DNA of 56,053 nt from a virus. The position numbers and the translations under genes were made by a program. The stretch is taken from positions 1-56,053 of the IMG/VR virus record IMGVR_UViG_3300047388_000165, one strand, 5' to 3'. Positions 1-56,053 of this stretch are shown piece after piece. How positions within the stretch are numbered: position 1 is the first letter of the stretch; every line of letters starts with the position of its first letter. The notes under the pieces are model-generated. The model was not told where the DNA came from. It did not search any database and was given only the letters and a program-made list of their open reading frames with translations.

Positions 1-23
1 CCCGCGGGGGGGGGGGGGGGGCC
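1..23. other. Poly-G contig edge
   Basis: A run of about 16 G within CCCGCG...GCC sits just before the left copy of the terminal repeat. The matching place before the right copy (about 55921-55937) has a different, interrupted G-run that keeps the gene frame open. I read the left run as homopolymer slippage or an assembly edge, not biology. Confidence 0.7.
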
Positions 24-407
24 GGGTTTCTCTTTTTTCCTGGCTCGGTGACGGCGGACGGCCTCACGGACTTGAACGGTGCGTTCCTCCTGATTCCTGA
101 CTGCCCGATACTTCGCACCGTTGACCACTCGGTAGGCGAATTGACCCAGCCTCACCAGCCTGCGACCATCCTCATCTGGAGTTCTTGATTCGGGGTCAGG
201 GGCGCACAATTTCTCAATTCCAACCTCAATCTCCGATTGATCTGCCCCGAGTATGTAGGCGAGTAATTTGGGGTTTAGTTCCACAATCGACCCATGTTCC
301 CGGTTGGGCTTCTGCTTGGCTATGATATACCCCATGATCGCAAACACCACAGCCCCAGCACCTACCATGGAACCTTCATACATCTGCTCAAAGTGTTTTC
401 CGTACAT
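1..407 (-). CDS. Junction-spanning phage protein, N-terminal part
   Basis: This is the 5' part of a minus-strand gene that runs off the left edge and resumes at 56053, ending at 55773. Joined at the repeat it is 549 nt, or 182 aa. The start at 407 (MYGKHFEQMYEG) is the first ATG after an in-frame stop; ATG 383 is also possible. The middle part (AIMGYIIAKQKPN, then NPKLLAYILG, then EDGRRLVRLGQFAYRVVNG) matches a conserved phage protein family that looks like a winged-helix, replisome-organiser type domain. A basic arginine/lysine-rich helix and a proline stretch follow. The function is inferred from resemblance only. The local poly-G spoils the far left end of this copy. Confidence 0.7.
   Translation of the reverse strand, partial: MYGKHFEQMYEGSMVGAGAVVFAIMGYIIAKQKPNREHGSIVELNPKLLAYILGADQSEIEVGIEKLCAPDPESRTPDEDGRRLVRLGQFAYRVVNGAKYRAVRNQEERTVQVREAVRRHRARKKEKPGPPPPPA
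24..139. repeat. Terminal direct repeat, left copy
   Basis: This 116-base stretch is identical to 55938-56053. It lies inside a coding sequence that is continuous when the two copies are merged, so it is most simply an assembly overlap of a circular or circularly permuted genome. A true short terminal repeat is less likely, because it would split a gene. Confidence 0.95.
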
Positions 408-515
408 TCCTGATGGTTTTATCAGTTATGTAATCAAAGTCAATTACAATCTTATGTAATCACAAGTAATCCAAAGAAAGCCAATGTTATCCCAATCAGA
501 AGCAGAAGCAGAATA

Positions 516-545
516 AGAGGGGTGTGGGGAGATTCACGCCCCTCT
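516..545 (-). terminator. Hairpin, possible leftward terminator
   Basis: AGAGGGGTGTG pairs with CACGCCCCTCT as an 11-bp stem with one G-U wobble and an 8-base loop. On the minus strand it is followed by TTATTCTGCTTCTG, a weak U-rich tail. It could end transcription of the minus-strand ORF at 983-1234. Confidence 0.4.
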
Positions 546-620
546 CGATATCCGCCCTCACCCGATCATGCCTTCAAGCGCCAGGGGGCTGGAGCGGAGA
601 AAAGCGGGGTCCTCTCGGTG

Positions 621-639
621 TGTCAACCGCCGGTTGACA
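621..639. repeat. Dispersed palindrome, copy 1 (19-base variant)
   Basis: TGTCAACCGCCGGTTGACA is a perfect inverted repeat with one extra central C relative to the 18-base consensus. It is the only copy outside a confident gene. Confidence 0.95.
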
Positions 640-739
640 GTACGATCGTGGGGTATGGTCACGACCACAGGATCATCAGGGCAAAGGTGTGATCGTAAGG
701 AGGGGGACTTAAAAGCACACTTTTGGAACGAGAGTTGGC

Positions 740-844
740 ATGGATCGTGAGGATGAAGTTTACCAGGAAATTGGAATTTTCCTGGAGGGGATCATCACCA
801 CTGAAGTTTTCCCAAAAACTGAATTTTTCGTAGAGGGGAGGTAA
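740..844 (+). CDS. Possible 34-aa small protein
   Basis: ATG 740 opens MDREDEVYQEIGIFLEGI... to TAA 842-844. The peptide is acidic and reads like a real small protein. A weak GGAACGAG lies upstream. No family is recognised, and the evidence is composition and start context only. Confidence 0.3.
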   Translation: MDREDEVYQEIGIFLEGIITTEVFPKTEFFVEGR

Positions 845-982
845 GGACACTCCAAGTCGCCCAACAGGCCCCTCCCACCGGCACCCTGTGGACACGGTCT
901 GGAATAAAAAGAGATTCCTTTAACGTAAATAAAGCTCGACAAGAAGTGCTGATACTCCCTTAGTATCCCTCCTTGTTATTCT

Positions 983-1234
983 TCACTCAACGCTCGGTAT
1001 GCCAGTCTGCTTCGGCTTGCTCACGTCGATGGGCTTTGGAGCTGGCTTCATTCTGATACGTAGCTTTAACTCCTCAAGCTCCTTGTATGCCCGTGCGAGA
1101 GTGGGCTTTAGCTTTATATCCGTCTCCACCTTAAGACAGTCTGCGAGGATAACTCTCTGCATTGCAACGGCTGCCTTGTAAGCTGGCGGATACTTCACGG
1201 GTGCGACAATAGCCCCATCATGGGTGGGCGTCAA
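983..1234 (-). CDS. Small basic hypothetical protein
   Basis: This frame gives 83 aa from a TTG start at 1234; a GTG at 1198 is an alternative. The central part (KYPPAYKAAVAMQRVILAD, then LARAYKELEELKLRIRMK) looks like two helices ahead of a proline/lysine-rich tail, so it reads as a plausible protein. There is no good ribosome binding site for either start. It is divergent to the early arm. Function unknown. Confidence 0.4.
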   Translation of the reverse strand: MTPTHDGAIVAPVKYPPAYKAAVAMQRVILADCLKVETDIKLKPTLARAYKELEELKLRIRMKPAPKPIDVSKPKQTGIPSVE

Positions 1235-1314
1235 GAGTAGGTCTTGGGACGGTAACCATCACAGGAGCCATAGAGTGTAAGGCATTGCATGAAGCGGTGC
1301 CCGTGAAAGGAACT

Positions 1315-1491
1315 ATGAGTCAAGACACAATGAAAGCACTGCTCGTGCCTGTCGATGAGCAAGTCGAATCGAAACGGTTGAAAGAGCAAGCCCGGTGGGA
1401 GAACTGGGGTCGCACGTTGGGCACTGCCACCCGGGACCAAATCCTGCGGAATGCCAAGCCGGACTGGCAATGGGACGATTACAGCATATGA
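1315..1491 (+). CDS. Small hypothetical protein, start of early arm
   Basis: It encodes 58 aa (MSQDTMKALLVPVDEQ...). I chose ATG 1315 over the upstream TTG 1285 because GTGAAAGGAAC lies just before it. Its stop overlaps the next start (ATGA), so the two are translationally coupled. The C-terminal half is rich in Trp and charged residues (RWENWGRTLG, PDWQWDDY). No family recognised. Confidence 0.55.
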   Translation: MSQDTMKALLVPVDEQVESKRLKEQARWENWGRTLGTATRDQILRNAKPDWQWDDYSI

Positions 1492-1652
1492 GCATCGAAG
1501 CTGCCATCGCCAAGCGACTGATGGACATTCAGTCGGTTCACGGTTTCCGATATGCCTGCCGGGTGTGCCACCATTGGCATGCTTGGTATCGCACCGAGGA
1601 GGCTAAAGCCGTGGTGCGCGCCGCTGCCCGGCTGGCCTTCGGTCGAAGCTAA
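1488..1652 (+). CDS. Small zinc-binding-like hypothetical protein
   Basis: It encodes 54 aa from ATG 1488, overlapping the previous stop by four bases. CRVCHHWHAW is a CxxCHxxH cluster that could bind zinc. The rest is basic and alanine-rich. Function unknown; small proteins of this type are common at the start of phage early regions. Confidence 0.6.
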   Translation: MSIEAAIAKRLMDIQSVHGFRYACRVCHHWHAWYRTEEAKAVVRAAARLAFGRS

Positions 1653-1763
1653 CCATCATAGGGCGCATATAGTGAGGGCTGCTCCGAGAGATGCCCACGG
1701 TCGGGGATTGATTTCCCTTCGAGCGTGAGAATCACTCACCCGGTGCAATCAGCATCGGTTTAC

Positions 1764-1772
1764 AAAGGACAG
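1764..1772 (+). promoter_or_regulatory. AAAGGACAG start-site box
   Basis: AAAGGACAG followed by CAAT leads to ATG 1777. AAAGGA is Shine-Dalgarno-like; the CAG extension recurs before other genes of this arm. Confidence 0.75.
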
Positions 1773-1776
1773 CAAT

Positions 1777-2268
1777 ATGCAGACTCAAAATGACGGACAA
1801 CTCGGACTAATCGGATTCGTTGACGACGCCATCAACCGCGTCTTCGCCCCGAAAGAGATCAAAGGCAAGAACGGCGCCACAGTGGGCACCTCAGTCACCA
1901 TGCGCTCTCGCAAGGACATTGCCGAAGCTCTCCAACTCAAGGGCAAAGACAACAAGGATGCGCTCGACGCGAAGATTCTCGAACAGTCCGACTCCGCCTT
2001 CCGGCAGGTCAAAGGCCAAATCGCCGGCCTCGGCAACGATTGGACGCTCGCCAAGGTGTCGCAACGCACCCTCGGCAATGGTGTCCGCCAAATCAGCGTG
2101 GTCGTAAAGGAAATCAAACGCCAAGTTGGCCCCAAGGACGAGGAAATCGCCAAGGCCCTCGGCTGGACCGTCGAACAGGTGCAGGAAGCCCGCAATCGCC
2201 AGGAAGCGGCGCTGGCCAAGAACACGGTCGACATGGAGCCCAGCGAAACTGCCCCGGTCAACGCCTGA
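1777..2268 (+). CDS. Hypothetical early protein, 163 aa
   Basis: It starts at ATG 1777 behind an AAAGGACAG box. The protein is soluble and charged, with an N-terminal LGLIGFVDDAINRVF segment, a middle section rich in Lys/Asp, and a C-terminal EEIAKALGWTVEQVQEARNRQE segment that looks like a helix-turn-helix or short coiled coil. It ends in a polar tail. I do not recognise the family. As the first longer gene of the rightward arm it is probably an abundant early protein; that is inference from position and leader. Confidence 0.7.
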   Translation: MQTQNDGQLGLIGFVDDAINRVFAPKEIKGKNGATVGTSVTMRSRKDIAEALQLKGKDNKDALDAKILEQSDSAFRQVKGQIAGLGNDWTLAKVSQRTLGNGVRQISVVVKEIKRQVGPKDEEIAKALGWTVEQVQEARNRQEAALAKNTVDMEPSETAPVNA

Positions 2269-2285
2269 ACGATGCCACACTCAAC

Positions 2286-2312
2286 ACCGGGTCGAGGACA
2301 CTAAGACCCGGT
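2286..2312 (+). other. Intergenic hairpin before 2321 gene
   Basis: ACCGGGTC and GACCCGGT form a perfect 8-bp stem with an 11-base loop. ATTTACCT and then the next ATG follow. The poor U-tract makes it either a weak terminator or an mRNA element that controls the downstream gene, which has no Shine-Dalgarno sequence. Confidence 0.5.
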
Positions 2313-2320
2313 ATTTACCT

Positions 2321-2554
2321 ATGCCTATTCGACAAGCCACGGTTAAATCACTCGCTGAAGGCGCTATCAACGCCCTCACCAACATCAATGGCGGCAGCAC
2401 TCACCTGAATGTCCGAGATTGGATGTTCTGGAGTGGAAAACTCACACCAGACGAGCTGGCTGAGCTGTACCAGCAGATACTCGACGGAATGGTCGAGGTG
2501 TACGCGAAGAACGGTGTGCCTGTTGAACAGTTCAAGGAGATGCTACCAAAATGA
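2321..2554 (+). CDS. Hypothetical protein, 77 aa
   Basis: ATG 2321 starts MPIRQATVKSLAEGAINAL. A longer frame upstream exists but overlaps the previous gene and looks like shadow sequence. The C-terminal part (LTPDELAELYQQILDGMVEVY) is an amphipathic helix. There is no ribosome binding site; the hairpin at 2286-2312 lies directly upstream. It overlaps the next gene by four bases. No family recognised. Confidence 0.6.
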   Translation: MPIRQATVKSLAEGAINALTNINGGSTHLNVRDWMFWSGKLTPDELAELYQQILDGMVEVYAKNGVPVEQFKEMLPK

Positions 2555-2748
2555 ACACCAAATGGCTGTTAATACAGGCGTTTCTCAATCGCATACCCTG
2601 CCGCGTCGTCACTCCTGGCGGCGAAGTACTTCAGTTCAAGGTCATCAACCGAATTGAGCACGAGGACGGCAGCACACGCTCCTTTAATGTCGAGGGCTTC
2701 GGCATGACGGGACAACCACTCAAAGCCCACCTGAGAACGGATGACTGA
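2551..2748 (+). CDS. Hypothetical small beta-rich protein
   Basis: It encodes 65 aa, coupled by an ATGA overlap. CRVVTPGGEVLQFKVINRIEHEDGS reads as alternating strands typical of a small beta-barrel, so an OB- or SH3-like fold is conceivable but unproved. Confidence 0.6.
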   Translation: MNTKWLLIQAFLNRIPCRVVTPGGEVLQFKVINRIEHEDGSTRSFNVEGFGMTGQPLKAHLRTDD

Positions 2749-2929
2749 TATGACTCAAATTGAAATTGACAACGAATTTGACCTCGATCGACTGAGGCGG
2801 AAGGAAAATGAAGCCTGGGAATTGGCCGGCTGCGCTCGCGTCGATCGTGATAAAACCGACGAAGCGCGGTGGACAGCTATTGCCCGCGCTATCCGTCAAC
2901 GAATGCTCGAACTGAGAGGTAGCCAATGA
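2741..2929 (+). CDS. Hypothetical small acidic protein
   Basis: It encodes 62 aa, overlapping the previous gene by eight bases; ATG 2750 is a second possible start. It is charged throughout and probably all-helical (FDLDRLRRKENEAWELAG, ARAIRQRMLEL). No family recognised. Confidence 0.6.
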   Translation: MTDMTQIEIDNEFDLDRLRRKENEAWELAGCARVDRDKTDEARWTAIARAIRQRMLELRGSQ

Positions 2930-3336
2930 AATATTTCTGGTACGGAATGGCTATATGCGTCGGATGTGGCTGCATCACATCAGTTATTAAGGGCTGGCTG
3001 CGTCACCGTCGAAACGTGGAGACTTGGAATCAAATCATCGACGGCATGGTCGACAACCTGCACCTGCTCCATGAGGAGACAGGGAAACTGGCCGAAGACT
3101 GGAATCGCTGGACGCTCGATGAGCGCAAGAAAGCTCTCTTTGATGTGATTCTGGGAGAGCGATTGAAGGACGACTCAAACCACGAGCGCAGCAAAGCAAT
3201 GGCTGATTGGACGCTCGAATTGCATACTCAAGACAATCCGACCCTTGCATGGAATCAGCACATCTACGCGATAATGATTCACCGCCGAATGGAGCTGGCC
3301 AAACGAGCAGTTCGAAAGGCGAAGCAAGCCAAGTAG
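2926..3336 (+). CDS. Membrane-anchored hypothetical protein
   Basis: It encodes 136 aa, ATGA-coupled to the gene before. Residues about 4-23 form one hydrophobic segment (FWYGMAICVGCGCITSVI), then a basic stop-transfer (KGWLRHRR) and a helical, charged cytoplasmic domain. The last residues are strongly basic (RRMELAKRAVRKAKQAK). An inner-membrane protein facing the cytoplasm is the natural reading. Function unknown. Confidence 0.65.
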   Translation: MKYFWYGMAICVGCGCITSVIKGWLRHRRNVETWNQIIDGMVDNLHLLHEETGKLAEDWNRWTLDERKKALFDVILGERLKDDSNHERSKAMADWTLELHTQDNPTLAWNQHIYAIMIHRRMELAKRAVRKAKQAK

Positions 3337-3399
3337 GCAAAGCACGGTGCGAGACGATCTCACTCGCTCCCTCTTTGCCAGCATGGTGCTGGTGATACG

Positions 3400-3408
3400 A
3401 AAGGACAG
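3400..3408 (+). promoter_or_regulatory. AAAGGACAG start-site box
   Basis: AAAGGACAG and AA precede ATG 3411. A small hairpin (CCAGCA...TGCTGG) sits just upstream in the 74-base gap. Confidence 0.75.
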
Positions 3409-3410
3409 AA

Positions 3411-3674
3411 ATGCAGAACATTGACGCCAAATTCCTGACAGCCTCGCAATTCCGACGGCTGGCAGATATCAAAGACCAAATCGCCGATCTCGAAAACGAG
3501 TTTAACACGATTGCCACCACTGGAACTCCAGTGAGTATGCCGGAGCCCGCACAGTTCAGGAATAAAACATACGTGGCCGGCACAGGCACTCACCGGAAGA
3601 TTACTCGCTGGACACCTGAACGCCGCGCGAAGTTTCGTCGCACAATGCGGCTGAAGCGCGAAGGGAAGCTCTGA
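3411..3674 (+). CDS. Hypothetical basic protein, 87 aa
   Basis: It starts at ATG 3411 behind an AAAGGACAG box. The N-terminal half is a predicted coiled coil (RRLADIKDQIADLENEFNTI). The C-terminal half is very basic (RWTPERRAKFRRTMRLKREG), suggesting nucleic-acid contact. Small proteins with a WTPERRAKF tail are common in phages, but no function is known to me. Confidence 0.65.
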   Translation: MQNIDAKFLTASQFRRLADIKDQIADLENEFNTIATTGTPVSMPEPAQFRNKTYVAGTGTHRKITRWTPERRAKFRRTMRLKREGKL

Positions 3675-3730
3675 CCGTTCCACTCCCGGCTCCTTGCGAG
3701 CCCGGACTGAAGCGATCATGCTTCATAACC

Positions 3731-3739
3731 AAAGGACAG
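3731..3739 (+). promoter_or_regulatory. AAAGGACAG start-site box
   Basis: CCAAAGGACAGAAC leads into ATG 3743. The 68-base gap before it carries two short hairpins (GGCTC/GAGCC at 3688-3702 and GAAGC/GCTTC just after). Confidence 0.75.
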
Positions 3740-3742
3740 AAC

Positions 3743-3934
3743 ATGAGTGCAAAAAATATACCGATTGAGTTCCCTCAAACCTCCACAGCCACCGAGCAGG
3801 GCGATGGCGTGCTGATTCACTGGACGTGTCAACCGCGGTTGACAGGCAAACGTCTCGTGGTGCTCTGCGCCACCGTCGAATCCACGCGCACCGTGAAGCG
3901 CATGACGAAATATCTGCGCGAGGAGGGGCGATGA
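3743..3934 (+). CDS. Small hypothetical protein containing palindrome
   Basis: It encodes 63 aa from ATG 3743 behind an AAAGGACAG box. A perfect copy of the dispersed palindrome is read in frame as CQPRLT, between an acidic N-terminal part and a basic C-terminal helix (TVKRMTKYLREEGR). Four-base overlap with the next gene. Function unknown. Confidence 0.6.
   Translation: MSAKNIPIEFPQTSTATEQGDGVLIHWTCQPRLTGKRLVVLCATVESTRTVKRMTKYLREEGR
3827..3844. repeat. Dispersed palindrome, copy 2 (perfect)
   Basis: TGTCAACCGCGGTTGACA, 18 of 18 to consensus. It lies inside the 3743 gene and is read as CQPRLT. Confidence 0.97.
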
Positions 3935-4401
3935 AAGTGACGCTCAAACGACTCTCTGCGTGCCCGTGCGGGTTCCACGCCCTGAATGACGACATCAAGC
4001 TGGGGACTGAGTATGAGGTCCAAGAGAACAGGCCGAAGCTGACCTTCGACTTCATCTGTGGTAATTGCGGCCACAAACAGAAGCTGATGGGGATATCAGT
4101 GACGCGCGATGGCGGACCTCCTGGATATCTTCCTGAGCTGCTGTTCAGTGACGAGGGCCAGAAGATGATGAAACTCACCGACATCTTGAGCGAAACCCAG
4201 CTCGACGAAGTGGAGCGCATCTTGAACGAGAGTGAGGGTGATCGGATGAAGGCCACGTTGGTGCTCCGGCGATACCTCTCGATGTTCAAAACTGAGCTGG
4301 AAGCCAAAGGCGTGGTCAGCGATTATCTTGCCTACGTCATCGCCTACAAGCAGTGGACTGGTGGCGACAACGGCGACCGCGTGGTCGCATTCAGCGCATG
4401 A
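3931..4401 (+). CDS. Zinc-finger hypothetical protein, 156 aa
   Basis: ATG 3931 gives MKVTLKRLSACPCGFHAL; the frame extends upstream but that part is shadow of the 3743 gene. CPC near residue 11 and CGNCGH near residue 50 could make one zinc ribbon. The C-terminal two thirds are helical and charged (ILSETQLDEVERILNESEG, TELEAKGVVSDYLAYVI). ATGA-coupled at both ends. No family recognised. Confidence 0.65.
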   Translation: MKVTLKRLSACPCGFHALNDDIKLGTEYEVQENRPKLTFDFICGNCGHKQKLMGISVTRDGGPPGYLPELLFSDEGQKMMKLTDILSETQLDEVERILNESEGDRMKATLVLRRYLSMFKTELEAKGVVSDYLAYVIAYKQWTGGDNGDRVVAFSA

Positions 4402-4544
4402 GGCCGTACGTGGATGGCCGGCGCAGTCGAATCCTGATGCGTAGGCCTCGCCAAAAACAAAAGCGTTATCAACGTCGCAAGGGCTACTGCTGGCCGGATT
4501 GGGGCAGCAAGCCTGAGTCTCGACATTGGATGGAAAACACTTAA
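4398..4544 (+). CDS. Small highly basic protein, 48 aa
   Basis: It starts at ATG 4398, overlapping the previous stop by four bases. It is extremely rich in Arg/Lys (RRSRILMRRPRQKQKRYQRR) and then Trp-rich, consistent with nucleic-acid or ribosome binding. It is too short to assign. Confidence 0.5.
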   Translation: MRPYVDGRRSRILMRRPRQKQKRYQRRKGYCWPDWGSKPESRHWMENT

Positions 4545-4558
4545 ATTCAGCACTCCGC

Positions 4559-4666
4559 TGTTTCATACTTGCAACAGCGGACTCCTGGAGTTAAAAGGAC
4601 AGGGCGTGAGTGAAGCACGCAATGGGGGATACCCCCTTCACTGTTAGCTAACAAAGAAAGAACAGT
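4559..4666 (+). promoter_or_regulatory. Structured leader before 4667 gene
   Basis: The leader contains a hairpin (GCTGTT...AACAGC), an AAAGGACAG box at 4594-4602, a 13-codon ORF and a nested hairpin (GTGAAG...CTTCAC enclosing GGGG/CCCC). The last element spans the mini-ORF. The 13-mer TGTTTCATACTTG at 4559-4571 recurs at 13508-13520 before the ParB-like gene. The layout suggests leader-peptide or translational control; unproved. Confidence 0.4.
4606..4647 (+). CDS. Possible 13-aa leader peptide
   Basis: GTG 4606 starts MSEARNGGYPLHC and stops at TAG, four bases... after an AAAGGACAG box placed exactly as before real genes. The codons lie within the nested hairpin of the leader. It could be a leader peptide for the 4667 gene or a decayed gene start. 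Confidence 0.3.
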   Translation: MSEARNGGYPLHC

Positions 4667-4957
4667 ATGAACGCAAATCAAGTTCAAGCCTTCGTGGACT
4701 CGGAAGTCCAGAAGCTCGCCGATCGCCGCATCAAGCCGCTCATCGCGGCCATCAACGGCGAACTGGAGACTCAGCGCCAGAACAATGCTGAGAAGGCTCG
4801 TCTCGACGCGCTCAACGCGGAAGGCGACAAGCGCATTGCCGCGTTGCAGGTTGATCTCGGCAAGGCCAACACGGAGGTCAACGACCTCGCGGTGAAGCTG
4901 GCAGAAGCCACGGCTGGCGCTGCCAATACCGGCTCGACGACTCCTAGCGCAAGCTAA
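4667..4957 (+). CDS. Coiled-coil protein upstream of Ubl cassette
   Basis: It encodes 96 aa from ATG 4667 behind AAAGAACAGT. Almost the whole protein is a predicted helical coiled coil (heptads through SEVQKLADRRIKPLIAAIN and GEKAxLDALNAEGDKRIAAL-type stretches). It ends in a short Ala/Thr/Ser tail. It directly precedes the ubiquitin-like gene and shares its transcript, which ends at the 5250 terminator. It could be an oligomeric substrate or adaptor; no function is recognised. Confidence 0.6.
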   Translation: MNANQVQAFVDSEVQKLADRRIKPLIAAINGELETQRQNNAEKARLDALNAEGDKRIAALQVDLGKANTEVNDLAVKLAEATAGAANTGSTTPSAS

Positions 4958-5000
4958 GCGTCGAGATAACCAACCAGAACAATAACCAAAAGGACACAAA

Positions 5001-5237
5001 ATGTTCCGATGCAAAGTTATGTATGGTCCCGACGAGTCTGAGTTCACGAGCGATACCCCGATCAAGATTGGGGATATCCGCCGTGCCCAGGAACTGCGCG
5101 ACGAACTCGGTTACGGTGATAACGTCAATCTGATGATTGGCGGAATTGCCATGCCCGACGACGCGATGGTTCCGCAGAACTCGGTCGTGGTGATCGAAAC
5201 CGCTGCGAACCGCAAGGCCGAACTGGCCTGCGCGTAA
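5001..5237 (+). CDS. Predicted ubiquitin-like (beta-grasp) protein
   Basis: It encodes 78 aa from ATG 5001 behind AAAAGGACAC. The pattern fits a small beta-grasp/ThiS-like fold: a first strand pair (FRCKVMYGP), a helix (IRRAQELRDELG), then strand-rich VNLMIGGIAMPDDAMVPQNSVVVIE, where the sequence ending DxxxVPxNSVVVI resembles the closing strands of ubiquitin-like proteins. It is followed by E2-like, E1-like and JAMM genes, which is the strongest support. The C-terminus is RKAELACA, with no Gly-Gly, so it would need a different processing point or mode of activation. PRTRC systems have a similarly small protein, but I see no clear match to it. Confidence 0.55.
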   Translation: MFRCKVMYGPDESEFTSDTPIKIGDIRRAQELRDELGYGDNVNLMIGGIAMPDDAMVPQNSVVVIETAANRKAELACA

Positions 5238-5249
5238 GCAGTAAACCGT

Positions 5250-5302
5250 GTGCCCCAGTGGTCCGAGTAACGAGCTCGGCTGCTGGGGCACTTTTCTTGT
5301 TT
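5250..5302 (+). terminator. Rho-independent terminator
   Basis: GTGCCCCAG and CTGGGGCAC form a 9-bp GC-rich stem with an inner CCGAG/CTCGG hairpin, followed by TTTTCTTGTTT. It separates the ubiquitin-like gene from the E2-like gene, so the modifier can be transcribed at higher levels than the enzymes. Confidence 0.85.
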
Positions 5303-5318
5303 AATCCAAAGGAAAGAT

Positions 5319-6065
5319 ATGGAAACAAAATTACAGTTTATTATTGCGGAGAACGGCACGTTCTACCGCGAGGACATCACCCGGAGAGAGATCGTGGTGG
5401 GGGATGCGCTGCAACGCGCGCTCAACGCCAACGTCGTCTCGAAGGTTCACAACTTACTTGAACTGCCCAGCCATGGAGCGGTTCACTTGGTTTATACCCA
5501 GCAGGACGCCACCTGGAACTTCTCGGTTCCGATGGAAACCATCAACTTTCGCACGACGTTCAAACCGATCGTCAACGAGGCGAAATACAAAGACCAGCTC
5601 TACCCGACGTTTGCCCCCAAGGAGACGACGGATACGATCATGGAGATCGAGTGGTCCCGGGAAAAAGCCATGGTCAGTCAGGACGCATCCATGCGGATTC
5701 GCTTCCTGGTGCAGGTCAAAGAACACAACGGCGGCTATTACGCGCATGACCACTACCTCTTCGCCTTCGATGGCCGGGGAGTCGCGTATCGCATGCCAAT
5801 CGCCAATCTCTTCGACACGTGTCAGGTGTGCATGGGCACCTACGATTCGAAGTCCACTACCGCCATCGGATCAGTCATTCTGGCGCTGCGGCAATTCCGC
5901 TCCGCTTCGTGGAACGCAGACTTGTTTCGCAACAAGGATACGGTCTGGAAATTCATCCGGTTCAAAGCACTGGAAAAAGGGTTCGAAACGCAATCGATCG
6001 TGGGAGCGTGGACTACGCTCTGCGAAAAGGTTGCCCCACCGCAACTCAAATTCTGTGACGTATGA
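5319..6065 (+). CDS. E2-like protein, PRTRC protein B type
   Basis: It encodes 248 aa from ATG 5319 (AAAGGAAAGAT upstream). Residues about 105-150 give strands typical of an E2/UEV core. PIANLFDTCQVCMGTYDS at 160-177 mimics the E2 active-site region: Asn163 stands for the E2 asparagine and Cys171 in VCMG for the catalytic cysteine, with Cys168 nearby. A helical C-terminal part follows (DTVWKFIRFKALEKGFE). Overall length and this motif match my memory of PRTRC system protein B, which is thought to be E2-like. It would pass an activated ubiquitin-like protein to a target. Four-base overlap with the next gene. Confidence 0.65.
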   Translation: METKLQFIIAENGTFYREDITRREIVVGDALQRALNANVVSKVHNLLELPSHGAVHLVYTQQDATWNFSVPMETINFRTTFKPIVNEAKYKDQLYPTFAPKETTDTIMEIEWSREKAMVSQDASMRIRFLVQVKEHNGGYYAHDHYLFAFDGRGVAYRMPIANLFDTCQVCMGTYDSKSTTAIGSVILALRQFRSASWNADLFRNKDTVWKFIRFKALEKGFETQSIVGAWTTLCEKVAPPQLKFCDV

Positions 6066-6418
6066 GCGAGACGTATCCTGAAGCGTTGCAGGTGTTATTG
6101 AACTGCGAAAACGCCACCAACCTGAAAGACCATATCGATCGCACCATCGTGAGCGTTGGCAAAGCGATGGAGATTGACACTCTCGAATATCACTCCGGGA
6201 TGTATGCCCGCAAGGACTTCACCGTCGGCGCATTAGTTGCGTCTGATCCTGAAGTTCGCCGACTGGTCAGTCGAGCGGGAGTGAATATTCGGGACTTCGA
6301 CACGAACATCTCCATAGCGTCACGGGCGATTCAGGAGGAGATGAACAAGCGCAGCCCGATTGGTGAGAAGATCGCCAAAGTCTTGAGGGATACCTGCGCC
6401 AATAGGAGCGTCCGATGA
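6062..6418 (+). CDS. Unknown protein inside conjugation cassette
   Basis: It encodes 118 aa with ATGA overlaps on both sides, so it is tightly coupled to the E2-like and E1-like genes. It is mostly helical, soluble, with one Cys near residue 14 and one near the C-terminus (DTCANRSVR). I recognise no family. Its fixed place between E2 and E1 suggests a subunit, adaptor or substrate of the system; that is inference from context. Confidence 0.65.
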   Translation: MSETYPEALQVLLNCENATNLKDHIDRTIVSVGKAMEIDTLEYHSGMYARKDFTVGALVASDPEVRRLVSRAGVNIRDFDTNISIASRAIQEEMNKRSPIGEKIAKVLRDTCANRSVR

Positions 6419-7395
6419 AATCCACCATCTATATTATCGGGTGCGGTGGTGTGGGTAGTTGGCTGGCGCCGTCGCTGGCCTTGCTCACCTCCCCAAAGCA
6501 AATCGTGCTCATCGACGCGGACATGCTGGAAGAGAAGAATCTCGACCGGCAGTTGTTCAAACCGGAAGACATTGGTCGCTCGAAGGCGGAAGCGCTGGCT
6601 GAGCGATACGGGTGTAATCACCTGCACGCTTGGTTCTCGGAAGGACTGATGGAGTTCCATGAGGACGACTGGCTGATCGTGTGTGTCGATAACCACATGG
6701 CACGCAAGGCGGCACTCTCAGTCTGCGACCGGTATGGCACATTGGCCATCTTCGCGGCCAACGAGACGCACTCCGCTGAGGCATACTTCTATCAACGCGA
6801 GTGGATGAATCAACCACTCGATCCCCGGGTTTACTTCCCTAATATTCTCACCGACAAGTCCAATGACCCGCGCTCGCGGACCATCGGCTGCACGGGAGAG
6901 GCGCAGGTGGAAAACCCCCAGCTAGTAACGAGTAACGCACTGGCGGCATCTTTGGCCGGCCACCTTTTCGCGCTGTGGCATCTCCACGCGCCCACGGTCA
7001 AATCAAAGACAATTCCATTCCTACCATACCGTCTCGTGGCGAACCGAACTCGCCTGGAGACTCACTTAATCAAAGACAAACTGAAAGGACAGACAGATGA
7101 GCGATCCCAACCTACACCCGGAGGAGCAGTCGTGGCCGACGCTGCCAATACTTCCGGACCCACCGAGTCCACCGGAGCCAGTGGACCAGAGCCCACAGCA
7201 GCCAATATTGCCAATAATCCAAATGGAGACAGTGCAGGACGACACACTGGACGGGCTGACTCGAATAACGGACACGTCGGCAGCTCAAGCAGTGCCGAGT
7301 CAACCGCGGTTGACACAGGACGAGACGCCGTCGCCGTCCGAGACACCGCCCCCATCCACGTCGGAGCCAGAAGTGGAGGCGGATATGGCGGCTAA
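6415..7395 (+). CDS. ThiF/E1-like adenylating enzyme, PRTRC type
   Basis: It encodes 326 aa. The ThiF domain covers residues about 1-215: nucleotide loop GCGGVGSW at 9-16, LIDADMLEEKNLDRQLF at 32-48 (Asp34/Asp36, Arg45-Gln46), Lys57, the conserved VDNHMAR Asp at 92, and GCTGE at 158-162 with Cys159 as candidate thioester cysteine. It should adenylate the C-terminus of the ubiquitin-like protein. PRTRC ThiF proteins are about 245 aa; the extra C-terminal 100 residues here are low-complexity Gly/Ser/Ala/Asn and overlap the next gene in another frame. The tail contains the palindrome read as STAVD. The true functional end may be near residue 225. Confidence 0.85.
   Translation: MKSTIYIIGCGGVGSWLAPSLALLTSPKQIVLIDADMLEEKNLDRQLFKPEDIGRSKAEALAERYGCNHLHAWFSEGLMEFHEDDWLIVCVDNHMARKAALSVCDRYGTLAIFAANETHSAEAYFYQREWMNQPLDPRVYFPNILTDKSNDPRSRTIGCTGEAQVENPQLVTSNALAASLAGHLFALWHLHAPTVKSKTIPFLPYRLVANRTRLETHLIKDKLKGQTDERSQPTPGGAVVADAANTSGPTESTGASGPEPTAANIANNPNGDSAGRHTGRADSNNGHVGSSSSAESTAVDTGRDAVAVRDTAPIHVGARSGGGYGG
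7084..7092 (+). promoter_or_regulatory. AAAGGACAG start-site box inside E1 gene
   Basis: AAAGGACAG and ACAG lead to ATG 7097, within the E1-like coding sequence. It supports 7097 as a real start despite the long overlap. Confidence 0.65.
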
Positions 7396-8038
7396 AAAGA
7401 AGGTGGCCATCGCAATGGATGGCGCCATCAAAGTCGTGGAGGTGCCTGAGCCGCTCAAACGCAAGTGCGAGCTGAAGGACGTGTTGCCACAGGGCGTGAT
7501 TCAGTTGCTGGCGTCCGCGCCACACAACGAAACCGTCCGCAACGTGCTGCTCGCGCATTTGAAAGTGCCAGTGCCTGAGGAGCTGAAGAGCTACAAGGAC
7601 ATTCAGGACTGGATCGAGTTCAACATCGAGCCTCCCAAGGCGCTAGCGGCGAAAGGCGGAGTTCCTATACCGGCTTCACGTGCGGAGGTGGTCGCGGTCG
7701 CTATCGCCTTGGATGATAGGGAGCATGGAACGTGTTCTTACTCCCGCGACATGTGGGGGCGGGGAACTGTCAACGTGACGCAACATGACATCGTCACGGC
7801 AGCGGCGGAATCGGATGACTCGGATGAGTTCTGGGGGAGAGTGCGAGATGTAATCTACGAAGAAGGCCCAACCGATCACATCGAGATAGAACCGGTTCCG
7901 AACAGCGCGTCACTCAGTGATTGTGACGTGCATGACAGCGACGGGCTGACTGTGGAGATACAGACGGCGGGCTACCAATCGGTCAAGGACTTCCTTGCCC
8001 GGGTCAATCCCGAGGCTTACGAACGACTCTTTGAGTAA
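7097..8038 (+). CDS. Unknown cassette protein with Pro-rich N-terminus
   Basis: From ATG 7097 this is 313 aa. The first 96 residues are Pro/Ser/Thr/Glu-rich and disordered and overlap the E1-like gene out of frame. ATG 7385 (MAAKKKVAIAMDG), with GGAGGCGGAT just upstream, is an alternative start that would leave only 11 bases of overlap. The folded part contains LKSYKDIQDWIEF, a strand-rich middle with HGTCSYSRDMWGRG, and an acidic C-terminal half. It sits between the E1-like and JAMM genes. No family is recognised; PRTRC systems also contain poorly characterised partners at this position. Confidence 0.65.
   Translation: MSDPNLHPEEQSWPTLPILPDPPSPPEPVDQSPQQPILPIIQMETVQDDTLDGLTRITDTSAAQAVPSQPRLTQDETPSPSETPPPSTSEPEVEADMAAKKKVAIAMDGAIKVVEVPEPLKRKCELKDVLPQGVIQLLASAPHNETVRNVLLAHLKVPVPEELKSYKDIQDWIEFNIEPPKALAAKGGVPIPASRAEVVAVAIALDDREHGTCSYSRDMWGRGTVNVTQHDIVTAAAESDDSDEFWGRVRDVIYEEGPTDHIEIEPVPNSASLSDCDVHDSDGLTVEIQTAGYQSVKDFLARVNPEAYERLFE
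7298..7315. repeat. Dispersed palindrome, copy 3 (17/18)
   Basis: AGTCAACCGCGGTTGACA; only the first base differs from consensus. It lies in the region read in two frames, as STAVD in the E1-like ORF and as SQPRLT in the 7097 ORF. Confidence 0.95.
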
Positions 8039-8052
8039 ATTAACCAGCAACC

Positions 8053-8061
8053 AAAGGACAG
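8053..8061 (+). promoter_or_regulatory. AAAGGACAG start-site box
   Basis: CCAAAGGACAGAAA precedes ATG 8065 of the JAMM gene. Confidence 0.75.
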
Positions 8062-8064
8062 AAA

Positions 8065-9291
8065 ATGAAAATGAAAGTGAACGGGAATATCGTCGAGGAC
8101 GATGTTTCCATAGAGGGGCTGCTTGAGTGCAAGCTGTCCCATCATATCAAAGAAACCAAGGGCACGGTGATTTACACCGGGCCAAAGATTCCACCGGAAG
8201 TGTGGAATGAAGTGCTCTCGTTCTTCAAGTGGTGCTACACCACCTACAAGAGTGAGTGCCAGGTGAGGCTGTTCGTCAGTCCCACCCAGAACACGTGGCG
8301 AGCGTGGGCGTTCCCACAGGAAGCCAAGACGGGCATGACCGCTCGTGAGATCGACAACGAGGACGCGCGGACTCAACGGGCCGAGCTGAACATGAATCCA
8401 CCGGATTGGATTTACTTCGGCACGGTTCATCATCACTGTGGCGCTGGAGCTTTCCAGTCGGGCACGGATGAGGAGAACGAGAAGAATCAGGACGGGCTGC
8501 ATATCACCGTTGGCAAGATGGATGAGAAGAAGCATGACCTGCACGCGCGGTTCTACCGCAAGGGGCTCAAGTTCACGCCGGACTTGAGCTGGTTCTTCGA
8601 TGTGGAGCCGGCACTGGAACAGGTCAGGACGTGGATGGCTTCATCGCCAGTCACACTCGACCCGAAGATCAATCCCACATTGTTCCTTGGCCACAAGGAC
8701 AAAGACGACCTCGCCAAAAGTCTGATGTGCGAGCCGTCGGAGGTGGAGTTCCCGCAGGCATGGAAAGACAACATCATCGAGATCAGGCCGGTGACGCCGA
8801 CCTATCCCGTGACGCCTTACTTCTCGGCCAGCTCTCCAGCGGGTAGCAATGGGACGACACACGGAGTCACGCACGTTCCGTCGGTTTACAGTCCAGACCA
8901 CGATCCTGTGTGGCAGCGAACGCGAAGGGCATGGAGTGAGATTCTGTTTCACTGCGTTGTGCACGAGATTGCCCCGGAGGATATCGAATCCGCCATCGGC
9001 GACCTTGCGCTCAAGGACTTCGCCCCCAACGTCGTCGTCATGGCCTGTCGTCACCACAAGGTCGACCCGGACGATCTGGAACGGGAGATGCCAACGAACC
9101 TTGCTCAAGCAATAGTGGAGGAGGCGATGTCGCAGGCGCAGGAGCGGCATGAGAGAACTGCTCCCACCCCAAAACAAAACACCAGCACGCCAAGAAGTCA
9201 GGCAAAAAGCGAGGGAAAAAAGGCCGATGGAGAGGCCCCCGCTTCTGGAACCGTTGATGGGGACGACTGGTCCCACCTCTCAGTAACTTAA
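8065..9291 (+). CDS. JAB/JAMM metallopeptidase with C-terminal extension
   Basis: It encodes 408 aa from ATG 8065. Residues about 1-185 form a JAB/MPN-like domain with an exact JAMM zinc motif: His122-x-His124, seven residues, Ser132-x-x-Asp135 (VHHHCGAGAFQSGTDEE), followed by DGLHITVGKM. A Glu upstream (such as Glu86) would complete the site. JAMM enzymes cut isopeptide or C-terminal bonds of ubiquitin-like proteins, so this is the predicted deconjugase or processing peptidase of the cassette. The C-terminal 200 residues are unknown, with a helical domain near 285-365 and a Lys/Ser/Thr-rich tail. The cassette ends here with the structured element at 9299. Confidence 0.8.
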   Translation: MKMKVNGNIVEDDVSIEGLLECKLSHHIKETKGTVIYTGPKIPPEVWNEVLSFFKWCYTTYKSECQVRLFVSPTQNTWRAWAFPQEAKTGMTAREIDNEDARTQRAELNMNPPDWIYFGTVHHHCGAGAFQSGTDEENEKNQDGLHITVGKMDEKKHDLHARFYRKGLKFTPDLSWFFDVEPALEQVRTWMASSPVTLDPKINPTLFLGHKDKDDLAKSLMCEPSEVEFPQAWKDNIIEIRPVTPTYPVTPYFSASSPAGSNGTTHGVTHVPSVYSPDHDPVWQRTRRAWSEILFHCVVHEIAPEDIESAIGDLALKDFAPNVVVMACRHHKVDPDDLEREMPTNLAQAIVEEAMSQAQERHERTAPTPKQNTSTPRSQAKSEGKKADGEAPASGTVDGDDWSHLSVT

Positions 9292-9298
9292 CCAATCT

Positions 9299-9375
9299 GG
9301 GTGTGGGGCCGCAAATACACGTGGTTGCGACAGGCTCCTGTCCGGCCAGCCCCACACCCTTCTCAATTTCCGTAA
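9299..9375 (+). terminator. Branched RNA structure, probable terminator
   Basis: GGGTGTGGGGC pairs with GCCCCACACCC (11 bp). Inside are two smaller hairpins, CGCAA...TTGCG and ACAG...CTGT, giving a three-way junction. TTCTCAATTTCC follows, a modest U-rich tail. It ends the conjugation cassette transcript or acts as a stable RNA end. Confidence 0.65.
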
Positions 9376-9385
9376 TACAAAAACT

Positions 9386-9700
9386 ATGAACATCGAAGTA
9401 ATCCACGGCGGAGGACTCCCTGAGCTGGGAGTTTTTCTTGGTAGCGCCATCGACAGCATGCCGCCAACAGTCGCGCAGGCGATGCTCGGCGGGATATTCG
9501 CCAACATCGTCGGCAACATTTCCGACGAAAACTGGGAAGCCCTCAAGCAGGCGGCGCAGCTACCGTGTGAGTGTGGCGACCCCGACTGCAAGGTTTCCAT
9601 CACAGCGGTAATCGAAGCGGGCGATAAAGCCCGCAAGCAGTTCAAGAAATGCCAGGGCGAGCCGCCCAGCAATTCTGAGGAGAAAGGTTTCTCGGTATGA
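9386..9700 (+). CDS. Hypothetical protein, 104 aa
   Basis: ATG 9386 follows an AT-rich leader without a clear ribosome binding site. The N-terminal half is hydrophobic and Gly-rich (LGVFLGSAIDSMPPTVAQAM, IFANIVGNI) and may be membrane-associated. CECGDPDCKV in the middle could bind metal. ATGA-coupled to the next gene. No family recognised. Confidence 0.6.
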   Translation: MNIEVIHGGGLPELGVFLGSAIDSMPPTVAQAMLGGIFANIVGNISDENWEALKQAAQLPCECGDPDCKVSITAVIEAGDKARKQFKKCQGEPPSNSEEKGFSV

Positions 9701-9882
9701 AGCGTAAAACCAGCAAGCGTATTGCTGAAATCTACAACGAGGTCGAAGCAGGGTTTGATGAGAAGGCGACCGAGTTTCTGCTGGAAGTCACCGCTGAGCG
9801 CGTCCGGCTCGAGCGGCTAATTACTGATTGCGACCATGGACACGTCGCAGATGCCCTGATTCAAGAAGGAGTTTACAAATGA
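9697..9882 (+). CDS. Hypothetical small protein, 61 aa
   Basis: It overlaps by four bases at both ends and is all-helical and charged (KRIAEIYNEVEAGFDEKATEFLLEVTAERVRLERLI is interrupted by only one loop). It directly precedes the annealing protein and is likely co-translated with it. Function unknown. Confidence 0.6.
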   Translation: MKRKTSKRIAEIYNEVEAGFDEKATEFLLEVTAERVRLERLITDCDHGHVADALIQEGVYK

Positions 9883-11081
9883 ACAACAACGATCAAATCC
9901 CAGGGGCCGAAGTGCCCGAAGCAGAAGTCATCAACGAAACCACCACAGTCGAGCGACGCGCGGACACACCTCCACCAGTTAAACGCGAAAGCGTGACACC
10001 CGAGCAGGCCAAAGTGGATGCCGTGGCCGAGTTGACCATGACTGCCTACGCCAAAGCCAGTGAGTTGGTGTTGACACCCGACGAACAGCTCGCGCTACAA
10101 AAAGACTTCCCGGACGAGGCGTTCCGACCGGGAGCAGCTGGCAAGGAGAACCTACTCTACATCGAGCACGCCTTCCTGCGTGGCCGGCTCAACGAAGTGC
10201 TTGGACTCGGCCAGTGGTCCATCATCCCACGAAAGCGATGGGCTGAGGACTTCATACTCCCAGCCACCCGCGACCGAGCTGAGACACCGGCCAGCCGGGT
10301 CTACGTCGAGGCGATGCTCGTCATCCGCGGTTGTTTCGTGGCGGAAGCCATCGGGGACATGGTGTATTACAAGAACAACCAGTCCCAGAACTACGGCGAT
10401 GCGGTCGAAGGTGCCAAGACGGCAGCCCTTCGTCGCTGCACCAAAGAGCTGGGTATCGGACTCCAAGCGTGGAAGAAGGACTGGTGCGAGGGATGGTGGC
10501 AGCGAAACCGAGGCGGCAGACCCGCTCAGAATGCCCCAGGACGCTCTGGGGGGTCCCAGAGTCCACCCCCAGCCCGTCCGGCAGCGCCTGCCCAGCAAAG
10601 CGCTCCAAGACCTGCCGCCAGAACGGCTGATGTGGTGCCTCCCACAGACGCAACTGAGGAGCAGAAAACCCGGTTCATCACCTCTCTGTCCAACATCAGG
10701 ACAGACGCATTGAGGTTCTTCGTTTCGAAGGGTCACCTGACCGACCTTCAGCAGCTCGAAGCCCTGCCGTTGAAACACGTGCCAGCGACCAAGAAGCAGT
10801 ACGACGACGTGATGGCGCAGATCGAGGCGTTCTCTACTCAGCCAGGGCCGGGCGCAACCGAGTTGTGGCGAGCGTATCCAATGCCGTGGGGGAAGAACAA
10901 GGACACACCGCTGGGCCAGCTCGAGAAAAACTACCTCTATGGACTCGTGATGAACTACGAGGTCGAGCGCGAGTACAATGGTGCCCCCAAGAAGGACGAG
11001 ACGATTGCCAAGGACGAGGAGTTCCGGCGCATGCTCGACGACGCTGGTCGGCACTACGATTGGATCAAGGAAAAGCAGTAA
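9879..11081 (+). CDS. Rad52/22-type single-strand annealing protein
   Basis: ATG 9879 (MNNNDQIPGAEV) has GAAGGAGTTTACAA upstream and an ATGA overlap, so it is preferred over a longer frame. About 400 aa. Residues 90-220 carry the Rad52/22 core: RLNEVLGLGQWSIIPRKRW, a strand block VYVEAMLVIRGCFVAEAIG, and GDAVEGAKTAALRRCTKELGIGL, the typical helix near the DNA groove. A disordered Pro/Gly/Arg linker follows, then a C-terminal MPWGKNKDTPLGQL...YLYGL module as seen at the end of some exonucleases and phage recombinases. It should anneal single strands together with the nuclease at 11894. Confidence 0.8.
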   Translation: MNNNDQIPGAEVPEAEVINETTTVERRADTPPPVKRESVTPEQAKVDAVAELTMTAYAKASELVLTPDEQLALQKDFPDEAFRPGAAGKENLLYIEHAFLRGRLNEVLGLGQWSIIPRKRWAEDFILPATRDRAETPASRVYVEAMLVIRGCFVAEAIGDMVYYKNNQSQNYGDAVEGAKTAALRRCTKELGIGLQAWKKDWCEGWWQRNRGGRPAQNAPGRSGGSQSPPPARPAAPAQQSAPRPAARTADVVPPTDATEEQKTRFITSLSNIRTDALRFFVSKGHLTDLQQLEALPLKHVPATKKQYDDVMAQIEAFSTQPGPGATELWRAYPMPWGKNKDTPLGQLEKNYLYGLVMNYEVEREYNGAPKKDETIAKDEEFRRMLDDAGRHYDWIKEKQ

Positions 11082-11090
11082 ACCAGAACA

Positions 11091-11099
11091 AAAGGACAG
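11091..11099 (+). promoter_or_regulatory. AAAGGACAG start-site box
   Basis: AAAGGACAGAAC precedes ATG 11103. Confidence 0.75.
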
Positions 11100-11102
11100 A
11101 AC

Positions 11103-11381
11103 ATGATAACGAAATGGCTAAAAAATAGAGTCCAGCGCAGGCTGGACCAACAACAGCAACGCGCTGACGCGCAACTTAAACTGGAACAGCAACTCGTCGA
11201 ACTTGGACCCCAACTCAAGGACACACTCATGAAGGCTGGTATTTTCCCGTTCAGCCGAATCAATCGCAATCTCGAGGGAAATTACATCGAGATGTATGGC
11301 ACCCTCAACGGACGGCTGGTGAAGGGTGAGATGACTGCCAAAGGGGCATTCCTCATCAAATACGTGGAGGGGTTCAAATGA
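11103..11381 (+). CDS. Hypothetical protein, 92 aa
   Basis: It starts at ATG 11103 behind the box. The N-terminal 40 residues are a basic, Gln-rich coiled coil (RRLDQQQQRADAQLKLEQQL). The C-terminal half looks like a small beta structure (NYIEMYGTLNGRLVKGEM). It lies between the annealing protein and the nuclease. Function unknown. Confidence 0.6.
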   Translation: MITKWLKNRVQRRLDQQQQRADAQLKLEQQLVELGPQLKDTLMKAGIFPFSRINRNLEGNYIEMYGTLNGRLVKGEMTAKGAFLIKYVEGFK

Positions 11382-11890
11382 GAGACAATCCGTTCAAACG
11401 AAGACTGGAGGCTGTCGCTGACATCGCCTTCGTCGCAGGGGCATATCGCTACCATAGCGGAGATTCCCGGAAAGACGTGGAGGACTTCATCGCGTGGGCT
11501 GACGAGTTTGAGTCGACGCGCACGTGCCCACCAGACGGCAATGAAACCTACAACGGCAAGGACTACATGACTGCCGTTGCGGAGTTCGCAGAGATCAAGC
11601 TGAAGGAGGAAGGTGTTGGAAAGGCCGGCCACGCAAAAGCAAATGCCCTCAGCACATTCCTGAGCGTGTGGGGCGACGATCAATACCTCGTTACCGACAT
11701 TGGGCCAAAACTGGGTTGTGGTGAGTGCGACGCATTATTCAACCTCCTGAAGGCGTACGGCTTCACGGACACAGCAGAAGCGCTGCTCGATTCACACTCC
11801 CTTGAGGATGATGACGACGATTATCCTGAGCACGTTACCCGACGGGACAAAATGAAACAGGAAGAACCACGAGAAGACGTTCCTTTTTAA
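11378..11890 (+). CDS. Hypothetical protein, 170 aa
   Basis: ATGA-coupled to the previous gene. The middle section carries CPPDGNETYNGKDY and GPKLGCGECDALFNLLKAYG; GCGECDAL resembles a loop of phage proteins of unknown role. The C-terminal tail is very acidic (EDDDDDY) and then basic. Sits between the annealing protein and the RecB-like nuclease. Confidence 0.6.
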   Translation: MRDNPFKRRLEAVADIAFVAGAYRYHSGDSRKDVEDFIAWADEFESTRTCPPDGNETYNGKDYMTAVAEFAEIKLKEEGVGKAGHAKANALSTFLSVWGDDQYLVTDIGPKLGCGECDALFNLLKAYGFTDTAEALLDSHSLEDDDDDYPEHVTRRDKMKQEEPREDVPF

Positions 11891-11893
11891 CCT

Positions 11894-12748
11894 ATGAAAA
11901 TCACCAACAAATTCGGACTGCCTGAACCACTGGTCAACGCGGTCAAGTACTCCACTTACACCAAGGGCGAGGCTGACTTCAGTGTCACCGAGCTTATCAA
12001 ACCACCACGCATCGCAGCGCTGGAGATTCTGCACGACGAGGCACTCGAAGAAGACGCGAGCGACCGTCTGTGGATGCTCATGGGCTCAGCCGGCCACGAG
12101 GTTTTGCGACGGTCATCGAACGGCGGCATCGTGGAAGAGCGGTGCATCGTTGAGTTCGAAGGCAAGAAAATCTCCGGTCAGCTCGACTATGCGGTCGCGC
12201 TCAAGGAAATCATCGACTACAAATTCGTCTCGCTCTGGGCCATCCGAGATGGCGTCAAACCGGAGTGGGAACAGCAGCTCAACCTCTACAAGTGGATGGC
12301 TGAGCAATACGGCGTCACGGTGGAGAGCCTGAAGATCATCGGCATCCTCCGAGACTGGTCCAAGCCGGAAGCGCGGCGCAATCCTGACCTGCCGCAGTCG
12401 CAAGTCGTGGTGCTGCCAGTGAGAATCTGGGAGACGCACATGGTTCAAGACTTTCTCAGAATCCGCATCCACGAACACGAGCAGGCACGGTCTGGAAACC
12501 TTCCATTCTGCACTCCCGAAGAGACGTGGGAGCGGCTTGAGAAATACGCGGCGATGAAGAAGGGCAACCAGCGAGCCTCGAAAGTTGAGGACACCAAGTT
12601 CGCCATCGGACAGTGGATAGCGTCTCAAGCGAAGCCATCTCAATTTGAGATTGAGGTGAGGCCAGCGGAGAGGCCGCGTTGTGAGTCGTACTGCCCGTGC
12701 AGTGGTGTCTGCGAACAATTCAACGATTGGAAGAAAGGACAGCAATGA
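11894..12748 (+). CDS. RecB/Cas4-like PD-(D/E)XK nuclease
   Basis: It encodes 284 aa. Core motifs are visible: His68 in GSAGHEV, Asp98 in SGQLDYA, IIDYK at 106-110 with Asp108 and Lys110, and QLNLY at 128-132. This is the order seen in RecB-type and Cas4-type nucleases. The C-terminus carries CESYCPCSGVC, which with a Cys near residue 84 could hold an iron-sulfur cluster as in Cas4/AddB-type enzymes. It would resect DNA for the Rad52-type protein encoded 800 bases upstream. Confidence 0.8.
   Translation: MKITNKFGLPEPLVNAVKYSTYTKGEADFSVTELIKPPRIAALEILHDEALEEDASDRLWMLMGSAGHEVLRRSSNGGIVEERCIVEFEGKKISGQLDYAVALKEIIDYKFVSLWAIRDGVKPEWEQQLNLYKWMAEQYGVTVESLKIIGILRDWSKPEARRNPDLPQSQVVVLPVRIWETHMVQDFLRIRIHEHEQARSGNLPFCTPEETWERLEKYAAMKKGNQRASKVEDTKFAIGQWIASQAKPSQFEIEVRPAERPRCESYCPCSGVCEQFNDWKKGQQ
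12734..12742 (+). promoter_or_regulatory. AAAGGACAG start-site box
   Basis: AAAGGACAGCA precedes ATG 12745 while still inside the nuclease gene. Confidence 0.7.
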
Positions 12749-13062
12749 AGCATACCGTAATTCAAACATCAATCGAACCCATTTGTTCGACTTGTGGCAG
12801 TGTCTATGTAGATAAAGATGACTGTCCCGGACCTCAAGAGCAAACGTCCAGAGATCGTTATAACGACGCGTGGACCAAACTGTTGGCCGCGCGACGGAGT
12901 GGAACGTTGGGAGATGTGGGCAATAAAGCCTACGACCTAATGACAATCGCTTACGCCCTCGCAGCAGAACCTGAACCACAGGTTGGGCCGTGCAGTCACT
13001 TCATGATCGTCAACGGCCACTGCATCAACTGTCACGAAATCGTCGGAACCAAATCAAATTAA
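12745..13062 (+). CDS. Zinc-finger hypothetical protein, 105 aa
   Basis: ATG 12745 overlaps the nuclease stop as ATGA and is preferred over the longer frame. CSTCG near residue 15 and CSHFMIVNGHCINCHEI near the C-terminus give up to six metal ligands in a split arrangement. The middle is helical. No family recognised. Confidence 0.6.
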   Translation: MKHTVIQTSIEPICSTCGSVYVDKDDCPGPQEQTSRDRYNDAWTKLLAARRSGTLGDVGNKAYDLMTIAYALAAEPEPQVGPCSHFMIVNGHCINCHEIVGTKSN

Positions 13063-13488
13063 ATGAGAACACCAGATCACATCGAAAAATATCGTCGTGG
13101 GAAAAGCGCTCCTGGAGGAATCCCGGAGCTTCTGTGGACCACTACGGAGGACGGCATGAACGGCGTCTTTGAGATTCCGTTCGCCAACAATCCCAAGGTC
13201 CACTTCCTCGCCATTGTCAGCGACGGCAGCGAACCGGACGGGACAATGGTCGACTGGGAGCACGTGTCCGTGCGGGCTCGCAGCATGAACGAAAAGGGCC
13301 GTATTTACGAGCGCGTGCCCAACTGGATGGAGATGTGCTGGCTCAAGGAGTTGTTCTGGAATGACGACGAAGCTGTCATCCAGTTCCACCCCGCGAAATC
13401 CGAGCACGTCAACATCCACCCCAACGTCCTGCATCTTTGGAAGTATCGAAAGGCAGACTTTCCGATGCCGGATAAATGTTATGTCTGA
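13063..13488 (+). CDS. Conserved phage protein, DUF7694 type
   Basis: It encodes 141 aa. WEHVSVRARS, NWMEMCWLKELFW, EAVIQFHP and HPNVLHLWKYRK are in the order typical of a widespread phage family that I know as DUF7694. Its role is not known; it commonly accompanies recombination and replication genes. It starts directly after the previous stop, without a clear ribosome binding site. Confidence 0.7.
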   Translation: MRTPDHIEKYRRGKSAPGGIPELLWTTTEDGMNGVFEIPFANNPKVHFLAIVSDGSEPDGTMVDWEHVSVRARSMNEKGRIYERVPNWMEMCWLKELFWNDDEAVIQFHPAKSEHVNIHPNVLHLWKYRKADFPMPDKCYV

Positions 13489-13531
13489 AAAGGATTGACC
13501 TAACCAGTGTTTCATACTTGAATCAAAAACC

Positions 13532-14353
13532 ATGAGTACCATAGGACAGATAGTTACCACCAGAACCCTCGCCCAGTTAAAACAGATCGTCAGTCGCAAC
13601 CTCAACGCCACACTCGAAGCCGGACAGGCGCTTCAAGAAATCCGGGATCGGGAGCTGTGGAAGGAGGAGGCCGACTCATTCCAGGCGTTCTGCATCGACA
13701 ACTGGGGAGTTACCCGGCAACGGGCTTACCAGTTGATCGGTGCTGCCGTCGTCGTCCAGCAGCTGCCTGCCGAAGTGTCAACCGCGGTTGACAGTGAGCG
13801 GGCAGCGCGGGAGTTGGGAAGGGCGCCTGCGGAAGCCAGGGAATCCATCATCCAGCATGCCAAGGGCGAGAACGGAAAGGTCACGGGACCCGCTGTGGCC
13901 AAGGCAGTTAAGGAGCATGCCGCCGCACTCGCCAAGACGATGCCGGACGGCCCACCTCCGGTTTACGACCGGACTGGGTTTCCCATCCCTCAACCTGCCC
14001 CAGCCATGACCACGTGGCTGCGGGCAGAGGAAGTGCAGACCATGCTCACCGCACTCACACGCATCAAGAGCGTCATCGTCGGCTCCGACGGCGGGAAGGA
14101 CCTGCTGTATGCGGAGATCAATATGTCCACACTCATCGCGGACCTCACCAGCAGTTACAGCGGCCTCAAGGTGGCAATGCCTTACGCCGTGTGCCCGACC
14201 TGCCAAGGCCGGGTGCTGTCACCGTGCGACACGTGCAACGGTCGCGGCATGATTAGCGAGTTCTACTGGAAGCACAAAGTGCCGGATAAGACCAAAGAGA
14301 TTCGAGAGCGCGCTGTCGAAGCTATGCTCGAAAAGAAGAAAGGAAAGAAATGA
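13532..14353 (+). CDS. ParB/KorB-like HTH protein with DnaJ-type zinc finger
   Basis: It encodes 273 aa. Residues about 50-75 contain FCIDNWGVTRQRAYQLIGAAVVV, the typical helix-turn-helix of ParB/KorB-like and DUF3102-like proteins. The C-terminal part has CPTCQGRVLSPCDTCNGRGM, two CxxCxGxG units as in the DnaJ zinc finger. The gene contains a perfect copy of the dispersed palindrome, read as STAVD, directly after the HTH. It is a good candidate for the protein that binds that palindrome. The ParB-like character also recalls PRTRC cassettes, which carry a ParB. The leader holds the 13-mer TGTTTCATACTTG shared with 4559. Confidence 0.7.
   Translation: MSTIGQIVTTRTLAQLKQIVSRNLNATLEAGQALQEIRDRELWKEEADSFQAFCIDNWGVTRQRAYQLIGAAVVVQQLPAEVSTAVDSERAARELGRAPAEARESIIQHAKGENGKVTGPAVAKAVKEHAAALAKTMPDGPPPVYDRTGFPIPQPAPAMTTWLRAEEVQTMLTALTRIKSVIVGSDGGKDLLYAEINMSTLIADLTSSYSGLKVAMPYAVCPTCQGRVLSPCDTCNGRGMISEFYWKHKVPDKTKEIRERAVEAMLEKKKGKK
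13776..13793. repeat. Dispersed palindrome, copy 4 (perfect)
   Basis: TGTCAACCGCGGTTGACA inside the ParB-like gene, read as STAVD after the helix-turn-helix. Confidence 0.97.
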
Positions 14354-14817
14354 GCAAGCAAGACGATCTCAACAAGTGGGTTGCAGATGCCCACAAGGAC
14401 ATCGACCGGGCGGCTGGAGTGACCAACGAACCAACCGAATTGCAGAAGGCGATTGAGGCTTATGAATCCTTGGAGCGGGTGGGCGCAGTGCATTGGTCGA
14501 TTGAAAACATTAAGCCTTTATATCTCGCCGCCAAACAACTCGAAGCAGTGACGAAAGAGAGGGATGAGTTGAAGGAAGACAAGACTATTCTTTTATCCCA
14601 GGTTGACAACGGAGACGTGAATCTTGAGCAGATTAAGATGATTTACGCTAAACAACTCTCCACCCTCAAATCCGACTACAAGCAAGCGTTGGAGGCGTTG
14701 AGCGGATTAACAAAATTTGCAGTCGAATTGTGTGAAGACGTGAAGGTATCAACACATCAACATTCAATTGAAAAAGCAAACAAAGTCCTTTCGCAAAAGG
14801 TAAATTGTGAAAATTAA
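14350..14817 (+). CDS. Coiled-coil hypothetical protein, 155 aa
   Basis: ATGA-coupled to the ParB-like gene. Residues about 55-145 are a long coiled coil (AVTKERDELKEDKTILLSQV, LKSDYKQALEAL). The DNA is more A/T-rich than its neighbours. Phage genomes often carry such proteins of unknown use. No family recognised. Confidence 0.6.
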   Translation: MSKQDDLNKWVADAHKDIDRAAGVTNEPTELQKAIEAYESLERVGAVHWSIENIKPLYLAAKQLEAVTKERDELKEDKTILLSQVDNGDVNLEQIKMIYAKQLSTLKSDYKQALEALSGLTKFAVELCEDVKVSTHQHSIEKANKVLSQKVNCEN

Positions 14818-14998
14818 AACGATGACGTTGGAGGAATTAAACAGAATAGCTCCTCCACATCTAGGGAGGCACGCAAGGTGCGTCAACTGCACATGCAAAA
14901 ACAATATGTATAATTGCAGAAGCAACCGACATATCCCTGAAATCCATGAAGACGCCCTACTCCCCTCCGCAATCGCAATAATGAAAGGAGAAGGATGA
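14807..14998 (+). CDS. Small cysteine-rich protein, 63 aa
   Basis: GTG 14807 follows AAAAGGTAAATT; ATG 14822 is an alternative. HARCVNCTCKNNMYNC is a compact cysteine cluster. It overlaps the previous gene by 11 bases and the helicase start by four. Function unknown. Confidence 0.5.
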   Translation: MKIKTMTLEELNRIAPPHLGRHARCVNCTCKNNMYNCRSNRHIPEIHEDALLPSAIAIMKGEG

Positions 14999-16755
14999 TC
15001 CGTGCATACCAAGATGAATGCGTCACCGCCTTCGCCACCGAGTTCGAGCGAGGCACCACGGCGACGCTCGGGGTTCTTGCGACTGGTCTTGGAAAAACCA
15101 CCATTGCCAGCGAATTTATCCGACGCATCCAGCCAGCCCGAAGTTTATTCCTGGCACACCGGGACACGCTTATTTATCAGGCGCGGGATACGATAGAGCG
15201 CATTGCGAAAGTCAAATGCGGCATCGAGATGGCAGAGCTGAAGGCTGACTATGGCTTCTTCTCCAAGGAACAGGTCGTCATCGGAACGGTGCAAACTCAG
15301 TACTCGGGAAACTCTGGAGCTGGCCGCATGGCTCTGTTTCGACCTACTGATTTTGATTATCTGTTTCTCGATGAAGCACATCACTGGGTGGCTCCCGCTT
15401 ACCTCAAAGTGGTCCGCTACTTTCAGCAGAATCCTCGACTCAAGATTGTCGGGTTCACCGCCACCGCTGATCGGTTTGACAAAGAGTCGCTCGGCCAGTT
15501 GTTCCAGACGACGGCTTACAAGATGGACATTCTGGCCGGCATCAATGAGGGCTGGCTTGTTCCGATCTACCAGCAATACGTCCCGGTTCAAGGACTCGAT
15601 TATTCCCACATCAAAACCACCGCTGGCGACCTCAACCTCGGACAGCTGTCGGCAGTCCTGGAAGAGGAGGAGACGGTTCAGAGGATGATCCAGCCCACGA
15701 TTGAGGCAGCATGGAATCTCCCCGACCGGAGGCTGGACTACGCACCGGTCGAAGAATGGGGAAATGTTCTGGGCAAGAAAGGACGCCCCAAGAGAACGCT
15801 CGTGTTCTGCTCCAGCATCAAACAGGCGCAGCGATTCGCCGAGGTGCTCAACCGGGTGCGATCTGGAATGGCCTGCGCCATCTGGGATAAGGTTTCCCGC
15901 GAAGAGCGGAAGATCATTCTCGGCGACTTCAAGACCGGCAAACTCCAAATCCTCGTCAACGTCGGCATCTGTGGCGAGGGCTTCGACAACCCGGCAGTGG
16001 AGGTTCTGGTCATGGGACGCGCGACCAAGAGCCGCAGCCTCTACACTCAGTTCGGTGGACGTGGGCTCAGGCCGGCAGACAGCGTGGCCCACAAACTCAA
16101 CGACTGCGCGACCGCTGAGGAGCGCTGCCAGCTCATCGCCAGCTCGGAGAAGCCGCGCTGCATCATTCTCGACTTCGTGGGCAATGCGGGCACCCACAAA
16201 CTCATCACTGCTGCCGATATTCTCGGTGGCAAAATCAGCTCCAAAGGCATCGAGAAGGCCAAGAAGAAGATGCTCAAGACGACCGATCCCATGAACGTCA
16301 TGGACGTGCTGGAGCACTCCGAGGAAGAGGTTCGCAAGAATATGGAGCGAGCCAAGAAACTGGCGGAAGAGCGGCGCATCAAGCTGGTCGCCCGCTCTCA
16401 CTTCACCAAGGTCGACATCGACCCCTTCGACGCGCTGGACTTGAAGCCAACCGCACCCAGATCACTCGACGCCGGGAAGAAGCTCTCCGAGAAACAAGTG
16501 GCGCTCATGTCCCGCTTTGGAATCCAGGCGTCACGGTATCCCTACACTCAGGCCAAGCAACTGTTCATCGAACTGTGCAAGCGGCTCAATGACCGGAAGG
16601 CCACTCCACCTCAGGTCGCTGTGTTAAGGCGAGCAGGATACGAGAACGCAGCCGAACTTCCGCAAAAGGAAGCCAAGCGACTCATCGACAACCTTCGTAA
16701 CAACGGCTGGAAACGGCCACCAGAACCATCAAAAATTGCGGACGAATTATTCTAA
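14995..16755 (+). CDS. SF2 DEAH helicase
   Basis: It encodes 586 aa. Walker A ATGLGKTT at 29-36, DEAH at 126-129 and TAT in FTATADR at 155-157 define domain 1. A helicase C domain follows with LVFCSSIKQA (motif IV), VGICGEGFDNP (V) and QFGGRGLRP (VI). The C-terminal 150 residues include a predicted helical domain that repeats a Q-x-A-x-L-x-R-x-G pattern. This is the superfamily 2 restriction/UvsW-like helicase found in many phages; it should remodel forked or recombining DNA. It is coupled to its upstream gene by ATGA. Confidence 0.88.
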   Translation: MIRAYQDECVTAFATEFERGTTATLGVLATGLGKTTIASEFIRRIQPARSLFLAHRDTLIYQARDTIERIAKVKCGIEMAELKADYGFFSKEQVVIGTVQTQYSGNSGAGRMALFRPTDFDYLFLDEAHHWVAPAYLKVVRYFQQNPRLKIVGFTATADRFDKESLGQLFQTTAYKMDILAGINEGWLVPIYQQYVPVQGLDYSHIKTTAGDLNLGQLSAVLEEEETVQRMIQPTIEAAWNLPDRRLDYAPVEEWGNVLGKKGRPKRTLVFCSSIKQAQRFAEVLNRVRSGMACAIWDKVSREERKIILGDFKTGKLQILVNVGICGEGFDNPAVEVLVMGRATKSRSLYTQFGGRGLRPADSVAHKLNDCATAEERCQLIASSEKPRCIILDFVGNAGTHKLITAADILGGKISSKGIEKAKKKMLKTTDPMNVMDVLEHSEEEVRKNMERAKKLAEERRIKLVARSHFTKVDIDPFDALDLKPTAPRSLDAGKKLSEKQVALMSRFGIQASRYPYTQAKQLFIELCKRLNDRKATPPQVAVLRRAGYENAAELPQKEAKRLIDNLRNNGWKRPPEPSKIADELF

Positions 16756-16758
16756 CCT

Positions 16759-17103
16759 ATGAGCAAACCAAAAGGACCAAAGGCTCGGTTCACGAGCAAA
16801 GAACAGATCATCGCGCAGATCGACAAGTTCACCAGCAAGCGGGACAAAAAGCACACTCAGGCCGCACAGCTGCTGCACGACTGCAAAGAGCTGCGGCGCA
16901 TGATGGCGAACCCTGAATGCACCAGCGGTGCGTCGTTCAGGGTAGAGGCAGACGCCAAATACGCACGCGCCCAAAGGATCGGAAAACAGATCAAACGACT
17001 GGAGGAGAAAGTGCTCCCAATGTGGAAGCACAAACTCTCAGAGTTCCAAACCGATGTGATCCCCGGGTTCCTGCCGGACAACAGCGTGGAGGCACCCGAA
17101 TGA
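16759..17103 (+). CDS. Hypothetical helical protein, 114 aa
   Basis: It lies between helicase and primase with a three-base gap and then an ATGA overlap. It is charged and helical (KFTSKRDKKHTQAAQLLHDC, AQRIGKQIKRLEEKVL). Could be a replication accessory protein by position only. Confidence 0.6.
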   Translation: MSKPKGPKARFTSKEQIIAQIDKFTSKRDKKHTQAAQLLHDCKELRRMMANPECTSGASFRVEADAKYARAQRIGKQIKRLEEKVLPMWKHKLSEFQTDVIPGFLPDNSVEAPE

Positions 17104-17918
17104 GCGAAATGCAACGGGTGGATCGCGCCCATAAATGCCCCATCTGCGATCACGACACCTGGTGTTTGCTGGGACGCAGCGTCGTCATATGCATGCGGCA
17201 GACATCATCAAAGCCCAAGAACTTCAAAGGTGGAGAAGTCGGATACCTTCACGACTATCCAAACGGCGACCGGAAACCCAAATACGAACCAACACCACGG
17301 GAAAAACCACCGGCCATCAATGCCCGCAAAGTGCTTTGGGATTGGAAGCGTGCTTACCCGAACGACAAACTCGCCATGCTGGCTGACAACTTGGGCGTAA
17401 CCATCCGCTCACTGGAAGAGATGGAGTGCCAGGTGGCTGGAGGCTATGTGAGCACGTGGGCGTTCCCTATGAAAGATGGCTACGGCAATTACATCGGCAT
17501 CCGGCTCCGCAACCTCGCTGCCCAGAAGTGGGCGGTGACAGGCTCTCAGGCGGGAATCTTCGTGCCGAAGGTAACTCCTCAAAAACGAATGCTCGTGGTG
17601 GAAGGGCCGACTGATTGCGCTGCCGGACTGACACTGGGCATCTACACTGTTGGTCGTCCGTCCTGCTCAGGTGGAGTGACTCACATTGTCGACCACGTTC
17701 GCAAACAGAAGATCATCCGTGAGGTGGTCATCGCTGCCGACAACGACACTCCTGGAATCAAAGGAGCGACTGACTTGCAGAAGTGGCTGCCGGTTCCAAG
17801 CTGCGTGATGCTGCTGCCCACGAAGGACCTTCGAGAATTTATCAAGTTCGGTGATAAGTCCACCATCGACTCGATGATTGAACAAACGGTGTGGACTCAA
17901 CCAAAGGAGAACAAATGA
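17100..17918 (+). CDS. DNA primase with zinc ribbon and Toprim domain
   Basis: ATG 17100 (MSEMQRVDRAHKCPIC) overlaps the previous stop and removes a spurious upstream frame; 272 aa. CPICDHDTWCLLGRSVVICMR gives an N-terminal zinc ribbon. The Toprim domain follows with LVVEGPTDCAAG (catalytic Glu) and VVIAADNDTPGIKGA (DxD-type acidic motif). It is shorter than DnaG and lacks a visible helicase domain, so it would work with a host or phage helicase such as the 14995 product. Confidence 0.8.
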   Translation: MSEMQRVDRAHKCPICDHDTWCLLGRSVVICMRQTSSKPKNFKGGEVGYLHDYPNGDRKPKYEPTPREKPPAINARKVLWDWKRAYPNDKLAMLADNLGVTIRSLEEMECQVAGGYVSTWAFPMKDGYGNYIGIRLRNLAAQKWAVTGSQAGIFVPKVTPQKRMLVVEGPTDCAAGLTLGIYTVGRPSCSGGVTHIVDHVRKQKIIREVVIAADNDTPGIKGATDLQKWLPVPSCVMLLPTKDLREFIKFGDKSTIDSMIEQTVWTQPKENK

Positions 17919-18007
17919 TACGAGTGCCGGACTTTGTCCCACTCTTAATCCTTATCTCGGTAGTCGTCGGGCTCGTGCTCGACCGGCTACTTCGACGGCG
18001 CAGGTGA
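17915..18007 (+). CDS. 30-aa single-pass membrane peptide
   Basis: ATG 17915 overlaps the primase stop (ATGA) and has AAAGGAGAACAA upstream, one of the best ribosome binding sites of the arm. The peptide is one hydrophobic helix (FVPLLILISVVVGLVL) with an Arg-rich end (DRLLRRRR). It ends 21 bases inside the convergent giant gene. Small membrane toxins or regulators look like this; the role is unknown. Confidence 0.55.
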   Translation: MIRVPDFVPLLILISVVVGLVLDRLLRRRR

Positions 18008-21000
18008 CTGCTTCGTCAACTCATCGATCAGCAACGTTTGAAAATTACTGAACGTCTGCTGCCGTTCCACCCGTGCCCGGGAGTACAGGTCCAACTCCTT
18101 GTCGGTCAAATCCGACAGGAAGTACTTCTCAGCGACCTTGCTCCCGGTGAACGGGCGGGCATTCCAGAGCTGCATGGCTTTGTAAATCTGGTTGTCCGTC
18201 CGGGTCTGCCGCAACTTCTCCAGTGCCTGCTGAAATCCCTTCTTGTCTTCTGACATCGCCGCGCGGCGCAGGTCGTTATATCCCAGTTCGTCGGTCTGAA
18301 TCTGTTGCCAACCCGTGCTCTTGTTGAGCCCGTTGGTCTTCACAAACTCGTCTGCCTTCTTGAAAATCTGGTTGTTCGCGGTCGGCGCGGGCTCCGTCTT
18401 CACGCCCAGCGACGCCATCGCCTGACGCTGCACGGTTCCTGGTGCCGGCGGCTGGCCAATACCCATCGCTGCCAATCCCGCCTGTCCCACCTTGCCCAAC
18501 GAAATCGGAACCGGAACCATTGCCTTCCCCATTTCCTTCGCCATGCCGCCGGTGCTGGTGATCTTGCGGTGGTCGGGCGTCTCTCCGGTGGCAAAGATCA
18601 TCGCTGCCCGACCGTAGGGACCCAGCTTGTTCTCACCGATCTGGTGGACCGCGTCGTAAACGGTGGGCTTGTTCCCACTCAGTCGAATCACATCGTGCGT
18701 CACCTCGTTGAAGAGCGACAGCGGGCTCATGAAGAATCCTCCACTCTTGCCGGTCACGTCGGGAATCCAGGCGTCCCACTTGTGTCCCTCTTCCTCGTTC
18801 TGCCATGTGGGCTTGCGTCGCGTGATGAGATTGATCGCCTGAGTCACCACGAACATGGCGGCGAGTCCGCGGGCAATGCCACGGCCAGCGGTGCCCAGCA
18901 GCGGCACGTCGCGTCGTCCGGCAAGATACGAGAGCCCGGTCAAACGGCCCGGCAGCGCTGACTCCTTCTTGATGAGCCCTTCCACCCACTGCGGCGCCAG
19001 CCCGAACATGCGAAAGATATCCTGAAAGGTCTGGTTCTTAATCCAGCCCTGACGGCCAATGCTGCCCATGTAGTTGTTGGTGTCGCGGGCGACATCGTCC
19101 ACCAGCCTCCGATAATCCACCTTTGGGTTCTCGCGGTTCATCCGCTCAAACTCCTTCACGGCAGTTTCCAGCATCAGCCCACGGGTGAACTTGTCGAAGA
19201 GCCACTTGTTGTACTTTCCAATGGGACCGCTCTCCACTTTGTAGATAGCGTCAGCGATTCGGCCAGCGTTCAGGCCGCGCTTTAGGAACATATCCGCGAT
19301 CTGGCGACGGGTGATCTGCGTCTTGCCCGCTGGCAGGTTCACGTCGATTAGTGTGTTGGCCCACTCCGCATCTTCCGGACGGACCAGTCCCTTGGCGACC
19401 GCGCCAGGAATGTCCTCCGGACGATACTCGAGGATGCTCAGGCCACCTTTGTAGCCGCCTTTGCCGATGCCGTTGATGGACCAGTCGTATGCTTTGAGCC
19501 GTCCAAGGTGGAAGGTGTCGAGGAACAGGATGGTGTGCTTCAGCTTCTGGCTGAACTGCATCGCGCGGCGCGTGGCGGGAACGTCACGGATGATGCTGCT
19601 GCCCACCAGGGCTTTGATGATGTCCACCGATCCCTTGTGAACGGCCATGTATTTGTTGCCGAAGTCCACCAGATCATACTCGGGCGATGGGCCGGTGTAG
19701 CTGCCATCCGGACGGCGCACGGGCTCAACCACCATCGGCTTGTCACTGTGCGGGTCCTTCAAAGTCTTCAGACTCTTCTCCCAGAGGCGGGTTTCAATCT
19801 GTCGCATGCCTTGACGCACACGGTGAGCCACCAGCGCCGCACCATCCATGTTGAATGGCAGGTAGTTCCCGGCAGCGATGGCCTCGTAGTAGTTGCTGAA
19901 CGTGGCCGGCTTGCGGAAGTTGCGTCCCAGGATGCGCGGTCCTTCCATGAAATTGATCCGGTCACCGTCAAACCACTGCTCGTCGTAACGACCGGGAAGG
20001 TAGTTCTCAGCCCGCTTCACTCGCATGCCCATGTCGCGTTCGGTGCGGTGTTGGGCCTCCATCTCCACGACCATCTTCGCCGCAGTGTCTTGCAGCTCGG
20101 GCTCGTTCCAGTGCTCCTCGGCATACTTCAGCTGCTCGCGCATGTCGCCCACAGCCTTGAGTCGGGCGCGGGCGGCGCGGCGGTCGAGCATACCCTGCAT
20201 GCCACCACCCTTGGACTCGATGATGTTCTTGGACTTCTGTTCTGCCGTGTCGAGTTGCCGGCCAAATCGCTCCAGCTGATCGAAAGCCTTCTTGTTGTAT
20301 TTGATGGTGCCGGTGTGCCAGTCGATCTCACCGTCATCCACCATTTGCAGGACAGTTTCACGCTTCAGCTTGGCAAGCATCTGACCGCCACGGGCTTTGT
20401 CGATGGGATCGGCTGAAGAGAACAGTCCCTCGATGTTCCGGTAGATCGGGTCCTGCTTCATCTTCTCCAGCACGACCGGCTTCATCTCATCCGGCACCGG
20501 ATAATCGATGGTGTAAGCCCCAGCCTGAACCACTGTGGGCGCGGCCTTCAGAACTTCCTTGTTGCCATTGGGCATCTTCTTGTCGGCAGTCACGAACCGG
20601 ATGGCTTTGTCCGCCTTATCGCCAGCGACCGAGTATTGGGTGTCGACCGCATCCCGGGTGGCAGACAGCTGCTGCTCGGAGGCTTTGCGTTTCACGTAGG
20701 CCGTGAGCGCGCTCACTGCATCCGCCGTGTCCTCTTTCAATTCCTCAACTCGGCGCAGGGCTGCCGGGCCGCCATGCTTCTTGAACAGGTCCAGCTGGCC
20801 TTTGTTGCCCTCACCTTTGGCCACGACCTTTTTCTCCGCCTTCAGTGACTCACCAGCGGGCTTAGACGGCGATTCCGATTCTACGTCACGCTCTGGGAAA
20901 AGCTCACGGTTGATGTAGTCGGAAACCTCTTTGTCCGCAGCTTCCTGTCTTGCGGCCTCGTCTTCCGCCAAAGCATCAGACCCTTCGTTTGGCTCCCTTT

Positions 21001-24000
21001 CCACTCTGGCACCTTCGATTGGCTTATTACTTCCGGATACACGATAACGCTCCTTTGGTGTGGGGCTATCCACGATGCTTTGCATCAACTGCTTCGACCG
21101 ACTCTCAGTGATGATGTTGTGCTCTTTCTCGATTTCCGCTTCCAGTTTGGCGCGGTCTTCGTTTGACAGCATCTCCACCGGCTGCTTGGCGATGGCGGCG
21201 GTGGGTTCGGGAGCTATTCCCGGCTTGGCTCCAGCGACTTCGGTAGGCGGACGGTCCCGGATGGTGCTGAGGTCGCGGGCGCCACTGCGCTTCTCGCGCT
21301 CGGCTTGAGCGAGGAGGATGCGTCGAGATGCTGCATCCGCTTCAGCAGTGCTGGGACGGCTTTGTGCCATGGTCCTTTGTACGAAGTCGCTGCGGGTGTC
21401 GCTTTGGTTGTAGTTTTCATAGAGTTGATCGAGCACCTGGCCCAGCGCTTCACCTTCGCTCATTCCCCGGTTCTGTGCCCGGACAATCCGCATGAGCTTC
21501 CGCAGTCCGCTCACCATCGATCGGCTGGCGGTGGCGGCAGTGCGTTCAATCCGGCGTGCCCATTGCAGAGCATCGGAGGGCGGCGTGTCACCAAAGAAAT
21601 TGTGAAAGTCCTTCAGCTCTGCCTCAGTGGGCCGGGGCAGGTCATACTTCTCACCCGGGAACGAGAACGGCGTGGCGAGACGCATACCCTTCTGGGGCAC
21701 ATCCGCCTCACGAACTCCTGGCGCATCCAGTGAGGCTACATCACCACCTTGCGGAATGTCGCTATAACCGGTGCCATGTTCACGGGCGAGGTCAGCCGCC
21801 TCTTTGTGGAACATCTCCTGAAAGTCAGCCATCGAGTTGAACTTCTGGTGGAAGTTCTGTTTTGGCTCACGCAGCAGGATCGAATAAAACGGCTCGTAAT
21901 TCGGAGTGATCTCTTCGATTGGTCGGCTGGGACGTTCCTTGCCGGCCAGAGCAGGGTCCACCATGCGAACGGTACCATCACCGGGGTAGGTCGAAACCAA
22001 ATGGACGGTGCCATCCCGCTTGTCGAAGAGCGCGGTCAGCCGGCGCGTCATGGAAACCGGCAGGGAACTGCCGCCCACGCGAGCCTCTGACGTGAGAATC
22101 TTCTTCAGTTCAGCCGGGTTCTTCGCTTCGCTGGGCGTGATCGCGCGGTAGGGTAGTTGAGCATCTTCGCTCTGAGGCAAATCCTGAAACCAAATATCCT
22201 GCGCGAACACCTTCTGTTCTGGTGGCGTCTCTTTTGCCCCCAGTTGTGCGGCGCTTGCGGCCTGCACATCTTCACCACCGGGCACGCCCTTCTTAGTAAC
22301 CGCCGCGAAAAATTCTTCCTGCTCTCCAGCTTTGCCTTTCTTCCGCAGAGCTGCCGGACCTTCCGGTTCACCAGACCGTTCGACAGCAGCATACGGGCTG
22401 AAACCTTTGATGATCTTGTCCCCCTTTGGGAGCATGCCGTGTGTCCACTTTCCGTTCTTGTCGACGGTCCCAATCGAATCAATCTTGGACCCACCGTACT
22501 TCTCAATCATCGCCTTGCCACCAGCGCTCACATCGTACTGCTTGCCAGCATAGGCCGCGCGGTAGATGGAGCCATCAGGTCGGCGGACGAGAACAACGCG
22601 CTCACCAGGGGCGGTAGGAGGAAGCGGGGATTCCAAATCATCGATGTTGTGGGTGGGCACACCTCCACTCTCCAAGGGCTTCGCACCCTTGGTAAGGTCA
22701 GGAGGCAATTTGAATGCGTTCGGCGTGCCGCTGCCTTCCACTGATCGCACCGCATGATCGCCCAGCCGGTCGGCGGGAATGTCAACGAACTCCATCTTCG
22801 GCCCCATGCGGGAAGCGTAGGTCTTGTCACTGCTCCAGTAGGCACCCCCCTCACCACCGTCATGGCCACGATAAAGCCGGACCATGCCTTCGGCGGGCTC
22901 ATCTTCCTTCCGCACCGAGAACGGCTGGTTGCCAGCACCGGCTCCAACAGTGGCACCGATCGCATCCTTCGCGGCTTCGATATTGTCGCGCACTTTGTCG
23001 AGGATGGACTTCTGGTGGGCACTCAACTCCGAGTCCTTCAATCCCCGGATTTTGCTGACGATGTTGGAAAGATGATCCAGTGCCTGAGCGGTCCAGCGTT
23101 CATGCAGAGCCATGCCGACGAAATCGTCGCGCGTCATCCCCATCGCTCGCTCCATGCGATTGCGGATTGCCTCAAATCCCAACTGTGCAGGTGTGAAATT
23201 GTCCGGGTTGTGACCCTTCAGATACTGGCGCTTCAGAATGCTCTGCTCGAACGGAGACATCGAGTTCCAGAATGGCTCGGCATCCTCTGGGTCGGTCTTG
23301 AGGTGGATGTCCTCGTGATCGAACTTCGACTTCACCGCCGCGGCCTTTTCCTTTGGCGACATTCCCTTCAGGTCGTTGTCCACGAACTTGGCGAACTCCT
23401 GGGGGTCCACGATGATCTGCCCGTTCTCGTGGTCGGCCATCATAATTCGGCCATCCGGCAGTTTCCCAAACACCGACTTACCTTCCTCGCCCATGTGGGG
23501 CTCGAGCAATTTGGAGTGCTCAGGACTCAGTGAAACTTGAGGCTGTGGGGCATTGGCCGCCACCGCTTGTTGCTGCAACAGATCATTCTGACCGATCGCC
23601 GCACGCACTTCTGGCGGTGGAGCGCCTTCCGGACCCGGCACTTTGGCGCGTGGAGCTGATTCTTTGAATGCGGAATGAGCGAGCAGGGAGCCCATCCCAA
23701 TGTTGGCAGTAAGCGACGTGTAGGCTTTGGCGATCTCATCCGGAGTCTTGGCCTCGCTGATGGCCTTCAGGGAGTCCGGGATCGCCATGCCCATCTGGGC
23801 ACCGTAATACGCCTGCACGGGTTTGAACTCAGCAAATGGCAGTGTGGCCACTCCACCGGGCGTGGTAAATCCTTCGATGGTTTGGGCCAATCCCTCGCCA
23901 ATACCAGCTACCGCTCTCTCTGTGGGAGTGGCACCCTGCATCTCTTCAGGTGTCAACCGCGGTAGACTCAGCATGGGGACGCCTGGCTCGACAGCCTTCA

Positions 24001-24373
24001 GGTCCATGCCTTCCGCGCCCTTGCCTTTCTGATCTTCGGTGACTGGAACATCTGCTGCGCCAGCCCGCTTCAATGCAGTGAAAAGCTGGGCAGCCGCCGG
24101 CTCGATCACCTTTTCGCTGACGAACTTCAGTGCTCCCGACACGCCCGGAACTGCGCCACCCTGCCGCACGATGTCATAATCAGGGTTTTGCGACGGAGGA
24201 AGTCCGGGGATTTCCGAGAAGTTTTCCGGTGTGGCGCCCTGACTGACGGCAATCTTGTAGCGATCGTAGGGACTCAGCTGGACCTGCGAGAGATCAACTT
24301 CATCGACAGCCGGAGGGGTGAACTTCGGCTGTGACTCATCAACCTCATCAACTGCCGGTGGCAAGAATGCCAT
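17987..24373 (-). CDS. Giant 2128-aa polyvalent virion protein
   Basis: Starts at 24373 with a tandem PPAVDEVD repeat near residues 5-30. Residues about 490-540 contain LYRGHDGGEGGAYWSSDKTYA, an ADP-ribosyltransferase-like segment seen in phage polyvalent proteins. Around 340-430 a region resembles packaged accessory domains (DHEDIHLKTDPED, HERWTAQALDHLSN). Long disordered and coiled-coil stretches fill the centre. The last 500 residues form a conserved-looking helical domain with LFDKFTRGLMLETAVKEFER and short hydrophobic segments near 1860-1890. Such proteins are usually packed in the capsid and injected. The enzymatic part is inferred from one motif. Confidence 0.75.
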   Translation of the reverse strand: MAFLPPAVDEVDESQPKFTPPAVDEVDLSQVQLSPYDRYKIAVSQGATPENFSEIPGLPPSQNPDYDIVRQGGAVPGVSGALKFVSEKVIEPAAAQLFTALKRAGAADVPVTEDQKGKGAEGMDLKAVEPGVPMLSLPRLTPEEMQGATPTERAVAGIGEGLAQTIEGFTTPGGVATLPFAEFKPVQAYYGAQMGMAIPDSLKAISEAKTPDEIAKAYTSLTANIGMGSLLAHSAFKESAPRAKVPGPEGAPPPEVRAAIGQNDLLQQQAVAANAPQPQVSLSPEHSKLLEPHMGEEGKSVFGKLPDGRIMMADHENGQIIVDPQEFAKFVDNDLKGMSPKEKAAAVKSKFDHEDIHLKTDPEDAEPFWNSMSPFEQSILKRQYLKGHNPDNFTPAQLGFEAIRNRMERAMGMTRDDFVGMALHERWTAQALDHLSNIVSKIRGLKDSELSAHQKSILDKVRDNIEAAKDAIGATVGAGAGNQPFSVRKEDEPAEGMVRLYRGHDGGEGGAYWSSDKTYASRMGPKMEFVDIPADRLGDHAVRSVEGSGTPNAFKLPPDLTKGAKPLESGGVPTHNIDDLESPLPPTAPGERVVLVRRPDGSIYRAAYAGKQYDVSAGGKAMIEKYGGSKIDSIGTVDKNGKWTHGMLPKGDKIIKGFSPYAAVERSGEPEGPAALRKKGKAGEQEEFFAAVTKKGVPGGEDVQAASAAQLGAKETPPEQKVFAQDIWFQDLPQSEDAQLPYRAITPSEAKNPAELKKILTSEARVGGSSLPVSMTRRLTALFDKRDGTVHLVSTYPGDGTVRMVDPALAGKERPSRPIEEITPNYEPFYSILLREPKQNFHQKFNSMADFQEMFHKEAADLAREHGTGYSDIPQGGDVASLDAPGVREADVPQKGMRLATPFSFPGEKYDLPRPTEAELKDFHNFFGDTPPSDALQWARRIERTAATASRSMVSGLRKLMRIVRAQNRGMSEGEALGQVLDQLYENYNQSDTRSDFVQRTMAQSRPSTAEADAASRRILLAQAEREKRSGARDLSTIRDRPPTEVAGAKPGIAPEPTAAIAKQPVEMLSNEDRAKLEAEIEKEHNIITESRSKQLMQSIVDSPTPKERYRVSGSNKPIEGARVEREPNEGSDALAEDEAARQEAADKEVSDYINRELFPERDVESESPSKPAGESLKAEKKVVAKGEGNKGQLDLFKKHGGPAALRRVEELKEDTADAVSALTAYVKRKASEQQLSATRDAVDTQYSVAGDKADKAIRFVTADKKMPNGNKEVLKAAPTVVQAGAYTIDYPVPDEMKPVVLEKMKQDPIYRNIEGLFSSADPIDKARGGQMLAKLKRETVLQMVDDGEIDWHTGTIKYNKKAFDQLERFGRQLDTAEQKSKNIIESKGGGMQGMLDRRAARARLKAVGDMREQLKYAEEHWNEPELQDTAAKMVVEMEAQHRTERDMGMRVKRAENYLPGRYDEQWFDGDRINFMEGPRILGRNFRKPATFSNYYEAIAAGNYLPFNMDGAALVAHRVRQGMRQIETRLWEKSLKTLKDPHSDKPMVVEPVRRPDGSYTGPSPEYDLVDFGNKYMAVHKGSVDIIKALVGSSIIRDVPATRRAMQFSQKLKHTILFLDTFHLGRLKAYDWSINGIGKGGYKGGLSILEYRPEDIPGAVAKGLVRPEDAEWANTLIDVNLPAGKTQITRRQIADMFLKRGLNAGRIADAIYKVESGPIGKYNKWLFDKFTRGLMLETAVKEFERMNRENPKVDYRRLVDDVARDTNNYMGSIGRQGWIKNQTFQDIFRMFGLAPQWVEGLIKKESALPGRLTGLSYLAGRRDVPLLGTAGRGIARGLAAMFVVTQAINLITRRKPTWQNEEEGHKWDAWIPDVTGKSGGFFMSPLSLFNEVTHDVIRLSGNKPTVYDAVHQIGENKLGPYGRAAMIFATGETPDHRKITSTGGMAKEMGKAMVPVPISLGKVGQAGLAAMGIGQPPAPGTVQRQAMASLGVKTEPAPTANNQIFKKADEFVKTNGLNKSTGWQQIQTDELGYNDLRRAAMSEDKKGFQQALEKLRQTRTDNQIYKAMQLWNARPFTGSKVAEKYFLSDLTDKELDLYSRARVERQQTFSNFQTLLIDELTKQSPAPSK
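23951..23968. repeat. Dispersed palindrome, copy 5 (16/18)
   Basis: TGTCAACCGCGGTAGACT, the most degraded copy, with two changes in the right arm. On the coding (minus) strand it is read as SLPRLT near residue 140 of the giant protein. Confidence 0.85.
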
Positions 24374-24374
24374 A

Positions 24375-25256
24375 TCATTTTACCTTTTCCCAACTGGACT
24401 CGTCGTTCGGGTCGCCTCCCAAATACTTCAGTCCGCCCTTGTAAACAACCCCAATCTTGTAACCACCCTCAGCCTTACGCTGCTTCTTGGTGTCAACCGC
24501 GGTTGACTTGTTCTTCTCCTGCTGGCGCTTCTTCAGGATGGTTTCAATGTCATCTCCAGAACCCGTCTTCCCCCTGAAGATGGGCTTTTGACCTGGGATT
24601 TGAATGACGTGCCCCACGTCGTTGCCTTCCGGGTCTGATACGGGTAAGGCAGTCGGAGCATTGGTAAGCGTCTGAGGAATCGTCGCATATTTTTCCCATC
24701 GGGTTGGACTGACCTGCACCAGAGATTCAGGGGAGTTCGGAATGGCGAACGTGTTGCCGGGTTTGAAATCCCCCGGCAGCGCCGCCAGCCGGCCCAGCTC
24801 AGTGCCGGTCATGTAGGGCGACATATACTTGAGCGCGGCCTGCGTGGGTGTGAGTCCCTCACCACCCTGCTCTTTGGGAAGCACGGCTTTCTGAAACGCC
24901 TGGTTCGCGGTGAACTTCTTCGATGCTTCCTCAGTCTTCGCTTGGAATTGCTTCTTGGCCAGATCAAGGTCCTGAGTTTGTAACCCGATCTGCTGCTGAC
25001 GGTATTGCTGCTCGATGGCGTTCTTCTGCTGCTCCATCTGATGCTCATAATCGAGCTGTTGTTTCTTCGCCTCGTTGGCGGCAGCAATTTCCTGAGAGCG
25101 TTGCTGCATCTCAATGGACGACTGCGCCGCTTCCTGCGACATCTTCTCGCGCTGGATTTCCGCGCTGAGTTCAGCCCGCGATGCCTCGCCCGCGAGCGCC
25201 CCGTAACCTTGGGCGGCGGAAGGATTGAGCCACGGCGGGATTGGATAATTCGCCAT
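24375..25256 (-). CDS. Coiled-coil virion protein, 293 aa
   Basis: Starts at 25256 (MANYPIPPWLNPSAAQGYG). Residues about 25-115 are a long Gln/Glu-rich coiled coil. A structured central part (MTGTELGRLAALPGDFKPG) and a basic tail follow. The palindrome is read as STAVD in the Lys-rich linker. It lies directly before the giant gene, so an internal virion or ejection protein is likely; that is inference from position. Confidence 0.65.
   Translation of the reverse strand: MANYPIPPWLNPSAAQGYGALAGEASRAELSAEIQREKMSQEAAQSSIEMQQRSQEIAAANEAKKQQLDYEHQMEQQKNAIEQQYRQQQIGLQTQDLDLAKKQFQAKTEEASKKFTANQAFQKAVLPKEQGGEGLTPTQAALKYMSPYMTGTELGRLAALPGDFKPGNTFAIPNSPESLVQVSPTRWEKYATIPQTLTNAPTALPVSDPEGNDVGHVIQIPGQKPIFRGKTGSGDDIETILKKRQQEKNKSTAVDTKKQRKAEGGYKIGVVYKGGLKYLGGDPNDESSWEKVK
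24491..24508. repeat. Dispersed palindrome, copy 6 (17/18)
   Basis: TGTCAACCGCGGTTGACT, last base changed. It is 540 bases from copy 5 and read as STAVD on the minus strand. Confidence 0.95.
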
Positions 25257-25259
25257 ATA

Positions 25260-25997
25260 TCAGCCTCCCGCTCCTGCTGGAGTATGCCAGGTGGTCCCCT
25301 GCAAATACGATCCCGGTCCCAAGGTAGTCGGCATGCCCTGAGCGCGCGCCCACCACGGGAGATTGGGATTTCCATAGCCCACTGTGGCGGCTGATTTGGC
25401 GGCATCAGCGGCATCCTTGGGGGATGGAGCAGAGGCGTAAAGGTTGGCGGCCATCTGGGCTTCCTGTTGCTGCTCGGGAGTCACGAACATGCTGGCCGGG
25501 TCGAATGGCTTGGCGATCGGCGCATCAGCGGACAGCTGGTGAAGATTCGACATTCCAGTTTGCTCCTGACCGATGGACGTTAAACCGAGCGCCCGCAAAT
25601 AAGCAGCATTGGAATTGGGGCTGCCGGGCATGCCACCAGTGATTCCGCGCTCTGCCGCTCCAGTGAGCAGCTGACTGATAACATCGTCCGGCACCTGACC
25701 ATTGAGTTGCTGCATCGCGTTACCACTGGCGGTTTGCGTAAGCGCGGCATAGTTCGGAATGGCCATGTTGTACTGGCCGAGAAGTTGTTCCTGATTGAAC
25801 GGGTTCAGGGCGGTAGCGGTGCTCTCAAATCCCGGCAGATTGCCAGCGTTCCCAGCGTTGGCTGACGATGCGGTCGTGGTCGGGTTCGGAACGGTTGGTA
25901 TCCCGCCGTACGCCGGGTTATACATATTGACTGGTCCGGGTGCGAGCGATGTCGCACCGCCGCCACCTGTTTGAAATTTGCCTGAGCCAAAAGCCAT
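25260..25997 (-). CDS. Gly/Asn/Gln-rich virion-like protein
   Basis: ATG 25997 (MAFGSGKFQTGGGG) is preferred to a TTG at 26033, which would overlap the previous gene. About 245 aa, rich in Asn, Gln, Gly, Ala and Pro, with NPFNQEQLLGQYNMAIPNY and helical segments. The composition and place between the coiled-coil and connector-like genes suggest a structural role. No family recognised. Confidence 0.6.
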   Translation of the reverse strand: MAFGSGKFQTGGGGATSLAPGPVNMYNPAYGGIPTVPNPTTTASSANAGNAGNLPGFESTATALNPFNQEQLLGQYNMAIPNYAALTQTASGNAMQQLNGQVPDDVISQLLTGAAERGITGGMPGSPNSNAAYLRALGLTSIGQEQTGMSNLHQLSADAPIAKPFDPASMFVTPEQQQEAQMAANLYASAPSPKDAADAAKSAATVGYGNPNLPWWARAQGMPTTLGPGSYLQGTTWHTPAGAGG

Positions 25998-26001
25998 AAC
26001 G

Positions 26002-27069
26002 TTATTGCATTGTGCCAATCGCTTGGCGTTCAAGTTTTGCCGAGCCGAACACGTTCACCTGGACTCCTGGTGTATTGACGCCCAGATAGTGTCCCAACTC
26101 GCCGTTGAGCAACCGCACTGCCCGCTTGTGGTGAATCTCCGCTTGCTGCTGGGAGCTGGCATTATCCATCTCCGAGAACCGAACCGCCGCGCACTCTTCG
26201 ATGATCGCCTCAAGGTTCTGGAACAAGAGCCAGTCGGTATCATTGACCACCGGGATCAATTCCAGCTTGGCGATGGCGGTGACCTGAGGCGGCAGACAGC
26301 TGGCGTCGGGAATAGGACCATTGGGAACCGGACAACATCCGCAGGGCAGGCAATCAAAAAAGTATCGTCGGTAGCTGGTCGTCTGCTCACCGGGTTCCAG
26401 CGTGGATAGGAGAACCAGAGCGCCGCTCGCGGGACTCATCTGGAAAATCTGCACTGGGCCAGAAGTGACATCCTTCTGGATGCCGGTGATCCGCACGAAC
26501 TGATTCAGCGTGGTGGCGAAGGGCGCCTTCAAGATGACGAACTCACCCACGATAGTATTGCCTCCATCGTTCGTGTAGATCGGCTGGTTGTTCTGGTCAA
26601 AGCCCTGAACCAGCACCCGCTTGTTACCGGTCACGTCAGCAGCATCGGAAGCAAACAATGAAATGAGTTGAGCCCCACCATGAACGTCAGTGAAGAGCGG
26701 CTCGTTATTGCGGGTGTAGGCAGCTCGAATGTGCGACTTATTATTGTGCCGGCGGTGCTGCATCCGGCCATTACCGAACTGCATATACTCGTAGAACTGA
26801 TTGAACACCGGGACTGGCCAGTCGCAGATGGTGACAGATTCAATGCGGGCAATCTCGCGTGGCAGCGTGATGTAGGGCGCCGCGCGGGAAACGTTCAATC
26901 GTACTTCGGACCAGGTTCCAAACCAGCTCTCATCCCCAGCCTCCGGCGCATAGAGCAACCGTTGCTGGGCAGTGTTCACGAATCGGGCGATCTCGGGGAT
27001 GTCGTCCTGGCATTTGACGATGACCTTGGGAAGGCGGCTGACCCGGCAATCATATAGTCGAAGACGCAT
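26002..27069 (-). CDS. Putative virion connector-type protein, 355 aa
   Basis: ATG 27069 (MRLRLYDCRVSRLPKVIVK) follows GGAGAGTAAAAGACTTT; the longer frame upstream is shadow. An N-terminal helical part (EIARFVNTAQQRLLYAPEAGDESWFGTW) is followed by a beta-rich domain with YITLPREIARIESVTI and a Cys-rich FDCLPCGCCPVPNG loop. The pattern recalls small head-to-tail or tail proteins placed next to the nozzle gene. It is a family I have seen only as phage hypothetical. Confidence 0.6.
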   Translation of the reverse strand: MRLRLYDCRVSRLPKVIVKCQDDIPEIARFVNTAQQRLLYAPEAGDESWFGTWSEVRLNVSRAAPYITLPREIARIESVTICDWPVPVFNQFYEYMQFGNGRMQHRRHNNKSHIRAAYTRNNEPLFTDVHGGAQLISLFASDAADVTGNKRVLVQGFDQNNQPIYTNDGGNTIVGEFVILKAPFATTLNQFVRITGIQKDVTSGPVQIFQMSPASGALVLLSTLEPGEQTTSYRRYFFDCLPCGCCPVPNGPIPDASCLPPQVTAIAKLELIPVVNDTDWLLFQNLEAIIEECAAVRFSEMDNASSQQQAEIHHKRAVRLLNGELGHYLGVNTPGVQVNVFGSAKLERQAIGTMQ

Positions 27070-27109
27070 AAAGTCTTTTACTCTCCGAATCGTGGTTTGG
27101 AAAGAGATT

Positions 27110-28486
27110 TCATGCGTTGGAGAACGTACCACTGAAGGCTTCCAGAACGCCAGTGGTGCCATAAGCCCACAGCCGGGCAGGATCACCCACGTCCAGACGG
27201 CCTGTCAATAGGACCACGGAGTTCACGCCAGCGATGAGGGAGAATGGTAGCACATACACGCCAGGCGCGGGAAGATTGGCGGGAACCACATCCAGCCGAT
27301 GCACTCCGTCCTGCACCACCGAGAACCCTCCATTGATGGCCGCAGCAGTGACGGTGACAGTCACTTTGCAGTTCACTGCCGGTCCAGTGAAGGTGAGCGT
27401 GCCCAGGGCTTCCACTTTCGATGGAGGCCCACCAGTTCCTTTGGCTGCCACGTTAAAGTTCGCACCAGAGAAAACTCCTATCGCAACCGGGCTCGGCCCA
27501 CTCCCGGGAGTCGCGAGCACGTTGGTCCACACCAACTGACTCCAGTTGATGATCTGAGCGTTCATGGTGAAAGCCTTGGAACAGTTGCCGCCATTGATCG
27601 AGCACTCGATGGTGAGGTGCAGCAAGCCGCCGCCACTGGAGGGCGTGCCGCTGATAATGCCCGTGGCTGAGTCGAGCGAGAGTCCCGAGGGAAGCGTGCC
27701 GGAAGTGATCGACCACACCTCGGCGGCATTGTTCGGATTGAAAGCGGTCAGCGTCACTGAGTATGGCGTGCCAAAGAAGGCATCCGGCAACGCCGAGTCT
27801 GTAACAATGCCGGTTACAGAGGCTAAGTAATTCTGCTGCGTCACCAGACCGGCGGCGCTCGTGGCGCGAAGGGTGAATTGATGGGTGCCAAAAGTCGTTG
27901 CCGTCCCCTGCAACACAATCCGATCGGACTGGATGGTCATGGAGATTCCCGGTGGCAAATCTCCAGCAATCAAATCAACCGTGACTGGGGTATCAGTGGA
28001 CAGGATGGCAATAGTTCCGAAATAAAAGTCCCCGCGGCAGAGGGTGGCGGTGGGCACCAGGGTTCCCATGCAAATCGACCGGCCACGAAGAGCAGCCGCA
28101 GCAGCAGTGAAAGCCTTTCGGTCGGCCAACACCTGATTGTCAGCCACGAAAATGCCTGCTGGAATTGTGACTGAGTAGATGCTGCCATTGGCACAGACGC
28201 CTGAAGCGGTCTGAACGGAGTTGGAAAATATCGGGTCGCACGGGCTGGCGCAGATCACGGTCTGGTTGTCGGCGATCCGATCGGCGTCCGCCTGGGAAAC
28301 CTGTGACTCCACAATCGCCTCACACGGATAGACGGTAAATGGTTTGTTGAGCGCTGGAAGTTTATTCTGCCATGCGATCCCAATGAACGTGGTGGAGTCG
28401 TCCGCTTCCGATGAGAAGGCCGTCAGCGGGTTCGGGTTCGTCTCACACGTGCTGGGCGTTTTATCGCAAGGGAATGGAGCATCCAT
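27110..28486 (-). CDS. Ig-domain phage surface protein, 458 aa
   Basis: Starts at 28486. After a Cys-rich N-terminal region, residues about 170-340 hold two putative bacterial Ig domains (He_PIG type): LPPGISMTIQSDRIVLQGT and LPSGLSLDSATGIISGTPSS are the signature turns. The C-terminal 110 residues form another beta-rich domain. Such domains decorate phage tails or capsids and bind carbohydrate or cell surfaces. It lies between the connector-type and nozzle-like genes. Confidence 0.7.
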   Translation of the reverse strand: MDAPFPCDKTPSTCETNPNPLTAFSSEADDSTTFIGIAWQNKLPALNKPFTVYPCEAIVESQVSQADADRIADNQTVICASPCDPIFSNSVQTASGVCANGSIYSVTIPAGIFVADNQVLADRKAFTAAAAALRGRSICMGTLVPTATLCRGDFYFGTIAILSTDTPVTVDLIAGDLPPGISMTIQSDRIVLQGTATTFGTHQFTLRATSAAGLVTQQNYLASVTGIVTDSALPDAFFGTPYSVTLTAFNPNNAAEVWSITSGTLPSGLSLDSATGIISGTPSSGGGLLHLTIECSINGGNCSKAFTMNAQIINWSQLVWTNVLATPGSGPSPVAIGVFSGANFNVAAKGTGGPPSKVEALGTLTFTGPAVNCKVTVTVTAAAINGGFSVVQDGVHRLDVVPANLPAPGVYVLPFSLIAGVNSVVLLTGRLDVGDPARLWAYGTTGVLEAFSGTFSNA

Positions 28487-28487
28487 A

Positions 28488-31229
28488 TCAACAAATCTTT
28501 CCTTCGTAGAGTGCCTTGCCCTTCGGAATCGCGTGCAGCAACAATCCCCGGATACGGCAAAAACCTTTGACTGTCAACCGCGGTTGACACTGGTAGTTGA
28601 TGTAGGAGGGCCGGCCACTGCCTGAGGAGCAGGATTCCGGAGGGGTCGGCAGCGTCATGGTCTGACGATAGCTCTCGCCATACGGGACCAGTGGATAACA
28701 CTGCACCTGGGCCAGTCCAGTGCAGGGATTGATCGCGGTGTTTTCACAGCTGTTGCGCGGCGAGCACACCTTCCACTCGTGCCATTTCTTCCAACACGAC
28801 TCGCCATCTGGACGATACTCCAGCAGGAACACCACCTCGCCATACAGGCGGTCGATCCAGATTTCTCCGGCGATCTGCTGTTTCATGGCAAACTCATTGC
28901 CCCACGTGAGCGCCGGAAACTCCACCTGCATCTGGATGCGGGTGTTGTCGTTGTCGAACCGGTTGTCAGCGGTCAGCTCCCACAGTTGCAGGGTGAAGTC
29001 GGTGCGCGACACCACCACCGCGAACGCGCGTTCCTTGCCGTTGAAAATTCCAGAGAAGGTCTGGAGGATATCCAAACCTTCGAGCATCCCCTCCCAGATC
29101 GGCGCTGACTGTGCGTTGAAATTGCTGATGGGCTCAAGGTCCATGGCCGACAACGCCTGATGCACTACGCCCTGAGGGGTGAGGAGGGGGAGAGCGGACT
29201 GCAACATCCGGTTGTTGAAGTAGATTCCACATCCCCAGCTGAGCAGGGTTTTGTCGTTGAACTGGAGAAGGCGGTTGATGTTGGAACTGATCGGCAGGTT
29301 GCCCCACTGCCCAAAATAGCGCACCGCCGTCAACAGCGTGCGGACATTGCCGAGTGGGTCCTGATAAAAAAGGTCGCCGTTGACCTGCACCACCGAGCGA
29401 TCCGATAGCGTCCCCATGGCCAACTGCACCGGAACCATCTTCGGCTGGTTCGACCGGTCGGCCCCAATCCAATCCAGGCGAGTCACCGGCACCGTCAGGC
29501 CGTGAGCGCCGCGCGGCGTGAAGGCGAAGAGCACACCCTGACCCAGAGCGTTATCCTGATTGGCGTTGTGCTTCAGGGCGGTGATGAGCCCCTCGTTGGC
29601 CGGCGTGGAAAAACCATCACCTCCCAAAACCAGAGGGTTCTCGGTGACGTTCAGGATGGCGTCTCGGAAGTTGTAGGTCGCGGTGCCTGATGGTCCGCCA
29701 GTGATGTCGCCAGCCTGAAAGTTGAGCCCCACCGAGTACCAAAGCCGCCCCATGTAAAAGTCCATAGGACCTCCGGGAGGCAGCTCGTTGACCCCTGGAG
29801 TGCCGGGAGCCACGGCGTTATCGTTTATGCCGATGGACTGGCGAAGGACAGAACCATCCCAGAAGAGCGGCAAAGTTGTGTAATCGCCCGCCTGGATAAT
29901 TGCGAACTCATTTCCTTGAGCAAAGAAGGGCTTTTTTAATCCATCTCCAAAATTGAACGGTGTCGCGTGCTTGATGCTGGTGACGATGGCTGCGGCCCAA
30001 AAGATGTTGATGGAAGAACCCACGGCGATATTGCCATCAGGAAAGAGGCCGGGAGGGACCTGCGCGGGCTGGGTCATCATCATGTGCGAGTTGCCCAAGG
30101 CAGCCACCACGAAAGGACTGAGCACCCAATTTGGAACCGGCGTGCAATCCATGCGGAGGAGCGCTGTTGGAGTGATCGTGGTTCCACCCATCGTGGCCAT
30201 GTTCGCCATCGGCTTGCCACAGATGCTGGTGACTGCATTGCCCGCTGCGTCCCGCAGGATGCCCCCGTGAAATCCGATATCGTTGCTCAGGGTGTTGGTG
30301 CCGCTGTTGTAATTTATGACCTGGTCGAGGTTGGGCACCGTGAACAGATAGGAGTGGTTCGCGTCCTGAAGAATGTAGGACCCTGGTTGCACGCGCACGT
30401 CGATGGGGTTGGTGAAGATAGTGTTGACCGAGCCACCTCCGTTGGGCGCCACGAACGGCTTCATGCCCCACGTGGCAATGTTGGTCAGTTGTCCTATCAC
30501 TGGCACCCCATGAGGATCACCGAACACCGCGAGGCCTGTGATCGTTTGACCTGCGGGAAGGAGGTTGCTGTGGTTGTTCACCAAGGTCACATTCGCTACC
30601 CACTGCCCGTTGACACTGTCGTACGTGATCGCCAGAGCGGAGAGCGTCATCGTGCCGTAGAACTTGATGATGTCGCCCACGCTGCCCACCGGGTCCGCGG
30701 TAGTCGTGAACGTGATATTGCTTCCGATGGCTGGCTGGGCAAAAAATGCTGGGAGCCCATAAAGCGATTGGATATCTGGGGCGACCGTGATTTGACCTAC
30801 CGTGCCGACGGGCGGGATCGAAAGATTCTTGAGCGTGATGCTCGGCTTGTTGTTCACGTTCTGGACGTAGGCAGTGGTGAACAAATCCTCCAAGCTGTTG
30901 TCATCAGCGTTGGCCTTGTAGAGGCGGCCACCAATCAGGAAAAGGAAGTAAGGGTCCAGTCCATCGATGGGCTGATAAAGAAACCCGCCCTGATACGTTC
31001 CTGAACCAGTGCCGATCTTCTTCAGGAATCTCCAGCCACCGCGCGGAGTAATGCCGCCATCACGGACGGAACCATTGGTGAGCCACGCCAGCTCGTTGCG
31101 AGCGAGCCCGTTGGGGTTTTGATCGGAGGCGATGGTGGTCACCTTGAGGGAGTTGACTCCCCCAGAGAAGTCCACCGACCCATCAACATTCGAAACATCG
31201 GAGTTTGGACTGGGGCTGGGCTGTGCCAT
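28488..31229 (-). CDS. Tail nozzle-like protein, 913 aa
   Basis: Starts at 31229. The N-terminal pattern DFSGGVNSLKVT...NELAWLTNGSVRDGGITPRGGW is typical of podovirus tail nozzle or packaged-DNA stabilisation proteins (P22 gp10 or T7 gp12 type): a beta-propeller-like protein that begins with a list of mapped genes and ground values. The rest is strand-rich throughout. The C-terminus ends with a Cys-rich segment and the palindrome read as CQPRLT. It is the main reason to infer a short-tailed virion. Confidence 0.65.
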   Translation of the reverse strand: MAQPSPSPNSDVSNVDGSVDFSGGVNSLKVTTIASDQNPNGLARNELAWLTNGSVRDGGITPRGGWRFLKKIGTGSGTYQGGFLYQPIDGLDPYFLFLIGGRLYKANADDNSLEDLFTTAYVQNVNNKPSITLKNLSIPPVGTVGQITVAPDIQSLYGLPAFFAQPAIGSNITFTTTADPVGSVGDIIKFYGTMTLSALAITYDSVNGQWVANVTLVNNHSNLLPAGQTITGLAVFGDPHGVPVIGQLTNIATWGMKPFVAPNGGGSVNTIFTNPIDVRVQPGSYILQDANHSYLFTVPNLDQVINYNSGTNTLSNDIGFHGGILRDAAGNAVTSICGKPMANMATMGGTTITPTALLRMDCTPVPNWVLSPFVVAALGNSHMMMTQPAQVPPGLFPDGNIAVGSSINIFWAAAIVTSIKHATPFNFGDGLKKPFFAQGNEFAIIQAGDYTTLPLFWDGSVLRQSIGINDNAVAPGTPGVNELPPGGPMDFYMGRLWYSVGLNFQAGDITGGPSGTATYNFRDAILNVTENPLVLGGDGFSTPANEGLITALKHNANQDNALGQGVLFAFTPRGAHGLTVPVTRLDWIGADRSNQPKMVPVQLAMGTLSDRSVVQVNGDLFYQDPLGNVRTLLTAVRYFGQWGNLPISSNINRLLQFNDKTLLSWGCGIYFNNRMLQSALPLLTPQGVVHQALSAMDLEPISNFNAQSAPIWEGMLEGLDILQTFSGIFNGKERAFAVVVSRTDFTLQLWELTADNRFDNDNTRIQMQVEFPALTWGNEFAMKQQIAGEIWIDRLYGEVVFLLEYRPDGESCWKKWHEWKVCSPRNSCENTAINPCTGLAQVQCYPLVPYGESYRQTMTLPTPPESCSSGSGRPSYINYQCQPRLTVKGFCRIRGLLLHAIPKGKALYEGKIC
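28572..28589. repeat. Dispersed palindrome, copy 7 (perfect)
   Basis: TGTCAACCGCGGTTGACA near the 3' end of the nozzle-like gene, read as CQPRLT on the minus strand. Confidence 0.97.
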
Positions 31230-31234
31230 ACTGC

Positions 31235-31262
31235 TTGACCCTAGCGCGGGCAGTGATTAACT
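31235..31262 (+). promoter_or_regulatory. Possible promoter for terminase
   Basis: TTGACC, a 16-base spacer and TTAACT lie in the 45-base divergent gap between the nozzle-like and terminase genes. The -10 match is weak and the spacing acceptable. The mRNA leader would be very short. Confidence 0.3.
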
Positions 31263-31274
31263 CAAGAGAAAACA

Positions 31275-33134
31275 ATGGCCTCCGTTGCTCCTTACACTCC
31301 AAGACGCTCCAACAAAATCGAGAAGTACGGTCGCCTCATCAGCCCCACCGTGGACCCCGTGGCGCTGGAGATCGACATGATCCGCAAGGGCGGACAATGG
31401 ATGGAGGAGGACCGCATCGTGGGCATGGGGCTGTTCTACCACTTCATGCAGCTGGAGACGCTGCTGTGGCCGCACAAGAAGTGGCATCGTTGGAGCGAGC
31501 TGGTGCTCGAGAATTATCTGAAGTACCGATCGATTGGCTGCATGGGTCCGGCCAGCTCCGGCAAATCGTTCTGCTTCGCCACCGACGCATTAGCCGACTA
31601 CTACTGCTTCAGCGATTGCACCACTGTCCTGTGCTGCTCGACCACCCGGGAAATGTTGGAGCAACGCATCTTCGGCGAAGTGAAGAAGCATCACCTCCTC
31701 GCCAAAAAAGCCCGTTCGTGGATTCCTGGTTTCATCAAGGAGTCCCGCCAGCGCATCGTCACTGCCACCAAGGACGCTGATGTGGAAGGGATCGATGTCC
31801 GCAATGGATTTCTGGGAGTGCCCTGCAAACGGGGCAACGACTATGTGGGCCTCGGAGATTTCGCCGGTGTGAAGAACAAGCGGGTCCGCCTCATCGCCGA
31901 CGAGTTGCACCTCCTGCCGCGCGTCTTCGTGGATGCAATCGCCAACCTCGACAAGAACCCCGACTTCAAAGCTGCGGGACTGGGCAATCCGAAGGACACG
32001 ACCGACGCACTTGGCATCATGTGCGAGCCCTCCGCCGAGCTGGGTGGATGGGATGGTGGCATTGACCAATCCCCTGGCACAAAGACGTGGCCCACCCGCC
32101 GACCCCAAGGCGTCTGCATCCAGCTGCCGGGAAGTGACTCTCCAAATCTGAAAGGTGATCTCGGCATCCCGCTTATCACTCAGGCCGATATCGACCGTGA
32201 CGTGGCGTTCTACGGCACCGACTCCATCTGGGTGTCGATGATGGATGAAGGCAAGATGCCGCGCGGCCAGGGAAGCCGGCGCGTGCTGACCCGGAACATG
32301 GCGATCAAAAACAAAGCCATGGAGCAGCCCGTCTGGAGGAACTCGAACCGGACGAGGATTGCGTGTCTCGACGCGGCGTACAAGGGAGTTGGCGGTGACC
32401 GCTGCGTGTACGCAGAGCTGGAGTTTGGCGATGAGATCAACTCCTCGGAGCCGGATATGGGCGTAGCCACCGTGGAGGTGTTGGTCAACCAGGCGGTTCC
32501 CAAGCAGCCGATTCGACCGATCATCATGCTGCTCAAAACCGAGATCATTCCCATCCAAGGGCAGGTCAAAGATGAAGCGGAAGAACAGATCGCCGAGTTC
32601 GTCATCAGCCACTGCGAAGCGAGCGGCATACCGCAGGACAAGTTCTTCTACGACTCCGGCATGCGGACTGGACTTGTGAGCGCTTTCGCAAGAAGAGGGT
32701 GGATATCATCCGTTTCCATCGACTGCGGTGGCCCTGCCTCCGAGAAGTCGGTAAGCGAACAGATTCAAATTCCGTGCAAGGATTACTACTTCAATTACGT
32801 GACCGAGATGTGGTACTCCGTTCGTCACATCGTTGAGTCCGGACAGTTCCGCGGGATGACCGAGGACGTGCTGATGGAGTTCTGCCAGCGCGAGTGGGGC
32901 ATGGCCGGAAAGAACAAGATTCAGGTCGAGCCCAAGGCGGATATGAAGCTCAAGACTGGACGCTCTCCCGACTTGGCCGACTGCGTATCGGTGGGCATTG
33001 AAGGAGCCCGGCGCTTGGGATTCATCATCAAGAATCTCGGTAAGCAGGTCGTGCTGCACCGGGAGGATTGGCTGAAAGGCACCCGCGATAAAGCCCGTGA
33101 GTCCATGAGGAAACACGAGCTGAACTATTCCTAG
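31275..33134 (+). CDS. terL: Terminase large subunit
   Basis: It encodes 619 aa. The ATPase part has Walker A GPASSGKS at 91-98, Walker B RLIADE at 205-210 (Asp209, Glu210) and a coupling segment after it (GLGNPKDTTDALG). The nuclease domain starts at RIACLDAAYKGVGGDRCVYAE near residue 357, with the first catalytic Asp, and continues to an acidic HDAxAD-like end (SPDLADCVSVG). It packages DNA into the prohead through the portal encoded at 44035. It is on the plus strand alone among virion genes. No small terminase was recognised next to it. Confidence 0.9.
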   Translation: MASVAPYTPRRSNKIEKYGRLISPTVDPVALEIDMIRKGGQWMEEDRIVGMGLFYHFMQLETLLWPHKKWHRWSELVLENYLKYRSIGCMGPASSGKSFCFATDALADYYCFSDCTTVLCCSTTREMLEQRIFGEVKKHHLLAKKARSWIPGFIKESRQRIVTATKDADVEGIDVRNGFLGVPCKRGNDYVGLGDFAGVKNKRVRLIADELHLLPRVFVDAIANLDKNPDFKAAGLGNPKDTTDALGIMCEPSAELGGWDGGIDQSPGTKTWPTRRPQGVCIQLPGSDSPNLKGDLGIPLITQADIDRDVAFYGTDSIWVSMMDEGKMPRGQGSRRVLTRNMAIKNKAMEQPVWRNSNRTRIACLDAAYKGVGGDRCVYAELEFGDEINSSEPDMGVATVEVLVNQAVPKQPIRPIIMLLKTEIIPIQGQVKDEAEEQIAEFVISHCEASGIPQDKFFYDSGMRTGLVSAFARRGWISSVSIDCGGPASEKSVSEQIQIPCKDYYFNYVTEMWYSVRHIVESGQFRGMTEDVLMEFCQREWGMAGKNKIQVEPKADMKLKTGRSPDLADCVSVGIEGARRLGFIIKNLGKQVVLHREDWLKGTRDKARESMRKHELNYS

Positions 33135-34522
33135 CTATCCGGGAAAGACGGCTGCAACGGATACACCCGGTTCGGAGTCAGCAAACCACCACCTTTGACG
33201 AACCGGAACTCATCGATGTAGCCATTGATCGAGCGGGAAGTTCCGGTTTTGTTTCCTCCGATAATCACCGTGTCTGCGCCGTTGTAATACAAAGCCGGGA
33301 ACGTCGTCAGAGTGTTGGTGTAAGTGATAAATCCGTTGACCGTGCAGATAACCTGCATCCCCTTTCGCTCCACCAGAATCTCAGAGGGATCAGTGGTTGA
33401 CAGCAGTGCGATCTGAGGTCCGTTCAGGATGTCGAAACTCGCCCCCAAGCTGCTCAAATAAAGATGAAGGTCGGTGTTGCCGCCGCCTCCAGGATTTAGG
33501 TCGATCGCAATGCCAGCGACAGTATCGCCATCCCGGGTGTGAAATACACGGGCGCTGGTCTGGGGAGCGCCGATGTACTTGTAGTAAAACTGGATCGTCC
33601 AGTCACCTGAGCCCACTTGATATCCTGTGTTGATCGGCATGGAGACGCAGGAGTTGCCGCTGGCCGCGACCTTGAGCGATGACACGCCAAACGCAAACCA
33701 GTTCGTGCTGAGCTGAGCGCCGCCGTTCGCAGTCCAAATGTTTGCCGGCACCGAGTCAGTGACTATCGTGGACGTGTTGGTTCCCTCAAAATGCAGCAGG
33801 GAGGACACCTGAGCGAAGGGCGCGTTGGTGTAGGTGTACGCTGACAGGGTGCTGTTGGTGCCATTCGCTTTGTTGTTAAACGTCGTCCAGTCCGTCAAAG
33901 AAAGATAACCGTTGTGAGAGGAGTCCGCCTGTTGCTGTGAAAGCGATGTTCCGCTTCCAATCACCGCCCCGGTGCCGCCAGTGACGGTAATCCCATCCGT
34001 TCCGGCATCAGTGAGATTTCCAATGGTGAGCGCGGACTGCTTCGAGTTGAACGTGGACCAGTCCGTCAGGGAGAGGTAGCCGTTGTGCGTCGAGTCCGCC
34101 ACGTGCATGGAGAAAATGCCCGTCGTGTTGTCGTATAGAACCGGCGTGGTGGCTGACACATCACCTCTCACGATGGCGGTGATGGATGGCAGGTCGCCAG
34201 TGGTGAGTGAGCGAAAGGATGGGAACCCCAATCCACCATCAGGACTGGCGAACACCAGATTCCCCAGTTGACCGACCGGAGAGAATGTCACTGCGGGAGC
34301 CGTGGTGGGATTGGCGACGCTAGACGTGAACAGTGGAGAGAGGTTCCCCACCGTCAGGTTGCTCACAGTGCCACCGCCACCGGGAGCGTTGGTCTGTATC
34401 CCAAGATAATTCCGATCTGCCTCGGCGCTCGGCTGGCGGAGAAATCCCTGATTGAAGTAGCTGATTTGAGCTGATGCGGTGATGCAGGAGCACAACAAAA
34501 GGAAGAGGGCTCTGAGTCTCAT
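33131..34522 (-). CDS. Tail fibre-like protein with signal peptide and LamG domain
   Basis: ATG 34522 gives MRLRALFLLLCSCITASAQ, a clear signal peptide (possible lipobox LLLC). About 463 aa. Two repeats of HNGYLSLTDWSTFNSKQ type, typical of phage tail fibres, lie near residues 140-220. The C-terminal 200 residues look like a LamG/concanavalin domain (SLLHFEGTN...FYYKYIG...YIDEFRFVKG). A signal peptide on a fibre-like protein is unusual. The stop shares bases with the terminase stop (CTAG). Confidence 0.7.
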   Translation of the reverse strand: MRLRALFLLLCSCITASAQISYFNQGFLRQPSAEADRNYLGIQTNAPGGGGTVSNLTVGNLSPLFTSSVANPTTAPAVTFSPVGQLGNLVFASPDGGLGFPSFRSLTTGDLPSITAIVRGDVSATTPVLYDNTTGIFSMHVADSTHNGYLSLTDWSTFNSKQSALTIGNLTDAGTDGITVTGGTGAVIGSGTSLSQQQADSSHNGYLSLTDWTTFNNKANGTNSTLSAYTYTNAPFAQVSSLLHFEGTNTSTIVTDSVPANIWTANGGAQLSTNWFAFGVSSLKVAASGNSCVSMPINTGYQVGSGDWTIQFYYKYIGAPQTSARVFHTRDGDTVAGIAIDLNPGGGGNTDLHLYLSSLGASFDILNGPQIALLSTTDPSEILVERKGMQVICTVNGFITYTNTLTTFPALYYNGADTVIIGGNKTGTSRSINGYIDEFRFVKGGGLLTPNRVYPLQPSFPDS

Positions 34523-34583
34523 GCCGTCGGGTATATACTTTTCCCCAGTTGCGTTCAATGGTAAAGAGTGCAAGCCTTCAGGA

Positions 34584-34814
34584 ATGCAACCCCTTCTCGC
34601 AGCTGCCATCGCAGGCAATGACTTCGTTCACGGCCTGATTTACATGATCGTCATTGGGATAATCCTCGGCCTATTGCTCTGGCTGGTGTCGGTGATCCCG
34701 TTGATTCCACCGATCGTAAAGCAAGTCCTGACGTGGCTTATCTACCTCGTGGCCGTGCTAGTCCTTGTCAACTTCCTGCTCGGACTCACCGGCCACCCGC
34801 TGATCGCGTGGTGA
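34584..34814 (+). CDS. Two-helix membrane protein, holin-like
   Basis: ATG 34584 (MQPLLAAAIAGND) follows TTCAGGA; the longer frame is a shadow. Two hydrophobic helices (YMIVIGIILGLLLWLVSVIPL and WLIYLVAVLVLVNFLLGL) are joined by a short PPIVKQ turn. It resembles a family of small membrane proteins (Thivi_2564-like) found in phages and bacteria. It is the only plus-strand gene in this stretch and lies next to the lysis block, so a holin is possible. Confidence 0.6.
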   Translation: MQPLLAAAIAGNDFVHGLIYMIVIGIILGLLLWLVSVIPLIPPIVKQVLTWLIYLVAVLVLVNFLLGLTGHPLIAW

Positions 34815-35048
34815 TTAAGCTGCGGGAGCAGCGGCGAGCAGGGCCTTGCCTTTGTCGCTTTCCGGGTCAATTCCGAGCAGCTTCAGAACAGCGAGCATCC
34901 GGTCTTTGGCACTGTCTTTGCCTTTGGCGAGGATGGCCTGCCATTCCTCAGCAGACACCGATCCCTTCTTCTCGATGGTTGCGATCAGTTCATCCACAAG
35001 GGTAACAGCGAGTGGTCCGAATGCGTTCAGAAGTGCGGCGAAAGTCAT
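34815..35048 (-). CDS. Small helical phage protein, 77 aa
   Basis: Starts at 35048 (MTFAALLNAFGPLAVTLVDELIA). The N-terminal half is mildly hydrophobic; the rest is charged (WQAILAKGKDSAKDRMLAVLKLLGI). This pattern is common beside phage lysis genes. It directly abuts the plus-strand 34584 gene and overlaps the next gene by four bases. Function unknown. Confidence 0.65.
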   Translation of the reverse strand: MTFAALLNAFGPLAVTLVDELIATIEKKGSVSAEEWQAILAKGKDSAKDRMLAVLKLLGIDPESDKGKALLAAAPAA

Positions 35049-35431
35049 GGCTTTTTAAGTTTGGTTTTGATTTGAGCAGCAGCGGGTTTGTAAAACTGGT
35101 CGATGACATCGGCCACACCCAGTGCCTCCTGAATCACATTGTCGGGAGCCAGGGCGTTGGTGTTGTTCTGCGCGAAGATCACTGCGGCCACGTAAACCTT
35201 CTGGAACTTGTTGTACGCCGCTCCCACTGGCGCGATGCCGTTGGTGGATGCCAACCCTTGCGCGGTGGCGATGTAGTAACCGTCAACGCCAGTAGTCACC
35301 ACGTCATGCGTGGCGGAAAGCGTGTTGGCAGCGAGGCGCTGCTGGGTGGTATTGCAGGCCGTGACCATGCCGACAACGAGCGCGGCGGTGAGGAGAACGA
35401 TCGAAATAACTGGGGAAGAGAATTTCTTCAT
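35045..35431 (-). CDS. Lipoprotein, possible outer spanin
   Basis: ATG 35431 (MKKFSSPVISIVLLTAALVVGMVTACNTTQQ) follows AAGGGCCAG; the longer upstream frame is not needed. The signal peptide ends at a lipobox-like MVTAC with Cys near residue 30. The mature part is a helical domain ending in a basic tail. In a Gram-negative host a small lipoprotein beside holin-like genes may be an outer-membrane spanin, but no inner spanin partner is clear. Confidence 0.6.
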   Translation of the reverse strand: MKKFSSPVISIVLLTAALVVGMVTACNTTQQRLAANTLSATHDVVTTGVDGYYIATAQGLASTNGIAPVGAAYNKFQKVYVAAVIFAQNNTNALAPDNVIQEALGVADVIDQFYKPAAAQIKTKLKKP

Positions 35432-35438
35432 CTGGCCC

Positions 35439-35801
35439 TTATACACCCGCAACTGGATTTTGGCTAGCGGGTTTTCTAATAAACTCAGTGGCGGATTCAG
35501 GGCTCATCACCTGCGCGTCGGGCTTTTCATCGGTCGTGGCCGGTAGAACCGTCCCCACCGGGAGCGTGTCCGCTGCCTTTTGCTGGATCGCCTTGGTGGT
35601 GTTTGCCTTCAGGCCGGAGACAATGGCGATGACGGCTGCGGTGAGTCCAAGAATCAGTTCGATGGTATCCGCCGCGCTCAATGCTTCAGCCATTTTGGTT
35701 CCACCGTGGGCCGCGACCCCGATGGCGATGATCTTGATGGCCGTCCTGACCGCGTAGGACTGCATTGGTGTCAGCTCCGGAACTCGGAATGGAGTGCTCA
35801 T
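35439..35801 (-). CDS. Holin-like membrane protein (Pam3-gp28 type)
   Basis: ATG 35801 (MSTPFRVPELTPMQ) has AGGAAAATC upstream; the longer frame is discarded. 120 aa. Two hydrophobic segments are present: AVRTAIKIIAIGVAAHGG and TIELILGLTAAVIAIVSGL. The tail is polar. This arrangement matches a phage holin family I know as Pam3-gp28-like. It would open the inner membrane at lysis. Confidence 0.65.
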   Translation of the reverse strand: MSTPFRVPELTPMQSYAVRTAIKIIAIGVAAHGGTKMAEALSAADTIELILGLTAAVIAIVSGLKANTTKAIQQKAADTLPVGTVLPATTDEKPDAQVMSPESATEFIRKPASQNPVAGV

Positions 35802-36043
35802 GATTTTCCTGTGTGTTTTTCGGTATCTGATTTTATCTGGTCTTTCTTTCCACGTTCGTACGCGGCAATTACAGCCTCCACGTTCGCCGCCTTTGTCTCC
35901 GCTTTCCACTCCGTAAGCCGGCTGTTCAGCTCCTTGTGGACTGATCGTATCTTATACCATGCAGCCAATGAGGCGATGGTTGGAGCTACCGACACAATGA
36001 TCGCCACCAGCACCGCATCGGAAAATTTAATGACGGAGATCAT
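35798..36043 (-). CDS. Membrane-anchored small protein, 81 aa
   Basis: Starts at 36043. One N-terminal hydrophobic helix (AVLVAIIVSVAPTIASLAAW) is followed by a charged coiled coil ending in Lys/Thr/Glu. It is ATGA-coupled to the holin-like gene. The architecture (N-in anchor and periplasmic coiled coil) would suit an inner spanin, but length and place are not decisive. Confidence 0.6.
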   Translation of the reverse strand: MISVIKFSDAVLVAIIVSVAPTIASLAAWYKIRSVHKELNSRLTEWKAETKAANVEAVIAAYERGKKDQIKSDTEKHTGKS

Positions 36044-36318
36044 GGAGACGCAGATTGATTCATCAGGTTCACGATGCCGTCAGCGGTTGGCAGCTTCAGC
36101 GTGGGGTTGTTGATGGCGAGCTGGTTCTCCCACATGATCTGATGCTGGATGGTCCAGGCTTTGCGCTGGAAGTTCTCCATCGAAACCAGTTTGGCATAAA
36201 TCAACGTGAACGAAGCCGCCGCCGTCAGCAGCGGAATCACAATTTCCAGGCGCATTTTGGTTTTCAATCCAAGGCTGGTGTCTGCCTTGTCTTCTTCTCT
36301 CGTAGCCGGGTTTTGCAT
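36040..36318 (-). CDS. Membrane-anchored small protein, 92 aa
   Basis: ATG 36318 (MQNPATREEDKADTSL) is chosen because the longer frame runs into the previous gene; no ribosome binding site is visible. One membrane segment (LEIVIPLLTAAASFTLIYA) is followed by a helical periplasmic part. Part of the lysis-like block with the genes at 35045-36043. Confidence 0.55.
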   Translation of the reverse strand: MQNPATREEDKADTSLGLKTKMRLEIVIPLLTAAASFTLIYAKLVSMENFQRKAWTIQHQIMWENQLAINNPTLKLPTADGIVNLMNQSASP

Positions 36319-36322
36319 ATTT

Positions 36323-36922
36323 TTATTGTGTTGATGTTGCTTTGCCACGATAAAACCTTGCAGCTGTCGGGTCACCGGTCACTCGCCACACACCGTTTGT
36401 TGATACCGCATCAAGGTCAGCCCATTGAGACAGGTCGGGACTTGCTTGTAAAGTTGCATCCGTCACTGGCTGGTCAAACACAAAGAACAAATCCAAAAAT
36501 AACGGCGTGGTGTAGGACGCCTCCGCCGACAGATCGCTTTCCGCACCATTCTGATCGATAGCGGTGGCGGCAAAGTAGTAGGTAGTTCCTCCATGAAGCC
36601 CCATCAGGGTGGTGTTTGTCAGCGTTCCAACCGCAACGACATTCGAATAATTGCTCGGCCAGGTGCCGTCATTGTCGAAGCGAGACTCGATATCGTAGTA
36701 GAGGTTATATCCAGAGACGATTAGATCGTCCTCGTTGGTGGATGGGTTCCACTGCAACCCGACATCTTTTGGAACCACCGTGATGGAACCTCCCGGAGCT
36801 ACTGTTGACTTAAGCGACGCTTTACTAAAAACAACTGACGCGGGCTTTACCGATATCTGTTTTTGGTGTGGGGCGGCGCATCCTATAATCAGCAACAAGC
36901 ACAATGGCAGGAGCCGCATCAT
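36323..36922 (-). CDS. Lipoprotein with fibronectin type III domain
   Basis: ATG 36922 (MMRLLPLCLLLIIGCAAPHQ) gives a lipoprotein signal peptide with lipobox IIGC. The mature 180 residues have one FN3 domain: VGLQWNPSTNEDDLIVSGY then LHGGTTYYFAATAIDQNGAES. A short C-terminal part follows (DLSQWADLDAVSTNGVWRV). Phage FN3 lipoproteins may coat the cell or block superinfection; this is inference. Confidence 0.65.
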   Translation of the reverse strand: MMRLLPLCLLLIIGCAAPHQKQISVKPASVVFSKASLKSTVAPGGSITVVPKDVGLQWNPSTNEDDLIVSGYNLYYDIESRFDNDGTWPSNYSNVVAVGTLTNTTLMGLHGGTTYYFAATAIDQNGAESDLSAEASYTTPLFLDLFFVFDQPVTDATLQASPDLSQWADLDAVSTNGVWRVTGDPTAARFYRGKATSTQ

Positions 36923-37155
36923 GTCGCTATTTGGTTGAGCAGTACCAACTCCATCAACTGAGGGATGCTGACCATCCCATAACACTCCAGGCACTTGCCT
37001 TGCGCGATCAACCCTTGAGGGGTCACATCATTGGCGGCGTTGTGAGCGGTTGAAATCTGGGACAGCAACGCCAGCTTCATGATCTCGAAGGTGCTGGCAC
37101 CATAGCAGGCAAAACATTTACCTGCCGTCATCAGTGATTGTGGGTCTGTGGCCAT
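36919..37155 (-). CDS. Two-repeat GKCxxCYG protein
   Basis: It encodes 78 aa with two copies of a 38-residue unit: LMTAGKCFACYGAST...MKLALLSQI and LIAQGKCLECYGMVS...MELVLLNQI. Each unit holds a CxxC motif and an amphipathic helix. The gene 37159 encodes a third copy. ATGA-coupled to the FN3 lipoprotein gene. A metal- or disulfide-stabilised module is likely; function unknown. Confidence 0.65.
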   Translation of the reverse strand: MATDPQSLMTAGKCFACYGASTFEIMKLALLSQISTAHNAANDVTPQGLIAQGKCLECYGMVSIPQLMELVLLNQIAT

Positions 37156-37158
37156 ACT

Positions 37159-37515
37159 TCAAGGAATTACAACCGAATTGCTGGGTGCTACGATTTCGTT
37201 TCCAAACACGTCCTCACCCACAACTCTCGCAAGAACACCGCTATCCAAAAACGGACTGGAGCGGGAGATGCCTGGAACGCTGCTGTCCTCAAACCAAGTG
37301 ATCCCACCATCATCCGATCCCTGAACGCTCCAAATTTCCGGATTGGTGCCAGAGAATGTCCAATGAAGGTTCGGGAACGCAAAGCTCAACACGGGAGCTG
37401 GTGGCGGAGAAGCAACTCTCGCCAGCAACGCCAGCTCTAAAGCCTCTTCCAAAGTGACTCCGTTGCAGAGGTAGCATTTTGCCTCAGCCAATAATGTCTG
37501 AGAATCAACAGCCAT
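37159..37515 (-). CDS. CxxC module plus beta-domain protein
   Basis: It encodes 118 aa. The first 35 residues repeat the unit of the previous gene (LLAEAKCYLCNGVTLEEALELALLARV). A beta-rich domain follows (FAFPNLHWTFSGTNP, GITWFEDSSVPG). It may be a fusion of the repeat unit with a small virion domain. Lies between the capsid block and the lysis block. Confidence 0.65.
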   Translation of the reverse strand: MAVDSQTLLAEAKCYLCNGVTLEEALELALLARVASPPPAPVLSFAFPNLHWTFSGTNPEIWSVQGSDDGGITWFEDSSVPGISRSSPFLDSGVLARVVGEDVFGNEIVAPSNSVVIP

Positions 37516-37517
37516 GA

Positions 37518-37811
37518 TTATTCCATCATGCTGGCCATCGAACCTTCAGGAGCGGACGCTGGAGCGGGAGTTTCCTCTTGCTCGTCAGGCTTTCCTTCCT
37601 TGGGCGCGTAGGCGACTTCGTAACTATCGTCGTCGACTCCCACGATTTTCAAAACCATCTCGTCGCCGACTTTCATCCCCGGACACAGCTCGGACGGGAC
37701 GACCGCCGTCGTGCCGGTATCGTGCGGCTGTTCGCCACCCAACTCATCTGGGGCTGTTGCGCCACCCTCACTCGGGGCGGCATCTCCATCACCGTAGTAA
37801 TCTTCAGGCAT
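37518..37811 (-). CDS. Acidic capsid-neighbour protein
   Basis: It encodes 97 aa and is strongly acidic. The N-terminal half is Glu/Gly/Asp-rich and disordered (YYGDGDAAPSEGG); the middle has a small strand segment (MKVGDEMVLKIVGVDDDSYEV); the end is a Pro/Glu tail. It directly follows the major capsid gene in transcription order, so a decoration or head-completion role is possible. Confidence 0.55.
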   Translation of the reverse strand: MPEDYYGDGDAAPSEGGATAPDELGGEQPHDTGTTAVVPSELCPGMKVGDEMVLKIVGVDDDSYEVAYAPKEGKPDEQEETPAPASAPEGSMASMME

Positions 37812-37855
37812 ATCTCGGTAGGCTCACATTCGAGCCAGTTGATGTTTAGTTGTTT

Positions 37856-37885
37856 CACCCGGGAGAGTTGTAACCCTCCCGGGTG
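37856..37885 (-). terminator. Hairpin after major capsid gene
   Basis: CACCCGGGAG and CTCCCGGGTG form a perfect 10-bp stem with a 10-base loop, 17 bases after the capsid stop on the minus strand. There is no U-tract, so it may slow or process mRNA rather than terminate. It may set the capsid message apart from downstream genes. Confidence 0.5.
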
Positions 37886-37902
37886 GTGAGAAGCAACCCA
37901 GA

Positions 37903-39435
37903 TTACAGGTCGAGGTTCGGATCGGTCAGGGCCGGCACCGGCTGCGGCTGCGGCACAGGTCCGTCTTGAGTGCCGCTCGGGACACCGCAAGGGAACGTTC
38001 CATACAGCGCGGTGAAGTCCAACGGGATCGGGCAGGACGGCAGCGTGCTGTCGTAGCTCTGCACTGGATATCCCGGATCGGACGAGCAGGTGTCGATTTC
38101 CGGCACGCAGAACTGCTCGCGTTTGTGCAGATACGTTTCGAGGAACTCGTAGTGCATCGGGCGGACATAATACATGAAGTCCGCGATGAACTGGCCTTTG
38201 TTGCGGCGCTTGTTCTGGATGACGTTTCCAGAGGCGTCGGCACCAAGGTTGTCCATGACGAACTGCCACTTGCCGCCGAAGTCCCGATGACCGAAGGGCA
38301 TCTCGGGATTGAGCGAGGTCGCATCCGGCACCAGGAGCTCCATACCCATTTTGTGATGGATTTGGCTGAGGCAGAAATGCGCGCGATCGAAGTCGGTGTT
38401 GGGCTGCGAGCCGAGGCCGGCGGCACCACCCGCGCCAGTCGTGATCTGATTCACGAAGGGCAGCACCACCTGGTAGCGATACCGGTTGCCGTTGCCACCA
38501 TTGGCGCCAGCACCGAGGTCCGCCACGAAGTTGAACCGAAGGCCCATCGGGTCCATGCGGGACATGAAGTTACCGATCGAACCGGAATAACCATAGCGCC
38601 AGTACTTCGTGCTGTCGTCGAACTGCGTGAAGCGCCAGTTGCCGAGAACATTGGGGTTGTCGCCACCACCGATGCCTTGCTGGCCACCGAGATGGTCGAG
38701 GCTCCAGATGGTGTCCATGTCGGTCACCAACTCGATGAACGGACTGGTGTCCTTGAACGGGTTCTTCCCGGCGTAACCTTTCAACATCAGGTTGTTGAAC
38801 CGGTTCTGCAACATCTGCGGAACCAGTTTGAAGATGCGCGTCGGGGGCACGCTCGCATCGAAATAAACTTCGTCTCCCGCGGCGTTGTTGTTCCACTGGA
38901 AGTTGAACACGCCGTCCGTGGCGGCCTGACCGAAGTTCTTGTTGGCAACTGCCCGCATGAACGACCACGTGAGGTGGCGGCGGCGGAGGAAGTTGCTCGA
39001 AATCGCGGTGGTGGCGGGCTTGAGGATTTCGCTGATGATCTGCTCGATATGCTCCTGGGCAGCGGTGATGTGCATGTCCTGGTCATAGCAGAACAGCGGC
39101 GTGGACCAGTACTGTTGCTCGGCATACCATGTGAGCCGGTCAGCACCCCAGCCGACTTGATGCTCCACTTGATCGCAGGGGTTACCCACGCAACCGGGGC
39201 CGTTGGCGATCTTGCGAGTCCAAGGCTTCGTGACGTTGGGGAACACGCTGCGGAAACGATCCTGGGTCACCTCGACGGGCGTACCCATCTCGATGGTTCC
39301 AGTGGAAACGTTATACAGCCAGCCATCGGTGGGCCGGATATCTTCCATGATGATCTCGTCAAATCGAGGCGTTTGATCGACGAGGAACTGCGGGAAGTCG
39401 CAAGCTGCAATGATTTGGCCTGTTGGGCACGACAT
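37903..39435 (-). CDS. Probable major capsid protein
   Basis: It encodes 510 aa starting MSCPTGQIIAACDFPQ. The order and size fit: it follows the scaffold-like gene and precedes the small acidic gene. The middle is strand-rich with Trp/Phe-Asn segments (FNFQWNNNAAGDEVYFD) and Gly-rich loops (GGAAGLGSQPNTD). The second half has the pattern RRNKGQFIADFMYYVRPMHYEFLET, as in phage capsid subunits with the HK97-type fold. The proof would be structural; my evidence is context and character. A promoter and operator lie 130 bases upstream. Confidence 0.6.
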   Translation of the reverse strand: MSCPTGQIIAACDFPQFLVDQTPRFDEIIMEDIRPTDGWLYNVSTGTIEMGTPVEVTQDRFRSVFPNVTKPWTRKIANGPGCVGNPCDQVEHQVGWGADRLTWYAEQQYWSTPLFCYDQDMHITAAQEHIEQIISEILKPATTAISSNFLRRRHLTWSFMRAVANKNFGQAATDGVFNFQWNNNAAGDEVYFDASVPPTRIFKLVPQMLQNRFNNLMLKGYAGKNPFKDTSPFIELVTDMDTIWSLDHLGGQQGIGGGDNPNVLGNWRFTQFDDSTKYWRYGYSGSIGNFMSRMDPMGLRFNFVADLGAGANGGNGNRYRYQVVLPFVNQITTGAGGAAGLGSQPNTDFDRAHFCLSQIHHKMGMELLVPDATSLNPEMPFGHRDFGGKWQFVMDNLGADASGNVIQNKRRNKGQFIADFMYYVRPMHYEFLETYLHKREQFCVPEIDTCSSDPGYPVQSYDSTLPSCPIPLDFTALYGTFPCGVPSGTQDGPVPQPQPVPALTDPNLDL

Positions 39436-39561
39436 AAAGTTAAAATTTTCTGCGTTTTATTTTAAGACGATCGGTTCGATTAAAGCGCACACGCGCAAAC
39501 GATGACCGTCAGGGAACACTTTATGAAGTCGGCTGGGAGCTTCGATATTACGCCGATGTGC

Positions 39562-39588
39562 CGAGTTCAGATTATAGATGCGAACTCG
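39562..39588 (-). promoter_or_regulatory. Promoter with overlapping inverted repeat, before capsid
   Basis: On the minus strand a perfect TATAAT (39571-39576) is enclosed by the inverted repeat CGAGTTC...GAACTCG. The -35 is weak (TTGTTG at short spacing). The arrangement is that of a repressor site covering a -10 box. The resulting leader to the capsid start would be about 130 bases; the rest of this 205-base gap holds nothing else I can see. Confidence 0.45.
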
Positions 39589-39640
39589 ACCAACAAAGCA
39601 TCTGAATGGCTTCTACACCCGTAGAGCAGGTGGTGTCAAA

Positions 39641-39943
39641 CTATTTTATGTCCGCAGCCGGTTGACACGCTCTCTGAAGAAAGTCTTCCAGGCGCTTAAT
39701 CGCGTCTGGAAATAAGATCGGCTGCTTGTCGGGTTCGTTAATCCAGGACCGTTTGGAGGCACGTCGATTGTAGTACTCATCCTTCCCGGAATCCGGCACC
39801 CCGCAAGTGAGAGTCTTTTTGGCATAGAGATCGCGCACCGATTGTTTATACAAACACCCGGCGCACACCGGGTCATGGCAGGAGTCCTTCTTGATAGCCG
39901 GCTCTCCACATTCACAGATGAATGGCTTTTTAGTTTGGGGCAT
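39641..39943 (-). CDS. Zinc-finger small protein, 100 aa
   Basis: ATG 39943 (MPQTKKPFICECGEPA) is chosen because the longer frame would cross the terminator at 39949. CECGEPAIKKDSCHDPVCAGC holds five cysteines that could form a zinc ribbon; a basic helical part follows. It lies between scaffold and capsid genes on the same strand. There is no ribosome binding site: the U-run of the terminator touches the ATG. Function unknown. Confidence 0.55.
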   Translation of the reverse strand: MPQTKKPFICECGEPAIKKDSCHDPVCAGCLYKQSVRDLYAKKTLTCGVPDSGKDEYYNRRASKRSWINEPDKQPILFPDAIKRLEDFLQRACQPAADIK

Positions 39944-39977
39944 AAAAAAGCCCGGTGCAACTCGTAAGCACCGGGCT
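39944..39977 (-). terminator. Leftward rho-independent terminator
   Basis: AGCCCGGTGC pairs with GCACCGGGCT (10 bp, 9-base loop), followed on the minus strand by TTTTTT. It ends the portal/scaffold transcript just before the 39943 start codon. Confidence 0.85.
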
Positions 39978-39992
39978 AACCAGAGTTCCAAA

Positions 39993-40019
39993 GGACAGGG
40001 AACAGGGGACAGGGAACAG
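39993..40019 (+). repeat. Tandem 13-mer with AAAGGACAG box
   Basis: GGACAGGGAACAG occurs twice, 14 bases apart, behind CCAAAGGACAG at 39988-39998. The plus-strand box has no gene following it. It may be a fossil or a remote copy of the early-arm leader. Confidence 0.6.
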
Positions 40020-40057
40020 TATCGCTGTGGCTACTTAAACTCACATTCAATAAAATG

Positions 40058-41380
40058 TCAACGCGCTTTCTCGCGCAACTTCTGAAACATGTTGGCCTTG
40101 GCACCACCAGGTCCCGCCGGCCCGCCAGTCGTCGCCGACCGACCCGGACCTCCCGGCGGCTCCGTGCCTTTGTATTGAGCCAGCTCTTCCTTCAGGGCTT
40201 TGTTGGCGGCGGAGAGAGACTCCACTTCGCCACGCAGTGCGCCCCATGCTGCCGCGCGGTTCCTCACTGCCGCGTGACGGCGGATCACTGAGGCGCGTTC
40301 CTCGGGCGTCAGCTTCGGATCAGCCGGGTTCTGGGAAAAGGCTTTGTCAACCAACTCGAAGCCTTTGGCGAGGCGCTGATTCCAGTGCTCATCGCCCTCG
40401 CGGGGCTTGAATAATGAACCATACTTTTCATCCTTCAGCACAGCTTCATTCTCCTGCTTCCACGTGTTCGAGATTACCTGAGACAATTCTCCCATTGCCT
40501 TCTTCTGTGCCTCAGTCTCCTGCTGCTTCTTGGTGAGGCCGGTCTTTTTGGCCTCTTCGAGCGCAGCAGCCTGCTTGTCGTAGAGTCCGCGAATCTCATT
40601 ACGGTGGGCCATGACATCGTTGGCGAATGGCCCGAAGAACTCGTCGGCCATCTGCCGGGCTTTGGCCAGCGGAGCGTTGACGATCGTCAGCAAATCGTTG
40701 GGATGAACGTCGCGCTCACCACCCTGACCATCACCCACCTTAATGTCCTTCAGCTCAGCCATGGCAACCTTCCACGCTTTGTCGTAAGGCTCGACATACT
40801 TCGCCTTGAACTCCTCGGTCTGGGAGTAGTCCACGTAGGTCATGTGCTCCTCGAGCTGCTTGGCGCGGGCCTCAGCTTTGGCCGCGCGGTCCTCAAGGGC
40901 CTTGCGATCATTCTCGGGCGTGAGTTGCTTCCGCAGCTCAGCCAGTTCCGTTTCCGCTTTGGTGGCCTTACCTTTGTAATCCTCGACCAGCTTCCACGGA
41001 TTTGGCTTTTTGCCATCCTTACTGTCAACCGCGGTTGACACCTCACCCGGCTTGGCACCCTCGGCGGGAGGGGTGGTTCCGGCTGGCGCCTCACCGGGGA
41101 CGGGTGGATCAGCCGAAGCCGGCTTTGCTGGAGCGGCAGCCGCCGGCTTGGCCGGAGGAGTGGTAGTGGATGACCGGGGTCCCCCGGTGGACTTTTCCCC
41201 CAGCTTCTCAAATAGCTTGGCCTTGGCAGCACCGGGCTTCGGTTCTGGCGTGGCGGTGGGCCGGGTTCCAGGAGTGACGTGAATCTCACCAGCCGAGGCC
41301 GGCACAGCGCTGGGTGCGCCAGCGGCGGCGGGCCGTGCGGGAGCGGCGGGTGGTACGATGGTTGGAGCTTCAGCTGGCAT
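40058..41380 (-). CDS. Probable scaffold protein, 440 aa
   Basis: Starts at 41380. The N-terminal 125 residues are Pro/Ala-rich and disordered, the middle is a long charged coiled coil (KALEDRAAKAEARAKQLEEH), and the end is GGPGGAKANMFQKLREKAR. A related peptide AAKAKLFEKLGEKS lies near residue 52, so the protein carries the same amphipathic motif at both ends. Position just before the capsid gene and this character fit a scaffold. The palindrome is read as STAVD near residue 115. Confidence 0.65.
   Translation of the reverse strand: MPAEAPTIVPPAAPARPAAAGAPSAVPASAGEIHVTPGTRPTATPEPKPGAAKAKLFEKLGEKSTGGPRSSTTTPPAKPAAAAPAKPASADPPVPGEAPAGTTPPAEGAKPGEVSTAVDSKDGKKPNPWKLVEDYKGKATKAETELAELRKQLTPENDRKALEDRAAKAEARAKQLEEHMTYVDYSQTEEFKAKYVEPYDKAWKVAMAELKDIKVGDGQGGERDVHPNDLLTIVNAPLAKARQMADEFFGPFANDVMAHRNEIRGLYDKQAAALEEAKKTGLTKKQQETEAQKKAMGELSQVISNTWKQENEAVLKDEKYGSLFKPREGDEHWNQRLAKGFELVDKAFSQNPADPKLTPEERASVIRRHAAVRNRAAAWGALRGEVESLSAANKALKEELAQYKGTEPPGGPGRSATTGGPAGPGGAKANMFQKLREKAR
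41023..41040. repeat. Dispersed palindrome, copy 8 (perfect)
   Basis: TGTCAACCGCGGTTGACA in the scaffold gene, read as STAVD on the minus strand within the disordered N-terminal part. Confidence 0.97.
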
Positions 41381-41385
41381 AAATT

Positions 41386-41706
41386 TTATTTGTGTTGGAG
41401 ATTATCGTCAGGACGGCGAATGGATGGTGTTGAGGTTTCCGAAAGGGTTCTCAGTATTTGCAGGAATTGCTGCGCCCCCTGCATCCTCAATCCAGCCGAC
41501 CCAGCACCAGTCCCGTCGGTGATATTCGAGGTAACATCGGCCTGAAACTGCAACATTGCAAAGTCACATCCACGAGTGAAGGCCACACTGTCCACCATCT
41601 GCCGGTGCTCGCCAATCCACTGGGACATCTCGACGAAGCGCTGCTTGGGGGTCTTGTTTGGATTGTATGGCGGAGCCGGCTTCGGTGGCGCTGCTTGAGG
41701 AGGCAT
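41386..41706 (-). CDS. Small virion-region protein, 106 aa
   Basis: Starts at 41706 with a Pro-rich lead (PPQAAPPKPAPPYNPN). The core RFVEMSQWIGEHRQMVDSVAFTRGC is helical; a polar tail follows. Located between scaffold and the small basic genes. No family recognised. Confidence 0.6.
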   Translation of the reverse strand: MPPQAAPPKPAPPYNPNKTPKQRFVEMSQWIGEHRQMVDSVAFTRGCDFAMLQFQADVTSNITDGTGAGSAGLRMQGAQQFLQILRTLSETSTPSIRRPDDNLQHK

Positions 41707-41709
41707 AGT

Positions 41710-41895
41710 TCAAATAATCTTGAACTTCCTTTTAGTCACTCTGTTTCGTCTTTGCAACACTTTTGTTTTGGGCATCTTCAACATTTTGTTCGCCAATTTG
41801 AACAAAGGACTGGTCTGCTTGCGCTGCATGAACGTGTGATGCGGCACTGGCGTATAACTCGGAAACTGCGGCGGAGACGGCTCCTGCTCGTTCAT
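41710..41895 (-). CDS. Small basic protein, 61 aa
   Basis: Starts at 41895, ATGA-coupled to the gene before. The C-terminal half is strongly basic (LKMPKTKVLQRRNRVTKRKFKII). May bind nucleic acid or the scaffold; no family recognised. Confidence 0.5.
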   Translation of the reverse strand: MNEQEPSPPQFPSYTPVPHHTFMQRKQTSPLFKLANKMLKMPKTKVLQRRNRVTKRKFKII

Positions 41896-42050
41896 AGGAA
41901 TCGTTGCTTGCGGTGCTTCTTGGTTGGCCGGTAGACGCCAGCCTTGCGTGAGAGCACGGTCTTGCGAGCCTTGTGCTTATTATCGAAGATGGGCGTCTGG
42001 TCCACCATCGATTGCGGCGCGTTGCCTGAGTGACTCATTCCACAGCTCAT
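41892..42050 (-). CDS. Small basic protein, 52 aa
   Basis: ATG 42050 (MSCGMSHSGNAPQSMVDQ) overlaps the ATP-grasp gene stop and its own stop overlaps the next start, so the coupling on both sides supports it. ATG 42038 is a second start. The protein is Lys/Arg-rich (NKHKARKTVLSRKAGVYRPTKK). Function unknown. Confidence 0.55.
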   Translation of the reverse strand: MSCGMSHSGNAPQSMVDQTPIFDNKHKARKTVLSRKAGVYRPTKKHRKQRFL

Positions 42051-43366
42051 AATACGACCTCCGGTTTTGGCAGTTCTTCGTCGGTAAATTCAATGCCCTC
42101 TTCTTTCGCTGTCTCTGCTTCCTTGAGCAGGTTGGCGAGCGAGTCGACATCGCACTTGATGCCGTCGGGCAACTCCTCACGATACTCCTTCAGAGCCTCG
42201 ATTGCCTCTTCTAAATCATCACCGGTCGCCACCAGCCAGCCGAGCATCGTGTGCAACGGATGTGGGGGAATGCAAATCTTGCCGCCCACTTCGCAGGCGA
42301 ACCCGCACTTCACCCACTGACGGATTTTATCTGGGACATCGATGACCAGCCACTCGTCCGCGTCACGGTCACATTTGAGTAACGCCTGCACTCCAAACTG
42401 AGCAGTCGGCTCCGGTTCCACCAGGATGCCTTGAGCGCCCTTCCACACGATCTCGCCAAGGTTGCCGAACAACTCGGTCATCACCTGTGACGGTGGGGAA
42501 GCCGCGCGACAGGTGGGATCGATGAAATAACTGTCCTCGTCCTTGATGCGAACCTCGAACGAGAAGAACCCGCGGTATCCATATTCGCCCAGAACAGGTC
42601 CAAACTTTTCCGGCACCATCCGGACGCGCTCGTCGATGTCCTGCATCTGCTGGATGGAACAGAAGTACGATTTGTCTTTGCACTCCATGCCATGCATCAC
42701 GGTCTTGGGGAACTGGCCGTTGATACAGTAGCTGTCGATGCCGTCCTCAATGTCGGTGTCGATCGAATCGAACACGTAGAAAGTGACGACGTTCTTCAGG
42801 GGGCCAAATTTGCAGGCGTAATAATCGAGCGTGCCTTCATCGTGGGACCAGTCGCGCCAGTGCAGCGTCTCCCAATCTCCGCGCCAACGGGACATCTTGA
42901 TCCACTTGTCCTCTTCATTCCGGAGATGCTCGCGGAGGGCATCCATGCCGGTGATTTTCTTGAACACGGGCACGAGCATTCCAATGTCTCCGATCTGCTC
43001 CAGGAACAGCCCGCGCTGAGTCTCCAACTCGTCGGCTCCATGATGGCCCCACACTGGAAATCCCTGCTGGATCAGCTCGCGTTGCAGGCCGGCAAATCCC
43101 ACATCCGGAAATACGAACAGGTCACAGTTGCGCTTCACCTTCCAGATGTCACCCACGCGCTCGATGTTCTTGAATCCGTCGCCGATGACCCCCTTCTCCG
43201 TCTTGGGGGCCATGTCATCCCACGGGCTCCAGTAATAAACTTTCTTGAATTGCTCTCCCAACTTTTGTGCGATGGGCAGGAACAATCCATGGTCTATTAC
43301 ACAGGCAACAACTTCTTCGACCGGCTTCATAAAATCGGAGTCCACGGGTGCGACATATCCTGCCAC
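42047..43366 (-). CDS. ATP-grasp-like enzyme (PurD-like)
   Basis: Starts at GTG 43366 with TAGGGAA upstream; ATG 43330 is a second choice. 439 aa. An N-terminal nucleotide-fold part (VIDHGLFLPIAQKLGEQFKKVYYW) is followed by an ATP-grasp-like region near 240-320 with YGYRGFFSFEVRIKDEDSYFIDPTCRAASPPSQ, which resembles PurD. An acidic C-terminal tail follows. It may join a carboxylate to an amine; the substrate is unknown. Phages carry such PurD-like proteins near virion genes. Confidence 0.55.
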   Translation of the reverse strand: MAGYVAPVDSDFMKPVEEVVACVIDHGLFLPIAQKLGEQFKKVYYWSPWDDMAPKTEKGVIGDGFKNIERVGDIWKVKRNCDLFVFPDVGFAGLQRELIQQGFPVWGHHGADELETQRGLFLEQIGDIGMLVPVFKKITGMDALREHLRNEEDKWIKMSRWRGDWETLHWRDWSHDEGTLDYYACKFGPLKNVVTFYVFDSIDTDIEDGIDSYCINGQFPKTVMHGMECKDKSYFCSIQQMQDIDERVRMVPEKFGPVLGEYGYRGFFSFEVRIKDEDSYFIDPTCRAASPPSQVMTELFGNLGEIVWKGAQGILVEPEPTAQFGVQALLKCDRDADEWLVIDVPDKIRQWVKCGFACEVGGKICIPPHPLHTMLGWLVATGDDLEEAIEALKEYREELPDGIKCDVDSLANLLKEAETAKEEGIEFTDEELPKPEVVL

Positions 43367-43475
43367 TTCCCTACAAACCAGTATTGATACTTCCCGCAGT
43401 CAAGACACAACCTTCGCGGCTTAGAGGTGCGATGGTGACCCCTCGGCCAAAAAATCCATTTGTGGAACAAGTGAA

Positions 43476-43874
43476 TCATTCAAACAGATCGAGTATGGCC
43501 TTCTCGTGTTCTATCCAGCCAACTCCCATGTGAGTGGCGGTGATGCGTTCGATGGCGGTGGCGTAGCCGTGTTCCCGGTGATAAGGAGCCTCCAAATGAT
43601 CGCCGGGCTCAGACTCGTCATCCGGGCGACGGTGCTTCTCAAAATCCATGTCGAACTTATCCACCTCTTCCTGACCAACCCCGTTGGCCATACACATCAT
43701 CACCTCAGCCAGTTCGTGAAGCGCGACGAGTTGCTGTGATTTCTCTGGCAGCTCCCGGCTAACCCTGATTCTGAGAGTTGGCTCCAGCGTTCCCGGCTCC
43801 TGCTCAAACCACCAATCACCACACGTCGGGTAGCGGTGCTGTTCGTGAGGAATAGATTCGATGAGAATTTTCAT
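43476..43874 (-). CDS. HELxE phage protein, metallopeptidase-like
   Basis: Starts at 43874. Residues about 50-60 contain ALHELAEVMMCMANG, a pattern seen in a common phage family and resembling a zinc-binding helix. A second conserved patch follows (EVDKFDMDFEKHRRPDDESEPGDHL...PYHREHGYATAIER, in separate pieces). The family's role is unknown to me; a true HExxH is not present. ATGA-coupled to the gene before. Confidence 0.55.
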   Translation of the reverse strand: MKILIESIPHEQHRYPTCGDWWFEQEPGTLEPTLRIRVSRELPEKSQQLVALHELAEVMMCMANGVGQEEVDKFDMDFEKHRRPDDESEPGDHLEAPYHREHGYATAIERITATHMGVGWIEHEKAILDLFE

Positions 43875-44038
43875 ATCAACATTTCTTCCAGTGCCGGTCC
43901 CAGTCGAGCAACTGCGATGTCCGCATCAGCGATGGCCATTTCCACCTGGGCGGGAGTGGGATTGTCGGTGCCACACAAAATCCCGAGCCGCTCGGTGAAT
44001 CGATAGCCCCACTCAGCATCCAGCTCTTGCTGCGTCAT
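43871..44038 (-). CDS. Small hypothetical protein, 55 aa
   Basis: Starts at 44038 (MTQQELDAEWGYRF), overlapping the portal stop by four bases, and its stop overlaps the next start. Helical and acidic (QVEMAIADADIAVARLGPAL). No family recognised. Confidence 0.55.
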   Translation of the reverse strand: MTQQELDAEWGYRFTERLGILCGTDNPTPAQVEMAIADADIAVARLGPALEEMLI

Positions 44039-46347
44039 TCGTCGCCTCCGTCTTTGTGATCGCCATTGAGCATCTTCAAGCGCTGCTGCGTAAGCTCGAT
44101 GCCGGCCTCGGCAGCTTTGACTTTCAGCTCCAGCTCGTGCTCCTGCTCCTTCTGCTTCATGCCCTGCTCGAACTGAATCTGGCGCTGCGCGGTCTTCTGC
44201 GCGTGACTCTGGCTGGAGAGCTTCGCCTTGGTCTGAGCCTGCAACATGGTGGCCTGAATCTTGGCCTGCGCCGCCGGATCACCCTGCTGGCCCTGCTGCT
44301 GTTGCTGCTTCTTCATCTGCTCGACCAGGCGCTGAGCCATGGCCTTCACGAGGTTCATCATCTTGCCCAGCTGATCGCCATACTGTTTGACCCGCTGCTT
44401 CTCGTTCGGGTCCTGTGCGATGATCTGGATGTGCTGCGCGATGTGGTTGGACATGTTCTGCAAGCCCTGGATGGTCTTGATATCGGCCATGCCGCCGTTG
44501 TCCTGAGCGCCTTTGATGATGTGAGCCATAGTGACCATGAGCGTGTCCACATACTCGATGTGGTTCATGCCGGTCTTGAGCGCGACGGGCAGGCCCTGCA
44601 TGAGCGTGCCGGCAGCGAGCTGCGCGTCGTGAACAGCATCGGTGATGGTGACCGGGTTCTCGGGCACCAGCTGGTCCGCGCGGGCGGCGTCGTCGGTGAT
44701 GGCGAGCGTAACGTCGTGGAGAATCTGGCGCTGCGGGCCGGGGTCATAAAGATTGCGGTATTGCATGAGCTGCTGGGCAATGCTCATCTCCAGTGTCTTG
44801 TTGCCCGCGCCCATCACGCGCTCCGGTTCAATATCCCACGCGGTGTAGTCCTCAAGATATTTCTTGGGCACTCCATTGCGAAGGCACTCCGCCTGAAACC
44901 GCACCACGTCTGCATCTCGGGAGTTGGGTTTACAAAACCTGCGGAAAATTTCTTTGTACTCGAACGTCTGGTAAGTGTACGCCTGCTGAAGCGCGATGCT
45001 CACCATGGCGGTGGCCGTCTGGGTTTCCGCCTGCACCTGGAACTTCGTCTTCTCCACGTCCGATGCTCCACTCTGGGGAGTGGTCGTGAACGTCGAAGAG
45101 TGCCGGGAAATCAAGTCCGCGATCTGAGTAATGCCCATCTCCGCCAGCTGGACGTTGGGTTGGAATCGATCTTCTGCCGGGATGAACTGCACTGACTCAT
45201 CGATGAAGCCCCGGTTGTAGAGGTCCACCTTCACCACGCGCTGCACGTCGTCCATGCTCTTCACGCGGAACAGCATCATCAACTGCTCGAAAGTTGTCTC
45301 GGTCAGTCGGCAACGCAGCCGGTTCTGGAGGTGGCAAACTGCGTATAGAAGGAAGCCAAGGGACCTGACCGAGTGATAACGGAAGGGGGCAACCGAGGAA
45401 AGGTCAGCGAACTGACAACTGAAAATCTGCTCCCGGCTGGTGGCCTTCACCGTTTCGCCTGAGTCGTATAGCCACTTGCCTTTGGCGAAGTCCATGGCCT
45501 TGTTGGCGCTCATCTCCGGAGCGACGCCGGTTGGAGCGCTCCACGTGTCGAGCACCATGCGACGGCGCCATCCACCGTTGCCACCCTGGTCCGACCAGTA
45601 CCAGAAATCGAACACGTTGATCGTGGGAACCCGGTCCCCCATGTAAAAGCCGCCATCCCCCTTGGTCCGTTCCGCCATTTTCTCCGGCGACCAAATGTCG
45701 GGGAAGTTGGAGCCGAGCAGCGCTTGTGATTCCTTGTCCACCCACTCAATGCAGGCGTCCACCAGTTTCATGTTCCAGCCCTTGTCGCGCTTCTCGCCCT
45801 TCGTCAGCTTGATTAACTCCGGCGCGGTGTAGGCCCGCATCTTGATAAAGAACGGAAGATTGCGAAACGAAAGCAAAGTGTCTGAGGGCACCAGCAAATC
45901 CTCGACGCCCATTGAGATCGGGCACCACGAGTCGCTGTTGTCCCACGAGTTCGGAGCCATCCCGTGCATGACCAGCAGCGCAAACCGGGAACGCATCGTC
46001 TCGTAATACTCGAGCGATCGCTTCATCACCCGGTTCACCGCCTTGGTCACCACCACGCTACGCTCGTTGCGCTTGTGTAGCGGACCCTGATCGGTGGTGC
46101 AGCGAAAGTAATTGCCGGGTTTCTGGAACGCCGAGGCGAACTGGGAACGCGCGTCGTGGGAGAGGGTGGTGGCTTCGAGAAAGTTGACGTTGACGTTGAT
46201 ATTGTTCTCCTCCACTTCCTCGGCGGAGTAAGGAGGAGCGCCATTGAACAGTGTGTTGATGCGAGCACGATTCTGTCCGCGGGACCAATCACCGTAACGC
46301 AACTGCCAGGCGATTGATTGAACGAGGTCGGCATCTTCGAAGCGCAT
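44035..46347 (-). CDS. Portal protein, 770 aa
   Basis: Starts at 46347 (MRFEDADLVQSIAWQLRYGDWSRG). The N-terminal part RARINTLFNGAPPYS, then NVNFLEATTLSHDARSQFASAF, and later VFDFWYWSDQGGNGGWRRRM are typical of podovirus portal or head-to-tail connector proteins. Size (770 aa) fits that class. The last 170 residues are a Gln-rich coiled coil (QMKKQQQQQGQQG). It forms the ring through which the terminase packs DNA. Confidence 0.75.
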   Translation of the reverse strand: MRFEDADLVQSIAWQLRYGDWSRGQNRARINTLFNGAPPYSAEEVEENNINVNVNFLEATTLSHDARSQFASAFQKPGNYFRCTTDQGPLHKRNERSVVVTKAVNRVMKRSLEYYETMRSRFALLVMHGMAPNSWDNSDSWCPISMGVEDLLVPSDTLLSFRNLPFFIKMRAYTAPELIKLTKGEKRDKGWNMKLVDACIEWVDKESQALLGSNFPDIWSPEKMAERTKGDGGFYMGDRVPTINVFDFWYWSDQGGNGGWRRRMVLDTWSAPTGVAPEMSANKAMDFAKGKWLYDSGETVKATSREQIFSCQFADLSSVAPFRYHSVRSLGFLLYAVCHLQNRLRCRLTETTFEQLMMLFRVKSMDDVQRVVKVDLYNRGFIDESVQFIPAEDRFQPNVQLAEMGITQIADLISRHSSTFTTTPQSGASDVEKTKFQVQAETQTATAMVSIALQQAYTYQTFEYKEIFRRFCKPNSRDADVVRFQAECLRNGVPKKYLEDYTAWDIEPERVMGAGNKTLEMSIAQQLMQYRNLYDPGPQRQILHDVTLAITDDAARADQLVPENPVTITDAVHDAQLAAGTLMQGLPVALKTGMNHIEYVDTLMVTMAHIIKGAQDNGGMADIKTIQGLQNMSNHIAQHIQIIAQDPNEKQRVKQYGDQLGKMMNLVKAMAQRLVEQMKKQQQQQGQQGDPAAQAKIQATMLQAQTKAKLSSQSHAQKTAQRQIQFEQGMKQKEQEHELELKVKAAEAGIELTQQRLKMLNGDHKDGGDE

Positions 46348-46383
46348 AATGTCGTCTTACTCGCCTTCGATGATAATTGCAAC

Positions 46384-46421
46384 CGCAAACAAAAGGCAGG
46401 CACCCGTTAGAGCGCCTGCCT
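46384..46421 (-). terminator. Leftward rho-independent terminator
   Basis: AGGCAGGC pairs with GCCTGCCT (8 bp, 12-base loop), followed on the minus strand by TTTTGTTTG. It ends the transcript from the sugar island and the 46440 gene before the portal. Confidence 0.8.
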
Positions 46422-46439
46422 GATGGTGGGTTTGATTGG

Positions 46440-46805
46440 TTACGGGGTCGGGGGAGTGGGCGTGTTCGCGGCCACTGCGGCAGCGAGCGTTGCCTTGTTT
46501 TTGTCAATCGCGTCCTTGATCGCCTGAAGTTTCACCGGGTCCGTGCCGGCGTCTTTGAGTTGCTGACTGATGTTATTCAGCAGCGTAACCACGCTGTCGA
46601 TAACTGTGGTTTCCTCCTCCACGTCTGCCTGGATGTCGTCGAGTAATGCCATAATCCGTTTCTCCATTTCTGCCAAGTCGTGTTTGGTTGCGAGTTGAGC
46701 GACTTGAAACTCAAACTGCTTTTGCAACTGGTGCCGGGCTTCCTTGAGCTCAAGCGCCAGAAGTAAAATTGCGTCGGTTAGCTGATGTGCGTGCGCGTCG
46801 TCCAT
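46440..46805 (-). CDS. Coiled-coil small protein, 121 aa
   Basis: ATG 46805 (MDDAHAHQLTDAILLLALELK) has AAGGGGGACAG upstream, so it is preferred over the longer frame, which is shadow of the transaldolase. The protein is a long helical coiled coil with a Pro/Thr tail. It sits between transaldolase and portal. Similar coiled coils are found in phages without a known role. Confidence 0.6.
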   Translation of the reverse strand: MDDAHAHQLTDAILLLALELKEARHQLQKQFEFQVAQLATKHDLAEMEKRIMALLDDIQADVEEETTVIDSVVTLLNNISQQLKDAGTDPVKLQAIKDAIDKNKATLAAAVAANTPTPPTP

Positions 46806-46857
46806 CCCGATACTGTCCCCCTTGCAGGCGAATTTGCAACTGGGATACGCTCCCCAA

Positions 46858-47580
46858 TCAAAGAGTGTAACCCGCCTCCGCAGCATCGCGGAAAAACATT
46901 TGCGCGGTCGCTATGGATAGTTGCTCAAGGTTCTGCTCCTGCATGTTGATGGCCTTTTTCAATATCTCCTCCGGAACGGTGATAATATCGCAACCGGTTT
47001 CGTTGGCCTCGTAGATGTTCAACGGCTCGCGCACGCTGGCCCAAAGCAGCTCGGTGTTGGGACGGTCGCCGAACTTCATCTTATCGACTGCATTGAACAT
47101 GAACTCCCGAGCGTGCAATCCGGTATCAGCCACCCTTCCGGCGAATATCGATATCACGGACGGCACATTGCGATGGATCGCCTTCAAGGACTCGGAGACC
47201 TGCCACAATCCCAGGACAGCAGTGACATTGACACAGACTCCGCATTCGCCCAGCTCCTTGATTAAATCGTAAGTAGGATTCCCGTTGGTGAACACCACTG
47301 GAATTTTAACGAACACGTTGTTGCCCCATTTGCTGATCTTCAATGCCTGCCTCAGCATCTCCGACGGCTCATCCGAGAACACCTCGAAGGATATTGGCTT
47401 GCGATCGACCACCTCCAGAACCTCCTTGGCAAAGCGCTCGTAATCGGTCACGCCCGCACGCCGCATCAACGTGGGATTGGTGGTGAACCCTTTTATCAAA
47501 GGGTCTTCGTTGAGCCTGATGATCGACTTCAAATCAGCCCCGTCAGCGTAAATCTTTACTTTGAGTTCGGATAATTTCAT
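46858..47580 (-). CDS. Transaldolase / TalC-family aldolase
   Basis: ATG 47580 (MKLSELKVKIYADGADL) is chosen; about 240 aa. Signatures are GFTTNPTLMRRAG at 31-43 and NNVFVKIPV at 87-95, where Lys92 is the Schiff-base lysine; Asp13 and Asn35 are also in place. The protein matches the small TalC class. KGFTTNPTLM and SFEVFSDE recall transaldolases of bacterial glycan clusters more than those of cyanophages. It transfers three-carbon units between sugar phosphates. Confidence 0.85.
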   Translation of the reverse strand: MKLSELKVKIYADGADLKSIIRLNEDPLIKGFTTNPTLMRRAGVTDYERFAKEVLEVVDRKPISFEVFSDEPSEMLRQALKISKWGNNVFVKIPVVFTNGNPTYDLIKELGECGVCVNVTAVLGLWQVSESLKAIHRNVPSVISIFAGRVADTGLHAREFMFNAVDKMKFGDRPNTELLWASVREPLNIYEANETGCDIITVPEEILKKAINMQEQNLEQLSIATAQMFFRDAAEAGYTL

Positions 47581-48245
47581 AGCGTGATGATGATAGGGTC
47601 GTTCTCGTGGGCTCGGCACTCAGCCAATATCTGCTCACGAGTGCGGCGCGTGTGGGTCCCGTGGCCACGAGCGATGTTGCGCTCACTCAATCTCGGCCCT
47701 CGGTCGCGCGTCTCCCGGTCAATCCAGAAGCACGGGTCGGAGTTGGCCCAGTGAGCGCCCTTCCATGCCGTTCCTGATGACCTCGGGTCAGTGGCCCTAT
47801 AATCGTGATTACCCGCGCCCATCTCCACGCCGGTCGGATCGAAGATGCAGGGCTTGACGTGGTCAGGGATGCCGTGCAATCGCTGGGGAACTGGGGGTAT
47901 GGTGCGATCGATGTTCTTATCGGAGTGATGGCGCCACATCCGGGTCATGGCGGAGTAGATCATCCGGTTTCCCAACATCCGTTCTTTTTCCAAAACCGAT
48001 CTCGGATTGGTTCCGTACGGATCAGGGTAGACGAACTCATCCATGTCGACCAGCACCACCCAGTCAGCCTTAGACCGGGCCAGTGCCTCGTTAATCCAGT
48101 TCATCTTCAACTCGTCATCAAACTTTCCATCCGGAAACTGCTGGGTGATGAAGGTCATGCGGTCGCACCAGGGCGAATAGTGGAGCATGAAGAGCGGAGC
48201 GAGAAACTCCTCCCGATAGAACGTGGTGATGAGTTCGATAATCAT
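47577..48245 (-). CDS. Glycosyltransferase, DMDEF type
   Basis: ATG 48245 (MIIELITTFYREEFLAP) overlaps the previous stop. 222 aa. KADWVVLVDMDEFVYPDP at about 62-80 gives the DxD-type metal motif of a GT-A glycosyltransferase (GT2/GT92-like). GAGNHDYR and the basic end support a small sugar-transferring enzyme. Next to the transaldolase by four-base overlap. Confidence 0.6.
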   Translation of the reverse strand: MIIELITTFYREEFLAPLFMLHYSPWCDRMTFITQQFPDGKFDDELKMNWINEALARSKADWVVLVDMDEFVYPDPYGTNPRSVLEKERMLGNRMIYSAMTRMWRHHSDKNIDRTIPPVPQRLHGIPDHVKPCIFDPTGVEMGAGNHDYRATDPRSSGTAWKGAHWANSDPCFWIDRETRDRGPRLSERNIARGHGTHTRRTREQILAECRAHENDPIIITL

Positions 48246-48496
48246 GGTTGTGAGCACTTGTGTCTGAGGAGTTGCAGGTCGGCGTCGTGGAGGTAGACGT
48301 GGGTGGCGGGAGGATATCCAACCGGAGCCGGCCCATCCATCAACTCCCGAAGGTTGGTGAGATTGTTGATCGCTGCGACGTTCATTGCCTGGTCAACGGT
48401 TGGGTTTATCACACACCCCGTCGCGTCCAGTTGACCAACCTGCGAGCGCAAGTCGTCTACGCGATAATCAATCCACGCTTTCGCTTGTTCGTTCAT
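48242..48496 (-). CDS. Small hypothetical protein, 84 aa
   Basis: Starts at 48496. Four-base overlaps with both neighbours. Helical, with INNLTNLRELMDGPAPVGYPPATHVYLHD. Lies between the methyltransferase and glycosyltransferase genes. No family recognised. Confidence 0.55.
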   Translation of the reverse strand: MNEQAKAWIDYRVDDLRSQVGQLDATGCVINPTVDQAMNVAAINNLTNLRELMDGPAPVGYPPATHVYLHDADLQLLRHKCSQP

Positions 48497-49182
48497 AATT
48501 TCTTTTTGAGAATCAACAGCTCTTTGCTGACGTGGGCTTCTTCGATATCACGCTCACCCAGCAGGATGCGACCCAACAATGACTCCGCGAACTGGACCTG
48601 ATCGGGATATCCCTCGGTGTGGCTGGCGGGATTGTTGACCGATTCCCGAAAGTCCTCAATGCAATAGTAGCCACCCGGTTTCACGTGGGACCACAGATAC
48701 TGGAACGACATGACCATGGTGCCGGAAGAGTGGGCGCCGTCGTCAATGATGATGTCGAACTGTTCGGGATACTCCTCCACGAATCGCTGGAGATCGTAAG
48801 GGCGTAGGGCATCGCCTTTGAAAAAGTTGAACCTTGGGAACAGTCCGTTGTCGATCACGCTCTGCTCAATCTCGGGAGCGAACTTAAAGTCGGCGATGTC
48901 CATGCCGACAATCTGCGCCCTGGTGAAATACTGGAGCCATAGTTTGATTGATGCTCCCACGTTGAGCCCGATCTCCAGCATTCGGATTGGTTCGTCACGC
49001 CACTTGGAAAACTCCCGGTCGTAGAACGGTGTGTAACCGTGGAGGATGTAATCGCCATCACCTTCACGTCTCGTGCGCTTGTCAGTCCACAAAGCGGGGA
49101 CTGTTTCTCTGTGCGCTAGTTCGTCCAAAGTAAATCGTTCATTAAGCATATGCTCCACTGGCTGCCATTTATTTTCAATCAT
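48493..49182 (-). CDS. SAM-dependent methyltransferase
   Basis: ATG 49182 (MIENKWQPVEHML) is preferred; the longer frame is shadow. About 229 aa. PIRMLEIGLNVGASIKLWL is the SAM-binding motif I, then AQIVGMDIADFK (motif II) and FDIIIDDGAHSSGTM (motif III). It resembles macrocin-type O-methyltransferases of sugar clusters. Likely to methylate a glycan; the substrate is unknown. Confidence 0.75.
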   Translation of the reverse strand: MIENKWQPVEHMLNERFTLDELAHRETVPALWTDKRTRREGDGDYILHGYTPFYDREFSKWRDEPIRMLEIGLNVGASIKLWLQYFTRAQIVGMDIADFKFAPEIEQSVIDNGLFPRFNFFKGDALRPYDLQRFVEEYPEQFDIIIDDGAHSSGTMVMSFQYLWSHVKPGGYYCIEDFRESVNNPASHTEGYPDQVQFAESLLGRILLGERDIEEAHVSKELLILKKKL

Positions 49183-49183
49183 A

Positions 49184-49843
49184 TCAGTTTGGTGTTGGCC
49201 AGCCGGGATGGAAGTCCGCCACCCGCGCCGGGCGGGGGCTTCTGCCAATCCAGTTCTCGGCTTCATACCGATTCTCCCACGTGGCCGGAGGGAGAGGTGG
49301 GAGACTGGCAAGATAGTTCGACTTCGCCCACCAGAAGGTGCCCCCGAAAAACGGGATGGTGATAGTTCCAGGATTTCTCTCCGGAGTAAGCCAATGAGCA
49401 CCAGCGCAGTCGTACCCCTTTTGGAGCGCTTTGTAGCACTCCTGCCAGCCCCACACCGAAATCGCTTCCATCCGGCGGCGCCATCCATCAGCCTGATTGG
49501 GCGTGCTCACACCCTTCGTGTGATGATACATGATCGCCCAGTTGGGATGCTGAATGGCCCAGTCGCGCACGAGATTCATGGTCGGGATTTCCGAGGTGGC
49601 TCCCGACCCGTGCTGAATCACCACTGCTTTTTCAGACACGATTGATGCAACCGCCATCGCGTCGCTCTCGTCGCCGTTCACTCCGACAATGATATTCGTG
49701 GCGGCGTCCTCCAGGCCACTCCGCTTGAGCGCGTCCATCTGTGACACAATAAGTCGGAAGGCGTAGTCGGGATCGATGGGACGCTTCTCGCTCTTGAGCA
49801 GGCAGTGGTAGAACACTGCGATGGGTAAATTTATTTGGGCCAT
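49184..49843 (-). CDS. Glycosyltransferase-like protein
   Basis: ATG 49843 (MAQINLPIAVFYHC) is chosen. 219 aa. IIVGVNGDESDAM and WAIMYHHTKGVSTPNQADGWRRRM form the pattern of a bacterial family of surface-sugar proteins. Strong Trp/Tyr content near the end. It overlaps the next gene in transcription by 13 bases. Confidence 0.5.
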   Translation of the reverse strand: MAQINLPIAVFYHCLLKSEKRPIDPDYAFRLIVSQMDALKRSGLEDAATNIIVGVNGDESDAMAVASIVSEKAVVIQHGSGATSEIPTMNLVRDWAIQHPNWAIMYHHTKGVSTPNQADGWRRRMEAISVWGWQECYKALQKGYDCAGAHWLTPERNPGTITIPFFGGTFWWAKSNYLASLPPLPPATWENRYEAENWIGRSPRPARVADFHPGWPTPN

Positions 49844-50469
49844 GTTGGTGCCATGTGTTGATCGACCAGCAGCGACTCGTTGGGCGTCACCGGGTGCCAG
49901 TTCTCCATGTGGTAAGTCCCACGCCACGTCACCTGCAACGGCTCGAAGCCCTGCTTCTGACTCCAGAGCGTGAATGAGTCCGCGCCGTGTTCAAACTGAT
50001 AACGATTCGAGTTGTCCACCCGGTTGGGATACGAGTTGAGAAATTCCGGAGGACACCAAAAGGCAGTGGTTCTCAGGTGGGGTCGAGGCGAATGAAAGCC
50101 CCACGGCGAGTAGACCGCTGGTCCGTTTTCAATGTATGACATCACAATCCGGTCGAGCCAGCCAGCGCGGTGGAAGTGGACGGGTGATCCCAGGCACACC
50201 ATCAGGTCGCACTCAATCAAATCCGCTGCCGCCTGATAAGCACCGATGTCCTTCCCAAAATTGTTGTGCTGGAAAAACCGTGGGCTGAGCGGCGAGAAGA
50301 TCGGCTTGCACCAGTCTCCCATGGGAATGCTCCCGTTGATGCAGACATAAATCTCGTGATCGTACTGGCCGGGCGGGTTCTCCATGTAAGTCTCAACGAA
50401 CCGTCGCGCCATCGGACCATAGGTCATCATGTTGGCTGTGGGATGAATGTAAACCAAAGCGATCTTCAT
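49831..50469 (-). CDS. Glycosyltransferase-like protein
   Basis: Starts at 50469 (MKIALVYIHPTAN). 212 aa. HNNFGKDIGAYQAAADLIECDLMVCLGSPV resembles the NxGxDIGAY pattern of rhamnan-type glycosyltransferases. It is followed by CPPEFLNSYPNR. It probably works with the neighbouring sugar genes. Confidence 0.5.
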   Translation of the reverse strand: MKIALVYIHPTANMMTYGPMARRFVETYMENPPGQYDHEIYVCINGSIPMGDWCKPIFSPLSPRFFQHNNFGKDIGAYQAAADLIECDLMVCLGSPVHFHRAGWLDRIVMSYIENGPAVYSPWGFHSPRPHLRTTAFWCPPEFLNSYPNRVDNSNRYQFEHGADSFTLWSQKQGFEPLQVTWRGTYHMENWHPVTPNESLLVDQHMAPTWPK

Positions 50470-50747
50470 TGTCTGCGCGGGTCTGCGGGAACCAGTTTGA
50501 TGACCGCTCTTCCACTGTCCACCGTGTTGGTGGCGAGGATGATCTCGTTGGACACCGCCGCGCGAAAGATGCGGTCGATGAAGATTTCGCTGACCACTTT
50601 CTTGGTCATGCCGTCCGGTTGAGGGATTTCAACCTGCGTCACCGGCCTCTCGACTTGAATGAAGTGGGCGGTGATATCAGCCTCGAAGGTTGAGCCCACC
50701 CAACACCAGACCGCAATCCCCAACATGAAGGCGAAACAGTATTTCAC
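50466..50747 (-). CDS. Exported small protein, 93 aa
   Basis: Starts at 50747. The N-terminus MKYCFAFMLGIAVWCWVGSTFEA is a signal peptide. The mature part is soluble and beta-rich. ATGA-coupled on both sides. Function unknown; signal-bearing proteins recur in this phage. Confidence 0.6.
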   Translation of the reverse strand: MKYCFAFMLGIAVWCWVGSTFEADITAHFIQVERPVTQVEIPQPDGMTKKVVSEIFIDRIFRAAVSNEIILATNTVDSGRAVIKLVPADPRRQ

Positions 50748-51481
50748 GCCGGCTTAGTGTCTACCGCGGTTGACACCGTTTTGTTTATTTCCTCGAGAAT
50801 CCAGCAGTTTTTATCCAGCTCGTTCTTGGTGGCGTCGCTCATGTGCTCAGTGATGAAGGGGAGCGGCGTGTGGACCTTCAGCTTCAGCGGGCAGAGGCAG
50901 GCGGTACAGACGTTCAGCTTGTCATCGACCGTGGTGGACAACTTGCGGGAGGCCAACTGGGACATCTGGAGTTTTATCGCAGCGGCAGCCGGCTTGGTGA
51001 ACCACTCCTCAAGGCCACCCTTTCCGTTCAACACACAGGCCGCACAGACCTCCGCGCGGTGCTGAGAGAGGGAGGTTTCCACGGGAGGGAGCTGGGAATC
51101 GATCCAGTCGTTCAGTGTCTTTACGCCCTGCCACACCTTCTTGGCTTTATCCGCCACAGCACTTAGCTGCTTTTCGGCGAGAGGTGCCAGGGCTTTGAAT
51201 TTTGGGGAGGGGGCCACTCCTGCTCCCGGCTGGTTGATGAAGTTGGTCCAACCCATCCGCTCACAGATGGCGGCGTTGAACATGTCCACTTCGGTTGCGA
51301 CAGTGTCCCAGTCCGTCGCCCACCCGTGTTTGGCGACCAGCGCTGGGTTTGCCTTCCTCATGGCGACCACCTGGTCGACCACGTTGTTGAAGGAGCCCTG
51401 CCTTGAATTGAACCGGGTTTCCGGCTGATAGAACTTTATCCCAAAGGGTATCTGAATCTGGCGATTGTTAAGCGTTGCCAT
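50744..51481 (-). CDS. Zinc-cluster protein, start of sugar island, 245 aa
   Basis: ATG 51481 (MATLNNRQIQIPFGIKF) is chosen; a longer TTG frame would cover the promoter. Two Cys clusters, CAACVLNGKG and CTACLCPLKLKVH, near residues 140-220 look like zinc binding. The C-terminus ends in STAVDTKPA, the palindrome copy. First gene of the leftward operon. No family recognised. Confidence 0.65.
   Translation of the reverse strand: MATLNNRQIQIPFGIKFYQPETRFNSRQGSFNNVVDQVVAMRKANPALVAKHGWATDWDTVATEVDMFNAAICERMGWTNFINQPGAGVAPSPKFKALAPLAEKQLSAVADKAKKVWQGVKTLNDWIDSQLPPVETSLSQHRAEVCAACVLNGKGGLEEWFTKPAAAAIKLQMSQLASRKLSTTVDDKLNVCTACLCPLKLKVHTPLPFITEHMSDATKNELDKNCWILEEINKTVSTAVDTKPA
50758..50775. repeat. 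Dispersed palindrome, copy 9 (17/18)
   Basis: TGTCTACCGCGGTTGACA, one base changed in the left arm. It lies at the very 3' end of the 51481 gene, read as STAVD in the last nine residues. Confidence 0.95.
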
Positions 51482-51491
51482 AGTGAGTTTG

Positions 51492-51520
51492 GTTATCCCT
51501 GATTTTTCGCTTGCTGTCAA
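51492..51520 (-). promoter_or_regulatory. Leftward sigma70-type promoter
   Basis: On the minus strand TTGACA (51520-51515), a 17-base spacer and GATAAC (51497-51492). The ATG at 51481 would lie only a few bases after the start of the message, so it may be nearly leaderless. Confidence 0.55.
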
Positions 51521-51547
51521 CATCGCTCTGTATCATAGTCGAAACAC

Positions 51548-52063
51548 ATGAAATCATTCTTCGTATTTGATGTCGAGTCAGTTGGACTGCATGGTGAAGG
51601 ATTCGCTGTCGGCGGAGGAGTGTTCCTCGCCAACGGAGCCATCCAGTGGGGGTTCCGAATGTCGTGCCCGATTGACGAGTGCATCGGCACCGATGAGGGA
51701 AGGAAGTGGGTTAAGGATAATTGCCCTGTTCTGGAAATCACTCATCGGTCCCCGAAGGCAATGAGGGACGCATTCTGGGAAAAGTGGTCAATGGCGAAAA
51801 GTGAAGGCGCTGTAATGGCGGCTGAATGTGGCTGGCCGGTGGAGGCGAACTTCCTTGGAAGCTGCATCACTGACGACCCTTCTCGACAGTGGTGCGGACC
51901 TTATCCACTGCACGAAATCGCCTCATTCATGGTAGCGGCAGGAATGGACCCGATGGCTAAATACGAACGCACTTCGAGTGAGCTGCCGCAGCACGACCCA
52001 TACGCTGATGCGGTGCAGTCAGCGCGTCTTTTATCAGAAGCCCTCTCCAAAATAAAAATATGA
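51548..52063 (+). CDS. DnaQ-like 3'-5' exonuclease fold
   Basis: It encodes 171 aa. FFVFDVESVGLHGEGFAVGGG at residues 4-24 gives the first DxE motif; HDPYADAVQSARLL near 148-161 matches the C-terminal Asp motif of DEDD nucleases. The centre has CPIDEC and a charged helix. With no phage DNA polymerase in the window it may act in recombination or on RNA. First gene of a short plus-strand operon. Confidence 0.7.
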   Translation: MKSFFVFDVESVGLHGEGFAVGGGVFLANGAIQWGFRMSCPIDECIGTDEGRKWVKDNCPVLEITHRSPKAMRDAFWEKWSMAKSEGAVMAAECGWPVEANFLGSCITDDPSRQWCGPYPLHEIASFMVAAGMDPMAKYERTSSELPQHDPYADAVQSARLLSEALSKIKI

Positions 52064-52242
52064 TTCTCGGACAAATGATTCAGGCATGGCGTGAGAAGCA
52101 CCATGTCTCCCGACGACAGCTCGCCCTTCAAATCGGCATCGATCACGTGACGCTCTCCCGGCTGGAGAACAATGACGTGCGCGCCATCTCCGTGGATATC
52201 CTCGGCAAGATTTACACCTGGCAAATCTCAAAGGAAAAATGA
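52060..52242 (+). CDS. XRE-family HTH regulator, 60 aa
   Basis: ATGA-coupled. MILGQMIQAWREKHHVSRRQLALQIGIDHVTLSRLEN is a complete Cro/CI-type helix-turn-helix over five helices (quoted in parts, about 37 residues). It has no further domain. Candidate repressor for the capsid operator or the dispersed palindrome. Confidence 0.8.
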   Translation: MILGQMIQAWREKHHVSRRQLALQIGIDHVTLSRLENNDVRAISVDILGKIYTWQISKEK

Positions 52243-52604
52243 GCTGGAAAGGTTTCGACTCAAGTTGGCTGCAAGCGCATGAAAATCGTACTCGAACTCA
52301 ATTACCGAACCCCGCGCCACGCGAACGACCGGCACCACTGGCGAGCAGTTGTGGCGGAGAAGCACCGAGCACAATCTGTCCTATTGTCCGCTTTACGCTC
52401 CGCCGCGTCCGGCTACTTGACGTTGACGCCAAATACGCCTCAGTCAAAGATTTGCTCGACGGCCTCCAATACGCTGGCCTTATTCATGGCGACAAAGAGG
52501 GTCAAGTCCGTCTCGAAGTCGTCCAAGAAAAAGTCAGGAAGTTCACCGAAGAAAGCACCCTCATCGAAATAGAATATGCTGAGCCTCAAACCCACCCGGA
52601 ATAA
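52239..52604 (+). CDS. RusA-like phage protein, 121 aa
   Basis: ATGA-coupled to the HTH gene. After an N-terminal MSWKGFDSSWLQAHENR motif typical of a phage family, the second half reads LLDVDAKYASVKDLLDGLQYAGLI and VVQEKVRKFTEESTLIEIE, the pattern of RusA-type Holliday-junction resolvases. The conserved Asp pair in LLDVDAKY would bind metal. The overlapping 52279 frame is a shadow. Confidence 0.6.
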   Translation: MSWKGFDSSWLQAHENRTRTQLPNPAPRERPAPLASSCGGEAPSTICPIVRFTLRRVRLLDVDAKYASVKDLLDGLQYAGLIHGDKEGQVRLEVVQEKVRKFTEESTLIEIEYAEPQTHPE

Positions 52605-52878
52605 AATCCTCGTCACTCCGTACCGCCGCGACAAGAAGTGGGGCGGCAAGATTGAACTCCTCGAGAAGCAGCGCGATGTTCTCATGGGCGACGACCACTG
52701 CTTCTGGGTGGTGGCGGTGCCGGACGGCTGTGAGGAAATCAAAGTAAAAGACCGCGTGATCCTGATTCAGGACCACGACGGTCTGGAGTACTTGGTGGAC
52801 GGAACTAAGCGGGCTTTTGTGAATCTGGCTCAGGTGCTGGTGGTTCTGCCACATGAGGGATTTCAGACGCCGCCCTGA
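52576..52878 (+). CDS. GroES-like co-chaperonin protein
   Basis: It encodes 100 aa. LKPTRNKILVTPYRRDKKWGGKIEL, then CEEIKVKDRVILIQDHDGLEYLVDG and the final strand LAQVLVVL follow the GroES barrel order. A phage GroES-like protein could pair with host GroEL to fold virion proteins. It overlaps the convergent gene by 74 bases. Confidence 0.6.
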   Translation: MLSLKPTRNKILVTPYRRDKKWGGKIELLEKQRDVLMGDDHCFWVVAVPDGCEEIKVKDRVILIQDHDGLEYLVDGTKRAFVNLAQVLVVLPHEGFQTPP

Positions 52879-53059
52879 TACCGGACAACTGAATCAGCTT
52901 CTCAGTATAAACGGCGGCATCCAGCAACTCCATTTGCAGATGCTCCAACCACTCCACCCCAGTTAGATCGGTGCGGTCCATGGTGACACCGTACTTCCGC
53001 TCGCCCACTTGAGCGCGGTGCTGCAACTTGGCGATTACTGCTTGATTGATAGAATCCAT
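52805..53059 (-). CDS. Small conserved phage protein, 84 aa
   Basis: Starts at 53059. RAQVGERKYGVTMDRTDLTGVEWLEHLQMELLDAAVYTEKL (in parts) matches a very common phage family of unknown role, perhaps NTP-pyrophosphohydrolase-like. Its Pro/Glu tail overlaps the plus-strand GroES-like gene. Last gene of the leftward right-end operon. Confidence 0.65.
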   Translation of the reverse strand: MDSINQAVIAKLQHRAQVGERKYGVTMDRTDLTGVEWLEHLQMELLDAAVYTEKLIQLSGIRAASEIPHVAEPPAPEPDSQKPA

Positions 53060-53060
53060 A

Positions 53061-53552
53061 TTAGCTCGCTTTCTCCGGTAGCAGCCCGGCGTAGCCGTTG
53101 ACCTTCAGCCGGTCGTAATAGCTTTCGTCCTTGGACATCATCACGTAAGGCAGGAACACTTGCAGCGTCTCTGCCTGCTTGAGTTGGATCATGGACATTT
53201 GGACCTCCACCCAATCCTGTATGATCTTCCACGCGGTGCGACCGGCTTGTTCCTTGAACGACGCCTTGCTCTTTTTCTTTTGGCATCCCCACGCGATTTT
53301 ACCATCAGGCAGCAGGTCGTCACCCATGTAATCCCGCCAGAGCGCGTCCCACGCTTTGTCTACATCGGCTGGCAACCGGATGAACACCTTCCCACTGGGC
53401 GTCTCCAGTTGAAAATTGATGGCCGCGATCTGGCCATCAGTGCCGACATACTCCTTCATGATGCCGCTGACGCCACACCGGATGAGAACCTGCTCAATCC
53501 GGTAGATGGTCTGCGACACCGGCACGTCGGAGGTATAGTTTTTAAGAAACAT
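53061..53552 (-). CDS. Conserved phage protein, 163 aa
   Basis: ATG 53552 (MFLKNYTSDVPVSQTIYRIEQ) is chosen; the longer upstream frame is a shadow of the 53542 gene. SGKVFIRLPADVDKAWDALW and RTAWKIIQDWVEVQMSMIQLKQAETLQVFLPY are typical of a phage family common in this genome type. Function unknown. Confidence 0.7.
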   Translation of the reverse strand: MFLKNYTSDVPVSQTIYRIEQVLIRCGVSGIMKEYVGTDGQIAAINFQLETPSGKVFIRLPADVDKAWDALWRDYMGDDLLPDGKIAWGCQKKKSKASFKEQAGRTAWKIIQDWVEVQMSMIQLKQAETLQVFLPYVMMSKDESYYDRLKVNGYAGLLPEKAS

Positions 53553-53949
53553 TGGCCTTCTCCTGTTGAACCTCCGCGAGTTTGTTGATGACCTTCTGGA
53601 GCGCCCGGTCGAGCCGGTCCTGTTCGGCGAGGATGAGGGCGCCGGCTTTGATGAGGCAGCGCTCCCGATCGATCTCGCTGGTGTAATTTCCGAAGCCGTT
53701 CTTCTTCCACGGTTTGAAATAATCCGATCCCCACGGCCACTGTTTGAAGTTGTGGTAGGCCCAGATGGGCGACTTGATGGCGGCGTTGGCGTAGAAGTGA
53801 GCTGCTGCCCACAGGCTGCCGTTGGTGTGAGCGTCGTCGTGATCCTCGCTCCACTGTTCGTCGTTGACTTGGCGATCTCGCTCGAAGTCGATGGCGGCAG
53901 TGGCATTGACCCTCGCCTCTTCGCTGATGATGACTGTCTCGGTGTTCAT
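53542..53949 (-). CDS. Conserved phage protein, 135 aa
   Basis: Starts at 53949. FERDRQVNDEQWSEDHDDAH, GSLWAAAHFYA, FKQWPWGSDYFKPW and DRERCLIKAGALILAEQDRLDRAL define a phage family of unknown role. It overlaps the next gene by 11 bases and the one before by four. Confidence 0.7.
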   Translation of the reverse strand: MNTETVIISEEARVNATAAIDFERDRQVNDEQWSEDHDDAHTNGSLWAAAHFYANAAIKSPIWAYHNFKQWPWGSDYFKPWKKNGFGNYTSEIDRERCLIKAGALILAEQDRLDRALQKVINKLAEVQQEKANVS

Positions 53950-54233
53950 TTTTCCTTTGGTTGTTTTTGTTGCAGTGACGTTAGAAAGCAGGTGGCCTCA
54001 AGCATCGCGTCGATTTTATTTTCGCGGTCGGAGCCAGTGAAGGCGTGCATGGCGTCCTTGGTAATTTCGGAGAACCATGGGCCGTCGGCAGCCCAGTGTT
54101 TGTCCTCCCGCATCCGGCGTCGGCGGCAGATGCGAATGACGTAGCAGTCGTGGTTGACGACTTCTGAAACCGGCAGACCCTGCTCCCCGTGGATGGGGCA
54201 GGGGTATTTATTTTTCGAGCAGGTGCAGTTCAT
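53946..54233 (-). CDS. Small Cys-rich phage protein, 95 aa
   Basis: Starts at 54233. CTCSKNKYPCPIHG near the start resembles a zinc knuckle. The rest is soluble (HWAADGPWFSEITKDAMHAFTG). Four-base overlaps at both ends. Function unknown. Confidence 0.6.
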   Translation of the reverse strand: MNCTCSKNKYPCPIHGEQGLPVSEVVNHDCYVIRICRRRRMREDKHWAADGPWFSEITKDAMHAFTGSDRENKIDAMLEATCFLTSLQQKQPKEK

Positions 54234-54712
54234 ACAGGCATCGGTTGAGCCTTGAGCGACTCGATCGGTTTAAGAAGTTCGGACTCGATGGCGTAGCACC
54301 CCTTGGTGATTCCCTTCCACCAGTGGCACGGCTGCTTGGCCCAGTGGCCCCAGCACCAACCCTTGAGTTGGACGGTGTCGAAGCTGGGCATCCGGCACAA
54401 AATGTAGATCATGTCCTCCGGGTCCTGAGGGCGGATGAGCAGCCGGTCGTTCTCTCCTAGCACGGTTTTCACCTGCAACAGTCCAACGTCGCCCCGCAGG
54501 GTATCGGTTGTGTGCGTGACCGGATTCCATTCAATGCCGTAGACCTTGGAGGTGACGAACTCACCACACGCGCCGTTGCAATCGCCTTCAATCCCAAAGT
54601 CTTTACGGCCCTTGTCCATGGGAAAATTCTGCGCCCGAGCGGACAGGAAGCGAGCGGTGCCCACGTCGTAACAGCGGCGCAGTTCCGCGAAGGTGAGGGC
54701 CACAGTTATCAT
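54230..54712 (-). CDS. Hypothetical protein, 160 aa
   Basis: ATG 54712 (MITVALTFAELRRCYDVGTARF) is chosen over a longer frame. KDFGIEGDCNGACGEFVTSKVYGIEWN is a distinctive segment; a Trp-rich WCWGHWAKQPCHWW part follows. The pattern resembles a phage family of unknown function, possibly nuclease-like because of the repeated acidic/Lys segment. ATGA-coupled. Confidence 0.65.
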   Translation of the reverse strand: MITVALTFAELRRCYDVGTARFLSARAQNFPMDKGRKDFGIEGDCNGACGEFVTSKVYGIEWNPVTHTTDTLRGDVGLLQVKTVLGENDRLLIRPQDPEDMIYILCRMPSFDTVQLKGWCWGHWAKQPCHWWKGITKGCYAIESELLKPIESLKAQPMPV

Positions 54713-55137
54713 TGGAACTCCACAGGCAGCACGATGTTCCAGAGCTGGCTGCAATGGAAGAACGGCCTGATTTCCTTGGGCGAATAGCCGGCGTAACCGC
54801 AGCCGATCTTGGTGACGAGGAACTCGTTCTCCGGATGGTTCTCGGCGTAGTCGAGGAACCGGTAGACCGCGGCCTCGATCTCATCCAGCGGCACGGCCTG
54901 GAACCGGACCTTCCAATGCTCCGGAGTGCGCGGGAGGTAGATGCGGGTGGGGATGGCGTAGCATCTGCCGGTCGGGCCTTCCGAGATTCCCTTCTCGGCG
55001 CCGAAGAGTTGCTGGGCGGTGCGCGCGGCGCCCTTGCCATGCACGCCGTGAGTGTTGGAGCCGAACACAAAAATCTGGTTGGGCTCGAGCATGAGGATAT
55101 TTTCCGGTGTCGATTTCATATTGGTGTGATGATTCAC
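54709..55137 (-). CDS. Macro-like phage protein (A1S_2505 type)
   Basis: GTG 55137 overlaps the LuxR-type gene stop; ATG 55119 is the alternative. 142 aa. IFVFGSNTHGVHGKGAARTAQQLFGAEKG and the later FLVTKIGCGYAGYSPKEI are conserved in a phage/bacterial family resembling macro domains, which bind ADP-ribose-like ligands. It could counter ADP-ribosylation; unproved. Confidence 0.65.
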   Translation of the reverse strand: MNHHTNMKSTPENILMLEPNQIFVFGSNTHGVHGKGAARTAQQLFGAEKGISEGPTGRCYAIPTRIYLPRTPEHWKVRFQAVPLDEIEAAVYRFLDYAENHPENEFLVTKIGCGYAGYSPKEIRPFFHCSQLWNIVLPVEFQ

Positions 55138-55397
55138 TCCAGATTCTGCGGGATTTGGTGGTGCGAGTCTTCTCCAATTTTAGAGTTGAAAAAATCAGTC
55201 ATGGCGAAGTGATTAGTCCGGAGAGCGACGCGGATCATGGCGGTGATGTTGTTGACCCGCCACTTGAAGTAGATCGCCTGCCGGTGCTTCTCCACGGTCT
55301 TGATGGAGCAGCCCAGATAATCGGCGATGCTTTTGTTCACGTAACCGAGGCACAGCAGCTGCATGACCTCGTGTTCCCGATCGGTGAGCGGTTTCAA
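55134..55397 (-). CDS. LuxR-type HTH regulator
   Basis: TTG 55397 is chosen because GAAAGGA lies upstream and its TTGA overlaps the previous stop; the 55421 start is less likely. About 87 aa. LTDREHEVMQLLCLGYVNKSIADYLGCSIKTVEKHRQAIYFKW (in pieces) is a complete GerE/LuxR-type helix-turn-helix with no receiver domain. It may regulate host or phage promoters. Confidence 0.8.
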   Translation of the reverse strand: MKPLTDREHEVMQLLCLGYVNKSIADYLGCSIKTVEKHRQAIYFKWRVNNITAMIRVALRTNHFAMTDFFNSKIGEDSHHQIPQNLE

Positions 55398-55615
55398 TCT
55401 CGCGGTCCTTTCCTGCGGCAATCGATGATGCAGCCCTCATACATCCCGTCCTTCAGCAAATTCGGCAGCTCCCTGGCGATCATGTGGGCGGTGATCGGGT
55501 CGTCGTGAGTGATGACGGCCAGCTTGGGGAAGAGCCGCACGGTCACGCCGTCGAGGCGCATGGTGTGGCGGAAACGCTTCCGGATGATCTGCTCGAGTTT
55601 GATCTGGAGAGTCAC
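55394..55615 (-). CDS. Small phage protein, 73 aa
   Basis: GTG 55615 follows GAAGGACAAAAAGCC; the long upstream frame is rejected as a shadow. VTLQIKLEQIIRKRFRHTMRLDGVTVRLFPKL (in parts) is basic, then a helical part. Four-base overlaps at both ends. Function unknown. Confidence 0.55.
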   Translation of the reverse strand: MTLQIKLEQIIRKRFRHTMRLDGVTVRLFPKLAVITHDDPITAHMIARELPNLLKDGMYEGCIIDCRRKGPRD

Positions 55616-55776
55616 GGCTTTTTGTCCTTCTCGGCATGGAGCCAGCCCATCTGCCAGTTCCAGCGCTTCGTGATGTCCTCTGGCTGCATGCCTTCGAAGG
55701 GACACTCGTTGAATTTCTTGCCGGCGAGGTAGTCGGCATACCCGCGCTCGGCCTCTTGGGTTCGGCAGTCGCTCAT
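55612..55776 (-). CDS. RMF-like small protein, 54 aa
   Basis: ATG 55776 overlaps the previous stop and its own stop overlaps the next start. RGYADYLAGKKFNECPFEGMQ and NWQMGWLHAE follow the ribosome modulation factor pattern (GYxAGxxG...CPY...WxxGW). RMF dimerises ribosomes; a phage copy could affect host translation. Small size limits confidence. Confidence 0.55.
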   Translation of the reverse strand: MSDCRTQEAERGYADYLAGKKFNECPFEGMQPEDITKRWNWQMGWLHAEKDKKP

Positions 55777-56053
55777 TCGTTCTCGGGGAAAGAGGGTTGT
55801 TCGGAGAGGGAGTTGAACTCGCTGCTTTTGAGGTCCTTGTTTTCGGGGAGGTGATCTTCGACTGCCTGATCGAACCCTGCCTCGTCGTTCCGTTCGAGGG
55901 CGGCGATGGCTCGAGCCTCACCGGGAGGGGGGGGGGAGGGTTTCTCTTTTTTCCTGGCTCGGTGACGGCGGACGGCCTCACGGACTTGAACGGTGCGTTC
56001 CTCCTGATTCCTGACTGCCCGATACTTCGCACCGTTGACCACTCGGTAGGCGA
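55773..56053 (-). CDS. Junction-spanning phage protein, C-terminal part
   Basis: This is the 3' part of the gene that begins at 407 on the circular genome. It includes VNGAKYRAVRNQEERTVQVREAVRRHRARKK, then SPPPPGEARAIAALE and an acidic tail (LPENKDLKSSEFNSL). In this copy the poly-G/C region keeps the frame, so it is the reliable version. MVNGAKY at 56042 is internal, not a start. The gene opens the right-end leftward operon. Confidence 0.75.
   Translation of the reverse strand, partial: AYRVVNGAKYRAVRNQEERTVQVREAVRRHRARKKEKPSPPPPGEARAIAALERNDEAGFDQAVEDHLPENKDLKSSEFNSLSEQPSFPENE
55938..56053. repeat. Terminal direct repeat, right copy
   Basis: Identical to 24-139 (116 bases). See the left copy for the reading as a circular overlap. 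Confidence 0.95.

Follow-up and report, generated by a model that had tools for sequence, protein, structure and literature searches.

A phage gene cassette that probably encodes a reversible ubiquitin-like conjugation system

The window that we analyzed is a 56-kb phage contig (the whole 56,053 nucleotides), and positions 5001–9291 contain six open reading frames, all on the + strand. They encode a ubiquitin-like protein (Ubl), an E2-like protein, a ThiF-type E1, a JAMM protease, and two accessory proteins (Table 1). The original prediction, which was made from the sequence alone, had placed these six genes on one strand and had read GCGGVGSW and GCTGE in the E1, VCMG in the E2-like protein, and HxHx7SxxD in the JAMM protein; the coordinates, the strand, and the motifs were all confirmed. 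Judging from the sequences, the presence of E1, E2, and JAMM motifs in these reading frames is far above chance.

Table 1. Features of the cassette and its immediate surroundings, as positions in the window
Feature	Position	Strand	Notes
Small conserved gene, 96 aa	4667..4957	+	Also found at this place in the three nearest relatives; outside the core
Ubl, 78 aa	5001..5237	+	Predicted β-grasp fold with a flexible tail; Lys72-Ala73 conserved, then tail ELACA
E2-like protein, 248 aa	5319..6065	+	Predicted catalytic Cys171 in N163-x7-C-x-G; N199-x-D201-L
Accessory protein, 118 aa	6062..6418	+	Fast-evolving; always follows E2 and precedes E1 where present in the window's group
E1-like ThiF adenylyltransferase, 326 aa	6415..7395	+	Core about 1–231; GxGGxGS; predicted catalytic Cys159
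Ribosome-binding-type motif of the 7097 gene, AAAGGACAG	7084..7092	+	Within the E1 codons for Lys-Gly-Gln
Accessory protein, 313 aa	7097..8038	+	Proline-rich N-terminus overlaps E1 in another frame
JAMM/MPN-type metalloprotease, 408 aa	8065..9291	+	E64, H122-x-H124-x7-S132-x2-D135

The 78-aa protein had been proposed to be a Ubl, and its structural model has the β-grasp (ubiquitin) fold on which this proposal turned. The AlphaFold (AF2) model has a pLDDT of 87.3, and when it was compared to the PDB with Foldseek and VIA, the top rows were all Ubl folds (Z of 8.2–8.7). The Ubl was also said to lack a terminal Gly-Gly, which is correct: across the family, the end is Lys-Ala (Lys in 52/52 members and Ala in 47/52), and this is either the exact C-terminus or is followed by a variable tail, with 0 to 30 unconserved residues. 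A few members have Gln, Asn, or Gly instead of Ala after the invariant Lys. Also, three contigs (L061, L062, and L069) encode head-to-tail di-Ubls, as expected of a processed precursor. Both the Lys-Ala end and the tandem Ubls are new. The conserved Lys-Ala with variable tails, together with the di-Ubls, implies that the mature Ubl would end in alanine, which JAMM would expose if there is a tail. This would make it a β-grasp modifier without the C-terminal glycine that is typical of Ubls. A C-terminal alanine is chemically usable: in CBASS, Cap2 conjugates a cGAS whose last residue is Gly or Ala (PMC10097602).

The E1 matches ThiF from Pfam (4.4e-18) and PRTRC_ThiF from NCBIfam (7.6e-13). Its nucleotide-binding residues, as judged by conservation, are GxGGxGS, D36, R45, K57, and D92, and Cys159, which lies within GCTGE, is present in 85/85 homologs. 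The 8065 protein has the upstream Glu and the HxHx7SxxD that define JAMM/MPN proteases: H122, H124, S132, and E64 are found in 89/89 homologs and D135 in 88/89. From its position, E64 is probably the catalytic Glu. This protein also has an additional C-terminal region of about 200 aa. It matches Prok-JAB at 0.0032, and 25/55 relatives match Prok-JAB as well.

The 5319 protein had been proposed to be E2-like, and this proposal survives through homology to PRTRC protein B and Prok-E2_D. Cys171 is present in 75/75 homologs, and C171, D201, and N163 are each found in 62/62 relatives. In Pfam, the window's E2-like protein itself does not match Prok-E2_D (PF14460); 27/62 relatives match it at E up to 1 (best 5.1e-8), and L036 (33.3 bits) and L066 (25.4 bits) exceed the gathering score of 25. 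Comparing the structural model to the PDB with Foldseek yielded no E2 and no meaningful match, while VIA gave a very weak match to Atg3 (Z of 2.6). The BFVD search gave two matches to the model (4.6e-9 and 8.9e-4), both of them uncharacterised proteins from uncultured phages. Because Foldseek alone recovered no E2, the "E2" label rests on homology and on the cysteine motif.

Phages encode inhibitors of Ubl-type defense systems, and the cassette might be a decoy or antagonist of this kind, in which copies that are inactive, or that compete, would titrate a host's defense. The invariance of the catalytic residues of E1, E2, and JAMM in 75–89 distinct homologs argues against decoys, and the phage supplies its own Ubl, so we consider this very unlikely. 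We also gave a low rank to sulfur carriage as in ThiS/MoaD pathways, where the Ubl would bear a thiocarboxylate that serves a small molecule or tRNA. The E1 does contain a ThiF-type domain, and the β-grasp fold of the Ubl is common to ThiS and MoaD. But sulfur carriers end in Gly-Gly instead of Lys-Ala with tails, the E2-like cysteine protein and JAMM are always present alongside, and no rhodanese or biosynthesis gene was recognized near the cassette. Sulfur carriage seems extremely unlikely.

The identical gene set, order, and strand recur in dozens of IMG/VR contigs and in some contigs from MAGs. The order Ubl-E2-(x)-E1-(x)-JAMM was found with all six genes at 24 loci, with five genes at 17 loci, and with the 4-gene core at 43 loci (some loci share one contig). 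Ubl-E2-E1-JAMM is the constant part of the cassette, and co-occurrence and order are strict across the related loci. For all four core genes, dN is well below dS, which indicates purifying selection. The viral collections that we searched are environmental contigs, and 23/35 records, including the window, have terminase matches, of which the window's own is weak (1.3e-5). We looked for terminase in the MAG contigs that bear the cassette and found none. There was no close relative of the JAMM or the E2 in annotated phage records. Scanning the viral contigs with a single JAMM sequence gave no match; finding the relatives required an alignment-based search. With a JAMM from the marine group as the query, we found one unannotated faecal phage contig, MT835919, in which the JAMM-E1 pair is divergent and the E2-like ORF stands apart. 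The predicted fold, the homology, the syntenic loci, and the invariant residues support the claim that the phage carries a full set: Ubl, E2, E1, and JAMM.

Full E1-E2-Ubl-JAMM sets are known from bacteria, where they are mostly defense or plasmid systems. Among the closest known systems is PRTRC, which is found on plasmids; from gene content, we read class 6d in the operon scheme of Iyer et al. 2006 (PMC1779556) as PRTRC. In both PRTRC and the phage cassette, the Ubl, E2-like, JAB/JAMM, and ThiF proteins are encoded by separate genes on one strand. The three enzymes are homologous, with aligned active sites: in profile comparisons, the scores were 4.3e-19 for E1 against PRTRC ThiF (with the Cys aligned), 7e-6 for the E2-like protein against PRTRC protein B, and 4.4e-6 for JAMM against PRTRC protein A. 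For the Ubl, hhalign found no match to PRTRC protein C (E of 0.2–0.29), even with 52 sequences, so only the resemblance of their tails and the partners that they have in common suggest that these two proteins are related. Both have a Lys in the C-terminus, but PRTRC C has Lys-Gly instead of Lys-Ala; the C-terminal Gly is conserved in PRTRC C, whereas just 2/52 phage Ubls have it.

There are other differences from PRTRC. PRTRC is plasmid-borne, with the gene order ParB-E-C-F-B-A-ThiF, while the cassette is phage-borne, with the order Ubl-E2-x-E1-x-JAMM. As compared to the PRTRC models in NCBIfam (TIGR03735–03738), the E1 is below the cut-off for TIGR03736 (PRTRC_ThiF; 48.3 vs. 144.75 bits), and the JAMM is below the cut-off for TIGR03735 (PRTRC_A; 14.4 vs. 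101.8 bits). The window's E2 does not match PRTRC_B (TIGR03737), and 10/62 relatives match it weakly (best E of 0.0014). In PRTRC-type E2s, a His that follows the Cys is absolutely conserved (Iyer 2006, PMC1779556), but no His is conserved in the 62 relatives, and N199-x-D201-L is found at the equivalent spacing. Also, PRTRC includes proteins E and F, which have no detectable homolog in the phage cassette: the 6062 and 7097 proteins show no profile similarity to them, though both evolve fast. In a phylogenetic sense, the phage E1s form a separate clade from PRTRC. The suggestion that this full set might be a new branch is supported.

The cassette also resembles CBASS Cap2/Cap3, which have a ThiF-type E1, an E2 cysteine relay, JAB deconjugation, and a conjugated protein that may end in Ala (PMC10097602). 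However, Cap2 is an E1-E2 fusion, while the phage's E1 and E2 are in separate ORFs, and the modifier in CBASS is a cGAS-like enzyme instead of a ubiquitin fold. We saw no nucleotidyltransferase in the cassette. The E1-E2 matches from PADLOC to the window's E1 cover the ThiF part only (residues 2–76).

The Bil and Bub operons of bacteria combine a Ubl, an E1, an E2, and a JAB/JAMM deconjugase, as this cassette does, and they provide defense against phages. Phages often carry defense genes. So, with the same biochemistry, the cassette might instead act against competitors by superinfection exclusion, tagging the proteins of rival phages; E1/E2/JAMM sets also serve anti-phage defense in CBASS (Cap2/Cap3, PMC10097602). 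We consider this purpose unlikely. At about 15 related loci, the cassette is a conserved neighbor of replication genes (a helicase lies downstream of it in 15) rather than the occupant of a variable cargo spot, and it gave no match to defense families beyond the shared ThiF domain. No curated model of Bil or Bub appeared among our matches, and the ThiF part of the E1 has just a weak match to BubCD in the PDB (E of 0.0055). Also, Bil and Bub are bacterial defense operons, whereas the Ubl family with a predicted C-terminal Ala is set in phage genomes.

Alternatively, the cassette might act on structural or replication proteins of the phage itself, marking or processing them during assembly or maturation. 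The fixed association with phage genomes and a 4-gene core without obvious host-specific partners would fit, and there is a precedent: the tail-assembly genes of lambdoid phages encode a Ubl (TAPI) and a JAB-NlpC protein (TAPK) (Iyer 2006, PMC1779556). But TAPI and TAPK lack an E1 or E2 and lie among the tail genes, while the window has a full cascade in a replication block, on the opposite strand from most of the structural genes. We saw no Ubl-virion fusion, and this purpose is also doubtful.

Overall, we think that the cassette is a self-contained, reversible, phage-encoded Ubl conjugation system (with a probability of about 0.78). In our model, the primary product would be a Ubl whose Lys-Ala end is already free, a Ubl that carries a short C-terminal extension, or two Ubls joined head to tail, and JAMM would cut a tailed Ubl after Lys-Ala. 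The ThiF enzyme would then use ATP to adenylate the Ubl's alanine, and the Ubl would form a thioester with Cys159 before being handed on to the E2-like protein (at Cys171), which would join it to target proteins, most likely via lysine. JAMM may also strip the Ubl from its targets, and the two accessory proteins probably help to select or hold them. The cassette lies upstream of the genes for replication and recombination, which share its strand. Early expression is therefore probable, and the most likely targets are proteins of the host or the phage, in takeover or counter-defense.

Our literature search, which covered few subscription papers and no preprints, turned up no description of a complete set in a phage. 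We lean towards the view that this is a widespread and previously undescribed class of virus-encoded Ubl conjugation in bacteria, with enzymes for activation, transfer, and removal, with linkage via a C-terminal Ala and, in some phages, a poly-Ubl precursor. Because viruses of bacteria have the whole set as a conserved genomic feature in dozens of environmental contigs, protein tagging may be routine for some phages. The 4-gene core is small and should be easily reconstituted, which opens both the chemistry and the targets to direct tests.

We found no known relatives of the two accessory proteins, and no E3 was recognized in the cassette. The 6062 protein is 16–27% identical to its relatives and was not detected in loci of the 4-gene core group. 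The 7097 protein has a conserved core from about residue 120, and its 26 relatives did not yield a convincing family in Pfam. The E1 frame overlaps the 7097 gene by 299 bp, and the ThiF core ends near 7107. We favor the start at 7097 because AAAGGACAG precedes it and because the E1 of a relative (L003) stops just past the corresponding start; these also disfavor a later start that lies directly after the E1 stop.

Six genes at 5001–9291 of the window were originally predicted to be a full phage-borne set for ubiquitin-like conjugation and deconjugation, possibly a new branch, and we verified the positions of all six ORFs. Given the sequences and structural models, the most economical explanation would be an active conjugation and deconjugation system that is homologous to PRTRC, a plasmid system with a ubiquitin-like protein (Ubl; protein C), an E2-like protein (B), a JAMM protease (A), and ThiF, yet distinct from it.

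Features of the window and tandem Ubl ORFs of related contigs
Feature	Location	Strand	Evidence
Ubl	5001–5237	+	
E2-like	5319–6065	+	
U6062 (accessory)	6062–6418	+	
E1 (ThiF)	6415–7395	+	
U7097 (accessory)	7097–8038	+	
JAMM	8065–9291	+	
Single 2128-aa ORF	17987–24373	-	
Transaldolase-like gene	46858–47619	-	phrog_440, 5e-32
Di-Ubl, contig L061	5613–6080		
Di-Ubl, contig L062	5857–6294		
Di-Ubl, contig L069	5575–6012		

In known-family scans, E1 is clearly a ThiF-type enzyme: it matches Pfam ThiF (4.4e-18) and NCBIfam PRTRC_ThiF (7.6e-13; 48 bits, with a cut-off of 145). JAMM matches Prok-JAB weakly (0.0032), with a hint of PRTRC_A (0.021). These scans gave no family of their own for the Ubl, the E2-like protein, U6062, or U7097, and PADLOC matches in the cassette come only via the ThiF domain. 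Profile comparisons matched E1 to PRTRC ThiF (4.3e-19, catalytic Cys aligned), JAMM to PRTRC A (4.4e-6, metal site aligned), and the E2-like protein to PRTRC B (7e-6, NLFDTCQVCMG aligned with NTWDHGKICIG). Leaving out alignment gaps, the predicted catalytic cysteines are invariant (Cys159 of E1, 85/85; Cys171 of E2, 75/75), as are H122, H124, S132, and E64 of JAMM (89/89 each); D135 is found in 88/89. These results support the predicted E1, E2, and JAMM identities.

Pfam Prok-E2_D is matched by 27 of 62 E2 relatives, one of them at 5.1e-8, above the gathering score. Because the confident E2-like model (pLDDT 93.5) has no clear match among PDB structures, the E2 label rests on homology. Class 6d, where we place PRTRC, has a conserved downstream His in the E2-like protein (Iyer et al. 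2006, PMC1779556); in contrast, N-x-D-L stands at the equivalent spacing in the phage family, which lacks a conserved His.

As predicted, the AlphaFold model of the Ubl confidently shows a ubiquitin fold (pLDDT 87.3) and a flexible tail, and the Foldseek and VIA matches listed are all ubiquitin-like domains (ubiquitin, NEDD8, SUMO, and others) or fusions containing one (Z 8.2–8.7 among those listed). It does lack a terminal Gly-Gly, ending in Lys-Ala and then ELACA. Among 52 non-redundant Ubls, this Lys never varies, and the next residue is Ala (47), Gly (2), Gln (2), or Asn (1). That residue ends the protein in 30/52; the others have 1 to 30 more, unconserved residues. In three contigs, a single ORF carries a pair of Ubl domains joined head to tail, a phage analogue of the poly-ubiquitin precursor; two or three residues separate the first Lys-Ala from the second domain. 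Tails and di-Ubls resemble the precursor processing of ubiquitin, and a JAMM protease gene always adjoins. PRTRC protein C ends in Lys-Gly, with a short tail in 2/4 cases, and the phage end thus resembles the PRTRC scheme with Ala replacing Gly; a sequence-profile comparison of the two gave no match. By analogy, a C-terminal Ala would be compatible with conjugation, as CBASS cGAS proteins conjugated by Cap2 have C-terminal Gly or Ala (PMC10097602).

Scanning IMG/VR with alignments gave 38 E1 loci and 84 JAMM loci (80 retained), and we added 10 MAG loci from genome contigs, mostly Verrucomicrobiota bins. The collections are environmental, and Verrucomicrobiota is a lead as host from MAG bins only. 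Iterated HMM searches over all ORFs of the loci, some of which share a contig, found Ubl-E2-U6062-E1-U7097-JAMM in 24 loci, Ubl-E2-E1-U7097-JAMM in 17, and Ubl-E2-E1-JAMM in 43, always on one strand; the rest are truncated or have one piece duplicated. The core thus comprises four genes (Ubl, E2, E1, and JAMM). Pairwise dN is far below dS in all four.

In a midpoint-rooted tree of 50 E1 sequences with a small outgroup, 44 phage-type sequences form one group (support 100/100), outside which lie PRTRC and two other plasmid E1s. Although homologous to PRTRC, the cassette falls outside it on scores, gene order, E2 histidine, and Ubl end.

Two other contigs carry related genes. Faecal phage contig L131 (MT835919.1) has divergent JAMM and E1 genes, in that order, and a distant E2-like ORF (6445–7137), a predicted third arrangement of the system. 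Clostridioides plasmid pESS17301a has a gene run (2230–5678) for ThiF, a Prok-E2 family D protein, and a small protein whose last residues are Asn-Lys-Gly, another Ubl-type cassette, outside PRTRC.

That the cassette would work like ubiquitin-type tagging is well supported by sequences and models. Candidate purposes are takeover, counter-defence, exclusion, or assembly; a helicase gene 3' of the cassette in 15 loci of the window's group favours a putative role during replication.

The cassette had been placed in a phage early region. The window is a single IMG/VR virus record (56,053 bases), and that it is a phage is well supported by helicase, primase, and exonuclease families, by a transaldolase, and by a weak match to terminase at 31.5 kb; "early" we infer because replication genes form a run on the + strand. 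Transaldolase is an auxiliary metabolic gene more familiar from cyanophages. The 2128-aa ORF is possibly a polyvalent or injected virion protein.

E1 overlaps U7097 by 299 bp in a different frame (7097–7395). In relative L003, E1 stops directly after the downstream gene's start; read-on of E1 may thus have created the overlap.

The window contains eight copies of a 16-bp perfect palindrome, GTCAACCGCGGTTGAC, where shuffling predicts 0.02; six are exact, and two have one mismatch. They lie at 3828, 7299, 13777, 23952, 24492, 28573, 41024, and 50759. Several sites are inside ORFs, and the palindrome is possibly an operator or other recognition site. Many + strand genes at 1764–12734 have AAAGGACAG before their start codons (9 on +, 0 on -), a ribosome-binding site that is uniform to an unusual degree.
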